From: a virus
Length of the DNA: 46,039 bases
Direction: 5' to 3' (one strand)
Virus record (IMG/VR): IMGVR_UViG_3300030117_002597
Coordinates: 1 to 46,039 of that record
Shown here: positions 1-46,039 of the stretch, piece by piece
Layout: each line of letters opens with the position of its first letter
Position numbering within the stretch: position 1 is the stretch's first letter
Translations under genes and position numbers: made by a program
The notes under the pieces: generated by a model
What the model was told of the DNA's origin: nothing
Databases searched by the model: none
The model's input: only the letters and a program-made list of their open reading frames with translations

Positions 1-3000
1 TTTTCATCACCAAGTACAATCTCATTAGATTCAGTATCTATAGGTCCACCTGGGCTTCCTGAAAGTCCTGCATCATGTCCTAATAAAAGATTGTTACCAC
101 CACTTGATAGATTTTTACCAGCACTAGAACCAAGAGTAGTATTATTACTGCCTGTTACTGTGCCTACTCCTCCAGCTGTATAACCGATAAAAGTATTGTC
201 TGCTCCTGTTGTTAAAGCTGCTCCTGCATCTGCTCCTAGTGTAGTGTTATTACTAGCAGTTGTTGCGTTTACTAAAGCATTTTTACCAACAGCTACATTA
301 CTAGCACCTGTAGTATTAGTAAACAGGGCTTGATAGCCCAGTGCTGTATTGTAATCTGCTGTGGTATTGTTTGCTAAAGATGTTTTACCTACTGCTGTAC
401 ACGCTGTTCCTGTGGTGTTATCAGTAAGTGCTTGATAGCCAACTGCCGTATTATCGTCAGCTGTGGTATTCTCATCAAGTGCAAAAGTACCAATGGCTAC
501 ATTTTCTGTTCCTGTAGTATTTTCTTCTAAGGCTTGATAACCGATAGCTACGTTATTACTTGCTGTAGTATTTTTCTGTAGAGCTTCTTGACCTAGTGCT
601 GTGTTTGTTGCACCTGTGGTGTTTTCTTGCATAGCTAAATAACCTACAGCTACGTTAGCGTCACCTGTAGTATTTTCTTCTAGTGCTAATGAACCTACAG
701 CTGTATTTGTAATTCCTGTAGTTAAAGAGTGACCAGCTTGATAGCCTACAGCTACGTTATAAGTATCTGAATCACTACCAGGATTTGCAACTAAAAGTGC
801 TTCATGCCCTATAGCTACGTTTCTATCCCCTAAAACATTAGCTCCTAATGCTTGTGCTCCTATAGCTACGTTAGTATTACCTCCAGTACAAGCATCTAAA
901 GACTGATAACCGATTGCTACATTATCATTTGCTGTAGTATTGTTAGCTAATGCATCTTTACCTATTCCAACATTTCTTTGTCCTGTAGTGTTTGCTCCCA
1001 TAGCATGATTACCTATGGCTGTATTGTCGGAAGCTGTTGTATTTGCGTCTAATGCGTGTGCACCTATAGCTACATTTCTGTTTCCTGTTGTATTTACATC
1101 AAATGCTTCATAACCTATAGCTACATTAGCTGCACCTGTTGTATTTAATGCACCTGCTGCATAACCGATTGCTACGTTTTCACTTGCTGTTGTATTAGCT
1201 CCTAATGATGCCGTTCCTATTGCTGTGTTATAGTCTCCTGTAGTATTAGCATCTAAGGCTTGATAACCAAATGCTGCATTATAGTCTCCTGTAGTGTTTG
1301 CTGCTAATGCATAAAAACCTACTGCTGTGTTGTGACCACCAGTAGTATTATTTGTCATAGCACTTTTACCAATAGCTGTGTTTTCACTAGCTGTAGTGTT
1401 TGCGTCAAGAGCAAAAGCTCCTACTGCTACGTTATCATTTCCTGTAGTGTTTACATAGAGAGATTCTCTACCTACAGCCGTATTATCATGTCCTGTGGTA
1501 TTTTGTCCTAAAGCACTTCTACCAAATGCTGAATTACTGTCTGCTGTAGTGTTTGCTGCTAATGCACCTTGTCCTACGGCTGTATTTCTTATTCCTGTGG
1601 TATTGGCATCCATTGCTAATCCACCGATTGCTGTATTTTCTTTACCTGTTGAATTGTTTGTAAGAGCAGCATAACCAATACCTATGTTGTAACTGTCTTC
1701 GTTGGTGCTTGGGTTGTATGTACTTAATGCACCATATCCTATAGCTATGTTTCTATCACCAACTTGGTTTGCATCTAAAGCATAATTACCAACTGCTACG
1801 TTTCTATCTCCTGTGGTATTAACTCCTAAAGCATCTCTACCAACTGCTACATTATCCCCACCTGTTGTGTTGGCATCTAATGCTAGATAACCTACAGCAA
1901 CATTGTTGGAAGCTGTAGTATTAGCTCCTAAAGCAGCATAACCAATACCTATGTTTGAATCCCCTGTTGTATTAGCGTCTAATGCTTGTCTTCCTACAGC
2001 TACATTACTAGCACCTGTAGTATTAGCAACTAAAGCATCTTGTCCTACTGCTGTGTTTGAACCACCTGTAGTATTTGCTGCTAAAGCTCCTGTTCCTACG
2101 GCTGTGTTTACAGTACCAGTAGTGTTTGCAGCTAATGCACTTTTTCCTACTGCTGTGTTTGAATAGCCAGTAGTATTTGCTGCTAATGCTGACTTACCAA
2201 ATGCTGCATTGTTAGAAGCTGTTGTATTTGCTGCTAAAGAGTTATGACCTACAGCTGTATTAGCACTACCTGTAGTATTTGCTGAAATACTTAAATACCC
2301 TACAGCAGTGTTATTGTCTCCTGTTGTGTTAGCGTCTAAGGCAGCAGAACCAACTGCTACATGAGAAGAACCTGTAGTATTAGCTACTAAAGCATTGTGT
2401 CCTACAGCTGTGTTGTTATTAGAACCTGTTATTGTTCCTAGTGCTGACTTACCTACAGCTACATTGTAGTCACCATCTGTTAAAGCATCACCTGCTTGGC
2501 TACCTATAATAGTATTTTCAAGACCAGCTGTAAGTTTAGTTCCTGCATGATAGCCTATTGCTGTGTTTGAATCACCAGTTGTTAGGTCATCAAAAACTTC
2601 CCAACCTAAACCTGTATTTTTTTCTGCTGATGATAATGTTCCTGTACCTGCGTCATTACTTATTAGAATACTGTTATCAAAGTTAGTTATGTTTGAGGAT
2701 ATGCCGACACCATTAATTGTACTTGATCCTGTAATAGCTCCATCTACTTGTAGAGTTGAAGCCATATCAACGGCTCCGTCTATATCGACCACATCTAGGT
2801 TGGTTGTTCCGTCTACGTCTATATCTCCAGATATATCAAGACTTGCAAAAACTGATGTACCTGTAGCAGTTACTGTTCCTGATATATCAACAGCACCATT
2901 CATGTCTATGGTTGTAGCGTTTATTTCTATTTCAGTATCAGAAACTAAATCTAATACTCCGTCTGCTGATTGATGTATGTATGTGCCTGAATCACCAAAC

Positions 3001-3566
3001 TGTAATTGTCTTGTGCTATTTAATAGTAAACCTGTATCAGCAACGTGTGTAAGAGTGGTGTCTGTATCTGTACCAAAACCTAATACTGAGGCATCAGATA
3101 ATAAAGTTAAATCGTCACCAACAAAAAAATCACCTGCTACATTTAAATCTGTAAATGCATCTGTCATAGCTGCACCAGAGCCAGCTCCGTCAGAATATAC
3201 AGCTTTTACATGACCTGCTGGTATAGTGACATTAGCTCCTGAGCCTTGAGATATAATTATATTTTGTGATCCTGATGTAGCATTTTCTATTAGCCAAACC
3301 TTAGAAACAGTATTTGGTCCAATAGTTATCGTACAAGCACTATCAAGTGTGCCTGTATATTTTAAATACAATGAACGACCTGGATCAGTTGATCCATCCG
3401 CTATTGTTGTTGTATGAGTATCAGCATTTGTAGTTATAGCTTCTGTGCCATAACTAAAAGCTTCTGCAATTAATTCTAAATTGGTATTCGTAGAAGTACC
3501 CCAGGTACCGCTTTCGTCACCTGTTGCAATTTCTTTAAGTCTTAAATCATTTACATATGTTGCCAT
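1..3566 (-). CDS. Tail fibre with YadA-like repeats, partial (cut by left edge)
   Basis: This is the receptor-binding-side tail fibre. It is open at the window's left edge, so only the first 1188 codons are visible. Residues 1-330 form an N-terminal region (start MATYVNDLRLKEIATGDESG) with beta-rich domains containing several ISG/VDG-type short repeats. From about residue 330 to the edge the protein is a long array of degenerate 17-residue units of the type NTTGxxNTAVGxxALxA, like the left-handed beta-roll of trimeric YadA-type adhesins. The last visible residues (GPIDTESNEIVLGDE) are the kind of sequence that in marine phage fibres directly precedes a C-terminal intramolecular chaperone (peptidase S74 family). 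I infer that the missing end encodes that domain. The gene is the last visible one of the late operon, 13 nt after the 231-residue structural gene. It was identified by reading the reverse strand directly. Confidence 0.88.
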   Translation of the reverse strand, partial: MATYVNDLRLKEIATGDESGTWGTSTNTNLELIAEAFSYGTEAITTNADTHTTTIADGSTDPGRSLYLKYTGTLDSACTITIGPNTVSKVWLIENATSGSQNIIISQGSGANVTIPAGHVKAVYSDGAGSGAAMTDAFTDLNVAGDFFVGDDLTLLSDASVLGFGTDTDTTLTHVADTGLLLNSTRQLQFGDSGTYIHQSADGVLDLVSDTEIEINATTIDMNGAVDISGTVTATGTSVFASLDISGDIDVDGTTNLDVVDIDGAVDMASTLQVDGAITGSSTINGVGISSNITNFDNSILISNDAGTGTLSSAEKNTGLGWEVFDDLTTGDSNTAIGYHAGTKLTAGLENTIIGSQAGDALTDGDYNVAVGKSALGTITGSNNNTAVGHNALVANTTGSSHVAVGSAALDANTTGDNNTAVGYLSISANTTGSANTAVGHNSLAANTTASNNAAFGKSALAANTTGYSNTAVGKSALAANTTGTVNTAVGTGALAANTTGGSNTAVGQDALVANTTGASNVAVGRQALDANTTGDSNIGIGYAALGANTTASNNVAVGYLALDANTTGGDNVAVGRDALGVNTTGDRNVAVGNYALDANQVGDRNIAIGYGALSTYNPSTNEDSYNIGIGYAALTNNSTGKENTAIGGLAMDANTTGIRNTAVGQGALAANTTADSNSAFGRSALGQNTTGHDNTAVGRESLYVNTTGNDNVAVGAFALDANTTASENTAIGKSAMTNNTTGGHNTAVGFYALAANTTGDYNAAFGYQALDANTTGDYNTAIGTASLGANTTASENVAIGYAAGALNTTGAANVAIGYEAFDVNTTGNRNVAIGAHALDANTTASDNTAIGNHAMGANTTGQRNVGIGKDALANNTTANDNVAIGYQSLDACTGGNTNVAIGAQALGANVLGDRNVAIGHEALLVANPGSDSDTYNVAVGYQAGHSLTTGITNTAVGSLALEENTTGDANVAVGYLAMQENTTGATNTALGQEALQKNTTASNNVAIGYQALEENTTGTENVAIGTFALDENTTADDNTAVGYQALTDNTTGTACTAVGKTSLANNTTADYNTALGYQALFTNTTGASNVAVGKNALVNATTASNNTTLGADAGAALTTGADNTFIGYTAGGVGTVTGSNNTTLGSSAGKNLSSGGNNLLLGHDAGLSGSPGGPIDTESNEIVLGDE
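40..2600 (-). repeat. Tandem 51-bp coding repeats of the fibre shaft
   Basis: The fibre gene contains about 50 degenerate tandem units of 51 bp, measured for example between the matching GTAGTRTTT words at 2068 and 2119. Each encodes 17 residues with conserved NTTG, NTAVG and AL positions. A few units are longer, with DSDTYNV-type insertions near 770 and 1690. The units diverge at third positions, so this is an old, selected array and not a recent slippage product. The length of the array probably sets the fibre's length. Confidence 0.85.
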
Positions 3567-3579
3567 AAATTATCCTTTC

Positions 3580-4275
3580 TTACGCCACCTCTTGATAGTT
3601 AGCATCTTGAGATGTATTTATATTACTATAGTTTGGTGTTTGTGTTGTCGATATACTTGAATAGCTAGGTGTTTGTGAATCATCGACTAATCCCCAAACA
3701 TTTACTCCTTCTATTTCTCCAGTAGCAAATACTCCTGTTGGAATAGTAACTGCTTTAGCTACAACAGTTATACTTCCTAAGCTACTTGTTGCATCTAATC
3801 CTGTAACTTCTAAAACATTATTAGTAGATAAACTTATACTTCCTAATGCAGAAGTTCCTGCTAATCCTGTAACTGATACATTAGCTGCTGCGGAAACTGA
3901 TTCATCACCAAGTGTTCCTACTGAAGCAGAGCCTGTAACTCCTGTTACAGCTGCTCCCATAGTCATTGCATTACCTAATGCAGAAGTAAGACCAAAACCA
4001 GTTGCAGATGTATTAGCATCCGCTGCTACTGTTTCGCTTCCTAATGCAGAAGTTCCAGCAATTCCTGTTGCAGAAATATTAGCATCTGCTGTTATTGTTT
4101 CTGAGCCTAATGCACTTGTAGCTGATACACCAGTTACACTTACATCTGCTGCTGCAGAAACTGTTTCGCTACCGAGTGCAGTTGTTCCTGAAACTCCAGT
4201 AACTTCAACAGGTATAGGTTCGCCAAAGGTTAATTGACCCCAGGTACCTCGACCCCAACCTGTTACGTTTGCCAT
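3580..4275 (-). CDS. Repeat-containing structural protein, fibre-associated
   Basis: This 231-residue protein is built from about seven units of roughly 18-22 residues with the core VTGVSxTSALGSETV, followed by a C-terminal block with three short repeats around TQTPNYSNI. Similar tandem blocks are common in virion proteins of marine phages and suggest a beta-structured surface or tail appendage. The gene lies 1 nt after the 143-residue gene and directly before the fibre, so a role in the tail tip or fibre attachment is likely. The N-terminus (MANVTGWGRGTWGQLTFGE) has a WGxGTWG motif seen in such proteins. The exact function is not known. Confidence 0.6.
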   Translation of the reverse strand: MANVTGWGRGTWGQLTFGEPIPVEVTGVSGTTALGSETVSAAADVSVTGVSATSALGSETITADANISATGIAGTSALGSETVAADANTSATGFGLTSALGNAMTMGAAVTGVTGSASVGTLGDESVSAAANVSVTGLAGTSALGSISLSTNNVLEVTGLDATSSLGSITVVAKAVTIPTGVFATGEIEGVNVWGLVDDSQTPSYSSISTTQTPNYSNINTSQDANYQEVA

Positions 4276-4276
4276 T

Positions 4277-4708
4277 TTACGCTATTCTAATAATAGCATT
4301 TGAAGCATCAGCTGTTGGAAATTGAATTGTAAAATCTCCAGCAGTAGATGTTTTATCTCCTCCGAAATCTAAAATACAAACAGCTGGATCACCAGAAGCT
4401 GAATCGTTAAAGATCATAGCTCCTCTTGCAGTTACAGTAGCATTTGAAAAAGTCAAATCTGCAAAATCTGTAAGTGCAGTTGTTCCTGATGTAGAAGGAT
4501 CAACTCTAGTTAGAGATGCTCCTTTAGCAGTATAGTTTGTACCAGATACTTCATTAGAAGTAGTGTACGCAGTTGTAGAAGCACCAAGACTAGCTGAACT
4601 TGTATAAAGTGCTAGATTAAAAGTGCTGCCACCTGAGTTTTTAAAATTGTGTACACCCTCTAATAATTCTTGTTTAAAAGATGTGCACATTGCTTGCGTT
4701 ATCGCCAT
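4277..4708 (-). CDS. Virion structural protein, marine phage type
   Basis: This is a 143-residue protein, beta-rich and Thr/Ser/Ala-rich, starting MAITQAMCTSFKQELLEGVH with a NLALYTSSASLG segment. Proteins with this beginning occur beside fibre genes in many marine phages and are annotated only as structural or hypothetical. The start codon overlaps the stop codon of the upstream gene by one base, so the two are translationally coupled. No catalytic motif is visible. A tail or neck decoration role is inferred from position alone. Confidence 0.55.
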   Translation of the reverse strand: MAITQAMCTSFKQELLEGVHNFKNSGGSTFNLALYTSSASLGASTTAYTTSNEVSGTNYTAKGASLTRVDPSTSGTTALTDFADLTFSNATVTARGAMIFNDSASGDPAVCILDFGGDKTSTAGDFTIQFPTADASNAIIRIA

Positions 4709-4998
4709 TATATTCTCCTTACAATATCAGCCATATCCTTATGACCTTGTTTCTCTAATAAACCAGCTACAGTAGCTCTATCGCTTAATATAGCTTGTTT
4801 TATATAAAGTAAAATTAAATTTTCTATAGATGATTTAAAAGCTTTAGCTTGTGCTTGCACCATTGGATCAGCATTATCGCTTATTGCTATAAGTCTCTCT
4901 ACTATTCTTTCAGTCCAATATTCAGGACTAAGACCTTTATTCTGTGTTGTCTTTACGTCAACTGTACCTACTTCTGGTTTTATTTCTGCATTTAACAT
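4708..4998 (-). CDS. Conserved hypothetical protein, tail/neck module
   Basis: This 96-residue protein is mostly helical by appearance (residues 28-90 are rich in Ala, Ile, Leu, Lys and Asp). I do not recognise a family. Its start overlaps the stop of the upstream adaptor gene, and its stop overlaps the next start, so it belongs to a coupled run of neck genes. It could be a small connector or chaperone component. Confidence 0.5.
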   Translation of the reverse strand: MLNAEIKPEVGTVDVKTTQNKGLSPEYWTERIVERLIAISDNADPMVQAQAKAFKSSIENLILLYIKQAILSDRATVAGLLEKQGHKDMADIVRRI

Positions 4999-5639
4999 TA
5001 GCTTCTACCTATTCTCTGACTATCATCTCTATATGAATCTACTTTATTATCACCCTCTCCTAAAGTTTTTAATCTAGCTAAAGCTTGATCATATCTTTTT
5101 TCGTAGGTTGCCATAAGATCAGGCTCTCCTTTCATGTAAGTATAAGCTTCTACCAAACATCCATACAACAATGCATTCTCAGCATTAGTTGATAACCATG
5201 TAGTTCCTGAATCAGAACCAGCTGTTAGTGAATCTGGTTGATAGAAATAATGTAGCTCTACTGTATAACCAGAACCTGGTGTTGGTCCAACAATAAAAGA
5301 TGTATTATCAAACAAAGCATAATGCTTTGGTACTCCTGTAGTAGAAGCATTTGGATAAGCCTCTCTTATAAAGTTAACATCTTTAAATAAAAGAAACTCT
5401 TGTGAACTAGAGTTTGTAATACTTAAAGAAAAGTTGTCTAAAAAATCTGTTGGTGTTGATAGATATTGATTACCTGATGTTAAATTTCCTGTAACATTTT
5501 TTCTAAACACAGGAAGCTTAACTGTTTTAAGTATTCTTGTTTCTGCTTGTTTAATTATTGTAGGCAAATCTGCTACAAAAGTAGCTTCTGTATTTTGTAA
5601 ATAATCTTGTATTAAACTTTTTAATTCTGAGTATGTCAT
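4998..5639 (-). CDS. Head-tail adaptor protein
   Basis: This 213-residue protein begins with a helical segment (MTYSELKSLIQDYLQNTEATF) followed by IIKQAETRILKTVKLP and a beta-rich middle with YLSTPTDFLD. This resembles phage adaptor proteins that dock on the portal ring (P22 gp4 or T7 gp11-like family members in marine podoviruses). The position between another adaptor-like gene and the tail genes supports the role. The gene overlaps the upstream zinc-finger gene by 4 nt. Its residues DSYRDDSQRIGRS at the end are a typical polar tail. The function is assigned by family resemblance and context, not by a catalytic motif. Confidence 0.6.
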   Translation of the reverse strand: MTYSELKSLIQDYLQNTEATFVADLPTIIKQAETRILKTVKLPVFRKNVTGNLTSGNQYLSTPTDFLDNFSLSITNSSSQEFLLFKDVNFIREAYPNASTTGVPKHYALFDNTSFIVGPTPGSGYTVELHYFYQPDSLTAGSDSGTTWLSTNAENALLYGCLVEAYTYMKGEPDLMATYEKRYDQALARLKTLGEGDNKVDSYRDDSQRIGRS

Positions 5640-5950
5640 CCTATTGTAATTTTTACATCTCCTATATTGCCTCTTAAGACTATGCCACTGCTATTAACAG
5701 GATCAAAGCCAAAGTAAACAGTTGAATCTTTTTCTCCGCTATCTGGTCTTGCATTAAATAATGCTTGTGAATCAGAAGTATTTAGTTTGCCTACTTGATA
5801 TTGTGGTTGATCTGGATCAAAACAATTCTTACAAACTCTTAATCCATTTCTAGTTTCATTTTCTATTTCATATTTAAGCTCATTAAGCTTGTATGAAAAT
5901 CCACATCTATCACATATACCTAGTGCTTTTGAGCCTACTGCATAAGACAT
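5636..5950 (-). CDS. Small zinc-ribbon structural-module protein
   Basis: This 104-residue protein has a clear four-cysteine zinc ribbon in its N-terminal half: CDRC near residue 13 and CKNC near residue 40. The C-terminal half is beta-like and ends in GNIGDVKITIG. Small zinc-ribbon proteins lie among the neck genes of several marine phages, but their role is unknown. The gene is coupled to the following adaptor gene by a 4-nt overlap. It may bind nucleic acid or stabilise the neck. Confidence 0.55.
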   Translation of the reverse strand: MSYAVGSKALGICDRCGFSYKLNELKYEIENETRNGLRVCKNCFDPDQPQYQVGKLNTSDSQALFNARPDSGEKDSTVYFGFDPVNSSGIVLRGNIGDVKITIG

Positions 5951-5952
5951 TT

Positions 5953-6645
5953 TTAATAAACACTACCACCTGGTACAAACTTTACTGCTGCTCTTTCTCT
6001 ATCAGCATCAGAAACTTCATCCCATAGCTCCATATATCTTTGCCTAATCATGTTAACTCTATTCTGAGCTTCAGGTTCTTTACAGGCTATATTATATGCT
6101 AGTGCATAAGTTAAGCATGGAAGATATCTTGCTGGTACATCTGCATTATTACTTGCAACACTACCTGCATCTTCAATTCTTTTTATGTAGTCATAAACTA
6201 AAGTATATGTTTGTGCATCATCAGGCGTTGACCATAAAACTATATTAATACCACCAGTACCTTTATCAGCATAAAACTGAGTAGGCTTTGACCTAGATAG
6301 TTTCTTTGCTTGATGGTTGTACTGTGTTCTAGATATTCTAGTAAGTTGTTGATCAAACTGTTTATCAGTATCTCCAGAATCTGTTCGTATAAAAGCATCA
6401 ACTATCTCTAACGCAGAAGTTTCTGCAGCATAGCTGCTAGTGCCTGCAGTTAAAGCTTGAGTTGCTTGTTCTATCTTCCAAAGGTTTAAGCCTTTGTTTT
6501 GCCATTCTAAAAATATAAGATTTAAAGCACGTCTTGCAGTTCTATAATCATAACCAGAACGCATAGTAAGACCGCATAGTTCATATGCTTCTTCCATGAT
6601 ATCTGATAAATCTAGATTAAATGTTGTTGTACCGCTTGTTGCCAT
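5953..6645 (-). CDS. Head-tail connector / DNA-stabilisation protein (P22 gp4-like)
   Basis: This 230-residue, mainly helical protein starts with a low-complexity segment and then reads NLDLSDIMEEAYELCG, followed by RTARRALNLIFLEWQNKGLNLWKI. That helical pattern, and the later YIKRIEDAG and RYLPCLTYALAYNIA segments, match the family of packaged-DNA-stabilisation or adaptor proteins that sit below the portal. Position downstream of capsid genes and upstream of a second adaptor agrees. It is separated by 3 nt from the upstream small gene. Confidence 0.6.
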   Translation of the reverse strand: MATSGTTTFNLDLSDIMEEAYELCGLTMRSGYDYRTARRALNLIFLEWQNKGLNLWKIEQATQALTAGTSSYAAETSALEIVDAFIRTDSGDTDKQFDQQLTRISRTQYNHQAKKLSRSKPTQFYADKGTGGINIVLWSTPDDAQTYTLVYDYIKRIEDAGSVASNNADVPARYLPCLTYALAYNIACKEPEAQNRVNMIRQRYMELWDEVSDADRERAAVKFVPGGSVY

Positions 6646-6648
6646 TAT

Positions 6649-6732
6649 TTAACACGCACCTTTTTTCATAGATGATTTACCACCTTTTCTATATTTTTTT
6701 ATACGTAACTTTCTTTGAAATCCTTTAGCCAT
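6649..6732 (-). CDS. 27-residue highly basic peptide
   Basis: This tiny gene encodes MAKGFQRKLRIKKYRKGGKS followed by SMKKGAC. A Shine-Dalgarno AGAGG lies 7 nt before its ATG, and it fills the otherwise empty space between two real genes. About 44% of its residues are Lys or Arg. It directly follows the 100-residue basic protein and ends in a cysteine as that protein does (WKC versus GAC), which suggests related roles, perhaps DNA condensation or virion assembly. The short length keeps the call tentative. Confidence 0.5.
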   Translation of the reverse strand: MAKGFQRKLRIKKYRKGGKSSMKKGAC

Positions 6733-6745
6733 TAAATACCTCTAA

Positions 6746-7048
6746 TTAACATTTCCATCTTCTACGAGCCTGTCTTATTCTTGAGTTAGGATCATTTCTA
6801 GTTTTAGCTGAACTTCTTTTCAGCTGTCCTAAAGACCTAGCACAATAAGACTTTCTGCGTTTTGCAGCCTTACTACCTTTTTTAACTTTGCCTGTTACTG
6901 CTGTTTTTAACTTTGATCCAGGATTTGCTTTGCGATATGCACGCACTCCTTTAGCAGTCATGCCAGCACCAGACTTAGTAGGTCGATAGTTAGCACCTTT
7001 ACCTTTTGTAGTTCTAGGTATAGGTCTTTCTCTTTTGGCTCTAGACAT
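6746..7048 (-). CDS. Basic DUF6321-type protein
   Basis: This 100-residue protein is very rich in Lys and Arg and contains GMTAKGVRAYRKANPGSKLK, the segment KVKKGSKAAKRRKSYCARS and the end DPNSRIRQARRRWKC. These match a family I know as DUF6321, found in virion gene clusters of marine and other aquatic phages. The role is unproven; DNA binding or a packaged basic protein are natural guesses. No Shine-Dalgarno precedes its ATG. Instead the dispersed motif AAACCAGTAAATATT (7055-7070) lies just upstream. Confidence 0.7.
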   Translation of the reverse strand: MSRAKRERPIPRTTKGKGANYRPTKSGAGMTAKGVRAYRKANPGSKLKTAVTGKVKKGSKAAKRRKSYCARSLGQLKRSSAKTRNDPNSRIRQARRRWKC

Positions 7049-7068
7049 ATATTTAAATATTTACTGGT

Positions 7069-7386
7069 TTATGTTTTTCCACCACCAAACATTTTTTTAA
7101 CGTAGTCTTGGTAAGGAACGACACCAGCAACTGCACCAGAAGCAGGACCTTTTGCAGCCTTAAAAGGTGCTTTAACTTTGCCTGTAATTCCGCCACCTTC
7201 CATTCCTCTTCTACCTTCAGCATCCATTTTCATAGGTACTTCAGGTCCTTTCATTGGGCGTTTCTTTATCATCATTTTTGGCATTCCAAACTTTCCGCCT
7301 TTACGCATATTTTTTCTCTCAGCAGAAGCTCCGCCTGCTCCTCCGCCTGCCATTTTTATTTTCTTTTTCTTGTTTCCGTAATCCAT
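7069..7386 (-). CDS. Small basic Gly/Met/Lys-rich protein, structural module
   Basis: This 105-residue protein has a strongly basic, glycine- and methionine-rich N-terminal two thirds (KKKKIKMAGGGAGG, PKMMIKKRPMKGPE) and ends VVPYQDYVKKMFGGGKT. It is one of four consecutive small basic proteins in this part of the late operon. I do not recognise a family. It may be a minor virion protein that contacts DNA or stabilises the capsid interior. Confidence 0.5.
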   Translation of the reverse strand: MDYGNKKKKIKMAGGGAGGASAERKNMRKGGKFGMPKMMIKKRPMKGPEVPMKMDAEGRRGMEGGGITGKVKAPFKAAKGPASGAVAGVVPYQDYVKKMFGGGKT

Positions 7387-7474
7387 AATTTATCCTTATC
7401 TTTGTTATAAAGAACAGAAACTTAACCTATAAATAATAAAACTTAAAGGTTAAGCACTGTATCTTTGTTAATTA

Positions 7475-7750
7475 TTATCCTTTCTTTTTTGGTCTTCCAC
7501 GCTTTTTAGCAGGAGCTTTTCCTGAAACATAAGCTTCATTTACATCTGGAGTAGATGGATCATCTGCTTTATAGTGACCTTTACTATCTCTAGCTCTTTT
7601 CTTTGATCCAGATAACTCAGCGTGTTTACGTTGAGCATCTTCTAGATCAGGATCAGGACCAAAAACAGGTCTTAGAATACCATCATCTCCTTCTGCCAAT
7701 ACAAAGTATTGTGCTGGGAAATTACCATTTTCTGAAATAAAATATTTCAT
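7475..7750 (-). CDS. Small protein with C-terminal AT-hook-like tail
   Basis: The first 45 residues look folded (MKYFISENGNFPAQYFVLAE). The rest is polar and ends in KAPAKKRGRPKKKG, which contains the KRGRP core of an AT-hook that binds the minor groove of AT-rich DNA. In an AT-rich phage genome this could help to hold or compact packaged DNA. No family is recognised. An 88-bp gap follows the gene and holds an 8-bp inverted repeat, CTTAACCT (7421-7428) and AGGTTAAG (7447-7454), without a clear T-run. Confidence 0.5.
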   Translation of the reverse strand: MKYFISENGNFPAQYFVLAEGDDGILRPVFGPDPDLEDAQRKHAELSGSKKRARDSKGHYKADDPSTPDVNEAYVSGKAPAKKRGRPKKKG

Positions 7751-7760
7751 ATTACTCTCC

Positions 7761-8168
7761 TTAATCAGAATACACTTTAACCATTTCTAAAACAATAGAA
7801 TAAGTGTCTCCGCTTGAATGACCTTTAGTAGTAAACAGAACATCTCCTGTTTTACCACTACCTGCGTTATTTGGAAGTCCTCCAAAATCTCTGAAGTCCA
7901 TGTGTCCATTACTGCTTTCAGCTAGTTCCACTAAAAGAACATTAGATGAAGCATCTAAAAACACTTGAACAGACATACCAACAATGGCATGGCTTATACG
8001 CATTATTCTAACTTCTGAACAGGCTACGCCATCATAGTTAGCTGCTAAGGCAGAAACATCTACCTTAGCTACTGCGGATTCGCCAGTGCCATCACTGACA
8101 TTGGTAAACTTCATAACACAGTTTCTTTCACCATCAATAATGGTTTGTGAAGTTACTGCATCAGCCAT
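7761..8168 (-). CDS. Hypothetical virion protein
   Basis: This 135-residue, beta-rich protein starts MADAVTSQTIIDGERNCVMK. It has no recognised motif. Position downstream of the capsid gene and alongside another beta-rich gene suggests a capsid decoration or head-completion role. It follows the 175-residue gene after 12 nt, with a Shine-Dalgarno (GGAG) before its start. Confidence 0.45.
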   Translation of the reverse strand: MADAVTSQTIIDGERNCVMKFTNVSDGTGESAVAKVDVSALAANYDGVACSEVRIMRISHAIVGMSVQVFLDASSNVLLVELAESSNGHMDFRDFGGLPNNAGSGKTGDVLFTTKGHSSGDTYSIVLEMVKVYSD

Positions 8169-8180
8169 AATTTACTCCTA

Positions 8181-8708
8181 TTAAGATTGGTCAGTAAATG
8201 CTGGAGCATCTGCACCTTCTTGATTACCCCAGATATACCAGTTGGTTGAATCTTTGGCTAGTATATTAATTTCAAATATACCAAAATCAGTCAAAGTTAA
8301 TATAGAGTTTGAGTTACCATCAGAATATACAGATACATTGTCTGCATTTGAATCTAAGTGAACAATACCACCTATATAGAAGTTAGTGTCTGAACCTGTA
8401 TCAATGATAAGGTTTTCTGTTTCTTCTGCTGCACCACCATAGATAATTTTAAAATAAACTCCTGCTGATGGTGAAGGAAGTGTTAGTGTGCAGTTTTGAC
8501 CTAGTGCTGGAACTACTGATATCCTGCCACCATGTGCTGCTGCTGTTAATGAAATAGCTGCTGAATCAGCTAATGCTACAGGTGCTACTTGCATCCCTGA
8601 ACCATCTAAAGTAAATGATGTAGATACTGCTCCTGTACTTGAGTTTGTTGAAATGACCTTAAAGCCATTTTCAGACCTTACTGGTCCATTAAAAGTTGTA
8701 TTTGCCAT
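8181..8708 (-). CDS. Hypothetical beta-rich virion protein
   Basis: This 175-residue protein starts MANTTFNGPVRSENGFKVIS, a beginning very common in marine phage structural proteins. It continues with beta-strand-rich sequence containing CTLTLPSPSAGVYFKIIYGG. It likely forms a decoration or fibre-base protein. It is the first gene after the terminator that closes the capsid transcription unit, with GGAGG before its ATG, so it may need its own promoter or rely on readthrough. Confidence 0.5.
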   Translation of the reverse strand: MANTTFNGPVRSENGFKVISTNSSTGAVSTSFTLDGSGMQVAPVALADSAAISLTAAAHGGRISVVPALGQNCTLTLPSPSAGVYFKIIYGGAAEETENLIIDTGSDTNFYIGGIVHLDSNADNVSVYSDGNSNSILTLTDFGIFEINILAKDSTNWYIWGNQEGADAPAFTDQS

Positions 8709-8793
8709 TTTTCCTCCTCGGAAAATAAATCTATCATCTTGGCTTGTCTGCTAGGGCAGTTGATAGATAGGTTAATGAAATCCCTAGATATGA

Positions 8794-8818
8794 AAAGAGG
8801 GGAGCAAAAGCTCCCCTA
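8794..8818 (-). terminator. Rho-independent terminator after the major capsid gene
   Basis: On the minus strand an 8-bp perfect stem AGGGGAGC / GCTCCCCT with a TTTT loop (8799-8818) is followed by CTTTT. It lies a few bases past the capsid gene's stop codon. The T-run is short, so termination may be partial, giving much capsid mRNA and less of the downstream genes. Confidence 0.75.
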
Positions 8819-8824
8819 CAAATT

Positions 8825-9766
8825 TTAGCTTGAACCTGGTGAACCCCAGATACCTAGCGGATCAGATACTCCAAATGAATATCTTTCTCTAGCTTTGTAT
8901 CTTACGTTTCCAGTGTCAAAGTCTCCGTCCATGCTAGTCACCATTGGTGCTCTAACAAAATGCTTCATGCCATCAGGCACATCAGTGATTAAGAAGAAAG
9001 CATTAGTATCAGTTAAATAATGATTAACTGCATAGCCTTCTGGTATAACACCATTGTTTCTGATTGCATTGACATCGTTATCAGCAGAACTTGGCTTGTA
9101 TTCACTCTCTAATAGTCGAGTTGCTACAAACTGAAGATCAGATGGAACAATTAATTTCTTAGGTCTAGCTGCGATCTTAAGACCTCTTTCATCAGTCCAT
9201 TTACCGATTTGAATTACTGCATCTTCTAAAGATGTTTCATTTAAGTCAGCACCTGTAACTGGTCTGTTAGAGTTCTTGCCGCCATTGACCAATGGGTGTC
9301 CATCTCCACCAGTAACACCATCACCACTTGCTGTAAATAGGTTTACCCCATCTCCAGATTGGAATGAATTACTGAAGCCGTTATTTAACGGATAAGCTGA
9401 TTTGACTTGCTTTGTGTAAGCCATAGCTCTTGCTAAAGCTTTTGTGTATCTAGCAGATAATGAAACATAAAGATTATCTTCCATCGCCTCCTCAGTAACA
9501 CTAAAGCCTAAAGCAATAGTTTCGTGTGTATAACGAGCAACAAAAGATTCTTGTGCAACATCGTATGATATTGAAGCACCTTCATCTTTTACTGGAGCTG
9601 CACCAAATCCTGAAAGTTTTAGTTCCTCTTCAAATGATCTATCAGAGTTTTCGCTTGCATAGATTTGTTCATGCTCATTTTCGTAATTATTGTACTCTTC
9701 TCCAAACAGTGCATTAAGTCCTGGAAGGAGTTGTTTTAATTCGTTAGCTCTTGAAATAGCTGCCAT
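8825..9766 (-). CDS. Major capsid protein, HK97 fold (Mu gpT-like family)
   Basis: This 313-residue protein has the layout of a Mu gpT-like HK97-fold capsid protein. A helical N-terminus contains LLPGLNALFGEEYNNY, the spine-helix region has HETIALGFSVTEEAMEDN and ARYTKALARAMAYTK, then comes the loop DGHPLVNGG. The P-domain segment KLIVPSDLQFVATRLL is followed by the C-terminal strand segment RYSFGVSDPLGIWG. The size is usual for the family. It is preceded by the decoration gene and scaffold gene, the usual order. A terminator follows immediately and a weaker one lies upstream at 10384, so capsid and decoration genes may be expressed as a separate abundant unit. Confidence 0.9.
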   Translation of the reverse strand: MAAISRANELKQLLPGLNALFGEEYNNYENEHEQIYASENSDRSFEEELKLSGFGAAPVKDEGASISYDVAQESFVARYTHETIALGFSVTEEAMEDNLYVSLSARYTKALARAMAYTKQVKSAYPLNNGFSNSFQSGDGVNLFTASGDGVTGGDGHPLVNGGKNSNRPVTGADLNETSLEDAVIQIGKWTDERGLKIAARPKKLIVPSDLQFVATRLLESEYKPSSADNDVNAIRNNGVIPEGYAVNHYLTDTNAFFLITDVPDGMKHFVRAPMVTSMDGDFDTGNVRYKARERYSFGVSDPLGIWGSPGSS

Positions 9767-9778
9767 AATATTCTCCTA

Positions 9779-10366
9779 TTAACCTATACCTGTTGTGTTT
9801 AATAATTGATGTCCTACATTGAACATCACTAATACGTCAGTGTAGCTATCGCCAATTTCACTATCTGGACCTTCGACAAAGTCAACGATCTTTAAAGGTA
9901 GTGTATTGGTAGTAGCTGCTGTACTTCCGTCTACTGCGTTTTTGCTCACACCTATTGAAGTTGATCCTGCAGTTTGCACAACAGCGACATTCTTTCCAAG
10001 ATCATCTTGGGAAAGAGATTCGTCTGATTGCATTTGCATGACCAAGAATGGGTCTGACGCAACATAAGCCACAATGTCACTCGCTGCTGTTGAAGCAGGG
10101 AATTGATTGTTTGTCGTAAATTGACCTGTTGATGGATCAGTATAGGAACATCCTAAGAATACACCAATAGGTGTACAAGCAGTAGTTCCAGTATCTTTTT
10201 GTATTGTAGTATTTGGATTATCATCCGCCCACTTTACAAAGTCTCCATAAAATATAGCAGTACCATAAGCACTTTTAATTTTATAGTGTGTGACTTTTGC
10301 ATTATACGCACAAGACACTAATGATCCAACAGGTCTAGCTCCCATAGGAGCTGCTGATGAAGCCAT
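9779..10366 (-). CDS. Probable capsid decoration protein
   Basis: This 195-residue, beta-rich protein starts MASSAAPMGARPVGSLVSCA and contains GVFLGCSYTDPSTGQ. Its position directly upstream of the major capsid gene, 12 nt apart, is that of head decoration or stabilisation proteins. A strong Shine-Dalgarno (GGAGGAAG) precedes the ATG, fitting high expression. No sequence motif proves the function. Confidence 0.5.
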   Translation of the reverse strand: MASSAAPMGARPVGSLVSCAYNAKVTHYKIKSAYGTAIFYGDFVKWADDNPNTTIQKDTGTTACTPIGVFLGCSYTDPSTGQFTTNNQFPASTAASDIVAYVASDPFLVMQMQSDESLSQDDLGKNVAVVQTAGSTSIGVSKNAVDGSTAATTNTLPLKIVDFVEGPDSEIGDSYTDVLVMFNVGHQLLNTTGIG

Positions 10367-10383
10367 AGCTTCCTCCTTCTGTT

Positions 10384-10408
10384 AAATAAAAATTGTTAAT
10401 CTAACAAG
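10384..10408 (-). terminator. Weak rho-independent terminator upstream of decoration/capsid genes
   Basis: On the minus strand TTGTTA-GAT-TAACAA (10393-10407) forms a 6-bp stem with a 3-nt loop and is followed by TTTTTATTT. It directly follows the 172-residue gene. The AT-only stem makes it weak, so it may only reduce readthrough. Confidence 0.4.
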
Positions 10409-10409
10409 A

Positions 10410-10928
10410 CTAAGAATCTTTACCAAAGGTTGTTTTTGATTTTCTTTCAAAAACTTGTTTGGTAGCCATTCTAGAATCTTGATCCTTAAAATATACGTTA
10501 TCTACAGATTCCATTTGATTTTTTGCCACATCTTGAAAATATGCGTCTCTGGCTTCCGCCCTCTCTTTTGGCATCTTACATAACAATTGTCCACCAATTT
10601 CTAAATTTCCTTTATCCGCCCATTCAGATTTATAGTCCATCATATGAATATGTAATTCAGGATGATCCTCTGCTCTGCATGGTTGCCAACCTTCTCTGAA
10701 TTTTTTAGAAACATTAGGATTATCAGTGTTACCTAATAAACTTGTTCTAATCCATCTAAAAACCCATCCTGGTTGTGGATCAGGGTTTGGTAAATTGGAA
10801 GGATTCTCCCAACTTTCTACACGTTGAGTAACCTCTCGGTCTTCTGAACCCCTAGGGGTACGCACTGGTTCTGTTGTTTCAGTTTCTGCTACAACAGCTT
10901 CTTCGTTTATTTTTACTTCTTCTGTCAT
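10410..10928 (-). CDS. Conserved protein of the capsid module, unknown function
   Basis: This 172-residue protein has an acidic N-terminus (residues 1-35) and a conserved-looking middle with PGWVFRWIRTSLLGNTDNPN and FREGWQPCRAEDHPE. Proteins with this WxFRWIR pattern accompany capsid genes in marine podoviruses, but no role is established. The gene starts at the stop codon of the scaffold gene (one-base overlap), so they are coupled. It might be an accessory scaffold or minor head protein. Confidence 0.55.
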   Translation of the reverse strand: MTEEVKINEEAVVAETETTEPVRTPRGSEDREVTQRVESWENPSNLPNPDPQPGWVFRWIRTSLLGNTDNPNVSKKFREGWQPCRAEDHPELHIHMMDYKSEWADKGNLEIGGQLLCKMPKERAEARDAYFQDVAKNQMESVDNVYFKDQDSRMATKQVFERKSKTTFGKDS

Positions 10929-11977
10929 TATGATTCCTTAAGTAATTGTTTTGCGTATTGCTCAGGCGATATACCAAGTTGACGTGCTAATTTCACTTGC
11001 GTCTGAGTTAAACGTACATTGCGAGGATTTTTGTTAGCTCCACTGTTCCTCGTTGCGGGAGCTACGACATTCGATGGTTGTCGTTTTTCTTCTTCTATCT
11101 GCACCTCTCCTCCAGCTTCCGCTTGTTGAGGTACACCAAAAAAACTTGGAAATTGTTCTTTCATGGCTTCGTCTACTTTGCCATAATATTGTTCTGCTTG
11201 TCCTACTGGATCAACACCTTCTGCTTGCAACTTTTGATCGACATACATTGCAAAAGATGTCATCTCTCTGTGTACAGGTTCACTGCCCATAAACCAAGGA
11301 TTCTTATTTGCCCAGTCTTTCATTGCTGGGTCTGGTTCTGGAATTTGCGATTGAACTTGTGCAGCTTGTGCTGCTTGTGCTTGCATTGCTCTAGCATATC
11401 CAGGTGCTTGTTGTTCAGCTAAGGTAGCTTTAGATAACTCTTCTTGAGCCAGTGCCATTGCATCTGCATCACCCTCATCGTAAGCTTTCTTAAACTTCTC
11501 TTGTGCACTTACCTTAGCAAACTGAGCATTAGCTACTGCGTGCTGGTTAAGAGCTTGACCACCTTGATTTATTAACTGAGATAATTTTTGATTTTCAGCC
11601 ATGACAGATTTTAATCTATTAACTGCTTCAGATGATTCTCTTTTAGCTGCTTCTTTTGCTCTACGTTCTTCGTGATACTCGTATTTAATTTGATTAATAC
11701 GATCTCCTGCTCTTTTGCTTATGTCTGATATTTCTTTATCAACAGCATCATTATCTACAGGCTCATCTTTAGTTTCTTGTTTTGGTGCCCTTCTATCTTC
11801 TTCAGGAACATCATTAACTACTTCAACAGCAAGATCATCTGATCCTTTACTATCTTCTTTAGTTATTTCAGTTTTTACACCAAAAAATTTATCTTCCATT
11901 GACTGAGGTTTTAATTTACCATCAGCATCTGCTTCAAATGAAGTCTCGATAGAGGTTTCTATTTGTTGATCACTCAT
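10928..11977 (-). CDS. Capsid scaffolding protein
   Basis: This 349-residue protein is highly charged. Its middle is predicted to be a long coiled coil, from about residue 85 (DISKRAGDRINQIKYEYHEE) to residue 205, followed by a Gln/Ala-rich stretch. The C-terminus is basic (RNVRLTQTQVKLARQLGISP, then EQYAKQL), as in scaffolds whose C-terminal helix-turn-helix binds the capsid protein. Composition, length and position between portal and capsid genes fit a scaffold that drives procapsid assembly and is then removed. Confidence 0.75.
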   Translation of the reverse strand: MSDQQIETSIETSFEADADGKLKPQSMEDKFFGVKTEITKEDSKGSDDLAVEVVNDVPEEDRRAPKQETKDEPVDNDAVDKEISDISKRAGDRINQIKYEYHEERRAKEAAKRESSEAVNRLKSVMAENQKLSQLINQGGQALNQHAVANAQFAKVSAQEKFKKAYDEGDADAMALAQEELSKATLAEQQAPGYARAMQAQAAQAAQVQSQIPEPDPAMKDWANKNPWFMGSEPVHREMTSFAMYVDQKLQAEGVDPVGQAEQYYGKVDEAMKEQFPSFFGVPQQAEAGGEVQIEEEKRQPSNVVAPATRNSGANKNPRNVRLTQTQVKLARQLGISPEQYAKQLLKES

Positions 11978-12366
11978 GCTCTTACTACTCCTGTTGGGTC
12001 TTCAACTACTGCTTCCACAGTATCATCGTTTATTAAACGAAACTCTTGTCCATACATTTTCATGCGAGTACCTGAATAAGCTCTAAATATTACCCAATCA
12101 CCTACTTCACACCAAGGCTTAGTAAATCTATTTGCATCTTTATAACAATCAGGACCAAGCTTAAGAACATATCCGCATATGTTGCTTACCTCTTCATCTT
12201 TAATTGTTTGATTTGCTTTAAGAATACCACCATCAGTTTTTTCTTCTGCTTGTGGCATAGCTACTAGAATTTTCCAGCCTTGTGGGTCAGGTAACTGACT
12301 TTTAGCTTTTTCATCAACCTTCGGCTCTTTGAAGCTTTTAGGTTTCTTTATTTCTTCTTTACTCAT
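11974..12366 (-). CDS. GroES-like co-chaperonin
   Basis: This 130-residue protein carries a cpn10 fold: GWKILVAMPQAEEKTDGGIL, then the turn CGYVLKLGPDCYKD, and the core GDWVIFRAYSGTRMKMYGQE with RLINDDTVEAVV. An N-terminal Lys-rich extension of about 30 residues is added. By analogy with T4 gp31 and other phage GroES homologues, it would pair with the host GroEL to fold the capsid protein. The mobile loop region seems to be around KTDGGILKANQT. The ATG at 12366 is preferred to an upstream GTG, although neither has a good Shine-Dalgarno. Its 3' end overlaps the scaffold start by 4 nt. Confidence 0.8.
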   Translation of the reverse strand: MSKEEIKKPKSFKEPKVDEKAKSQLPDPQGWKILVAMPQAEEKTDGGILKANQTIKDEEVSNICGYVLKLGPDCYKDANRFTKPWCEVGDWVIFRAYSGTRMKMYGQEFRLINDDTVEAVVEDPTGVVRA

Positions 12367-12394
12367 AATTTGCACAACTTAAGGAGTTGAGTTC

Positions 12395-12598
12395 CTATTC
12401 CCGTGTATGTTGTTCTATCCAGTCCAACATCTCACGTTCTGCGAGAGCCAAGCCCTCTATTATGCCGCAGATTCTTTTGTACTCTGGGTAATCTTTTATA
12501 CTACCTGTCGCAACATGATCTGCGTGTTCGTTCATGACATCTCTGATTCTAATCTTTAACCACTCAGAAAGTGATTGCTCATTGATATCATTTGACAT
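12395..12598 (-). CDS. Small acidic helical protein
   Basis: This 67-residue protein (MSNDINEQSLSEWLKIRIRD) is helical and amphipathic throughout, ending in ALAEREMLDWIEQHTRE. Its start lies right at the portal gene's stop codon, so translation is probably coupled. Similar small genes follow portals in related phages, but no function is known to me. Confidence 0.55.
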   Translation of the reverse strand: MSNDINEQSLSEWLKIRIRDVMNEHADHVATGSIKDYPEYKRICGIIEGLALAEREMLDWIEQHTRE

Positions 12599-12599
12599 A

Positions 12600-15089
12600 C
12601 TAATTGATATCTTTAACTATATCCTTAGCCATGTCAAGCCCTAATTGAAAATCTTCTTTTGCTTGCTTTTTGCTTTCTTTTTCTTCATCTAGCATATCGC
12701 TAGCAATTTTTTGTCCTACTTCCATACCAGCTATTTGTGTTTCAACTGATAGCTTATCTTTTTCAACTTCAATTTTTTCTTGTTCAAGAATCTGTTGAGC
12801 TTGTTGCTTCTGTGCAGCCAGAGTAAATCTTGCTTGATCACCCATAGCTTTTCTTTGTACCTCAGCTTCTTTAGCTGCAACTTCTCTTTCTTTCATCATG
12901 ATAAGAGGGTCTTGTTGTTGTTCAGCTATTCTTTGCTGTTCTGCTTGCATTCTAGCTTTTTCAGTTACTCTTCCTGCAGCTTCTGCAACTAGATCAGATA
13001 TACGTTTCTCTACATCTGCTGGTAAAGGTTCACCTAATGGTGGTAACTCTATACCAAGTTCTTCTTGTACTTGATCTCTAAACTTCATTGTTAAATGATC
13101 ATTAACGTATGAAGATGCTGCTGCCATAATCGCTGGTCCTGTAGGAGACTGTTCTAGTAATCCCATAATCTCTGGATTGTCTTGTGCTGCTGCAACAGTT
13201 TGTATATGTGCATCGTGATCTTGGAACTCAAATGCTTTTACAGGAATATTATTAATTAAGTTCTGTACAGCACTGACAGGATCAACTGGCATCACTTCTC
13301 CTTCTTCAGGAATTATATTATCAACATCAGGAATACCTAACACTTCTAACATCTGTCTATGCAGTTCTTGCATATTGTACATTTCAGGTGAAGCCTGTGC
13401 TAATTGCATAGCAGCTTGATACTGCATAATCCTTTGTGCCATAGTTGCAGCATTAGGATCAGACACTGGAATTACATCTACTCTTGCATCAAAGTCAGAT
13501 GCTTTAATTTGTTCCTCTTCCCCTGTGTCATATGGATAACTTGGATTACCAAAGTCTTGAATAATATTTACCAAGATATCAAATTCTTTTTTCATAGATG
13601 CGTGTAGTCTTGCTTGTACTGCACTCATCACTTTCATGTTTCTTTCTAATAAAGCTAGAGTTGTTCCAACTGGTGCCTGACTATTCATGTCACTTACCTT
13701 CATGTCAGAAATACTAGCAAACCTTCTTCCCTCTTCCACTATGTTTTGTAATAGCTGATAAAGAGTTGGGGAAGGTTCTTTATAGGGCAGGAAGGTTATA
13801 TTATCTCTAATAGCACCACCTGGAACATCAACATCCCTAAACTCTCCTGGCATGATTGGGGTATCATCACCTTTGATTCTAAGACCTCTGGCTTTTAACC
13901 CACCAGGAAGATTAGACAATGTACCTGCATCTACTAACTGTCTTAATAAACTTGTAGCTGATTTTGCTAATCCACCTATCATATGGATTAAACCAAAACC
14001 ATAAAACCCTATGCCTGGTAAATACTGATAGTGCACAAAGTGTGATCTTCTTTTCTTCTGTGGATCATCTTCGTAATAGTTTCTGCGAATACTTAGAATC
14101 ATACCGCTAGGGTAGTCTAAGGTTACAACATAAGGTAACTGAATACCTGTAGGCTCGCCATCTTTAACATCTTCAAACCCTGGCAAATCTAAATTAACTT
14201 GCATCTCTAATAGAGTATGCCTTTGATCAAATTTATCTTGTTCGCTTTCACCACTCAGCTCATCGTACTTTTCTCTTATATCTGAAAAAGTATTTGGTGC
14301 ATCACTTAATTCTATGTCTCTATAGAAACCACTTACCTGCATCTTACGTATTTCATTAAAAGACTTACGCATTACATGAGTAGCTCTTTCGCAAGTCTCT
14401 AAATCACTAGCACCATAGTTAACTACTACATCTTCTGATGGTACAAAGATTCCGCTTGGTCTATCTAGACTAGGGTCATAGTAAACCTTTCTGAAAGCAG
14501 AACCTGCTAGAGGTAAAGAAAACAATAGCTTTTCTGTTTCTGTTCTGTACTCAGACATCTCATGAGTTAAAAGATAATTCATATAGTCTTGTACTCTTTG
14601 AGACTGTTTCTCTTTGTCGCTGGTCATCTTGCCAACTATCTTTGTCTTTACTGGTCCTTGTGCTGGAAATATTTCTGATATTGCTTGTGACTGAAATCTA
14701 ATAACTGCTTCACTTAACATTGGGTGAAACACACCACAAGCTCCATTCCAAGGCTGTGTTCTTTCTTCTATCTTTAAACCTAGTTGATCTAATCCTTTAG
14801 TATAGGTTTCTTCCCACTCTTTACGAGAATCTTTGTCCATGTTGTACGCAGATATTAATTCAGAACCTATCTTCTCTAAGTCTGCTTCATCAATAATCTC
14901 TGCCAGATTGCTGTTAAATTCAGCATCTGGTTTATCTTCTTGTGGGTCAAAGTCTATAATCATGCCACCATCATCAGTTTCAATTGCTACTGATTCTGGG
15001 TTTTCTATTGCAATACTTATATCGTCTGTCTGTGGTTCTTGTTCTATTAAACCTTCTACTGGTGTAGCTGGTGTTCTTTCAATTGCCAA
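12600..15089 (-). CDS. Portal protein
   Basis: This 829-residue protein forms the dodecameric ring at the capsid vertex through which DNA enters and leaves. Typical portal segments are visible: LIEQEPQTDDI acidic N-terminus, IEERTQPWNGACGVFHPMLS, then AISEIFPAQGPVKTKIVG, and the clip and stem region GIGFYGFGLIHMIGGLAK. Further segments are GTLSNLPGGLKARGLRIKGD and the wing segment ISDMKVSDMNSQAPVGTTLA. The last 150 residues are a long Gln/Glu/Lys/Ala coiled coil, probably the barrel that extends into the head. The start is a TTG with GGAG 6-7 nt upstream, and that Shine-Dalgarno overlaps the TerL stop. Length is typical of P22-like and marine podovirus portals. Confidence 0.9.
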   Translation of the reverse strand: MAIERTPATPVEGLIEQEPQTDDISIAIENPESVAIETDDGGMIIDFDPQEDKPDAEFNSNLAEIIDEADLEKIGSELISAYNMDKDSRKEWEETYTKGLDQLGLKIEERTQPWNGACGVFHPMLSEAVIRFQSQAISEIFPAQGPVKTKIVGKMTSDKEKQSQRVQDYMNYLLTHEMSEYRTETEKLLFSLPLAGSAFRKVYYDPSLDRPSGIFVPSEDVVVNYGASDLETCERATHVMRKSFNEIRKMQVSGFYRDIELSDAPNTFSDIREKYDELSGESEQDKFDQRHTLLEMQVNLDLPGFEDVKDGEPTGIQLPYVVTLDYPSGMILSIRRNYYEDDPQKKRRSHFVHYQYLPGIGFYGFGLIHMIGGLAKSATSLLRQLVDAGTLSNLPGGLKARGLRIKGDDTPIMPGEFRDVDVPGGAIRDNITFLPYKEPSPTLYQLLQNIVEEGRRFASISDMKVSDMNSQAPVGTTLALLERNMKVMSAVQARLHASMKKEFDILVNIIQDFGNPSYPYDTGEEEQIKASDFDARVDVIPVSDPNAATMAQRIMQYQAAMQLAQASPEMYNMQELHRQMLEVLGIPDVDNIIPEEGEVMPVDPVSAVQNLINNIPVKAFEFQDHDAHIQTVAAAQDNPEIMGLLEQSPTGPAIMAAASSYVNDHLTMKFRDQVQEELGIELPPLGEPLPADVEKRISDLVAEAAGRVTEKARMQAEQQRIAEQQQDPLIMMKEREVAAKEAEVQRKAMGDQARFTLAAQKQQAQQILEQEKIEVEKDKLSVETQIAGMEVGQKIASDMLDEEKESKKQAKEDFQLGLDMAKDIVKDIN

Positions 15090-15098
15090 TTAAATCTC

Positions 15099-16598
15099 CT
15101 AGTAATAATCTGCTGTTTTATTATGTTCTAATGGTTCATCTTCTTCATCAGAATGTAAAGGTACAAATCCACCCTGTCTAAATCTTAACAAAGCTTGCGT
15201 GCTGCTATCAACTAAATCGTCATGTTCCGCATTTGGAAAAGACGCAAACTCTTCTATAACTTCTTCTGCCCATCTTGTTTGAGGTGCCCAAACAACTCCT
15301 GAAGAAAACAAATCAGATACCGCATTAACTCTTGATATCTTATCGTTACCTCTGCTAGGAGTGTACTCTTGTACAGGAATACCCATCTGTCTTAATTCAA
15401 AGATTAATGGCATACCAGCAGCTTTTGCCTCAATAATAAAAGCATCTGGTTTATATGACTTATAACTTTCTAAAGCACGTTTCTTTAATTCAGGAAACTC
15501 TAATCTTTCCTTATGTGCATCAAGTAAAATAATTTGAGGTGCGGTTAGACCACTGCTTTCATCTTCTCTGTAAAAGACACCCCAAGTAGTACAGGCAGAG
15601 TAGTCAGCTCTTTGAGTTTTTAAGAATGCAGTATCCCAAGATTGAATTATAAATTCACATTGAGGAGGTTCTCGTTCTTCCCATTCTTTCCACCACTCTC
15701 TTTTAACAATAGCTCCTTCTTCAGCTGTTGGGTCTTGCTGATACTGAGCCATCCATTTAGAGGTTGGTAGTTCTGCTTTTAAAGCATCTAACTCTTCAAG
15801 CTTCCAAAATTCTGACCAAAGGGGATTACCTGAAGGTAATATAGCTGGAAGCTCAATTACTTCCCACTGGTCGGCACCGCCTCGCTTAACACTTGCATCA
15901 ACTAACTGACCAGTAAGATCACGCTGATGCCATCTTGTCATTACTACTACGATAGAACCTTTGGGTTGTAAACGCTGACGTGGTCCTGATGTGTACCACT
16001 CATAAGTCTTATTAAATACATTCACATCTGCGGAAGCACCTTCCTGTTCAGAATGTGGATCATCGATGATAAGTAGATCAGCACCTTTACCAGTTACTGC
16101 ACCACCTACACCGATAGCGAAGTATTCTCCGCCTTTGTTTGTGTTCCAACGCCCAGCAGCCTTACTGTCAGCCTGCAGACTTACATTTGGGAATAAGTTT
16201 TTGAAATCCTTACTGTTGACTAAATTTCTTACTTTTCTACCAAAACCGACAGCAAGTTCTGCTGTATGGGCTGTCTGGATAATCTTCTTGTCGGGATATC
16301 TTCCTAGAAACCATGCAGGTAAAAGATAGGAAGCGAACTCCGACTTCGTGTGTCTGGGAGGCATATTAATGATCAACCTTTTCAATTCACCATTGGCGAC
16401 CCTTTCAAAAGCCTCAGCCATAATCTCATGATGTTTCCCGTGAATGAAAGCAGACCACATAGAGTTAACGAACTTGAGAAACTTAGCCTCACACGCTTCT
16501 CTGTTCTTTGAATCTTCTAGCTCTCTCAATAAAGAGACTAACTCTTGTTTATCTTCTGCGGATAAACCTTGTAACTTACTCAATACCTGTGTATTCAT
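15099..16598 (-). CDS. terL: Terminase large subunit
   Basis: This 499-residue protein is the packaging motor. The N-terminal ATPase has a Walker A-like PPRHTKSE at residues 80-87 and a Walker B LLIIDDPH near 175-182, followed by TRWHQRDLTG (coupling motif). The C-terminal nuclease has its first catalytic aspartate in IIQSWDTAF (Asp322), a second acidic cluster in AFIIEAKAAG, and a last one in AEHDDLVDSS near residue 463. Length is normal. The ATG has no Shine-Dalgarno. A TATACT box ends 7 nt upstream of it, suggesting a separate, leaderless transcript for this gene. An unusual 463-bp noncoding gap separates it from the small subunit gene. Confidence 0.95.
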   Translation of the reverse strand: MNTQVLSKLQGLSAEDKQELVSLLRELEDSKNREACEAKFLKFVNSMWSAFIHGKHHEIMAEAFERVANGELKRLIINMPPRHTKSEFASYLLPAWFLGRYPDKKIIQTAHTAELAVGFGRKVRNLVNSKDFKNLFPNVSLQADSKAAGRWNTNKGGEYFAIGVGGAVTGKGADLLIIDDPHSEQEGASADVNVFNKTYEWYTSGPRQRLQPKGSIVVVMTRWHQRDLTGQLVDASVKRGGADQWEVIELPAILPSGNPLWSEFWKLEELDALKAELPTSKWMAQYQQDPTAEEGAIVKREWWKEWEEREPPQCEFIIQSWDTAFLKTQRADYSACTTWGVFYREDESSGLTAPQIILLDAHKERLEFPELKKRALESYKSYKPDAFIIEAKAAGMPLIFELRQMGIPVQEYTPSRGNDKISRVNAVSDLFSSGVVWAPQTRWAEEVIEEFASFPNAEHDDLVDSSTQALLRFRQGGFVPLHSDEEDEPLEHNKTADYY

Positions 16599-16605
16599 AA
16601 TATCT

Positions 16606-16611
16606 AGTATA
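16606..16611 (-). promoter_or_regulatory. Candidate -10 box for leaderless terL transcript
   Basis: On the minus strand TATACT is followed by exactly 7 nt and then the terL ATG. Initiation about 7 nt past the box would place +1 at the ATG. No good -35 is visible 16-18 nt upstream, so an activator may be needed. The surrounding inverted and direct repeats fit that idea. Confidence 0.4.
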
Positions 16612-16623
16612 TACCTAATAAGT

Positions 16624-16681
16624 AGGAACTAATTAAAAACTTATGTAGTTCCTATAGTAGGTACCTAACAATAGTAGGTAC
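16624..16681. repeat. Inverted and direct repeats upstream of terL
   Basis: AGGAACTA (16624-16631) is matched by its reverse complement TAGTTCCT (16646-16653). Just beyond, TAGTAGGTAC occurs twice, at 16655-16664 and 16672-16681, 17 bp apart. The 9-mer AGTAGGTAC recurs in inverted orientation at 27259-27267 in another regulatory gap. The layout suggests binding sites for a phage regulator controlling terL. Confidence 0.45.
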
Positions 16682-17040
16682 ATACTTTTTTTTTGGTATA
16701 TTCTAGGTATATCTATCTACAGATTATACAATATTGTACTACTTCACATAAAAAAGCAATATAAAACGTAAAAAAAATTTAGAGGCTTCTAGGGTCCCTT
16801 AGCTCATTCTCTCAAAATAGGGGGTAGGGGGTACAATATACACTGCTTGCAAAATGCAATTACTTAACTAGGTCTATTAAAACTGATAATCGTTTGTGTA
16901 AATCACTATGTATATAAGATATTCGTGCGGGTATGCGATCTAGGGGGGTCGGGGGTTGTTGTTTTCTTCTTTATTAATAGGGTGGTGTTCCTTTTAGCCA
17001 AACACAAGATGTTGTGGTTGCTGGGCTAGGATCGTGATTA
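16682..17040. other. Noncoding gap between terS and terL with G-tracts; candidate packaging site
   Basis: No open reading frame or RNA gene is evident here. Two paired G-tracts stand out in this AT-rich DNA: GGGGGTAGGGGG at 16820-16831 and GGGGGGTCGGGGG at 16943-16955. A 17-bp word, AAACACAAGATGTTGTG, occurs at 17000-17016 and again at 17044-17060. Because packaging sites often lie in or beside terS, a pac or cos site here is plausible but not shown. Confidence 0.35.
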
Positions 17041-17061
17041 AAAAAACACAAGATGTTGTGT
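17041..17061 (-). terminator. Terminator after terS
   Basis: On the minus strand AACACAA-CATC-TTGTGTT (7-bp stem) is followed at once by TTTTT. It lies directly after the terS stop. The hairpin is AT-rich and its sequence is repeated 44 bp further on without an equally good T-run. It would separate terS from terL, in keeping with terL having its own promoter. Confidence 0.55.
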
Positions 17062-17508
17062 TCAGTGCTTAGTCAATAACTGCTCTATTCTTTCTTCCAG
17101 CTCTTGCTCTATCTCTTCGCTGGGTCTTGTCTCTTTTGTTTCTACTACATCTGAAAATAGACTGACAGACTTTCCTAACAATTCTAATGCTCTTACCCTA
17201 GATGCATCGCTATCTGATTCTTGACTTTCCTTGTAGAGCCTATCAAGAACATAATTCTTTGTTCGGAGACTTGAAGCTATTACTGTAGTCTCTTTCTTCT
17301 GCATAGCCTTTTGTATGCTTAGTGCTATCTTAGGGTTAGCTACAAGCTTACTCGCTTCGACTTCTACCCATTTGGGTATCTTACCCGCCTTAGTTAACTC
17401 GACATCGTACACCTTTGCATAAGCTTCTTTATAACTACCCAACTTGCCCTTGATGATTTCATCGACAAAAGCTTGTTGTTTGATCGTGAGTTTGGTGGTC
17501 TCTTTCAT
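17062..17508 (-). CDS. terS: Terminase small subunit
   Basis: This 148-residue protein starts with a helix-turn-helix-like DNA-binding region containing LTIKQQAFVDEIIKGKLGSY and KEAYAKVYDVE, and VEASKLVANPKIALSIQKAM, the pattern of the terminase_2 family. The middle and C-terminus are helical and end in an acidic segment EEIEQELEERIEQLL for oligomerisation or contact with TerL. It recognises the packaging site and activates TerL. The Shine-Dalgarno GGAG is only 1-2 nt from the ATG, an odd spacing. The dispersed motif AACCAGTTAATATT lies immediately upstream (17513-17528). Confidence 0.8.
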   Translation of the reverse strand: MKETTKLTIKQQAFVDEIIKGKLGSYKEAYAKVYDVELTKAGKIPKWVEVEASKLVANPKIALSIQKAMQKKETTVIASSLRTKNYVLDRLYKESQESDSDASRVRALELLGKSVSLFSDVVETKETRPSEEIEQELEERIEQLLTKH

Positions 17509-17584
17509 ACTCCAAATATTAACTGGTTAATCGTATCTTGGGAATGCTCACATACTGCTATCTAATATTATGTGTATCAAAGTG

Positions 17585-17612
17585 TTGTAAATGATGATCA
17601 GTTTGCTATTAT
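17585..17612 (+). promoter_or_regulatory. Candidate promoter of the ribozyme-bearing operon
   Basis: TTGTAA (17585-17590), a 16-bp spacer and TATTAT (17607-17612) resemble a sigma-70 promoter. Transcription would begin near 17619, giving a leader of about 145 nt before the first hammerhead. The leader (17619-17762) contains a possible long-range stem AGAC-TGGTG / CACCA-(4 nt)-GTCT (17710-17764) and no convincing gene. The 3' end of that stem would compete with stem III of the first ribozyme. Confidence 0.45.
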
Positions 17613-17762
17613 TTCTACATGGAGGAAATTTATAGAACAGAGGAAACGAAAAAAAACATGGGAGAGTTTACTGGCTCTCTCTCAGTCATAATCCAGTAAC
17701 GTACAGCTTAGACTGGTGGAAAACCAACACCACGATGCTCGGAAAACGAAACACCAAGTGGT

Positions 17763-17813
17763 CTGATAAGGATATGTGTTTATCCTCTGACGATTGCAAA
17801 AGCATGAAATCAG
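17763..17813 (+). ncRNA. Type III hammerhead ribozyme, copy 1
   Basis: The order of parts is that of a stem-III-open hammerhead. Stem III 5' strand CTGA (17763-17766), cleavage triplet AUA with predicted cut after A17768, stem I AGGATA / TATCCT with loop TGTGTT (17769-17786). Then come core CTGACGA (17787-17793), stem II TTGC-AAAA-GCAT (17794-17805), core GAAA (17806-17809) and stem III 3' strand TCAG (17810-17813). The core's variable position 7 is C, which hammerheads tolerate. The pair at 10.1/11.1 is U-U instead of the usual G-C and stem III is short, so activity may be slower. It ends 24 nt before the next ATG. Confidence 0.8.
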
Positions 17814-17837
17814 TAACCAACACTTTGGAGGTGTTAA

Positions 17838-18167
17838 ATGATTGAATATGTAATTGAATTTTTTAATTTCTTGATTCAAATATCAAGCAATTATATTTAT
17901 TACGGAATAACTGATAACGGAATCATGATCTTAGGAGCAATGACTGGTTATGAGATAGAGAAGTATTTGCCTAAGCGGTATCAAACTGGTTTAGGAGCAG
18001 TATTTGGAGCGGGTATTGGTAATACAGTATCTGATTTTCTAGGAGGAGCAGTGACTGGCTCATGGGAGTTAGCTTTTGGAACTGCGATTGGATGTCTAAT
18101 AGGTTTGTTCTTCATTCCTTTGTTTGTCTACATAGGTAAGCTGAGAAGACAATGGAGGTCGAAATGA
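17838..18167 (+). CDS. Small membrane protein
   Basis: This 109-residue protein has an N-terminal hydrophobic segment (residues 4-20, 25-36), a glycine-rich hydrophobic stretch around GLGAVFGAGIGNTVSDFLGG, and a strong C-terminal membrane segment AIGCLIGLFFIPLFVYIG (about 83-100), ending in a basic tail KLRRQWRSK. Similar small membrane proteins occur in marine phages without a proven role. With no lysis gene recognised in the window, a holin-like function is possible but unproven. GGAGG lies 7 nt before the ATG and just downstream of the first hammerhead. The stop overlaps the next start (ATGA). Confidence 0.6.
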   Translation: MIEYVIEFFNFLIQISSNYIYYGITDNGIMILGAMTGYEIEKYLPKRYQTGLGAVFGAGIGNTVSDFLGGAVTGSWELAFGTAIGCLIGLFFIPLFVYIGKLRRQWRSK

Positions 18168-18532
18168 TTACAAAAACTTATTCTCAAATGATGAAAGGTA
18201 AAATCATCAATGGTCTTCTTGTAAGAAGTGATATTGCTCATAAGCAAATGGGTTCTGTTAAAAGATGGAACGGAAAACATTATGAGGATATTCCATACGA
18301 TATGAATAAACCGATTAACAGATTTACTAAGGAGGAAGTAAGAGAAATCATACTGGGTATGGAAGTCGGAGACAGCATACAACTAAGAAGCGAAAGTGAA
18401 AGAAATATATTTCATAGTGTTGCTAGACAACTTGGATGGTATGAGGATATCTATGTCAAGCTTCAAAGCAGAATGATAGAAGTGGATTCGGATAACTTCT
18501 ACTTAATCCTTAGATTGTGGAGGACAGAATGA
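18164..18532 (+). CDS. Hypothetical protein
   Basis: This 122-residue protein (MITKTYSQMMKGKIINGLLV) is a soluble mixed alpha/beta protein with NRFTKEEVREIILGMEVGDS and a C-terminal segment DSDNFYLILRLWRTE. I do not recognise a family. The ATG at 18164 is chosen over one 12 nt upstream because GGAGG (18154-18158) lies at the right distance. Start and stop overlap the neighbouring genes by 4 nt on both sides (ATGA), so the three genes are coupled. Confidence 0.6.
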   Translation: MITKTYSQMMKGKIINGLLVRSDIAHKQMGSVKRWNGKHYEDIPYDMNKPINRFTKEEVREIILGMEVGDSIQLRSESERNIFHSVARQLGWYEDIYVKLQSRMIEVDSDNFYLILRLWRTE

Positions 18533-18639
18533 TTTACTTGATCAAGCGAGAAATCGCTAAGAATCTTGAATTGTATCTTGCCTTGTTGAATGTACCAGTG
18601 GCTATCTACATAACGATAATATTTGTAATAGGAGGTTAA
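18529..18639 (+). CDS. 36-residue single-pass membrane peptide
   Basis: A small gene that starts at an ATGA overlap with the preceding stop. It encodes MIYLIKREIAKNLELYLALL followed by NVPVAIYITIIFVIGG. The C-terminal half is one hydrophobic membrane span (about residues 15-35) after a basic amphipathic N-terminus. It is too short to classify. With the upstream membrane protein it could form a membrane-active pair. The gene ends 7 nt before a strong hairpin and the second ribozyme. Confidence 0.5.
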   Translation: MIYLIKREIAKNLELYLALLNVPVAIYITIIFVIGG

Positions 18640-18645
18640 AAGCTT

Positions 18646-18662
18646 GGGGAGCAATGCTCCCC
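18646..18662 (+). other. GC-rich hairpin abutting hammerhead 2
   Basis: GGGGAGC-AAT-GCTCCCC is a perfect 7-bp GC-rich stem with a 3-nt loop, immediately 5' of stem III of the second ribozyme. There is no T-run after it, so it is not an ordinary terminator. After self-cleavage at 18669 it would cap the 3' end of the upstream mRNA fragment and could block exonucleases. Its stem sequence resembles the capsid-gene terminator stem at 8799-8818. Confidence 0.6.
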
Positions 18663-18715
18663 TCTGCTATCAAGATGTGTATCTTGACTGATGATTGCGA
18701 AAGCATGAAAGCAGA
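18663..18715 (+). ncRNA. Type III hammerhead ribozyme, copy 2
   Basis: Stem III 5' strand TCTGC (18663-18667), triplet CUA with predicted cut after A18669, stem I TCAAGAT / ATCTTGA with loop GTGT (18670-18687). Then come the canonical core CTGATGA (18688-18694), stem II TTGC-GAAA-GCAT (18695-18706), core GAAA (18707-18710) and stem III 3' strand GCAGA (18711-18715). Stems I and III differ wholly in sequence from copies 1 and 3 but stay complementary, which is strong evidence for selected RNA structure. Stem II has U-U at its base, as in copy 1. It ends 30 nt before the ATPase start. Confidence 0.88.
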
Positions 18716-18745
18716 ATATTAATTGTTTTAAATCGTGGAGGTAAT

Positions 18746-19801
18746 ATGAATTTAAAACCAACTAAAGCTAGACAGGTAATGTTATCTGTCTTGCAAGGGA
18801 ACAATGTTCCTTTTTTACTAGGCGGAACTGGTGTCGGGAAATCGGCAGTAGTGAAGCAATTAGCGAGTGATCTTGCGGGAGACTGCAAGGTAGCTTTAGA
18901 TGAGATTAATCCTAAGAAAGATGAATACGGATTCATTGATTTTAGATTGTCTCTTTATGAATCTGTTGATCTTGGCGGACTGCCATTCATAGATGACAAC
19001 AATACTCAGCAGAGAGCCTTTCTAGGTAATCTGCCAGTGGGTGGCAATGGGCTACTATTCTTTGATGAATATGCTCAAGCTCATCCCTCAGTACAGGCTA
19101 TCGTAGGCCAGTTGATCTACGAAAGAAGACTGGGCGAGTATGTGTTGCCTAAAGGATGGAAGATTATCTGTGCGGGTAACAGAGCCAGTGACAGAGCGGG
19201 TAGTAATAAGCTTCCGTCTCATGTTATTGGCAGATGTTCAATGATTAACTTTGAGCATGATTTTGATGACTGGTCTAACTGGGCTATGAAAAATGATGTC
19301 CATTCACTTGTGATGGGTTTCTTGAATTTTCAACCTAATGCATTGAATGTATTTGATGCCAAGATAGCCGAGCCACAACCAAGTCCAAGATCATGGACAA
19401 GACTGAGTGATACTCTGAAGACTAATCCGTCAAAAGATATGTATCAGAACATTGCTCAGTGTGATGTCGGAGAGACTACTGCGATTGAGTTTGCTAACTT
19501 TGTCTCTCTTGTTGATGATGTTCCAAACCTTACAGGAATACTGAAAGGTAAGGATGTCGAAGTAATCGATGATCATGGATTATGTTATGCAACTTGTATT
19601 GCTCTGCTTGACAGAATAGTTAATGCATCTGAGAAAGAAGTCTATAGCTTCTTCGAGAATGCTTTAGCTTATGTTAAGCAATTCGATACTCCCGAGTTTG
19701 CTATCTTCTTTGTAAGACAAGCAGTAACTAAAAGGGAAGAGTTGAAAGAGACTTCGGTCTTTGCAGAGTTTAAAGTCGAAAACAAAGACTTAGAATATTA
19801 A
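18746..19801 (+). CDS. MoxR-like AAA ATPase
   Basis: This 351-residue protein is an AAA+ ATPase of the MoxR/RavA-like kind. Walker A is GGTGVGKS at residues 26-33, Walker B LLFFDEYAQ at about 103-111, and a sensor-1-like asparagine lies in IICAGNRASDR. The segments YESVDLGGLP and LPSHVIGRCSMINFEH fit MoxR-type ATPases, which remodel or insert metals into partner proteins together with VWA proteins. Here the VWA partner is two genes downstream. The ATG at 18746 follows GGAGG by 4 nt; any earlier start would lie within the ribozyme. The gene begins the second ribozyme-delimited segment. Confidence 0.85.
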   Translation: MNLKPTKARQVMLSVLQGNNVPFLLGGTGVGKSAVVKQLASDLAGDCKVALDEINPKKDEYGFIDFRLSLYESVDLGGLPFIDDNNTQQRAFLGNLPVGGNGLLFFDEYAQAHPSVQAIVGQLIYERRLGEYVLPKGWKIICAGNRASDRAGSNKLPSHVIGRCSMINFEHDFDDWSNWAMKNDVHSLVMGFLNFQPNALNVFDAKIAEPQPSPRSWTRLSDTLKTNPSKDMYQNIAQCDVGETTAIEFANFVSLVDDVPNLTGILKGKDVEVIDDHGLCYATCIALLDRIVNASEKEVYSFFENALAYVKQFDTPEFAIFFVRQAVTKREELKETSVFAEFKVENKDLEY

Positions 19802-19817
19802 CGGGTAAATATTTATT

Positions 19818-20786
19818 ATGACTAATAAAAATAAAACTTTACTGTCTGAGAAAGCTGTTCTTGTTCGTTTCACAACGAAGCATTGGAGTGGTATAAAATC
19901 AGATAGAAATCTAAGAACGAAGTTAGCTGAAGATACAAAAGCTAATTCAGACTTATTAAATGTTCAGAAACATTTGGTGGGTAAAGCCCATGACAAGTTT
20001 TTCAGAAGAATAATTAATAAGGTTAGGAATGACTTTTACTATCCAATGACTTTGCCTTGGGATGACAACTCTACTGATGTTGATGACAAGGTAGTCAGTG
20101 GGTGGAGACTTTGTCCCAATACTCAGCTAGATAATCTGAGTGAAGCTATGGATACTGCCAAGAAAGATTTCTTCAAAGAAGTGGATGCTTTTATAAAAAG
20201 TTATCCGCAGAAAATTGAGGAAGCTAAATCTCTACTTGGGGATGCTTTTAACAGAAGCGATTACCCTTATGACTGGGAGATAGAGAATAAATTCAAATTT
20301 GATTTTGAAACTAATCTTATCTCTCAGTATGGCAGTGACTTAAGGTTAGATGTCTCTGAGACTATGCGAAAGAAAATTGAAAACGATGTGGAGAATCGTA
20401 TCAAAAATAATGTCGCTACTCAGACTAGAGTTATTGTTGAAGCTCTTGTTGAGCAAGTCGGTCACTTAGCTGAGAAGCTTAAAAGCTACGACCCTAAAAA
20501 TGTTAAAAAGGGTGGCTTCTTCAAGGATTCTAGTGTCGATAAGCTGAGACAAGCTATCCAAGTATTGCCATCATTTAACGATAGTGTATTCGGTAGTGAT
20601 GATGACATTGCTAAGGCACACACTAATCTAGTGGCGGTTATGTCCAAGATAGATTCAGTGGATTCACTGAGAGATCAGTCAGCAAGTGGTAAGAGCAAAA
20701 GAGATCAAGTAGCGAGTGATCTTGAAAAAGCTATCGACCCATTGAAAGATGATTTCTTAGGTAAGCTAGGAGGTAACAATGGATAA
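19818..20786 (+). CDS. Hypothetical protein between MoxR ATPase and VWA protein
   Basis: This 322-residue protein is mostly helical, with coiled-coil-prone stretches (NVENRIKNN region around 190-200, EALVEQVGHLAEKLKSYD, and DSLRDQSASGKSKRDQVASD). No catalytic motif is visible. Its constant place between the ATPase and the VWA/metallopeptidase gene suggests it is the third subunit, possibly an adaptor. The upstream region has no good Shine-Dalgarno but carries the dispersed motif GGGTAAATATTTATT (19803-19817). Its end overlaps the next gene by 8 nt. Confidence 0.65.
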   Translation: MTNKNKTLLSEKAVLVRFTTKHWSGIKSDRNLRTKLAEDTKANSDLLNVQKHLVGKAHDKFFRRIINKVRNDFYYPMTLPWDDNSTDVDDKVVSGWRLCPNTQLDNLSEAMDTAKKDFFKEVDAFIKSYPQKIEEAKSLLGDAFNRSDYPYDWEIENKFKFDFETNLISQYGSDLRLDVSETMRKKIENDVENRIKNNVATQTRVIVEALVEQVGHLAEKLKSYDPKNVKKGGFFKDSSVDKLRQAIQVLPSFNDSVFGSDDDIAKAHTNLVAVMSKIDSVDSLRDQSASGKSKRDQVASDLEKAIDPLKDDFLGKLGGNNG

Positions 20787-22128
20787 GCTTATAAAATGTA
20801 GGTCTAGATTAATGAGGGGTAATGTAGGTATAGCAAGTATGCTATTACCTCTGCCCTTTGTGAAATCTGACTGCGAGACTATGGCTACGGATGGGAAAAG
20901 TATTTTCTATAATCCTAAGTTTGTTGATGATCATACAGACGAAGAGATTGAGGGGGTTCTCATCCACGAAGCTTGTCATGTTATTTGGGAGCATCCTTTG
21001 AGAAAGGGTAATCGAAATCATAAGCTGTGGAATGTTGCTTGTGACTATGCCATCAACAACTATCTTCTTTATGACTTAAAGATGGAGTTACCCGATGGCG
21101 GTGTATGGGATAGAGAATATCATAAGATGTCTGCTGAACAGGTCTATCATATCCTTGATACTGATGACGATGCTTTAGATAAAGCTAAGAAGCAGATGCA
21201 AGGCAATGACGATTCAGAAGATGAGCAAGACGGAGAAGACGATTCCGTTGGAAGTCAGGAAGAATCATTGACTGGTAAATATTCTTCTGAACAGCAGGAT
21301 ACGTCTGGTACAGTCAGTAGCAAGTACGATGATATCCCAACATCTATTGGAGAAGTCATCGAGCCAACTGACGATGATGGTAAGCCCTTATCTAAAGAAG
21401 CCCTTGAAGAATTGGCTAACAGTATCCGAAAGCAAATTGTTTTAGGAGACAAGCTAGTCAATATGTCTGAGGGTCAGACCAATGCTCTTAGTGGCAGAGT
21501 GGAACAGATGAGAACCGCTTCTGTTGATTGGAAGAATCATCTTCGAGACTGTTTGGAATCTGTTATGGCTAATGACTACTCATGGTCTAGACTTAACAGA
21601 AGACACCAGTGGAGAGGTATCAATCTGCCAAGCAAAACTAAGTCTGCTAATGGTGGCGAGATAGCTATTGCCATTGATACATCATGCTCAGTATCACAAG
21701 CTGAGTTAGATTATATGGCAAGTGAAACACAACTCATGCTAGAGGAATGCGGAATAGATAAGATCAGAGTTTGTTACTGTGATCATGTTGTCCGCAAGAA
21801 TCATGATACGGATGAGTGGTGGGATACTTTTGATATCTCAATGGGCGATGAAATTGAGTTTAAGTTTCGTGGCGGAGGATATACTAAGTTTGAACCAGTG
21901 TTTAATCTACTCAAAGATTACACTGACGATGACCAAGATATCAAAGCCTTGATATATTTCACTGATGGCTATGCTTCTGTCAGCAGTGAACACGAACCCG
22001 ATATCCCAGTCTTTTGGGGATTGACTTCAAGATGGTCAGACGAATTGGATAATCTTGAAGACAGATTCAGAGATAACATTCCATTTGGAGAGTTTATTGG
22101 GGTCGATTGCTCAGAAGCTTATCGTTGA
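20779..22128 (+). CDS. Metallopeptidase-like / VWA domain protein (DUF2201 type)
   Basis: This 449-residue protein has two domains. The N-terminal one carries a zinc-binding HEACH motif (His63-His67, followed by VIWEH) in the context GVLIHEACHVIWEHPLR, as in putative metallopeptidases of the DUF2201 group. Residues about 125-170 are an acidic linker. The C-terminal VWA domain has the MIDAS motif DTSCS (300-304), a conserved GGGYTKFEPV segment and FTDGYASV (Asp396). VWA proteins of this kind act with MoxR ATPases. The phage role is unknown; host protein remodelling or virion assembly are possible. GGAGG precedes the ATG, and the start overlaps the preceding gene. Confidence 0.85.
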   Translation: MDKLIKCRSRLMRGNVGIASMLLPLPFVKSDCETMATDGKSIFYNPKFVDDHTDEEIEGVLIHEACHVIWEHPLRKGNRNHKLWNVACDYAINNYLLYDLKMELPDGGVWDREYHKMSAEQVYHILDTDDDALDKAKKQMQGNDDSEDEQDGEDDSVGSQEESLTGKYSSEQQDTSGTVSSKYDDIPTSIGEVIEPTDDDGKPLSKEALEELANSIRKQIVLGDKLVNMSEGQTNALSGRVEQMRTASVDWKNHLRDCLESVMANDYSWSRLNRRHQWRGINLPSKTKSANGGEIAIAIDTSCSVSQAELDYMASETQLMLEECGIDKIRVCYCDHVVRKNHDTDEWWDTFDISMGDEIEFKFRGGGYTKFEPVFNLLKDYTDDDQDIKALIYFTDGYASVSSEHEPDIPVFWGLTSRWSDELDNLEDRFRDNIPFGEFIGVDCSEAYR

Positions 22129-22136
22129 TATCGTGT

Positions 22137-22168
22137 GGGTAGGATACTTTTTAGGGGGTATCCTACCC
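22137..22168 (+). other. Strong 11-bp hairpin after the VWA gene
   Basis: GGGTAGGATAC (22137-22147) pairs perfectly with GTATCCTACCC (22158-22168) across a 10-nt loop. It starts 9 nt after the VWA stop. Only two Ts follow, so it looks more like an mRNA 3'-end stabiliser or attenuator than a terminator. It lies about 65 nt before the third hammerhead, a parallel to the hairpin before the second. The stretch between (22169-22232) has no convincing gene. Confidence 0.6.
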
Positions 22169-22232
22169 TTACTCGATATGGATTCGTTGCTTACAGAGCA
22201 AATGAGGAGGTCGTTTTTGACTACTTTTAACA

Positions 22233-22291
22233 ATTCTGTCTAGGAAATGGGTATTTCCTACTGATGAGTGGCTAAAGCCATGAAACAGAAT
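22233..22291 (+). ncRNA. Type III hammerhead ribozyme, copy 3
   Basis: Stem III 5' strand ATTCTG (22233-22238), the classical GUC triplet with predicted cut after C22240, stem I TAGGAAAT / ATTTCCTA with loop GGGT (22241-22260). Then core CTGATGA (22261-22267), stem II GTGGC-TAAA-GCCAT (22268-22281), core GAAA (22282-22285) and stem III 3' strand CAGAAT (22286-22291). Every invariant hammerhead core nucleotide is present and all three stems pair. The base of stem II is a G-U pair. This is the best of the three copies. It ends 28 nt before the next ATG. Confidence 0.93.
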
Positions 22292-22319
22292 AACTAATTG
22301 TATTTATTTGGAGGTTCAT

Positions 22320-22553
22320 ATGAGTACAAAAAATAATATCGGATGGGAAATAATCTCAGACGATGATAATCGTAAGAGGATTAGACTTAAAAGAAGAATA
22401 GTATCTACTCAGATACTGGTCGAGTGGAGTGATAATCCTAAAATGGAAGTGCTTCTGCATGATATGCCTACTGATTTAGCTTTACAGTTTGATCATTGGT
22501 TAGAGGATATTGAAGCGGAAGAGAATGCTAAAGATAGAGGGGGTGTATCATGA
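22320..22553 (+). CDS. Small hypothetical protein
   Basis: This 77-residue protein (MSTKNNIGWEIISDDDNRKR) seems to be a small alpha/beta domain with RIVSTQILVEWSDNPKMEVL and an acidic end. No family is recognised. GGAGG lies 6 nt before the ATG, just after the third ribozyme, so it heads the last ribozyme-delimited mRNA. Its stop overlaps the next start by 4 nt. Confidence 0.55.
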   Translation: MSTKNNIGWEIISDDDNRKRIRLKRRIVSTQILVEWSDNPKMEVLLHDMPTDLALQFDHWLEDIEAEENAKDRGGVS

Positions 22554-22855
22554 GTGACATAGGTAATAGATGTGTTCACTGTGGAGAAGATACTTCTTTT
22601 GGCAGTGGCAAGTTTGTCAATAGGATTCCCGCAGATGCGGATTACGAAGCTTTGGATAATCAAGGTAAAGTGATCTTTGCTGATGGAGAATATCGTGATG
22701 GCTATGCTTGTGCAGAGTGTATGGCTATGCCATGTGATAGGTGTGATGAACTCATACCATTGGATGAGGACATAGGTCTTGATGATGGCAATATTATTGT
22801 TCATTACAAGTGTCTTACAGAAGATGAAAGGAGGGATTACGATGCACATAACTGA
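22550..22855 (+). CDS. Cysteine-rich zinc-binding protein
   Basis: This 101-residue acidic protein has CVHC near residue 8, CAEC near residue 47, and CDRC near residue 55, a LIM- or double-ribbon-like spacing that should bind one or two zinc ions. A further His/Cys pair (HYKC) is near residue 88. It may bridge host proteins or nucleic acid. No function is known. It is coupled to the previous gene by ATGA. Confidence 0.55.
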   Translation: MSDIGNRCVHCGEDTSFGSGKFVNRIPADADYEALDNQGKVIFADGEYRDGYACAECMAMPCDRCDELIPLDEDIGLDDGNIIVHYKCLTEDERRDYDAHN

Positions 22856-23192
22856 TATTCATGGAATGCACAATGGCATTTCTACTAAGCAGTTTGATGA
22901 ACTTAATCTTGACTGTTCTTTTAGTCTAAATGATATTGATACTATTGAAACAGTGGATGGAACAGCAAATGCTTGTAAAGTAAATTGTAAAGGTAGGTTT
23001 CAAGAATTTCCGATAAGGATATTGGCACAAACTTTACTAACATTAGTTAGAGTGGATGCTTATCACGAAGCTTGGTCACTTGTCTTACTAAAAGGAGATG
23101 AATACTTTTGGGTGGATTTCAAGAATCCCGAAAAGCAATTCTCTTATTGTGACTATGCCACACTTGAAAACTTGAAAGAGGAGGAACTATGA
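22842..23192 (+). CDS. Hypothetical protein
   Basis: This 116-residue protein starts MHITDIHGMHNGISTKQFDE. The ATG at 22842 is chosen because GGAGGG lies about 6 nt upstream; an earlier frame-open stretch has no such signal. The sequence is alpha/beta with no motif that I can name. It overlaps the zinc-protein gene by 14 nt and the next gene by 4 nt. Confidence 0.55.
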   Translation: MHITDIHGMHNGISTKQFDELNLDCSFSLNDIDTIETVDGTANACKVNCKGRFQEFPIRILAQTLLTLVRVDAYHEAWSLVLLKGDEYFWVDFKNPEKQFSYCDYATLENLKEEEL

Positions 23193-23809
23193 CCAGTAAA
23201 TATTTATTTCTATATCATGGTACTAACTCAAAAAATCTTGAGGAGATACTCGACAAGGGTATCTCTCCAAGATATAAAAGAGAAAGTGTGTGGAAAGAAA
23301 ATCCCTCAAGGGATGACATGGTTTACTTAACCAATGCATATGCTCCTTACTTTGCTCAATGCTCAGTAGATTCTGAAGCGGAAAAGCTTGGAAGATATAC
23401 AGAAGATGAAGCAGTAGTCTTTAAGGTTAAAGTAGATGTGAATAATCTATATCCCGATGAAGACTTTCTTGAGCAGATTACAAGGCATGATAAAGCTTTT
23501 GATTTTCTAGCTGAAATTTATAATGAATATAGCATGGAAGAAAGGGCTTCATGGTTTAAAGATAACTTGCTTGATTACAAGGATAATTATCAAAATAGTT
23601 TGAAAGCTTTAGGCAATTGTTGTCACAAAGGTATCATCAAACCTAAAGACATAGTGAAATATACTGTGTTGAAATTTGGTAGGATACTAGAATATTCTGA
23701 CCCCACGATAACTTTAGAGAACTATCACATTTTGAAAGATCATTATAGAAATGTATGCGACAAAGTTATTTGGAGTGAAGAGTATAGTAAACAGATAGTA
23801 AACCTGTAA
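23189..23809 (+). CDS. ADP-ribosyltransferase-fold protein, putative
   Basis: This 206-residue protein begins YLFLYHGTNSKNLEEILDKG, with His10 in YHGT, then VYLTNAYAPYFAQ (Tyr46) and VVFKVKVDVNNLYPDEDFLE. This order (H in strand 1 before a GI-type turn, Y-L-T, then an acidic segment) is that of the H-Y-E class of ADP-ribosyltransferase and KptA-like folds. If active it would transfer ADP-ribose from NAD+ to a host protein or nucleic acid, as T4 Alt and Mod enzymes do. The third catalytic residue cannot be fixed by eye. It is the last gene before a strong terminator. A zinc- or toxin-like alternative is less likely. Confidence 0.5.
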   Translation: MTSKYLFLYHGTNSKNLEEILDKGISPRYKRESVWKENPSRDDMVYLTNAYAPYFAQCSVDSEAEKLGRYTEDEAVVFKVKVDVNNLYPDEDFLEQITRHDKAFDFLAEIYNEYSMEERASWFKDNLLDYKDNYQNSLKALGNCCHKGIIKPKDIVKYTVLKFGRILEYSDPTITLENYHILKDHYRNVCDKVIWSEEYSKQIVNL

Positions 23810-23818
23810 TAAAAATTA

Positions 23819-23855
23819 GGCGGTAGCTACTTAGGTAGTTACCGCCTTTTTTTTT
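23819..23855 (+). terminator. Strong rho-independent terminator
   Basis: GGCGGTAGCTAC (23819-23830), loop TTAG, GTAGTTACCGCC (23835-23846) forms a 12-bp stem with a single G-U pair, followed by nine Ts (23847-23855). It closes the ribozyme-bearing operon. Confidence 0.93.
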
Positions 23856-24014
23856 GTCTAAAATTTCTCATGTTCTGTGAGAGACGCATAAAATAATTAA
23901 CCAGTAAATATTTTTTTTGGTGAACGCCTCGATCCTGTGGTGTCTGTCGTATTTTTTTCCTTGAATCCCTTATAAACTCTTGCATTTTGCTATCTCTTAG
24001 TTTAGTATTTTTAC

Positions 24015-24321
24015 TTAATGTCTGACTGTAGGGTCAGACATTAACTGACAGAGGTTAAAAAATAAATTCGATTGCTTTGTCAGTAGTCTCCCTAACAGTA
24101 TTGATACTGACTGTTAGACGACTTTAAAAGTGCAAGTATCTAGACTGATTTTTTCTCATGTGCGAGGGTGTTTCAATGTCGATAAATAACAAAACACAGC
24201 ATTGCGAGGCAACTGTTTTGCTAGTTTCAAAGTCTCAAACAAATAAAAAACTAGATTACCTCCAAAGATTGTTTATACAATTGGTAATAGAAAGGGAAGA
24301 TTTAGGTCTTCCCTTTTTTTT
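24015..24321 (+). ncRNA. Candidate structured noncoding RNA with terminator
   Basis: The 630-bp gap 23856-24489 holds no convincing gene but a chain of perfect hairpins. They are a 12-bp stem 24015-24026/24033-24044; CTGACA / TGTCAG (24045-24050/24079-24084); CTAACAGT / ACTGTTAG (24092-24099/24110-24117); CAAAACA / TGTTTTG (24190-24196/24214-24220); CTAGTTT / AAACTAG (24221-24227/24248-24254); and ATTACC / GGTAAT (24255-24260/24283-24288) with inner ATTGT / ACAAT. The chain ends in a terminator at 24294-24321. Adjacent stems abut without linkers from 24190 onward. The loop TACCTCCAAAG (24257-24267) is complementary to the phage's Shine-Dalgarno regions. The 5' end is not known, and it could be two separate elements. 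Confidence 0.5.
24294..24321 (+). terminator. Rho-independent terminator closing the candidate ncRNA
   Basis: GGGAAGA (24294-24300), loop TTTAGG, TCTTCCC (24307-24313), then eight Ts. No real gene lies just upstream on the plus strand, so this terminator implies a short noncoding transcript. Confidence 0.88.
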
Positions 24322-24475
24322 ATTATGGATGTATGCTTATTAGTGTTGATTGAGTATTGCTAGGTTTGCTTAATCATCTTTAGTATTTTTTGTGTATTAA
24401 ATTTTTCATTTTGTATGTAAGTAAGTATCAAACTTAATCCTATAAACCTAGCTTTCTTTTTGATAGCAATATGCA

Positions 24476-24481
24476 TATAAT
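24476..24481 (+). promoter_or_regulatory. Consensus -10 box for a nearly leaderless transcript
   Basis: TATAAT ends 8 nt before the ATG of the next gene, so transcription should begin within about 2 nt of the start codon. There is no Shine-Dalgarno. No consensus -35 lies at 17 bp; TTGATA at 24460-24465 is too close. Confidence 0.5.
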
Positions 24482-24489
24482 CTAAATAT

Positions 24490-24804
24490 ATGTTTGCAGT
24501 TATTAGACACACCTTTGAACTAGACACCGAAGACAAATACAATTCTGTTGCAGATTGGAAGCATTATGTTTGGTTGTTCGACACAGAAGAAGATGCCATG
24601 ACATTTGCAGTAACTTTACTAGACCATCCCTTACTGATAGCCAATGAGCATTCACTTGCTTATGCCATAGAAAGATTGGAGACAGGAAAGTTTTTTCAAG
24701 TCGGCAGAGAAAGTGTAGCAGTAGGGAAAGTCTTAGAAAGATTAGAAGTAGTTGCAGATGATGAAGTAAAAGGAGAAGATGACGATGAAAAGTCTATTCA
24801 TTAG
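24490..24804 (+). CDS. Hypothetical acidic protein
   Basis: This 104-residue protein (MFAVIRHTFELDTEDKYNSV) looks like a small alpha/beta domain with a very acidic C-terminal end (DDEVKGEDDDEKSIH). No family is recognised. It is expressed without a Shine-Dalgarno, probably from a leaderless mRNA. It overlaps the next gene by 20 nt, which may be its partner. Confidence 0.55.
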   Translation: MFAVIRHTFELDTEDKYNSVADWKHYVWLFDTEEDAMTFAVTLLDHPLLIANEHSLAYAIERLETGKFFQVGRESVAVGKVLERLEVVADDEVKGEDDDEKSIH

Positions 24805-25030
24805 ATGCTCTGAAGAAACCTATAACTTGGCTCATGCTCTCGCTAAAGAAGAAAGCAGATCACTGAACAAACAAATCATTCACATGATACACAAGGAAGC
24901 TAAGGATAAAGAAGTCTCAGCAGAAGTAAACGAAGTCTCTGAAACCAAAGAAGATAATTCTAAATTGGGTTTGCAAGGGCTTGTTGAAACAAAGAGACAG
25001 GGGAATTTAGATCAACAAACCAATAGTTAA
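24785..25030 (+). CDS. Ribbon-helix-helix (Arc-like) DNA-binding protein
   Basis: The first 45 residues, MKSLFIRCSEETYNLAHALA followed by KEESRSLNKQIIHMIHKEAK, match the Arc/MetJ ribbon-helix-helix fold: a short strand, then two helices with SLNKQI at the turn. Such proteins bind DNA as dimers and commonly act as repressors or antitoxins. The C-terminal half is polar and disordered. The ATG at 24785 is chosen because GGAG lies 9 nt upstream. It is the best candidate here for a phage transcription regulator. Its 3' end overlaps the convergent gene by 70 nt. Confidence 0.7.
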   Translation: MKSLFIRCSEETYNLAHALAKEESRSLNKQIIHMIHKEAKDKEVSAEVNEVSETKEDNSKLGLQGLVETKRQGNLDQQTNS

Positions 25031-25475
25031 GTAAAGCTTCACTACAAGACTGAACCACAAGAAGATCAATATCTTTTAGTTTCTTGGGTGGGCTTGTCAT
25101 GATTTTCCAAAACCTTTTCTCTACATCCATACCACATTTTTTCTTTAACATCCTTTGAACTTTTATAAGTATCACTGATCGTGGAAGCGGTTGAGAGTAT
25201 TGACTGGTAAATATTCTTTCCGAAGGCGGGGTCGAAATGAATGTGCCACTTGCATGAATCATTCCCAAGTATTTATCACAAGCATTATGCTGATACTCTG
25301 TTATTTTTTTGTCAAGATAAAGGCTATCTATGATGTGTTGATCATAAACAATTGCTCTTGCAAGTTGGCTTCTGCCAATCTTTGTGATTCCTACTTTGTT
25401 TCTTTTGTGTAAGTAAGGACTGCCTACTTCATTGTAATGAAGTTTAATCGATACTCCAGTCGTAGTCGTCTTCAA
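24960..25475 (-). CDS. Hypothetical protein downstream of primase-helicase
   Basis: This reading frame of 171 residues contains NKVGITKIGRSQLARAIVYD, YQHNACDKYLGMIHASGTF and KCGMDVEKRFWKIMTSPPKK, a helical protein without a motif I recognise. The start is uncertain. A TTG at 25475 overlaps the helicase end by 32 nt, while a GGAG further downstream might serve an ATT codon at residue 10. It is co-transcribed with the helicase. Its 3' end runs into the convergent ribbon-helix-helix gene. Confidence 0.5.
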   Translation of the reverse strand: MKTTTTGVSIKLHYNEVGSPYLHKRNKVGITKIGRSQLARAIVYDQHIIDSLYLDKKITEYQHNACDKYLGMIHASGTFISTPPSERIFTSQYSQPLPRSVILIKVQRMLKKKCGMDVEKRFWKIMTSPPKKLKDIDLLVVQSCSEALLNYWFVDLNSPVSLFQQALANPI

Positions 25476-27189
25476 TTTCTTCTAGCTCTTGGTATCTACC
25501 ATTAACAGTATTGTAGCTCATGATAACACTTCCTGTTTTACCATGCCATCCCCATCTCTGTTTCCAGTTATGTATTTCTACTCCTGTATCTCCACGAAAA
25601 ACAGTAACACCTGTGTCTGCTTTAGAAAACCAAGCATAAGATTTAGCTATATCTACACCAGTAGCTACAGTCTTCTTTGATCTGTCTATTGGTTTGGTTG
25701 GGTGTGCCACAAAGAAACATAAGACATCGTGTTGCTTACAAAACAATTGCACTTTCGTAAGCATATCAGAAACCATATCTGTTTCTAAAGCATACTTGCT
25801 ATCAGTTTGAATAAAGTTAAACGGGTCTATGACAAGTATTCTTATTCCGAATCTCATCACTGCACTTGCTCCCTTTTCTAATATGGATTCTATTGTTGGC
25901 ATATCTCCATCCATATAGTCTTGAAATAGTATGTGTTCTCTTATCCATGATTCAGCATAATCTTTATCCTCTTGTGTCATTCTTGGATTCAAACCTTTGA
26001 AGAAAGGTTTACCAGTTAATATTTGACTAAGCTGAACGGCATGAAGTTGTGGGGGTTTTTCAAAACTACAGAAACAAGTCTTCCATCCATTGTTCTTCCC
26101 AACATTAACTATTATCTGATCTATGAATGCAGACTTCCCATCTCCCGCATGACCAGTAAACACATAAAGGTTTCCTGTTGCTAATGTAAACAAGCTATCA
26201 ACACTAGAGAAACCTGTTGAAACACCACTAGGCATACCCTTATCGTAGAGGCTTTGGAAGTCTTCAGAGTAATGGTTGATATCATTCAAGCCATGTAACG
26301 GGATTGGCTCAGAGTTTATCACTTGGTTTCTTAAAGATTCTTTGCCCTCTGCTAAGAGCAAATCATTGGCATCTTTGTTGCCCTTGTAATTAACTCTATA
26401 ACACTTAGCTTTGTTCAGTCTTCTAGACAGCTCATCAGCTAACAAGTCTCCCGCAGTATCAGAATCGGTTGCTAGTATTATCTTGTTCTTGTTTTCAAAC
26501 TTGGCTCTGTCTTCCCACACATACTTGAATCTACCATCTTCGCTTGGGTCTATCTTGTTATCTGTAATCTTGGCGGGAGCTCCATTAGGAACTGAATACA
26601 CTTCTATGTTAGCGAAGTCTTTGAATGCAGTCTTGATCGCTATGCAATCCATCTCTCCCTCCGTGATTACTATAGTGTCATCAATGTCATCTAGCTTTTC
26701 ATCTCTTATGTTGTTACCCCAAAGTCTTTGAGCATTACCCTCCCACCAAAATACTTTTTCTCCATTAGCACTTCGATACTTAACTGCTTCTACCTTGTCG
26801 CCTGTGGTGTAGGAAAAACCTATGACTGGTTTATATTTCTTTTGTCCAAACGCAACGCCAGATGCAATCGCTACCTCTAAATCAATACCTCTGCTCTTTA
26901 ACCACTCAGCAGATTTGCCATTGAAATCATTATCGGGTATCTCTTTTGGTGTTATTTTCTTGTGGGTAACTCCGTTCATCTTGCTTCCATTTGTTTTTAT
27001 CTTGGATACTATTCCATTTTCTCCGCAATGGTGGCAGTTGTAAACTACCTTGTCTGCATCCACATTAACAGACAAAGGCTTGTCTCCTCTATTCTTTGTT
27101 CTCTCACTCTGACATAGAGGGCATTTAATTTTATGCTGACCCATATCTAAATGGGTCGTAGAATTTTCAATTTGCTCATTGACATTCAT
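25444..27189 (-). CDS. T7 gp4 / Twinkle-like primase-helicase
   Basis: This 581-residue protein unites a primase and a replicative helicase. The N-terminal zinc ribbon has Cys23, Cys26, Cys52 and Cys55 (CPLC, CHHC). The TOPRIM domain has EGEMD (Glu177) and TDSDTAG (Asp242, Asp244), followed by KDANDLLL. The DnaB-like C-terminal domain has Walker A GHAGDGKS (346-353), SFEKP (motif 1a region), Walker B LVIDPFNF (452-459) and the AHPTKP motif (495-500). It unwinds DNA and primes lagging-strand synthesis at the fork. GGAG precedes the ATG by 9 nt. It is the only core replication enzyme seen; no polymerase gene lies in the window. Confidence 0.93.
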   Translation of the reverse strand: MNVNEQIENSTTHLDMGQHKIKCPLCQSERTKNRGDKPLSVNVDADKVVYNCHHCGENGIVSKIKTNGSKMNGVTHKKITPKEIPDNDFNGKSAEWLKSRGIDLEVAIASGVAFGQKKYKPVIGFSYTTGDKVEAVKYRSANGEKVFWWEGNAQRLWGNNIRDEKLDDIDDTIVITEGEMDCIAIKTAFKDFANIEVYSVPNGAPAKITDNKIDPSEDGRFKYVWEDRAKFENKNKIILATDSDTAGDLLADELSRRLNKAKCYRVNYKGNKDANDLLLAEGKESLRNQVINSEPIPLHGLNDINHYSEDFQSLYDKGMPSGVSTGFSSVDSLFTLATGNLYVFTGHAGDGKSAFIDQIIVNVGKNNGWKTCFCSFEKPPQLHAVQLSQILTGKPFFKGLNPRMTQEDKDYAESWIREHILFQDYMDGDMPTIESILEKGASAVMRFGIRILVIDPFNFIQTDSKYALETDMVSDMLTKVQLFCKQHDVLCFFVAHPTKPIDRSKKTVATGVDIAKSYAWFSKADTGVTVFRGDTGVEIHNWKQRWGWHGKTGSVIMSYNTVNGRYQELEEIEDDYDWSID

Positions 27190-27222
27190 AAACTTCTCCT
27201 ATATTTTGTTTATACTTCTATA

Positions 27223-27267
27223 TACTTACTAAGTATTTACTTATTAAAAACTTACTAAGTACCTACT
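27223..27267. repeat. Two palindromic sites in the helicase upstream gap
   Basis: The palindrome ACTTA-C-TAAGT occurs at 27224-27234 and 27250-27260, 26 bp apart. The second is directly followed by GTACCTACT (27259-27267), the reverse complement of the AGTAGGTAC word found twice upstream of terL. The sites lie between the 95-residue gene and the helicase gene and look like operators for a dimeric regulator. Confidence 0.45.
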
Positions 27268-27550
27268 TACTACTTCCTATTAGATCAGCATCAATAATTC
27301 TAGCTATATCATTCGATAATTTTTTTCTAGATATTATTGGGTAATCTTTTAACTCTTTAACACTTCTTTGTACTGCTCTGCTATCAATGCCTAGTCTGTC
27401 ACAAAGTTTGGTAAAGTCTTCAGAAATAAAGTAAGATAAAGCTTCATCAGATTTTTTTGTGTCTTTACTTGCCACATCTCTGATAGCTTGTTTTAGAATG
27501 CTACCATCTAAAGCTTTTAGTAAGGTCAAATCTGTATCCACTTTGGTCAT
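27263..27550 (-). CDS. Small helical protein, possible DNA-binding regulator
   Basis: This 95-residue protein (MTKVDTDLTLLKALDGSILK) is helical. The segment FTKLCDRLGIDSRAVQRSVK could be a helix-turn-helix, with RLGIDSRAVQRSV as turn and recognition helix. It is the first gene of the helicase operon and its ATG lies 7 nt from a -10 box, so it is probably read from a leaderless mRNA. A role as an early regulator is reasonable but not proven. Confidence 0.5.
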   Translation of the reverse strand: MTKVDTDLTLLKALDGSILKQAIRDVASKDTKKSDEALSYFISEDFTKLCDRLGIDSRAVQRSVKELKDYPIISRKKLSNDIARIIDADLIGSSK

Positions 27551-27557
27551 TTAAAAA

Positions 27558-27586
27558 ATACTATCACATCATATTGACATTAACAA
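27558..27586 (-). promoter_or_regulatory. Promoter for the helicase operon (leaderless)
   Basis: On the minus strand TTGTTA (27581-27586), a 17-bp spacer and TAGTAT (27558-27563) form a good sigma-70 match. The ATG follows 7 nt after the -10 box. It overlaps the divergent promoter below, so the two may compete. Confidence 0.6.
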
Positions 27587-27601
27587 CACATCAACTATAC
27601 T
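27574..27601 (+). promoter_or_regulatory. Near-consensus promoter for the recombination operon
   Basis: TTGACA (27574-27579), a 16-bp spacer and TATACT (27596-27601) lie 15 nt before the ATG at 27617. The transcript would start at about 27608, leaving a leader of under 10 nt and no Shine-Dalgarno. This is the strongest promoter I see in the window. Confidence 0.75.
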
Positions 27602-27616
27602 TCTTATATACATCAT

Positions 27617-28177
27617 ATGAAAAAAGATAAAATTACATACGAAATAAAAATTGAAAAGGACATACCAGTTACACCTATAGGAAAGGTTGGTAAGTATGCT
27701 CATGTTGCAGGAAAAATGGAAGATGGAGATTCTGTGAGCCTACCAAATCAAAGAGAAGCTCAACTGATGGCAGATGCTCTTCGTAGGCATAAAAACTCTA
27801 GAGGATATATAACTGTTCAAAGAAAACAAAAAGAAGATGGCACATATAGAGTTTGGAAATTAAAAGATAAAAATCCCGATCAAGAAAAGTTTTTCCTTGG
27901 AGAAAACTACAAGCTTTCAAACTTTGGTATTGCAAGTAAAAACAAAGTTGCAAAGTCTGTTTCAGCAGAAGAATGTTCGGTTGATGAATGCCCTGTCGAT
28001 AACAATATTTTAAAGAAAGCAGATGAACAGAACTTTAATTATACATTACAAAAAAATATGGCAACTAGAGACCCACACAATAGGTGGAACAGGGGAAAAA
28101 CATATAGTGGAGGACTAAGTGATGGAAAGACATGGGATAAGATGGGCAATCCTGCTCCATTAGATTTTGAGGATTAA
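27617..28177 (+). CDS. Hypothetical protein, first gene of recombination operon
   Basis: This 186-residue basic protein begins MKKDKITYEIKIEKDIPVTP. Its first 95 residues look like a small beta-alpha domain with EAQLMADALRRHKNSRGYIT and VQRKQKEDGTYRVWKLKD. A low-complexity region with two CxVDECPV-type repeats (near residues 117-128) and a polar tail ending APLDFED follow. I do not recognise the family. It is transcribed from the near-consensus promoter with almost no leader. The next gene starts 1 nt after its stop. Confidence 0.55.
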   Translation: MKKDKITYEIKIEKDIPVTPIGKVGKYAHVAGKMEDGDSVSLPNQREAQLMADALRRHKNSRGYITVQRKQKEDGTYRVWKLKDKNPDQEKFFLGENYKLSNFGIASKNKVAKSVSAEECSVDECPVDNNILKKADEQNFNYTLQKNMATRDPHNRWNRGKTYSGGLSDGKTWDKMGNPAPLDFED

Positions 28178-28178
28178 G

Positions 28179-29075
28179 ATGAAATATACTAACAAACACA
28201 ATCTACCAATAGAAATTATTAGGGCAATAAAGAACGATCAGTATTCAAAAGGAGAATCTCATATCTCTGTTACTGGCCTACTACAATCTCCAAGAATAAG
28301 ACTTTTAAATATAGAAAACCAAGACAAGATAACAGTAGATTACTCAGATGAAGTGTGGAAGATTTTGGGTCAAGGCATTCATGCAATATTAGAAAGAGCA
28401 AATGAGAACTATGAGGATACCATTACAGAGCAGAGAATGTTCGCAGAAGTAAATGGGTGGACTATCAGTGGACAAACCGATAGTTTGGCTTTAGATGAAA
28501 ACATCTTGAAAGACTACAAGGTTACTTCTGTATGGACTGTTATCTCTGCTTTGAGTGGTGGCAAGAAAGAGTGGGAAGAACAATTGAATTGTTATGCATG
28601 GCTACATAAGAAAACAACAGGAGAAACAATAGATCAATTAAATATTATTGCACTAGCTAGAGACTGGAATAAGCGAGAGTTGCAGAGAAGAGGTGGCGAC
28701 TATCCCGCCAGTGCAATAACTACAATTAAGATTCCTGTTTGGAGTTTTAAAAAGCAAGAACAATTTATTAATGAAAGAGTTTCCAAACACCAAGATGCTG
28801 AATTAGTTTTTGAGATTGGTGGCGACCTCCCTTTGTGTACTGACGAAGAGAGGTGGAAAAAAGATGATACTTATCGTGTTATGAAAAAGGGAAGAAAGAC
28901 TGCTGTAAGGGTACTTGCTTCTCAGAAAGAAGCCGATGAGTATCTTAAGGGCAATGACGACAAAGCTTTCTACATTGAGCATTCTCTTGGAGAGTGCATG
29001 AAGTGTACAGGAAACTATTGTGGTGTTGCTGAATTTTGTAATCAATATCAACAAGAGGAGGAAAAACGATGTTGA
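28179..29075 (+). CDS. Cas4/RecB-like PD-(D/E)XK nuclease
   Basis: This 298-residue protein shows the nuclease core in order: GQGIHAILE (His68), ISGQTDSL (Asp101), KDYKVTS (Asp112, Lys114) and QLNCYAWL (Gln135 to Tyr139). The C-terminus has four cysteines, CMKCTGNYCGVAEFC, as in Cas4/AddB-like enzymes that bind an iron-sulfur cluster. Paired with the annealing protein two genes downstream, it is the probable 5'-3' exonuclease of a phage recombination system. The ATG at 28179 is preferred to an earlier TTG since TGAGGA lies 5 nt upstream. Confidence 0.85.
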   Translation: MKYTNKHNLPIEIIRAIKNDQYSKGESHISVTGLLQSPRIRLLNIENQDKITVDYSDEVWKILGQGIHAILERANENYEDTITEQRMFAEVNGWTISGQTDSLALDENILKDYKVTSVWTVISALSGGKKEWEEQLNCYAWLHKKTTGETIDQLNIIALARDWNKRELQRRGGDYPASAITTIKIPVWSFKKQEQFINERVSKHQDAELVFEIGGDLPLCTDEERWKKDDTYRVMKKGRKTAVRVLASQKEADEYLKGNDDKAFYIEHSLGECMKCTGNYCGVAEFCNQYQQEEEKRC

Positions 29076-29416
29076 ACTTAGATGAAAATTTACACTACTT
29101 CTTAATTGAAGATTGGTGTAGGGATGGAGAGCATGAATATACTGGCAAGTTTATTATTGCTTCTGACACAGACTTACTTAACTGTGTCGATTTAGATGTG
29201 CTTGATCACAGCATATTATCATGGCAATTCGGAGGAGCAGAGTGGAACGCGGATGCACAAGGCTATGATAATAATGGTGGATTAAGATTAGTAAAAATAC
29301 CTGATATCAAGAAACTTAGCTATGACACTGCTTGTGTTTTAGGGGAGTATCTTAGCTTGATAGATTTTGATACTGCAATAGATGTAAATGGGGGGATAAG
29401 AGATGGACAAGTCTGA
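29069..29416 (+). CDS. Hypothetical acidic protein between exonuclease and annealing protein
   Basis: This 115-residue acidic protein (MLNLDENLHYFLIEDWCRDG) has WCRDGEHEYTGKFIIASDTD and looks like a single alpha/beta domain. No family is recognised. A GAGGAGG Shine-Dalgarno lies within the end of the nuclease gene. It overlaps both neighbours, so it is expressed with the recombination genes. Confidence 0.55.
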   Translation: MLNLDENLHYFLIEDWCRDGEHEYTGKFIIASDTDLLNCVDLDVLDHSILSWQFGGAEWNADAQGYDNNGGLRLVKIPDIKKLSYDTACVLGEYLSLIDFDTAIDVNGGIRDGQV

Positions 29417-30140
29417 ACCAAATTTTCAAGAGATATGGTCAACCTTATCTAAAAAAGACTGCACAGATAAGATAGAAAAGAAAATGAATCTATCCTATCT
29501 ATCTTGGGCATGGGCTTGGCAAGTGCTGATGGAGAATTATCCTAATGCTACTTATCAATTCTATGAGAATGCAGACACAGGTGTACCATATGTTGCTATG
29601 CCCGATGGGTCTGCTGAAGTTAGATGTAGGATTTCTATAGGCAGTTGTGTCCGTGAGATGTGGCTACCAGTTATGGACTACAAGAACAATGCAGTAGAGA
29701 ATCCTAGTGCAAGACAAGTTAGCGACACTAAGATGAGATGTCTCGTCAAGTGTTTAGCTATGTTTGGTCTTGGTCACTACATATATGCGGGAGAAGATTT
29801 ACCAAGTGCAGATGAAGAAACCAAGCCAAAGAAAGTAACTAAGAAGACTGAGCCTAAAGAAGATGAAGCTAAAACTATATTGCCTCGTACAGTCGTTGAT
29901 TGGAAAATCAATCCGACAAAAGAGGGAGCTATTTTTTTTAGTGAGGGATTCTTAGAAATGATCAAGGTTCATGATACTAAGGAAAATGTGCAGAGTTATT
30001 GGGTAGCCAATAAGGAAGACATAACTTTCCTTAAGAAAAACTTTGAAGATATCCACGACAAGTTAGTCGATGATATCAAAACATATGTTGAAAGCTTAGA
30101 AAATAAAGGAGGAAAAGATGGACAACAGACTACAAAGTGA
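29403..30140 (+). CDS. Sak3-type single-strand annealing protein (DUF1071)
   Basis: This 245-residue protein carries the hallmark YLSWAWAW (32-39) followed by YPNATYQFYENADTGVPY, EVRCRISIG and MRCLVKCLAMFGLGHYIYAGEDL, diagnostic of the DUF1071 (Sak3) group of single-strand annealing proteins. It pairs complementary single strands during replication and recombination. The C-terminal 80 residues after the KPKKVTKKTEPK linker are a helical tail. The neighbouring exonuclease and SSB-like genes complete the usual phage recombination set. Confidence 0.88.
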   Translation: MDKSEPNFQEIWSTLSKKDCTDKIEKKMNLSYLSWAWAWQVLMENYPNATYQFYENADTGVPYVAMPDGSAEVRCRISIGSCVREMWLPVMDYKNNAVENPSARQVSDTKMRCLVKCLAMFGLGHYIYAGEDLPSADEETKPKKVTKKTEPKEDEAKTILPRTVVDWKINPTKEGAIFFSEGFLEMIKVHDTKENVQSYWVANKEDITFLKKNFEDIHDKLVDDIKTYVESLENKGGKDGQQTTK

Positions 30141-30417
30141 TGGAGCAATCTACACAAACGACTATAAGAAAACCGAGAAGCAACCCGACTGGACTGGTAA
30201 GGTAGAACTTAGCAAAGACTTACTTAAGCAATTAGTTGAGAGAGTTAAAGCGGGAGACATTGCTGAACTAAGAGTGGCTTTATGGGATAGAACTTCTAAA
30301 GCGGGAAAGGAATACAAGTATGCAAGACTTGATGTTGCTGAAGTTAAAAAGGAAGAACCTAAAGTTGAAGAACAGGTAGAGGAGAAAGATGGCTTTGAAG
30401 AAAGTATCCCGTTCTAA
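30118..30417 (+). CDS. SSB-like single-stranded DNA-binding protein
   Basis: This 99-residue protein ends in an acidic tail DGFEESIPF, very like the C-terminal tip (DDDIPF type) through which SSB recruits partner proteins. The first 75 residues contain PDWTGKVELSKDLLKQLVER and GKEYKYARLDVAEVK, which could form an OB fold. It starts within the annealing-protein gene, with GGAGG upstream. In this operon an SSB function is likely, although the OB fold cannot be confirmed by eye. Confidence 0.6.
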   Translation: MDNRLQSDGAIYTNDYKKTEKQPDWTGKVELSKDLLKQLVERVKAGDIAELRVALWDRTSKAGKEYKYARLDVAEVKKEEPKVEEQVEEKDGFEESIPF

Positions 30418-30634
30418 TTGTTTGTATGGCAAGGAGTTGATTCAAGAAATTGAAGAGAATATTGACGAGTATATATTCTTTGAGTTTATGAAAAGCTACT
30501 TAGAGCTGATTGATCAATTGAAAGATGTTGAGGATGGTTTCAAAACTACACCTCATAATCTTTTGATGGACTATCTACTCTTTGCCGTTGCAGAAAAGAG
30601 AAGTGAAGATGATCAAGAAAGACTAGGAGTATAA
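30389..30634 (+). CDS. Small helical protein
   Basis: This 81-residue acidic protein (MALKKVSRSNCLYGKELIQE) is predicted all-helical. It starts inside the SSB-like gene, overlapping it by 29 nt, after AGGAG. No family is recognised. Confidence 0.5.
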   Translation: MALKKVSRSNCLYGKELIQEIEENIDEYIFFEFMKSYLELIDQLKDVEDGFKTTPHNLLMDYLLFAVAEKRSEDDQERLGV

Positions 30635-30880
30635 ATGGAGTTTGAGATTAAGAAAGGAATACCCTTGCCAAAAAAAGTAGGGAAGCCGAGAAAGTATGAT
30701 ATAGACTTGGACTTGATGAACAAAGATGAAATGGTTCATATAGTCTTACCTAAGTCTAAGATACAACAAGAGCAGAAGATCATTAGAAATTTTGTTCTTA
30801 GATATGTGCATAAGTATCCTACTAAAAAGTTTAGTGTCAGAACATTAGATGATGGCATTGGAATATGGAGGACTAAGTGA
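30635..30880 (+). CDS. Small basic protein
   Basis: This 81-residue protein (MEFEIKKGIPLPKKVGKPRK) resembles short phage proteins with an N-terminal basic segment followed by a beta-alpha-beta domain (VHIVLPKSKIQQEQKIIRNF, then KFSVRTLDDGIGIWRT). It may bind nucleic acid. It begins directly after the previous stop, with AGGAG upstream. The pattern of residues 1-25 also resembles the first residues of the 27617 gene (GIP...GK), so they may share an ancestor. Confidence 0.55.
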   Translation: MEFEIKKGIPLPKKVGKPRKYDIDLDLMNKDEMVHIVLPKSKIQQEQKIIRNFVLRYVHKYPTKKFSVRTLDDGIGIWRTK

Positions 30881-31065
30881 TGGATGTTTTTACTTGGGAT
30901 GAGAATGTATCAGTAGAAACTAACTACAATACATGGAAGCATATGAACGATAAGGAGCATAGAGATTATGATGAGGAAGTTTATTCTGACAAAGAATCTT
31001 GGAAAGTTTTCTTTAATTTGTTTCAAGACAAAATAAGATTAGCAAGGAGGACTACCAGTGGATGA
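30880..31065 (+). CDS. Small hypothetical protein
   Basis: This 61-residue acidic protein (MDVFTWDENVSVETNYNTWK) has several Trp and Tyr residues and a helical C-terminus. The ATG at 30880 is used since GGAGG (30867-30871) is 8 nt upstream; the GTG just before it is closer. It overlaps the previous stop by one base. No function is known. Confidence 0.5.
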   Translation: MDVFTWDENVSVETNYNTWKHMNDKEHRDYDEEVYSDKESWKVFFNLFQDKIRLARRTTSG

Positions 31066-31405
31066 GCAAGTAGAAAGTTGGATGAGTAGGATTCGTAGTC
31101 TTGCTCCTGTTATCGAGAAAGCAGAGTATGAATTGTTTAAAAGTAAAGCTGATGTGCAAAAGACATTGGCTTTACTTAAGACAGAAGCTTCTGTAAGTGG
31201 GCATAAAACTATAGCTTCACAAGAGACTTGGGCAGAATCTCAAGATAGTCTGTATCAAGCTAGACTTAAAGTCGGCATGGCACAGGGCTTTCTAGGGTCT
31301 GCAAAGATACAGTTAGAAGCTCTTAAGATTGGCTTTGAAGAGTGGCGAACTAAGATGGTTAATGAAAGAGAAGAGAGAAGAAGATATGGGGTGAATGATG
31401 GCTAA
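31058..31405 (+). CDS. Small helical coiled-coil protein
   Basis: This 115-residue protein is predicted entirely helical, with heptad-like hydrophobic spacing through VESWMSRIRSLAPVIEKAEY and LGSAKIQLEALKIGFEEWRT. It starts at a GTG with AGGAGG 7 nt upstream. It ends in YGVNDG, the same end as the next gene. Function unknown. Confidence 0.5.
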   Translation: MDEQVESWMSRIRSLAPVIEKAEYELFKSKADVQKTLALLKTEASVSGHKTIASQETWAESQDSLYQARLKVGMAQGFLGSAKIQLEALKIGFEEWRTKMVNEREERRRYGVNDG

Positions 31406-31645
31406 ACCAAAAGTTAATTACGATATAGTAAATTGCAAAAAGTTTAATTGGTATGACACACAAGCATATGAATTTAACCAAGATGATAACAATGGTTATG
31501 TTCATGGATATGTTCAGTGGTATGGAAAGCAAGATTTAGATGATGCTTTAGATTATTCAGATGATGAAGTGTATTGGTCTTGGTTTAAAACAGAACAAGA
31601 ACGAGATGAAGAATTACAGGGGGTGAACGATGGCTAAACCAAAAG
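31388..31645 (+). repeat. Duplicated gene junction
   Basis: A 26-bp sequence at 31388-31413 recurs at 31620-31645 with one mismatch. Each copy encodes the end VNDG of one gene, the Shine-Dalgarno and the start MAKPK of the next, with the same 8-nt overlap. The segment between is one gene long. The repeat marks a duplication or recombination seam at which small genes can be exchanged. Confidence 0.75.
31398..31637 (+). CDS. Small hypothetical acidic protein
   Basis: This 79-residue protein starts MAKPKVNYDIVNCKKFNWYD and is rich in Asp, Tyr and Trp, with WSWFKTEQERDEELQ near the end. It starts at the second of two adjacent ATGs, in the duplicated junction sequence. No family is recognised. 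Confidence 0.5.
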   Translation: MAKPKVNYDIVNCKKFNWYDTQAYEFNQDDNNGYVHGYVQWYGKQDLDDALDYSDDEVYWSWFKTEQERDEELQGVNDG

Positions 31646-31857
31646 AGATAGAAATTAAAGTAGATGCAATAATGCAAAAAACTATGGACAAGTATGGCTT
31701 TGATGAATCTGTGCCTTTAGAAGAATTGCCTAACATAATTACCTGTAGATTAGATTTGTCTGCTTATTTATTCAGAATAAATCGTAAAATAAAAGATAAA
31801 AATTTTTACGTACCAAGCATACGAAAAAATAAGATAATTAAATCTAAGTATAAGTAG
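31630..31857 (+). CDS. Small hypothetical protein
   Basis: This 75-residue protein starts MAKPKEIEIKVDAIMQKTMD and ends in a very basic segment (KNKIIKSKYK). Its first five residues and its ribosome-binding region are copies of those of the preceding gene, but the rest is unrelated, which argues that only the junction was duplicated. Confidence 0.5.
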   Translation: MAKPKEIEIKVDAIMQKTMDKYGFDESVPLEELPNIITCRLDLSAYLFRINRKIKDKNFYVPSIRKNKIIKSKYK

Positions 31858-31867
31858 GAGATGATGA

Positions 31868-32008
31868 ATGACATTTAAAGGAAAAGGTTCAAAGCAAAGA
31901 CCATATAACAGAGATAAGTTTAATGAGAACTTTGACAAAATCTTTGGGAAACCTAATAGAAGTCGTAAGAAAGATGGCATTAAAAGGCAGAACTCCAACA
32001 AAAGATGA
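31868..32008 (+). CDS. 46-residue basic protein
   Basis: This small gene encodes MTFKGKGSKQRPYNRDKFNE, then NFDKIFGKPN and a basic tail RSRKKDGIKRQNSNKR. The pattern SKQRPYxxxxFxxNFDKIFG is shared by small proteins of many marine and enteric phages, which makes it a real gene despite its length. The function is not established. Its 3' third overlaps the nuclease gene in another frame by 35 nt. A GGAG lies upstream of the ATG. Confidence 0.6.
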   Translation: MTFKGKGSKQRPYNRDKFNENFDKIFGKPNRSRKKDGIKRQNSNKR

Positions 32009-32294
32009 GAAGAAGCATATGGATGATGTGTCTAGAATTGGATGCATCGTCTGTAGAAAGCTAGGTCTAGGGTATATACCCGCAGAAATACACCACATCA
32101 ATGGTAAGACACAACCCCTTTGTCACTTTCAAGTCTTACCTTTATGTTATGAACATCATAGAAAGGGCAACAAAGAACATCCAATCAGCAGACATCCTTG
32201 GAAAAAAAGATTTGAGAAAGAGTATGGTAGTGAAGACGAATTGTTATGCTTAGTAGAAAAATATTTAGAAATAGATGAGGGAAGTTGGTGGTGA
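31974..32294 (+). CDS. Ref-like HNH recombination nuclease (DUF968 type)
   Basis: This 106-residue protein has GCIVC (Cys24, Cys27), AEIHHINGK (His40, His41) and LPLCYEHHRKG (Cys58, His61, His62), followed by HPISRHPWKKRFEKEYG. This is the pattern of the P1 Ref / DUF968 HNH fold, a RecA-assisted DNA nuclease in P1. The ATG at 31974 begins the recognisable domain; an earlier in-frame start would lie deep inside the overlapping small gene. It fits the operon's recombination theme. Confidence 0.75.
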   Translation: MALKGRTPTKDEKKHMDDVSRIGCIVCRKLGLGYIPAEIHHINGKTQPLCHFQVLPLCYEHHRKGNKEHPISRHPWKKRFEKEYGSEDELLCLVEKYLEIDEGSWW

Positions 32295-32464
32295 GCAGCA
32301 GGACGCAGCTAAAGAAATATTTACCAGTCAATGATCCTTCCCAGGAAAGAGGGAAAGTTTGTGAAGATTGTAAGAGGAAGTTTCCTTTGAATCTTTTTAG
32401 GGTAAGACAGAAACAATATATAAGGTTTTATGAAAGTATTTGTAAATTTTGTGAGGAGAAGTAA
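32291..32464 (+). CDS. 57-residue zinc-ribbon protein
   Basis: This gene starts at a GTG that overlaps the nuclease gene's TGA (GTGA) and ends at TAATG, overlapping the next start. It encodes MSSRTQLKKYLPVNDPSQER followed by a domain with CEDC (24-27) and CKFC (51-54), a zinc ribbon with KFPLNLFRVR between. The exact couplings on both sides show it is real. Small treble-clef or ribbon proteins with a -KxCxxCxxxKPLxxF- pattern are common in phage genomes. Function unknown. Confidence 0.65.
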   Translation: MSSRTQLKKYLPVNDPSQERGKVCEDCKRKFPLNLFRVRQKQYIRFYESICKFCEEK

Positions 32465-32823
32465 TGATTGATTATTATGAGCAGAAGCTCAAAGAAAGAA
32501 AAGAAGATTGGTGGGAATGGCATAAGCAGAATCCTAAAGTGTGGATAAGGTTTAGGGATTATACCTTAGAGGCAATTAAAAGTGGGAGGAAGAGTTATTC
32601 TCAGTGGGCGATAATAAATCGCATAAGATGGAATGAGGAGATTGAGACAAGGGGTGGGGAGTTTAAGATTAGTAATAACTATATAGCTTTCTATGCTAGA
32701 TTGTTTCATGCCAAGTATCCTCAGTACAAAGACTTCTTTAAGCTCAAGCCTTTCAAAGAAGAGAAAGAGATAGAGAACTTAGAGAATCTAGGGTTGGATA
32801 GAGAAACTCGCTTGTTCTCTTAA
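32464..32823 (+). CDS. Hypothetical protein, end of the recombination operon
   Basis: This 119-residue protein (MIDYYEQKLKERKEDWWEWH) is helical and aromatic-rich with SYSQWAIINRIRWNEEI and a second half YIAFYARLFHAKYPQYKDFF. The latter pattern is found in small proteins next to Ref-like nucleases in marine phages, without known function. Its last 36 nt overlap the 3' end of the convergent giant gene, so no bidirectional terminator separates the two operons. Confidence 0.6.
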   Translation: MIDYYEQKLKERKEDWWEWHKQNPKVWIRFRDYTLEAIKSGRKSYSQWAIINRIRWNEEIETRGGEFKISNNYIAFYARLFHAKYPQYKDFFKLKPFKEEKEIENLENLGLDRETRLFS

Positions 32824-35800
32824 TTCGGGCATATAGGCTAGTCTTATATCTCTTTCTACCTCCATCTGTTCTAGTATCTCTTTTTTCTGTTGAGGTGTTA
32901 TTGTCTTTGAATTTAAAACTCTATCTCTTCTTGTTCTCCAGTTAGACATATACCTATCTAAAGCCAATATTTGTGGTCTTGTTCTAGCTACTCCTGCATT
33001 GTTTTGCATATAAGCTCTCAGATCATCTATCCTGCCATCTTTCTTAAGCTTGTTAACAGTCTGTATATAGCGATTACTTTCTTCTCTAAGCTCATAGAAT
33101 TGTTGTTGTAAGCCACCACCCATCTCTGTCTGAATAAATCTTCTAAAGAATGGAGCATTCTCTATTCTCGGCATAATAATATCCCTATCTGTTTGTGTTC
33201 TTACTAGAGTATCTGTTAGGGAAAGTAAGTATGTACCAATTGTTCCACCATAACCTCTCATTAAATATTCTAGTTTAATAGGCGAAACTCCTATCGCTTC
33301 TCCTATAACTCTAGCAAATTCATTGGTTGAGTATCTAGATTGCAGTGCAGGTTCTAATCCCTCTTGCATATAGTAAGGCACAATTGCTTCTCCAGTGTAT
33401 GTGCTTTTATTATTAAGAACTTCATAAAGAGGTTTTATTGCTTGAAAGCCTAATGGGTCTACTTTAAAAGTGACAGAAGCCTGTCTCCTTAAAGTCTTCA
33501 TTGTTTCCCCTATTGTTTCGTCACCAAAAGCTAAATCAATTGCCCTCTCTGGTAACACTTTATACATAACACCTACCTCAAATGGTATAGGTATTTTTAT
33601 AGCAGGAACTCCCTCTGCAAAAGGTATTATCCAGTTATCATCTCTGGTTTCTCTTCTTGCATTCTTATATTCTTCGTCATCGCTAACTAGGGCATAATAT
33701 ATACCAGTCAAAAATGCAAGGAAAAAACCTCGCAGAAGTGTGCCAACTGCAATAGCCCTTGCCATATCACCTCTTGTTTCTCCTAGAGCTTGTTTCCTAA
33801 CAGCAGAGTATCTACCTAAGTGTGCTCTACCTAAGACATCTAATCCCTGTAGCCTTGCATTTAGGAATGGTATTGCTGAAGTGATTGTTCTAAACAGTGG
33901 GTCAGCTCCTCTTCTACCAAAGTTTATTACTTCTAATCCTTGGAAAGCTGCCTCAGATAGACTGCCAGTCATCTCAAAAACTTTGTCTGCTACTGCTTTT
34001 CTAGTAGCTCCATCTGATTTGGTTGTTTGTGCTCCCATAATATCCCATAGTTTTACTACAGCATCAGTTGCACTTAATGAACCATTGTTACCTACACCCA
34101 TTTTTCTTAATTCTTTGTTGATATATCTAGAAACATTTTGTGGGTCATTGGAAAAATCGTAACCACCAATAACACCAAATCTTTCTAAATCTGACAGATC
34201 AGCATTAAAGTTTTTAAAGGTATCAACAAATGGTATAAAGTTTGCTCCTGATGTTACAGCAGTAGAAAGAGTATCTCTCAACATATTTACCATAATAAAT
34301 CCAGGATCACGGGTAACCATTTCTCTAAGGAATCCTGCAGGCATAGCTAAAAGTTTTGAAATGAATCCCATTTCATTCATACCCATAGCTTGTAAACCAT
34401 TAATCATCAAAGGATCAGCAACTCTATAAAATACTTTTTGTCCATTCATAAATACTGGTAAGACATCTGCTCCTGTTGCTTGATCAGGTGGTATTCTTAC
34501 CGCCATAGCAGCTTCTTCAAATTGAGTGACTAACCTTTGCAGTCCTGCATTCTTCATTACAGCAGTCACTATTGCTAATTGATTTCTAGCTATAGCTTCT
34601 AATGGAGGCACATCTATAGATGCTTCACTACCTTTTAAATCTATATTAAGTGGATTTCCTGCAATAAATCCTGAAGCTACATTTGGTCCAGCAACTTTTT
34701 CATTTTCCATCTTTCTATAGAAAGGATAGTAATCAGAATTATCTTTCCATATTTGAGCTGTTCCTCTAGTATCTATGGCATAGTCATTAGCTATCTCTAG
34801 CAATCTATCTCTGCTTGTTCTTGGTGAAACTAACTCGGATGCGTTATATCTAAATTCAAAGTTTTTATTTGCTTGAGTTTGTTCTTGTACAAATTGAACT
34901 ATTCTTTCTCTAAGTTGAGTGGCAGTAGCCTCCTCACTAAGTATTCCGCCTTGAACAGCAAAGTCTATAATTTTATTGTTGTAAGCTTGAAACTTATCAT
35001 AAACTTGTTTTACTACAGGAAAGTCTGTTGCTATCTTAGCAGCTTTTGCTCTTAGCTCTTCATTAACTGGAACTTCTTTACCTTCTGTATTAAGTCTCTC
35101 TGCTCTTTGACCAATAGAATATACTTTATATAAAGCTTCTAAGTTTACATTTGGATCAGAAAATAAAGGTGCAATTATTTGTAATAGACCACCATGCTCA
35201 AACTGATCTACCATGACACCACCATAAGTAAGGTCTGAGTTTTGTATAAAGTCTATAGTTTCTTGACTGTATCCTGCTTTTTGTAATACTTCAGTTTCTA
35301 CTGGTGCGAATACAGGTATGCCTCCTTTAAGCATAGCAGCAAAAATACCTCTTGCTCTTTCACTCATACGCAAAGCAGATATTGCATTTGTATCTGCAAG
35401 ATTATTTAACTCTCTAGCTATTTCACTTTTATCTCCTGCTTTAAGTGAAGCTATTTCAACTTGATTTAACTTATCTATATATGCTGTCTTTCCTGCATCT
35501 AACCATTTAGTTATAGTACCGCCCATCTCTGCAGTATTTAATACAGTATCAACCATTGATTCATTAGGTTGATTAATGCCTCCAAACTCATCTACTAACT
35601 CTTCATATCCTTTAGGCACTTTTGCTTGGCTTCTATGAAACTTTGCAGGTATAGGTGGTATATCCATATCAACTCCTGCTTCCATGTCGAAAGCTATCTT
35701 AAGAGCCACTGGACTTGCGTTTGGATTGTATAGAGGGATTCTACCCCTTGCTAACATTTCCGCTCTTTGACGAGCCTCTGATTGAACCTCAGCTATATCT

Positions 35801-38800
35801 GCATCTGTAAGGTCTACTTCTCCTGCTAGAGCAGAGTTAGGTTGTAAGTAAGGTGGTACGTTATTAGGCTCGAAACCTATTTCTTTGGCGAACTGTCTGT
35901 AGTTTTCGTAGGCAGGGAGATAAAGATCACGGAGGGCGGCTCTTGATAAATCGGATGATTCGAGGAGACTTCCTCTATCCCCAAGTCCTCTAATACCTGA
36001 TTTAGTTCCTGGGGAGTAGCTGCTTTGCTCTCCGTATTCAATGTATTCGCTTTCTTGACCATATTTTTTTAAAGTATAACCGCTGCCCTTTAGTCTTTCA
36101 AGTATCAACTCAGAAAAACTTCTAAGGTCATTAGCTGTATATGTGTCAGATACAAAAGAAAGTGGGTCTATTAAAACTAAACCACTTCTATCTGTTGGCA
36201 TTAAAGTAAAGTTTACATCATCACCTGCTCTTTTTAATTGAGATAAATTATTGTTAAGTTCTTGTAACTCAGGAACACTAAATCTTCCACCATCAATTTT
36301 TTCTATTAACAATCCTGTTTTTTTAATTCCTCTTTCAACTGGTCTAACTGTTACTGAAGCGTCTTGCATAAAAGCATCAGTGAGTAATTGTCCTACTGCT
36401 CGAACAGTGCTTTGTTCTGCTCCAGGCATCTTCAATAATATATTTGGATTTAAGTCACCATCATATGTTCCAGCAGATATAGTTGCTTCATGTGGTATAG
36501 ACAATTCACGCAAGAATCTTATTTGTGTACCTGCCATAACACTTTTTAAAGTTTTGTTTTGATAATCTAAAAAAGTTGCAAAAGGTATTTCTTTGGCAAA
36601 ACTTGTAGGCAAGTAACCTCTAGTTGTGCCCATCTTCATTTCTGTTATTAAAGTTGGAGCTGCATTAACTATTGACTGGTACATATCTGTTTTCAAGCCA
36701 GTATCAAATACATTTGTTTTAGTATCACTCCTGTAGGTAGGAGCATGAATAAAGACACCTGAAAATGGTCTGTCTTTAGAGAAAGAACCAGTATCTTGCA
36801 TCTCGTTTAATTCAGCTATCTCTTTCTGTGATGCTCTAACAGATGAATTGTAACTACCTTCGTTTGTTATTTTTGTAGGACCATAATGTCTTTGGTCAGC
36901 CCATAGTAATGCTTGTATTTCTCTTGGTACAAATTGTCTTGATGCACCACCTACATTATAGTTTTCTGTAGACAACAAATCGATTAAAGTCTGTATGGTT
37001 CTGTATTCTTTTTCATTAGCTGCTTCTAAATTCAAACCAAACTTTCTCAACATATGTACGTCTACAACTGAAAATGGTGTGAATCTATTGTTAGCTGCTT
37101 CTAATATTTCTAAAGCATAAGTAGAAGTCTTTTGTCCTGTGCCTTGTCTATTAAATAAACCTGTTTTATATATTTTAGCTATATCATTTAATCTAGCATT
37201 ATTGTTCATAGCTACTTTAAACTTTTTGAGTTCAGCTATATATTTTTTTGGTTGTTCAACTGGATCAATCTTTCTTGCTACAATCATGGCTCTTAAAGTA
37301 TCTTTAAGATTTTGTTCTGGTTTGCTTTGTGCTGATGTAATACCAAAGATCATAGAAAATTCATTCATATTAGAAGAACCAACTATGTTAGGTATACCTG
37401 CACCCCATCTGTCGTACCAGAGAAAGTCTCTACCATCTTTAACTGCTCTTCTAACATCTGCTTTCAAGCTAGAATAATCAGTCCAGTTATGTTTTCTTCT
37501 AGAGCCTGATGCATTTAATACAGTCTGAATATCTTTGCCTGTAAGATTTCTATTATTGGCAATAAACTCATCGGCTAGAGATCGTTCTAGTTCTCCAGGA
37601 AATATTATGTTCTTAGGCACAATACCAGCTCTAGAAAGTTTTGGTTCTAACCCATATTTTTTTCTTATCTTTGCAATAAATTCAGGACTAGCCCTATCAC
37701 TAGGAACACTTGCAGCTTTTAATTGTTCTTCTAAAGCAGCAACATCGTTACTAGCTTGAAGTATTCTTGCAGATAATCTTTTTTGATTATTTGCACTCAT
37801 TGAACCAGCCTCTTGATACATCTCAGATTCTAAAGCAATAAGTCGTGATTGTGCATTATCTAATTCTTTTTGTATATCACCCTTACTGAATTTTGTTGTA
37901 AGAGAAGCTATAGGAAATCCTAGTTCTTGTAACCTTTCTAATTCTTTTAAGCTTCTTATTTTGTCTCTATCTCTTCTGCCTATTTTTCCTGATTCTATAT
38001 CATTTAAAACACTAATAGGACTTCTGAAACCTGAACCAAAGATAGCGTCAAAGAAACCTTTAAAGAAATTTATAATTTTTTGTATGATAGTTTTAGGTTT
38101 GCCCTTAACAAAACTAGGATCAGCTCTATGAAATCTAAACAACTGTGCTACATATTCTTCTTGTATATCAATCTCTGTATAACTTGGGTCTTCACCATAA
38201 ACTTTATTTATTCTTTCTATCTCTTCTGGCGGTAATTTTTTCTTAGCAAAGTTTAAAAGATTTTTATATTCTTTATCAGTCAATAAATCTAAGTCTCGCA
38301 AAGCATGAATTGTTTCATGATCAATTAAACCTTGTATTTGTCCTATTAGCTCTTGATCTGATAGTCTGCCATCAGGGTCTATCCTTGTCATGTTAAGCAA
38401 TATCTTACGCATAGCTGGATCATATGCAGCTTCATCTGTTACATTTTCTGATATCACTGCTTCACCATCTACAATTCTTACATTGGTAGCAAGTTTTAAT
38501 GACTTATCTAGTTTCAAAGCAATATCTTTAAGACCTAATTCATTAAGTCTTTTCCTGGCAGCATCATATAAGAAAGAATATTTTTTTAATGAATCAGGTG
38601 GCGGCAACATTAATATCTCATCTGATGAAATAGAATCTGACTGGTTAATATTATCTTTACCTACTACACCTAGTATTTCTTCTTCTGTAAGTGGTGTGCT
38701 TTCTCTTAGTCGTTGAGCAAACTCTTCACTAGATTCATTAAGGCTTTGTGCTCTTTTAGCTTGACGAGTTTCAAAATCTTGAGATATAACTAATCTATTT

Positions 38801-40845
38801 TTTATCTTATCTGCTCTACCACTATTAAGTAAATCTTCTTTTAACAACTTAAATTGTTTAGGAGATAAACTTTCTCCAGTAATGTCTTTTATTTTAGCTT
38901 TTAAATCTTTCTCAGTTAAAGTCTGACCTTTGTTATCTGTGTATAAAGTATTTAAAGTATTAGCAGAATATGGTCTAGGTGTATAATCTGGAAGTTTTGT
39001 TGCGACATCAAATCTAGGTAGCTGTTTGATTCTTGTCATCAACAATTGTTTTTGTCCACGATTCATACCATCAAATGTTTTAGCACCTGTAATGCTTTCT
39101 ACTAAATACTTAAAAGCAGAAGAATTGTAATCAACAATAATATTTTTACTTTCAAAAACTTCATTAAAAGATTTTTTTGTAACTGTCTGTTTTTCTCTTG
39201 ATCTTTTAGCTGCAATAATTTCCCCTAGCAAAACAGAATCTCTAAAAATAATATTAGCTTTTTCTGCCATTAAAGCATCAAAGTCTGCTTTTGATAGTAA
39301 TCGTTTTGCTTCTTGAGGAGTGTAGTAAGATTTTTTTGCTATACCTTTTTTTTCTGCTTTCGCATGAACTTGACCAACAATACTAGAAGAATCTATTTTT
39401 TGTCCACGTATAGGATAGTAACCAGTTTTAGTTTTTTTTCGTTTAGTATTTATAGTTGAATCTAAAGCACCTACTGCTTGCACTGGTATTAAGTTATATC
39501 TTGGGTCATATAGTTTTGTGCCTAAAGAATAAGCAGTTCCATTACCATAGAGACCATTAATAGATAATATTTCTTTAGTTGCAAAGTCTATAAACTCTGC
39601 TCTTTTATTCTTTCTTAATTCAACTGCAGCTTTTGCAGCACTTTCAGGATCAGGAAAGACACCATAATCAATAGCTGTATTCATACCAATAATGGATGAT
39701 GTACCATTAGGATTAGTAATAATCTCAAACTCCTCCATAACTGGAGGGTCTTTAAATTCTAATGTTGATTCGGGGAGTGTCTCTTGTTGAGGACCAACAA
39801 TTTCAGGGATTGGTTGTGGGTCTAAAGCTATATCTCTTACTTTAGAACCATCATCTTCATATTTTTGAAAATCTTTTCTAGCATTAAATCTTTGTTTTTC
39901 TCTTTCTTTTCTTACTATATTTTCTTCTTCTCTCATATAGTCCGCACCAACACCATGATCGTGCATAGGACCACGTAGCACTAAGTCAGCAAGGAAACCA
40001 ACTGCACCACCAACTGTAAGATCATCCATAAAGCTTTCGCCTATTGGTATCTCATCACTATAAATACCTCTAGCTACAGCATCTTGTGCAAGACCTGCAA
40101 CTGCTTCTTGTAGTGCTTCTGCAGTACCTGTTTGTAAAGCACCACCAATTCTTTGAGGAATTTTTAATATCTCACCAGCACCTTTTGGAATGTACCTAAA
40201 TAAATATTGCAGTGACAAGACTTCACTTGCACCAATTGCACCACCAAAAAGTTCAGCTGTAATCTCTTGAGCTAGACTTACATCTTCGCCTTGTTCTCTA
40301 GCAAACTCTATATTTCTGCCTTGCTCTGCTATACCTGCAGCTACACCTAAGCTTCCAGCAGTATACATAGATGCTCTTTGTGCTCTACTTATTTTATCTG
40401 CAGCACTTAAACCTTTGCCTGTATATCCTGCAGCTTTACCTGCAAGACCACCAGGTATAAAGAAAGAAGCAAAAGAACCTAATCCTCCTCCTAACTTAGA
40501 GGAAAAAGCATCTTCATAGCCTTCTCCTATACCTATGTATGCATTATCGTTTAAGTTTTGTTGCCATTCTCTAAGTTGGTTACCTAATTCGCTGTCATTA
40601 CCTGCATCAAATAAATTAACAGCACCTTCTCCCATTGAAAGTAAGCCTTGTGCAAATCCTCTAGGAACACCTTTAGCAACTTCTAATAAATTACCACCAA
40701 ATGTTCTTTCAACTTCTTCTTTAAAAGGTTGATAATAATCAGGATATAGTTCTGCTAGCTGATTATTAATTGAAATTAATTCTTCTCTTGAGGCATCATC
40801 ATCTACTTCTAGATATCTGCCATCAGGTAATTTATATACTGCCAT
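32788..40845 (-). CDS. Giant polyvalent internal virion protein
   Basis: This 2685-residue protein is of the size and position of ejection proteins (T7 gp16, or the large polyvalent proteins of marine podoviruses). The N-terminus (residues 1-250) contains hydrophobic Gly/Ala stretches such as GLGSFASFFIPGGLAGKAAG that could enter membranes. A zinc-peptidase motif HETIH lies at 843-847 in LIDHETIHALRDLD. Residues about 1090-1360 carry an HhH/glycosylase-like segment (FGITSAQSKPEQN, VVDVHMLRKFGL, VPREIQALLWADQ). Residues about 2160-2400 match the LPD38-type domain (FLREMVTRDPGFIMVNMLRD, then LRGFFLAFLTGIYYALVSDD with a membrane span). It is injected with the DNA and probably acts on the host envelope and cytoplasm. 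It has no Shine-Dalgarno. Confidence 0.8.
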   Translation of the reverse strand: MAVYKLPDGRYLEVDDDASREELISINNQLAELYPDYYQPFKEEVERTFGGNLLEVAKGVPRGFAQGLLSMGEGAVNLFDAGNDSELGNQLREWQQNLNDNAYIGIGEGYEDAFSSKLGGGLGSFASFFIPGGLAGKAAGYTGKGLSAADKISRAQRASMYTAGSLGVAAGIAEQGRNIEFAREQGEDVSLAQEITAELFGGAIGASEVLSLQYLFRYIPKGAGEILKIPQRIGGALQTGTAEALQEAVAGLAQDAVARGIYSDEIPIGESFMDDLTVGGAVGFLADLVLRGPMHDHGVGADYMREEENIVRKEREKQRFNARKDFQKYEDDGSKVRDIALDPQPIPEIVGPQQETLPESTLEFKDPPVMEEFEIITNPNGTSSIIGMNTAIDYGVFPDPESAAKAAVELRKNKRAEFIDFATKEILSINGLYGNGTAYSLGTKLYDPRYNLIPVQAVGALDSTINTKRKKTKTGYYPIRGQKIDSSSIVGQVHAKAEKKGIAKKSYYTPQEAKRLLSKADFDALMAEKANIIFRDSVLLGEIIAAKRSREKQTVTKKSFNEVFESKNIIVDYNSSAFKYLVESITGAKTFDGMNRGQKQLLMTRIKQLPRFDVATKLPDYTPRPYSANTLNTLYTDNKGQTLTEKDLKAKIKDITGESLSPKQFKLLKEDLLNSGRADKIKNRLVISQDFETRQAKRAQSLNESSEEFAQRLRESTPLTEEEILGVVGKDNINQSDSISSDEILMLPPPDSLKKYSFLYDAARKRLNELGLKDIALKLDKSLKLATNVRIVDGEAVISENVTDEAAYDPAMRKILLNMTRIDPDGRLSDQELIGQIQGLIDHETIHALRDLDLLTDKEYKNLLNFAKKKLPPEEIERINKVYGEDPSYTEIDIQEEYVAQLFRFHRADPSFVKGKPKTIIQKIINFFKGFFDAIFGSGFRSPISVLNDIESGKIGRRDRDKIRSLKELERLQELGFPIASLTTKFSKGDIQKELDNAQSRLIALESEMYQEAGSMSANNQKRLSARILQASNDVAALEEQLKAASVPSDRASPEFIAKIRKKYGLEPKLSRAGIVPKNIIFPGELERSLADEFIANNRNLTGKDIQTVLNASGSRRKHNWTDYSSLKADVRRAVKDGRDFLWYDRWGAGIPNIVGSSNMNEFSMIFGITSAQSKPEQNLKDTLRAMIVARKIDPVEQPKKYIAELKKFKVAMNNNARLNDIAKIYKTGLFNRQGTGQKTSTYALEILEAANNRFTPFSVVDVHMLRKFGLNLEAANEKEYRTIQTLIDLLSTENYNVGGASRQFVPREIQALLWADQRHYGPTKITNEGSYNSSVRASQKEIAELNEMQDTGSFSKDRPFSGVFIHAPTYRSDTKTNVFDTGLKTDMYQSIVNAAPTLITEMKMGTTRGYLPTSFAKEIPFATFLDYQNKTLKSVMAGTQIRFLRELSIPHEATISAGTYDGDLNPNILLKMPGAEQSTVRAVGQLLTDAFMQDASVTVRPVERGIKKTGLLIEKIDGGRFSVPELQELNNNLSQLKRAGDDVNFTLMPTDRSGLVLIDPLSFVSDTYTANDLRSFSELILERLKGSGYTLKKYGQESEYIEYGEQSSYSPGTKSGIRGLGDRGSLLESSDLSRAALRDLYLPAYENYRQFAKEIGFEPNNVPPYLQPNSALAGEVDLTDADIAEVQSEARQRAEMLARGRIPLYNPNASPVALKIAFDMEAGVDMDIPPIPAKFHRSQAKVPKGYEELVDEFGGINQPNESMVDTVLNTAEMGGTITKWLDAGKTAYIDKLNQVEIASLKAGDKSEIARELNNLADTNAISALRMSERARGIFAAMLKGGIPVFAPVETEVLQKAGYSQETIDFIQNSDLTYGGVMVDQFEHGGLLQIIAPLFSDPNVNLEALYKVYSIGQRAERLNTEGKEVPVNEELRAKAAKIATDFPVVKQVYDKFQAYNNKIIDFAVQGGILSEEATATQLRERIVQFVQEQTQANKNFEFRYNASELVSPRTSRDRLLEIANDYAIDTRGTAQIWKDNSDYYPFYRKMENEKVAGPNVASGFIAGNPLNIDLKGSEASIDVPPLEAIARNQLAIVTAVMKNAGLQRLVTQFEEAAMAVRIPPDQATGADVLPVFMNGQKVFYRVADPLMINGLQAMGMNEMGFISKLLAMPAGFLREMVTRDPGFIMVNMLRDTLSTAVTSGANFIPFVDTFKNFNADLSDLERFGVIGGYDFSNDPQNVSRYINKELRKMGVGNNGSLSATDAVVKLWDIMGAQTTKSDGATRKAVADKVFEMTGSLSEAAFQGLEVINFGRRGADPLFRTITSAIPFLNARLQGLDVLGRAHLGRYSAVRKQALGETRGDMARAIAVGTLLRGFFLAFLTGIYYALVSDDEEYKNARRETRDDNWIIPFAEGVPAIKIPIPFEVGVMYKVLPERAIDLAFGDETIGETMKTLRRQASVTFKVDPLGFQAIKPLYEVLNNKSTYTGEAIVPYYMQEGLEPALQSRYSTNEFARVIGEAIGVSPIKLEYLMRGYGGTIGTYLLSLTDTLVRTQTDRDIIMPRIENAPFFRRFIQTEMGGGLQQQFYELREESNRYIQTVNKLKKDGRIDDLRAYMQNNAGVARTRPQILALDRYMSNWRTRRDRVLNSKTITPQQKKEILEQMEVERDIRLAYMPELREQASFSIQP

Positions 40846-40854
40846 AATTTTTTA

Positions 40855-42570
40855 TTATTTATCTGGTATCGTTATACGTGTCGGAGTAGTATCGATATCA
40901 AAGCTACCTTGGTTTATTAAGCTATCTATTTTATCAAAGAAATCTTTTGAAGCCTTTTCATCCATAAGGAATGTTGGATCAAGTTCTATTTGTTTATACA
41001 ACACACTTACAAGTGATAATAAATTGCTATCTCTAGTATTTATAGCTTGCTGTTCTAATGTTCTTAATTTCTCTACAGCTAATGTAAGATTAAATGATTC
41101 TACAGCTTGCTGTCTTTGAGCAGATGCTGATTCAAGACTACGTTTTCTTTGTGATTCTTTAATTGCAGGTAAGCCCATTGCTGCTTCACCTACTGAAGCT
41201 GCAGCATCACCAAGATTTTTTGCACTACCAAAAGCTTTAGCAAGAGAACCTAAAGCATATACATCTAATTCTCTTTGCTTATCTGCTTCTGTAAATTCTG
41301 GTACATCTACTGTTGGTAAGTTTGCTATTGAAGACATAAGACTATCAATAGCTACATTTGTACGTGATCCAGTGCCTGCTTGATCACCTCTTGGGTCATC
41401 ATCTGATATCTTATTATCTATGTTATTTTTTTGTAAAAAAGTTCCAAGAAGAGAAGCTATTCCACCATCACCACTAACATTTGACTGATTTGTATCAACT
41501 ATGCCAATAGCCGCATCATCTTCACCTGCAAATTGATTAAAGAGTAATGGTATGGTTGGTGTTGCAACAAGTGCTGAATATTCTGCTGGATTGTTTATTA
41601 TTGATCTGCTAATTGGGTTATTTAATAACGCTTCCGTACCTTTTCCTCTCCCAACAGTTGTTACAAATGGATTTGGTCCTGCACCAGTTACTTGTTGTCC
41701 TCTACTAAAATATTTTGCAATACTATCACGAAGTTGTCCAAGTCCTTTTTTACTAGCTTGCCATCCTTGTTTTACAAATGGTGCTGCTTTGTATATACCT
41801 AATGCTCCAAAAGGTGTAATTGTTAAAAGATCACTTATTTCATCTGCACTTCCAAAGCCTGGTTTAAATTCATCGCCAAATAAAAATTCTGCACCTGGTC
41901 GTAAAAAAGGAACAGGAACTGATTCTGCTCTTAATTGTTCATATATATCTGCAGGTGTTTTCATATCAAGCGATGAATCTGGTTGATAAGATGCTTCAAT
42001 ATTTTTTAAAACATTTGATGCTATTTGACTAGAATTAGGTAAACCTATTGAAGGTCTTTCTATAGATTGAGATTCTCTAAGTCTTTCATTATAAATAGCT
42101 TCTGCATTCTGATTGGCATAGGCTATTGCTTCTTGTGTAGTAGCACCTGGTTTTGCTGCCATATATTCTTCTATCATGCTTTTTCTAAATTCTTCTAATG
42201 TACCAAGATTTCCTCCTAATACACTTGATGAACCACCATTAGCAAACGCAGTTAAGCCACCACTAGCCATACCCATTTGAGGGGAAGGCGGTGCCATACT
42301 CGTAATACCAGCGTCTAAGGGTGAGGAGACTTCAGCAGAACTTGGCATAGCACCTTGACTTAATTCCATTACTGCTTCCTCAGCTACAGTAGTGGAAGGT
42401 TGATTTTGTCTTGCCATTTGATTCTCGTACATTTGTTTCATTTGTGTACGTCTTTGTATCTCTGACAAAACTAAATATTCTGGGTACCTTGAATTAGGAT
42501 CACTCATAAATTGCACAAGTTGATCTTGTGGTACGTATTCTAATTCTGCTGCTATGTCTATCAAACTCAT
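40855..42570 (-). CDS. Internal virion (ejection) protein, 571 residues
   Basis: This 571-residue protein begins with a helical domain DIAAELEYVPQDQLVQFMSD and ASGGLTAFANGG (about 103-114), the Gly-rich signature seen in the gene cluster's upstream member. A hydrophobic segment around GALGIYKAAPFVKQ and a helical, Ala/Gln-rich C-terminal half follow (FGSAKNLGDAAASVGEAAMG, QRKRSLESASAQRQQAVESF). By gene order it corresponds to the T7 gp15 position. The role is inferred from context. Confidence 0.55.
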   Translation of the reverse strand: MSLIDIAAELEYVPQDQLVQFMSDPNSRYPEYLVLSEIQRRTQMKQMYENQMARQNQPSTTVAEEAVMELSQGAMPSSAEVSSPLDAGITSMAPPSPQMGMASGGLTAFANGGSSSVLGGNLGTLEEFRKSMIEEYMAAKPGATTQEAIAYANQNAEAIYNERLRESQSIERPSIGLPNSSQIASNVLKNIEASYQPDSSLDMKTPADIYEQLRAESVPVPFLRPGAEFLFGDEFKPGFGSADEISDLLTITPFGALGIYKAAPFVKQGWQASKKGLGQLRDSIAKYFSRGQQVTGAGPNPFVTTVGRGKGTEALLNNPISRSIINNPAEYSALVATPTIPLLFNQFAGEDDAAIGIVDTNQSNVSGDGGIASLLGTFLQKNNIDNKISDDDPRGDQAGTGSRTNVAIDSLMSSIANLPTVDVPEFTEADKQRELDVYALGSLAKAFGSAKNLGDAAASVGEAAMGLPAIKESQRKRSLESASAQRQQAVESFNLTLAVEKLRTLEQQAINTRDSNLLSLVSVLYKQIELDPTFLMDEKASKDFFDKIDSLINQGSFDIDTTPTRITIPDK

Positions 42571-42571
42571 G

Positions 42572-43720
42572 TTATCCTTGACCTCCTCCCATGCCTCTAT
42601 ATAGTCCTAGTCCGCCAAGACCTAAACCTGCTAGAGACTGGAATAATCCAGGTTGTTGTTGATACGTGCTTACTTGTTGTTGTGGTGAAATTGGCACACC
42701 TCTAAGTATATTGCTTAAGAAGCCTAGATTCTGCTGTCCTGCACCTTGTTGTCTCAAGAAGTCTTGATAACCTGTATCAAAACCAGCTTGTTGTAATGCT
42801 CTCTGCTGTGAACCTATATTTTGTAAAGCTCCTATTCTACCAAGAGTATCTCTTTGTATATCGCCACCTAAACCTCTCATAAAGTCAGCTCCAGCTATTC
42901 CATATCTTGAAGATAGGTCAAAGCCTGACTGCCTAAATCTTTCTTCTGCTTGTCTGTCTGCTTCTTGTTGAGCCATTGATCTAAGATCAAACTGAGAACC
43001 TGCTAAGTCTGCTGCTCGTTCAGCTCCTACTTGTCGTACTGCTGATTCAAAGGCTGCTTGATCTCCTTTAGTTTGTATATCACCTAACTGTTGTCCAAGA
43101 TTTCTTTGTCTTTCAGCTTGTAATATAGCTTCACGATAACCGCCTAGTCCGCCAGATTGTGCAGCTCGACCACCTATTTGTTCTCCCAATATATCAGACT
43201 GTCTTACAGCTTCTCGTTTTGCAACATCTGTAACAGCTTGTTGATAAGGTGACATAAATCTAGATACACCTTGCTCAAATCCAAGTTTGTTATAAGTTGG
43301 ATATGGTGATTCTGGACTTGGAGGAACAGGTGCTCCTATAGGATCGCCTACTGGTGGCATAGCTCCAATTGATTTACCTGGAGATGTAGATTGTGGCATA
43401 CCTTGACCTGTAGTCATTCCTGGAGCTTGATACCCTGACTGATAGCCAAAGTTCATACCTCCAACCATGTCTTGTGCTTGACCATATTGACTAGGTGTAC
43501 CTGATAAAGCATAACCTCTAGTCATAGCTTGGCTTTGCAATTCATCTGGAGAAAAATACGCTAGTCTTTGTCCTCCATATGTTTGAGTAGGTTGAAGCGA
43601 TTCCGCTTCAGCTCTACGCATTAATCTTTCAAAATATGGTTGTGCATATGCTGGAAGATTTGTTTGAGTTACTGTTTGATCTGTTGGTGCTGCTTGACTG
43701 CTACCGCCTCCACTTGCCAT
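42572..43720 (-). CDS. Internal virion protein, Gln/Gly-rich (gp14-like position)
   Basis: This 382-residue protein has a Pro/Gly/Gln-rich N-terminal half and a helical, Arg/Gln/Ala-rich segment (about 150-300; VTDVAKREAVRQSDILGEQI, GGRAAQSGG). It ends in a Gly-rich hydrophobic tail GLFQSLAGLGLGGLGLYRGM. This is the composition of ejection proteins that form channels after release. It overlaps the GNAT gene by one base and is 1 nt from the next gene. Confidence 0.6.
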   Translation of the reverse strand: MASGGGSSQAAPTDQTVTQTNLPAYAQPYFERLMRRAEAESLQPTQTYGGQRLAYFSPDELQSQAMTRGYALSGTPSQYGQAQDMVGGMNFGYQSGYQAPGMTTGQGMPQSTSPGKSIGAMPPVGDPIGAPVPPSPESPYPTYNKLGFEQGVSRFMSPYQQAVTDVAKREAVRQSDILGEQIGGRAAQSGGLGGYREAILQAERQRNLGQQLGDIQTKGDQAAFESAVRQVGAERAADLAGSQFDLRSMAQQEADRQAEERFRQSGFDLSSRYGIAGADFMRGLGGDIQRDTLGRIGALQNIGSQQRALQQAGFDTGYQDFLRQQGAGQQNLGFLSNILRGVPISPQQQVSTYQQQPGLFQSLAGLGLGGLGLYRGMGGGQG

Positions 43721-44202
43721 TATTTTTTCTCCTTAAATATTTTCTCGAACATAACCGCTTGTTCTTTCCATTGGCTATCTTCTTTAACTGTTAAAAACTT
43801 TAAACCTTTTCTGCCTAAAGCTTGCATACCTTTGCAATTGTTTTTTCTTGCCCAACTTTCTAAAACTTTCCAACCACTTGTAAGCCAGTTATCTTTATGG
43901 CTTCCACCTAATAACATTACTTCTAGCATTTTTAAACCTGTTGGATAAGTAGATATTGATGTTGTAGCACAAGCTATAATTTTTTCATCTTCTATTCTTA
44001 TAACTATCCAAAGATGTTGAACTCCGTTTTTGAGTTGACTATAAACTGTATCTAAAGTGTGTCTGCCATTAGACCTTTTGCAAGCTCTAAGAAGAAACAT
44101 TTTGACATCATCCCACACTATATCTATATGTTCTGGCATTACTGCAGATATAGTATTTTTATGTTCTGTTTCTTTATGTTCTGTTGCTTGTTGTTCTATC
44201 AT
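43720..44202 (-). CDS. GNAT-like protein, T7 gp13-like position
   Basis: This 160-residue protein has a GNAT-like pattern: a helix at DDVKMFLLRACKRSNG, strand HLWIVIRIEDEKIIACATTS, and then LKMLEVMLLGGSHKDNWLTS, followed by WKVLESWARKNNCKGMQALG. Many podoviruses carry such a degenerate acetyltransferase next to internal virion genes, where it corresponds to T7 gp13. The acetyl-CoA loop (R/QxxGxG/A) is absent, so it is probably structural. Overlaps of 1 and 4 nt couple it to its neighbours. Confidence 0.6.
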   Translation of the reverse strand: MIEQQATEHKETEHKNTISAVMPEHIDIVWDDVKMFLLRACKRSNGRHTLDTVYSQLKNGVQHLWIVIRIEDEKIIACATTSISTYPTGLKMLEVMLLGGSHKDNWLTSGWKVLESWARKNNCKGMQALGRKGLKFLTVKEDSQWKEQAVMFEKIFKEKK

Positions 44203-46039
44203 GCTGGTAAGACCTCATTATCTTTTATCTCAGATGGCTGAGTTGTGCCACCATATTTAGCTTGTCTTACTCTGTCCATCATACGATATAACTTATCTGC
44301 ACCTGCATCTGAACTGCCATCTCCTAAACTAGAAACAACATCAGCTGGTACAATAAACTCATCCTGTGATACAGCTACTGGTTGTTTGTTACCTATCATA
44401 CCATCTATATCATCAGCCATACCACCTTGATTAGTGCCTTGTATTTGTCCTTCAACTTGTGCATTAGGAACTACACTTTGTAATACAGCTCTCCTAAGTT
44501 CTTGAAATACTTCTGGTCCATATTTATCAATAAACATATTTAAAGCAGATTCATTATTAGTATCTCCTAAAATAAATGCTATAACTTCTTGTGTTATTGG
44601 GTCTTCTAATATTCCTGTCATGCCTCCTGTTTGAAAAACTCCTCTTCCTTTTAATATGTCAGCTTTAGTTACTTTGCCATCTTTGTTTAGATCAGGAAAA
44701 GGTTTGTCACTTTTGTCACTTTTGCCACCTTTTTTCATACGTCTAGGGCTCATTCTTCTTTCATCTTCTTCTAACATATCCACAATCATTTGATTTCTAG
44801 CTATTTGTTCTTCTAAACTTTCTGGTTTAAATACAGGAAACTCACTATCTTCCATACCAGCTATAGCTATTTGATTTGACATAATATTATCTTCTATTCC
44901 TGATGCAGCTATTGGCATAGGCATTGGTTTTTGTGCTGGCATTCGTGGCACAGGTGCAGCTATTGGCATTGGTTCTGGCTCCAATGGAGCAAAAGGCTGC
45001 TTTATAATATTAGGCAAGAACCCACTTCTAAAATCTCCATATTGTTCTTCATCATCTGGTGGAGGTGGTGGTGGAGGTGTTTCGTCTGGTGGAGGTGGTG
45101 GAGGTGGTGTAGGTGTACCATCATCATCTCCTGGTGGAATTTCTATTGGTGGTGGTGGTGGTGGCGGTGGAACAAATGGACCCACTTGGAATGAATTCAT
45201 TTTTTGTGTAGGGTCAAGTATTTGTGGTACTCCTTGTGCTGCCGAACCATAGAATTGTTGATAGCTTGGAGACTGTGTAGGACTAAATACAGGAGCACTA
45301 GGTACATCTGCTGCTCCTAAGTCTGATATTCCTGCAGCTATTCCTGATTCTAAATCAGTTGCAGATGGATTAGGGCTGCTAAAGTAATTAAACTCTGGCA
45401 TAAATCCTGGCATATAACCCATAGGTATTGGGTTAGCTTCTCTTTGTGGTACATACTGCATACCTGCTCCATAAAAATTACCTGGATCATTTAAGTTTAA
45501 ATTATTTATTGCTTGACCAAGATAACCAATACCAGCACTTAAGTCTGGGTCTGTAGGGTCATATGTAATTCCAGTTGTGAAACCACCTTCTTGCATTTGT
45601 TCTGGTTCTTCAAATAAAAATTTATTTTCATCTAATAAATTTAAAATATCTTGCATTTCTGATTCTGAAGCTCTAAAACCTCCTGTAGCTACACCAAGTT
45701 TTGCTCTACCTATTCGATTTAGTTGATCTTCTAGTTTAAGGAAATCTTTTCTTCTTTCTTCTTTCATCTTACGTCTTCCTTCTATATCACCTTTTGTTTC
45801 TTTCCAACGATTCTCATATTTGCCAATTAGTTCTTGCCTTTCAACTTCAGCATAATATTTATAAATTTTATGTAAATCAGCAAAAGTTTCATCAACACCC
45901 ATACTTCTTACAATTTCTTTAGAAGTTTTTTTAGGTACTGCTTTATTAGTGCTTTGTCCATTTGCAAATTTAGTTATTCCACCACTAGCTGATGGCAAAG
46001 GTGTTATATATGTTCCTGGTATAGCTTCAGGATAGTCTA
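44199..46039 (-). CDS. Proline-rich virion protein, partial (cut by right edge)
   Basis: The reading frame is open to the right edge. The visible part has 612 codons before the stop, and its first residues are DYPEAIPGTYITPLPSASGG. A TTG at 45998 is in frame but not a credible start since coding continues upstream and the motif ASGGITKFANG spans it. The middle is extremely Pro/Asp-rich with runs of seven or eight prolines (around 45055-45170). A C-terminal domain has DLNKDGKVTKADILKGRG, an EF-hand or dockerin-like loop, and DEFIVPADVVSSLGDGSSDA. It precedes the GNAT gene in the late operon. The function is unknown; a tail or internal virion role is likely. Confidence 0.65.
   Translation of the reverse strand, partial: DYPEAIPGTYITPLPSASGGITKFANGQSTNKAVPKKTSKEIVRSMGVDETFADLHKIYKYYAEVERQELIGKYENRWKETKGDIEGRRKMKEERRKDFLKLEDQLNRIGRAKLGVATGGFRASESEMQDILNLLDENKFLFEEPEQMQEGGFTTGITYDPTDPDLSAGIGYLGQAINNLNLNDPGNFYGAGMQYVPQREANPIPMGYMPGFMPEFNYFSSPNPSATDLESGIAAGISDLGAADVPSAPVFSPTQSPSYQQFYGSAAQGVPQILDPTQKMNSFQVGPFVPPPPPPPPIEIPPGDDDGTPTPPPPPPPDETPPPPPPPDDEEQYGDFRSGFLPNIIKQPFAPLEPEPMPIAAPVPRMPAQKPMPMPIAASGIEDNIMSNQIAIAGMEDSEFPVFKPESLEEQIARNQMIVDMLEEDERRMSPRRMKKGGKSDKSDKPFPDLNKDGKVTKADILKGRGVFQTGGMTGILEDPITQEVIAFILGDTNNESALNMFIDKYGPEVFQELRRAVLQSVVPNAQVEGQIQGTNQGGMADDIDGMIGNKQPVAVSQDEFIVPADVVSSLGDGSSDAGADKLYRMMDRVRQAKYGGTTQPSEIKDNEVLPA

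Follow-up and report, generated by a model that had tools for sequence, protein, structure and literature searches.

Hammerhead ribozymes at conserved gene junctions as predicted mRNA processing sites in an operon of uncultured viruses

In phage T7, a polycistronic transcript is cut by RNase III at intergenic hairpins into stable mRNAs, and cleavage by a hammerhead ribozyme yields a 5′-OH and a 2′,3′-cyclic phosphate. In prophages, several hammerheads on one strand have been found to flank single genes or gene blocks, and it was proposed that they cut long phage RNAs to operon- or gene-length mRNAs (Perreault et al., 2011; PMC3088659). Cleavage was demonstrated for serial phage hammerheads in vitro and for one triple set in E. 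coli as well, and no clear role was found for the clustered hammerheads in that study (PMC3088659). In the haloviruses HF1 and HF2, a hammerhead variant lies 13 nt upstream of the early helicase start on a polycistronic transcript, and a reported transcript 5′ end fits its cut site (PMC3088659). A review regarded what prokaryotic hammerheads do as an open question (PMC6155905). The initial annotation of the locus analyzed here considered a serial hammerhead set for operon processing unusual; with serial prophage hammerheads and the processing idea both published in 2011 (PMC3088659), such a set is less unprecedented than was assumed.

The window, that is, the whole stretch of 46,039 nucleotides analyzed, is an IMG/VR virus record from a marine tailed phage, in which genes for terminase, portal, primase-helicase, exonuclease and a Sak-type annealing protein were recognized. 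A nine-gene operon spans 17838-23809 on the plus strand. Gene 1 (17838-18167) encodes a TMEM65-like small membrane protein (Pfam PF10507, E 1.5e-5), and is followed by gene 2 (18152-18532, starting at 18152 or 18164), gene 3 for a MoxR-like AAA ATPase (18746-19801; phrog_1297, E 2e-75), gene 4 for a DUF3150 protein (19818-20786; PF11348, E 1e-4), gene 5 for a DUF2201 metallopeptidase-like or VWA-like protein (20779-22128; PF13203, E 3e-38, and PF09967), gene 6 (22320-22553) and genes 7-9 (22550-22855, 22842-23192 and 23189-23809). The operon ends at an intrinsic terminator on the same strand (23818-23847), consisting of a 13 bp stem and a subsequent T run, and this single strong terminator agrees with one operon finishing near 23855. 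A search for internal promoters, which would offer an alternative to processing, gave 19 promoter-like matches vs. 22.9 in shuffles, a result that speaks neither for nor against them.

A type III descriptor in the order stem III, UH, stem I hairpin, CTGANGA, stem II hairpin, GAAA and stem III had three matches in the window, each on the plus strand, and none elsewhere on either strand. Site 1 (17763-17813) lies in the 5′ leader of gene 1, with a predicted cut after 17768 (AUA↓A), a stem I of 6 bp and a stem III of 5 bp; site 2 (18663-18715) precedes the AAA gene, with a predicted cut after 18669 (CUA↓U), a stem I of 7 bp (8 counting G-U) and a stem III of 6 bp; and site 3 (22233-22291) precedes gene 6, the first ORF downstream, with a predicted cut after 22240 (GUC↓U), a stem I of 8 bp (9 counting G-U) and a stem III of 7 bp. 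The core CUGANGA ... GAAA, the U16.1-A15.1 pair and an NUH cut site are present in all three, with stems I and II closed and stem III open in the type III 5′-3′ order. The three copies are minimal, without an aptamer-like insert, and their stem III sequences do not match one another. From stem III to the ATG the distances are 24, 30 and 28 nt at sites 1, 2 and 3, respectively, with a GGAGG in between (at gene 1, the GGAGG Shine-Dalgarno and ATG occupy 17827-17840 on the plus strand), and the predicted units are 901, 3571 and ~1615 nt long. These values reproduced the initial annotation, which had listed the same three type III hammerheads with a stem I of 6, 7 and 8 bp (G-U extensions aside), placed them 24-30 nt ahead of an ATG with a GGAGG, and expected units of about 0.9, 3.6 and 1.6 kb. 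Strict descriptor thresholds gave 0 matches in 200 Markov-simulated windows. The minimum-energy fold was the hammerhead at sites 2 and 3, while at site 1 the core CUGA pairs with the 3′ stem III strand in the best fold and competes with the hammerhead, making site 1 the weakest of the three. With the covariation, the sense-strand occurrence and the start-codon placement seen in relatives (below), the window sites are almost certainly type III hammerheads.

That the sites divide the operon, as also annotated, agrees with the predicted cuts and unit lengths, but does not apply to site 1, which lies only in the gene 1 leader. Its upstream neighbor, the terminase small subunit gene, is on the opposite strand, so site 1 would trim a 5′ end and separates no gene pair. 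Such leader trimming is hard to explain by gene separation and easy to explain by a particular 5′ end, and transcription may enter site 1 from further upstream.

At Rfam gathering scores, no site in the window passed, and neither did any in the relatives' loci scanned, which the thresholds of the model account for. In a relaxed E-value scan only site 3 matched RF00008, with 39.7 bits vs. a cut-off of 48.5 (E 3.1e-6), so the RF00008 match anticipated at every site was obtained below the gathering score for site 3 and not for sites 1 and 2. In the latter two, stem II is mismatched at its base (U10.1-U11.1) and just 3 bp long, whereas site 3 has G10.1-U11.1 there; position 10.1-11.1 is therefore unpaired at the first two sites and a G-U at the third, and Rfam likely missed sites 1 and 2 because its model expects a pair there. 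This mismatch was described as a surprising, rare but tolerated hammerhead variation, U-U being the best tolerated mismatch at that position, and mispairs adjoining the core were by default rejected in the 2011 study unless activity had been measured (PMC3088659). Given this published tolerance, pairing at 10.1-11.1 is a consensus trait and not a strictly defining one. In the first, pattern-found sample, for which the scan pattern left positions 10.1 and 11.1 free and fixed part of stem II, the U10.1-U11.1 mismatch occurred in 91 of 122 unique copies among the matches listed. A covariance model built from relatives (R1) scored sites 1, 2 and 3 at 65.5, 71.9 and 48.9 bits, respectively, all three being in its training set.

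Viral contigs searched with a core pattern in which 17 bases were fixed gave at least 118 stretches, nearly all of them complete hammerheads. When 48 diverse type III copies were aligned, CTGA, GA and GAAA were invariant, part of the core being fixed by the search, and the stems varied freely. Paired cells made up 91% of this alignment vs. 60% when shuffled, the stem covariation score was 0.863 vs. 0.226 shuffled and ≤0.118 with partners slid, and 14 of the 16 stem pairs had double changes (262 double-changed cells). The stems of the relatives thus keep their complementarity, the loss of which the initial annotation had named as counting against its reading. Of 27 virus records 25-63 kb long, 25 contained 1-5 copies according to the covariance model, always confined to one strand per record and to within a few kilobases of one another. 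A broad type I/II/III scanner, which returned 4 matches at a score of ≥11 in 4.6 Mb of simulated sequence, found 251 unique copies among the 192 IMG/VR loci listed, in detail 178 type III, 72 type I and 1 type II. One match within a coding region (L006:2502) is a probable false positive. Through these searches, hundreds of hammerheads that score too low for Rfam came to light; many carry a mismatched stem II and would by default be excluded by the published filter. With BLASTN, two hammerhead sequences gave short partial matches only against 50,697 phage records, so no close isolate copy was found by that route. In the isolate phages MinM2, CRP-7, Presley and Vibrio K479, whose AAA/VWA operons are related, the regions read gave no model match; one candidate in CRP-7 (L194:593), with poorly formed stems II and III, was not accepted as a hammerhead.

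Types I and III have a common catalytic core and geometry in a different linear order, and orthologous junctions retain a ribozyme while its type changes. In the window, the AAA junction carries type III; the relatives L002, L003 and L005 have type I there, and L004 has a type I hammerhead with one extra base in GAAA. Hammerhead 2 (type III) is kept in L005, where the order is type III, an extra 97 aa gene, type I and AAA. Site 3 is kept in L002, L004 and L005, which are the relatives reaching that junction. At site 1, L002 carries a different type III variant whose loops I and II are complementary (GGC/GCC, by eye), and in L004 and L005 the core, CTGAATGA, looks degenerate. The relatives swap the form of the ribozyme and not its place, which makes it probable that cleavage of the mRNA at these junctions matters; a ribozyme kept with its type changed is a direct argument that selection maintains cutting at the junction. 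The same exchange bears on whether the elements are non-catalytic structured leaders that resemble hammerheads and serve translation control or protein binding. Every site does lie ahead of a ribosome-binding site, as such leaders would, but the 48 copies combine invariant CTGA, GA and GAAA (in part fixed by the search) with free stems, and type I forms build the same catalytic geometry in another order at the junctions used by type III. Catalysis accounts for both the invariant core and the sharing of junctions, and mere leader structure does not, which leaves non-catalytic leaders very improbable.

The positions of the copies relative to genes were similarly regular. A start with a Shine-Dalgarno follows 158 of 166 type III copies, 60-105 nt past the cut, and 66 of 71 type I copies, 19-78 nt past the cut, the remaining type III copies being mostly before an ATG without a Shine-Dalgarno; 9% of random positions had such a start within 60 nt. 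A single orientation was found in 82 of 82 multi-site loci. As the first sample had been chosen by ribozyme pattern, a second one was drawn by AAA protein similarity; its 80 loci are the best matches, near-duplicates included, and the fractions therefore apply to close relatives. Hammerheads were present in 77 of these 80 loci, 207 in sense and 0 in antisense orientation, so that the architecture which the initial annotation suggested looking for in related contigs does occur there. Directly before AAA, a hammerhead was found in 66 of the 80 loci (55 type I and 11 type III), and just after AAA in 40 (33 type III and 7 type I). Fourteen loci were scored without a pre-AAA hammerhead; in most of the 13 that were read, a type I core can be recognized in which a base is changed or a longer structured insert enlarges stem III or stem II. 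In some relatives, type I copies have a conserved insert of 35-40 nt in stem III. Among pattern-selected loci of ≥9 kb, 48 of 55 carry AAA, VWA or DUF3150 genes, counting a second CobS/CobT-like pair. Longer arrays were also observed: six hammerheads in series precede AAA, DUF3150, VWA and three further genes in L175, L240 and L258 have seven each, and 15 are packed into 6.6 kb of L042, where nearly every gene is preceded by one. If the copies were functionless repeats, selfish or in decay, that have spread among phage genomes, the gain and loss of sites among close relatives and the one degenerate-looking core would be understandable, but not the strand bias of 207 to 0, the narrow distances to start codons, the intact cores with covarying stems and the 77/80 prevalence in the gene-selected sample; this origin is extremely improbable.

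Stable hairpins upstream of the cuts were then compared. A G+C-rich hairpin, GGGGAGC-AAT-GCTCCCC (18646-18662, plus strand), abuts stem III of hammerhead 2, a position that would bring it close to the 3′ terminus of the upstream product, and another, GGGTAGGATAC...GTATCCTACCC (22137-22168, plus strand), lies 64 nt upstream of hammerhead 3 and is conserved in relatives. After deduplication, a stable upstream hairpin was present at 42 of 66 type III sites, 11 of 43 type I sites and 59 of 148 control starts, with median z values of -2.64, -0.74 and -0.97, respectively, and a median gap of 1.5 nt between the stable hairpin and the type III site. The enrichment is moderate (p 0.0019 for type III vs. 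control and 0.0011 for type III vs. type I, deduplicated), and these values supersede a p of 5e-25 obtained without deduplication. A 5′ hairpin following the type I cut was present in some families and not significant overall. A type III cut would leave the ribozyme core on the downstream RNA, starting at stem I, and one stem III strand on the upstream RNA; after a type I cut, the ribozyme's own stem III hairpin would remain on the upstream product. The hairpin enrichment suggests that each unit may be protected at its 5′ as well as its 3′ end.

Functional hammerheads serving as built-in mRNA processing sites, probably to give stable or independently expressed units, are the reading we favor, with a probability of about 0.78. 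It is based on the covarying structure, the sense-strand and start-codon placement, the site kept despite the type change and the upstream hairpin enrichment, and from the sequences alone a role in operon processing is the best inference. Speaking against it are the competing fold of site 1, the lack of the 10.1-11.1 pair at two of the three sites (although U-U is tolerated best there), the only moderate hairpin enrichment with no overall significance for a 5′ hairpin after type I cuts, the degenerate-looking site 1 core of L004 and L005, and the failure of the 2011 study to assign a clear role to its clusters (PMC3088659). During transcription of the operon, each ribozyme would fold and cut just upstream of the ribosome-binding site of the next gene; the downstream unit would begin with a 5′-hydroxyl followed, for type III, by the stem I hairpin, and the upstream unit would end in a 2′,3′-cyclic phosphate, often near a strong hairpin. 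In T4, RegB leaves such 5′-OH and 2′,3′-cyclic phosphate ends, RNase E/G prefer a 5′-monophosphate and act once PNK phosphorylates the 5′-OH ends, and PNPase requires a 3′-OH (PMC3014915); stem-loops at either mRNA end can stabilize bacterial mRNA (PMC7509114). Ends of this kind would be poor substrates for 5′-monophosphate-dependent RNase E/G and for PNPase, so the likeliest benefit would be stable, separate mRNAs for the AAA-DUF3150-VWA operon and its neighbors. Cleavage in the cell, the end chemistry and the effect on stability or expression are what we infer; processing within the cell is likely, and stabilization stands an even chance of being the main benefit.

Two further explanations accept that the ribozymes cut. 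In the first, cleavage or its loss, in response to salt, temperature, a protein or a metabolite, switches the downstream gene. The placement ahead of start codons fits a switch, as do the conserved 35-40 nt stem III insert in type I copies of some relatives and the halovirus hammerhead 13 nt before the helicase start, for which a salt response was proposed (PMC3088659). However, the three window copies are minimal and lack an aptamer-like insert, and one-per-gene arrays of up to 15 with differing stems better suit constitutive processing, so that regulation as the purpose is unlikely. In the second, the units between cuts are closed by RtcB-type ligases or re-ligated, giving circular mRNAs. 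A 5′-OH together with a 2′,3′-cyclic phosphate is the substrate chemistry of RtcB; the predicted ends have this chemistry, and the serial same-strand sites flank whole genes. Against it, the differing stem III sequences of the three window copies disfavor ribozyme-mediated re-ligation between units, and the earlier clusters were checked for spliced or circular products and none were found (PMC3088659), which makes circularization quite improbable.

Extended to the relatives, processing by built-in hammerheads would mean that self-cleaving RNA replaces protein RNases as the standard route from operon to message in a large group of uncultured viruses, for which we put the odds at about even. A ribozyme would then sit at almost every gapped gene junction, types I and III being exchangeable, and a hairpin would guard the 3′ end of the upstream RNA wherever a type III cut would otherwise expose it. 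A conserved operon junction with ribozymes that swap type gives clear predictions for RNA ends.

A literature search, largely confined to freely accessible papers, returned no description of a conserved-junction hammerhead operon, and an earlier one is possible. Compared with RF00008 type III, the window sites have the common core, the NUH cut site, the three stems and the order of elements, site 3 matching with E 3e-6, but all score below gathering and sites 1 and 2 carry the U10.1-U11.1 mismatch. Like the prophage clusters of 2011, they form a series on one strand around the genes of a single phage operon; in those clusters the associated genes are not constant, whereas here a conserved AAA-DUF3150-VWA operon of uncultured viruses has the sites fixed at its junctions, the type can change between I and III at orthologous sites, and up to 15 hammerheads occur in 6.6 kb. 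The HF1/HF2 hammerhead is a single site and a structural variant in an archaeal virus, unlike the serial sites of the window. RNase III processing in T7 is similar in that one transcript is cut into mRNAs, but the enzyme is a host protein and leaves 5′-phosphate ends. T4 RegB resembles the predicted process in making intergenic cuts with 5′-OH and 2′,3′-cyclic phosphate ends (PMC3014915), but it is a protein enzyme that cuts within the Shine-Dalgarno and silences, whereas the RNA here is predicted to cut upstream and leave the Shine-Dalgarno intact. New in comparison with these systems are the conserved hammerhead junctions in an operon of uncultured viruses with type exchange at the same site, the commonness of the U-U mismatch, the hammerhead density and the hairpin partner.

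Within the window, the phage gene that follows the first hammerhead (17838–18167) has a TMEM65-like match with an E value of 1.5e-5, just above the Pfam cut-off. In two of the loci compared with the window, L004 and L005, the junction alignment gave the core of the corresponding hammerhead, located 5′ of the TMEM65-like gene, as CTGAATGA. This core carries an extra base after A6, the same in both records, and the ribozyme is apparently degenerate. Elsewhere in the window, a reading frame of 2685 aa occupies the minus strand at 32788–40845.

Type I hammerheads with a CCTAA/TTAGG stem I were found, singly or paired, in four other viral contigs (L017, L030, L050, and L093), and there too they are followed by start codons. 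Further, about 16 type I copies, including those of loci L320, L323, L330, L334, L074, L032, L029, and L116, hold a conserved insert of ~35–40 nt within stem III. In order, this insert comprises UUAAA, a UA-bulged helix that often has a GNRA loop as its cap, and CCCU...AGGG. An Rfam search with this insert returned no match; it may serve as a structural domain or as a sensing one. A weak type II match (29.1 bits, E 0.07) was located at 5561–5616 of L143, a Rhodobacteraceae MAG contig, with two type III copies 3.6 kb away.

Dense arrays were also observed. At 2022–8601 of locus L042, 15 hammerheads of types I and III are intermixed over 6.6 kb, and nearly every gene is preceded by one. At 4829–6836 of L167 (contig JAGVDT010000057.1, a Paceibacterota MAG), eight type III hammerheads of canonical form and one variant are packed into 2 kb in which convincing genes are absent, and a G+C-rich hairpin precedes most of them. 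From its layout, the L167 array looks like a source of ribozyme-released small RNAs, as opposed to a case of mRNA processing.

Follow-up and report, generated by a model that had tools for sequence, protein, structure and literature searches.

GC-rich hairpins accompany type III hammerhead ribozymes in phage genomes and may cap the 3′ ends of upstream mRNAs

The stretch of DNA analysed here (the window) covers all 46,039 bases of an IMG/VR virus record, is marine in origin and carries tailed-phage genes. When the 7.5 kb around the finding were searched, a 250-bp stretch of the Pelagibacter phage HTVC109P was the only nucleotide match to an isolate phage. The + strand of the window carries three type III hammerheads, at 17763–17813, 18663–18715 and 22233–22291 (hammerheads 1, 2 and 3), each located 5′ of a gene's ribosome-binding site. 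Hammerhead 2 is preceded by a 36-aa open reading frame (ORF) for a likely membrane peptide (18529–18639, + strand; also called as 18517–18639, from an upstream GTG) and followed by an AAA ATPase gene (18746–19801, + strand; phrog_1297, E = 2e-75), ahead of which GGAGG is found at 18737–18741. Together with a DUF3150-like gene and a VWA/metallopeptidase gene (19818–22128, + strand), the ATPase gene makes up the unit between the predicted cut sites of hammerheads 2 and 3. Elsewhere in the window, the − strand encodes a 2685-aa protein (32788–40845) for which Pfam gave a single match, to an LPD38 domain at the C terminus.

Between the 36-aa ORF and hammerhead 2 lies a GC-rich hairpin, GGGGAGC-AAT-GCTCCCC (18646–18662, + strand), with a 7-bp stem and an AAT loop, which is also present as a copy in the relative L007. 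It starts 6 nt past the stop codon and its end touches stem III of the ribozyme, which begins at 18663; this contact with the ribozyme, reported in a preliminary description of the DNA, was confirmed by sequence and fold. Its folding energy is −13.6 kcal/mol (z −2.9), matched by 2 of 200 shuffles; hairpin and hammerhead 2 taken jointly adopt the expected fold with −28.4 kcal/mol (z −4.0), a value that none of 200 shuffles reached. When strong hairpins in the window were defined by a stem of 7 bp or more, with 6 or more G–C pairs, and a loop of 3–8 nt, only four distinct ones were found in the 46 kb (18646–18662, 22137–22168, 23818–23847 and 8798–8817) and none in five shuffled windows. The hairpin at 23818–23847 is terminator-like, with a T8 run after it. 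The one at 8798–8817, on the − strand, has the identical 7-bp stem (GGGGAGC/GCTCCCC); it lies after the major head protein gene, has no hammerhead and is followed by TCTTTTC. No U-run follows the hairpin at 18646–18662, where the sequence reads TCTGCTAT, so that it does not qualify as an intrinsic terminator.

The core and stems of hammerhead 2 could be read directly and were recovered in the fold: stem III (TCTGC/GCAGA), the U16.1–A15.1 pair, stem I (TCAAGAT-GTGT-ATCTTGA), CTGATGA, GAAA, and stem II (TTGC-GAAA-GCAT) with a U–U flank, which is a departure from the common hammerhead form. Its cut is predicted after A18669 and would leave a 7-nt tail, TCTGCTA, beyond the hairpin. Hammerhead 1 (+ strand) belongs to the same stem-II family, has its predicted cut after A17768 and carries no 5′ hairpin of the strength defined above; the cut of hammerhead 3 (+ strand) is predicted after C22240. 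By direct reading, all three contain the type III core (CUGANGA … GAAA, with U-H before the cut), and in the fold stems I and II are loop-closed and stem III is open. Against Rfam RF00008, hammerhead 3 scored 39.7 bits (E = 3e-5), under the gathering score of 48.5, and hammerheads 1 and 2 gave no match at E up to 1. The core and stem II of hammerheads 1 and 2, CTGANGATTGCNAAAGCATGAAA, were found in at least 118 viral-contig stretches; among the matches listed, 89 distinct ones had stems I (6–8 bp) and III (3–8 bp). Because these two stems are paired though absent from the search pattern, the matches look like true hammerheads. A BLAST search of isolate phages with the ribozyme returned PaP3-like relatives only; the stem-II family to which the window's ribozyme belongs was not represented. 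A genome scan gave four matches, of which two, in Flavobacterium, lacked the ribozyme stems and were rejected.

The region 17690–17760, 5′ of hammerhead 1, was initially taken for a new RNA motif; it is coding in four relatives (L102, L427, L589 and L590) and was therefore dropped as an RNA element. In these relatives a conserved short peptide end like HSFDYxRGYEFGKRxTKRL lies 5′ of type III hammerheads, and the related stretch of the window is 17690–17770. The TAA stop of this peptide spans the predicted ribozyme cut site, so that cleavage would strip the upstream message of its stop codon.

A second hairpin, of 14 bp (22137–22168, + strand; z −4.75), lies 8 nt past the VWA stop codon and is conserved in the relatives L006, L130 and L131. 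The preliminary description had placed it in the equivalent position between the VWA gene and hammerhead 3; the hairpin is real but is not fused to the ribozyme, since it sits 64 nt 5′ of stem III. We also observed a recurrent palindrome-like motif around ATATTTACTGGTAAATATT, perhaps a site for a protein or a promoter. It occurs in L011, L017, L040, L015 and others, as well as in the window near 23900 and 25200; it often forms the core of longer hairpins that precede hammerheads and is also present elsewhere in the window.

To survey viral hammerheads, we gathered them from IMG/VR with five core/stem-II patterns, those for the topology test being neutral to topology, and assigned each to type I or type III. 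All counts refer to the matches listed, which are an arbitrary sample; genes were called as open frames rather than taken from annotation, and under the simple hairpin criteria bulged or 5-bp hairpins were scored as absent. In the CTGANGATTGCNAAAGCATGAAA family, a strong hairpin was found within 50 nt 5′ of stem III in 31 of 47 non-redundant contexts among the matches listed. In controls the rate was 3.7% for random same-strand windows, 6.5% for windows placed at an equal offset 5′ of other genes, 15% immediately 5′ of other ribosome-binding sites and 5% for shuffles. The hairpin sequences vary between contexts. The pairing of hairpin and ribozyme is thus not an accident of one phage. The preliminary description had named related phages as the place to look for such pairs, and there the proposal stood: they recur in many unrelated contexts, with type III ribozymes specifically.

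Across three families, the 50 nt 5′ of the ribozyme held a hairpin in 58/95 type III and 13/148 type I hammerheads among the matches listed (Fisher p = 2e-18; redundant loci were filtered at 72% flank identity rather than by phylogeny, so this and the other p values take loci as independent). Taken family by family, again among the matches listed, type III gave 29/45, 16/25 and 13/25, and type I gave 6/69 and 7/77, that is, background. Hairpins no more than 5 nt from the ribozyme were seen in 46/95 type III versus 1/148 type I hammerheads listed. Two further stem-II families, analysed with the criteria fixed and filtered against the first set, served as replication and yielded 23/50 type III versus 5/103 type I (p = 3e-9, matches listed); the type III counts split into 8/26 in the weaker family and 15/24 in the other, the type I counts into 3/46 and 2/57. 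Over all five families, 81 of the 145 type III matches listed carry a strong 5′ hairpin, compared with 18 of 251 for type I, which is the background level. In mean folding energy, the 30 nt touching the ribozyme reach −9.5 kcal/mol at type III hammerheads and −2.8 at type I, with a baseline near −3.3; the energy profile dips sharply once, in these 30 nt, at type III, and shows no such minimum at type I. For neither type was structure enriched 3′ of the surveyed hammerheads. The preliminary description had proposed that the pair sets the stability of both cleavage products; for the downstream product this leaves the ribozyme's own stem I as the sole basis, and that part of the proposal was not upheld. 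In a separate observation on the viral-contig matches listed, the UGA inside the core CUGAUGA is the stop of the upstream ORF in 41/251 type I and 2/145 type III hammerheads, so that the ribozyme core doubles as a stop codon.

The arrangement extends to isolate phages. PaP3-like Pseudomonas phages (Bruynoghevirus) and UFV-P2 carry a type III ribozyme with a hairpin adjoining stem III, as in the window, and PaP3-like members have the stem-II U–U flank in common with it. Unlike the window hairpin, theirs contains a bulge and a conserved inner portion, and the start codon overlaps stem III or follows it immediately. The outer stem is fully replaced between AAAGGGG/CCCCTTT in one group and ATCATCC/GGATGAT in UFV-P2. 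In the PaP3-like phage Clew-1 the hairpin adjoins the ribozyme, yet no same-strand gene is annotated upstream. A similar inner sequence, CCGGCTACGCCAA..TGCCAAGGTTTGCCG, was found in L133, L377–L379 and L381 (PaP3-like), L380 (UFV-P2) and L382 (phage Bertil); it lies in a bulged hairpin near the left end of these different Pseudomonas phages, adjoins the hammerhead in PaP3-like phages and UFV-P2, and matched no family in an Rfam search. In PaP3-like phages (L133, around 1018–1066) a likely Shine–Dalgarno sequence lies in hammerhead stem II, and in some of these phages the 3′ strand of stem III contains the start codon, so that ribozyme folding and translation start may compete.

In the 58 type III cassettes with a hairpin among the matches listed, the distance from hairpin to predicted cut is mostly 5–8 nt (median 7), and the median spacing between upstream stop codon and hairpin is 8 nt in such cassettes listed. 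The idea that the tail is held constant by a trade-off between stem III length and distance was dropped, as the correlation is weakly positive (rho 0.27). Type I ribozymes located after genes have a stem III no stronger than those without an upstream gene.

On these grounds we consider that the locus is probably a self-processing, RNase-free cut-and-cap cassette, in which the hairpin guards the new 3′ end of the upstream mRNA. Its structure, recurrence, position and restriction to type III are what the analysis shows. Such a cassette would run from stop codon through GC-rich hairpin, type III hammerhead and leader to the next gene. In the cell, the type III ribozyme would cut the polycistronic phage RNA a few nucleotides beyond the hairpin, and the upstream mRNA would then end in a stable hairpin, a 5–8-nt tail and a 2′,3′-cyclic phosphate. 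This capped end would slow 3′ exonucleases, and the half-life of the upstream message would be extended. A stabilising processing cassette had been suggested in the preliminary description; recurrence and type III specificity are as protection of the upstream 3′ end predicts, whereas the downstream product and the position of the hairpin near hammerhead 3 do not bear the suggestion out.

The restriction to one topology can be rationalized from known hammerhead architecture. Cleavage by a type III ribozyme would release the 5′ arm of stem III with the upstream RNA, which would then end in a short bare tail, whereas with type I the closed stem III hairpin would remain on the upstream RNA; an added cap hairpin would therefore be needed only for type III. 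In keeping with this reasoning, in the closest relatives, L004–L007, the same ATPase gene directly follows a type I hammerhead whose stem III forms a long hairpin. In L007, the closest of them, the ATPase gene is preceded by a hairpin and type III cassette, a small gene and a type I hammerhead (5485–5970), and the leaders before each gene are alike. RNase II reportedly stalls 5–7 nt before a duplex and RNase R reportedly needs an overhang of at least 5 nt (PMC10240344), and efficient action of PNPase is reported to require a 3′ hydroxyl (PMC3014915). From the stall distance of RNase II and the 3′-hydroxyl need of PNPase, the predicted end should resist both enzymes; RNase R might still enter it. 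More generally, we lean towards the view that phages possess a two-part, RNase-independent 3′-end device, made of a type III hammerhead and a dedicated hairpin that is needed only with that topology.

A different role for the hairpin, as a folding aid, is possible though unlikely: stacked on the short stem III at its open end, or shielding that stem from sequence upstream, it could promote efficient folding and cutting rather than mRNA stability. A type III bias is predicted here too, and in many GTCC- and GGC-family cassettes hairpin and stem III are 0–1 nt apart, as stacking requires. In the window's own stem-II family, however, the distance is often 3–10 nt; stem III is not shorter with a hairpin than without (4.8 versus 5.0 bp); and hairpins are commoner where a gene end lies just upstream (p = 0.002 and p = 0.012 in two analyses), which a pure folding role does not predict.

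The hairpins might instead reflect a general phage habit of placing post-stop intercistronic hairpins (as stabilisers, or for effects on ribosomes or polymerase), next to which the ribozyme happened to land. Such hairpins are indeed present at about 30–35% of ordinary junctions in the same phages at which no hammerhead was detected, some junctions so counted, though not most, holding hammerheads missed by the automatic filter. We nevertheless regard an origin unrelated to the ribozyme as improbable, given hairpins at 64/90 type III versus 89/253 other junctions (odds ratio 4.5, p = 4e-9, about a twofold excess), at only 3 of the 26 type I hammerheads with room for one, and in tight placement against the ribozyme. 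Since post-stop hairpins are common at ordinary junctions, the cassette hairpin is probably a specialised use of the general habit. The modest size of this excess, the weaker replication family, the gene-adjacent type III hammerheads that lack any clear hairpin, and Clew-1 with its missing upstream gene all count against the cut-and-cap model.

L007 shares with the window a block of about 125 bp (window 18630–18754) that contains both hairpin and ribozyme, and the adjoining genes differ, including the gene directly upstream of the hairpin. The two elements could accordingly travel jointly as a homology block for gene exchange, the hairpin having no role in RNA, but this is very doubtful, because hairpin sequences vary across families at constant pairing and position, and descent of a single block explains neither this variation nor the type III bias. 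Among similar hairpins (four sequences only), paired changes convert GGGAGC/GCTCCC to GGGAGG/CCTCCC and an inner A–T to T–A, with pairing kept. That the hairpins, GC-rich and located after stop codons, are intrinsic terminators of the upstream gene, with the ribozyme acting on read-through RNA alone, is barely credible, since tails with 5 or more T among the first 8 nt 3′ of the hairpin occur at background frequency (3/58 cassettes listed, 5.2%, versus 5.0%), the window tail agrees, and the type III bias would be left unexplained.

Parts of the cut-and-cap model have precedents. Clustered phage hammerheads flanking genes were proposed as mRNA processors in 2011 (Perreault et al., PMC3088659). 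In the accessible portion of that article, several phage and prophage hammerheads flank single genes or short blocks, as in the window; they are proposed to divide long phage transcripts into shorter mRNAs, cleavage was demonstrated for some of them both in vitro and in E. coli, and a PaP3 hammerhead appears among the active variants. Unlike the present survey, that portion describes neither a stabilising 5′ hairpin nor a difference in flanking structure between types I and III. In the cip-cel operon of Clostridium cellulolyticum (selective RNA processing and stabilization, SRPS; PMC4423207), 3′ stem-loops at processing sites govern the levels of upstream, not downstream, transcripts, and stem-loop stability determines the upstream level. 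Like the cassette, cip-cel combines an intercistronic cut with a stem-loop that ends the upstream fragment, mostly without a U-run; its cut is credited to host endonucleases, whereas that of the cassette would be made by a predicted self-cleaving ribozyme with no need of a nuclease. The cassette shares with SRPS an intercistronic stem-loop just 5′ of the processing site and the lack of a U-run, the processing site being the predicted ribozyme cut. A literature search, with most subscription papers outside its scope, found no report of a hairpin with phage type III hammerheads or of its absence with type I. The idea of mRNA processing by phage hammerheads and stem-loop protection at nuclease-made cuts (SRPS) are thus already known, and the mechanism put forward here is well motivated but predicted.

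The topology rule, a hairpin with type III and none with type I, makes the general idea of mRNA processing sharply and cheaply testable, and provides a simple route to locate and rank hairpin–hammerhead cassettes. These cassettes are natural, compact parts that may tune the stability of one gene inside a transcript.
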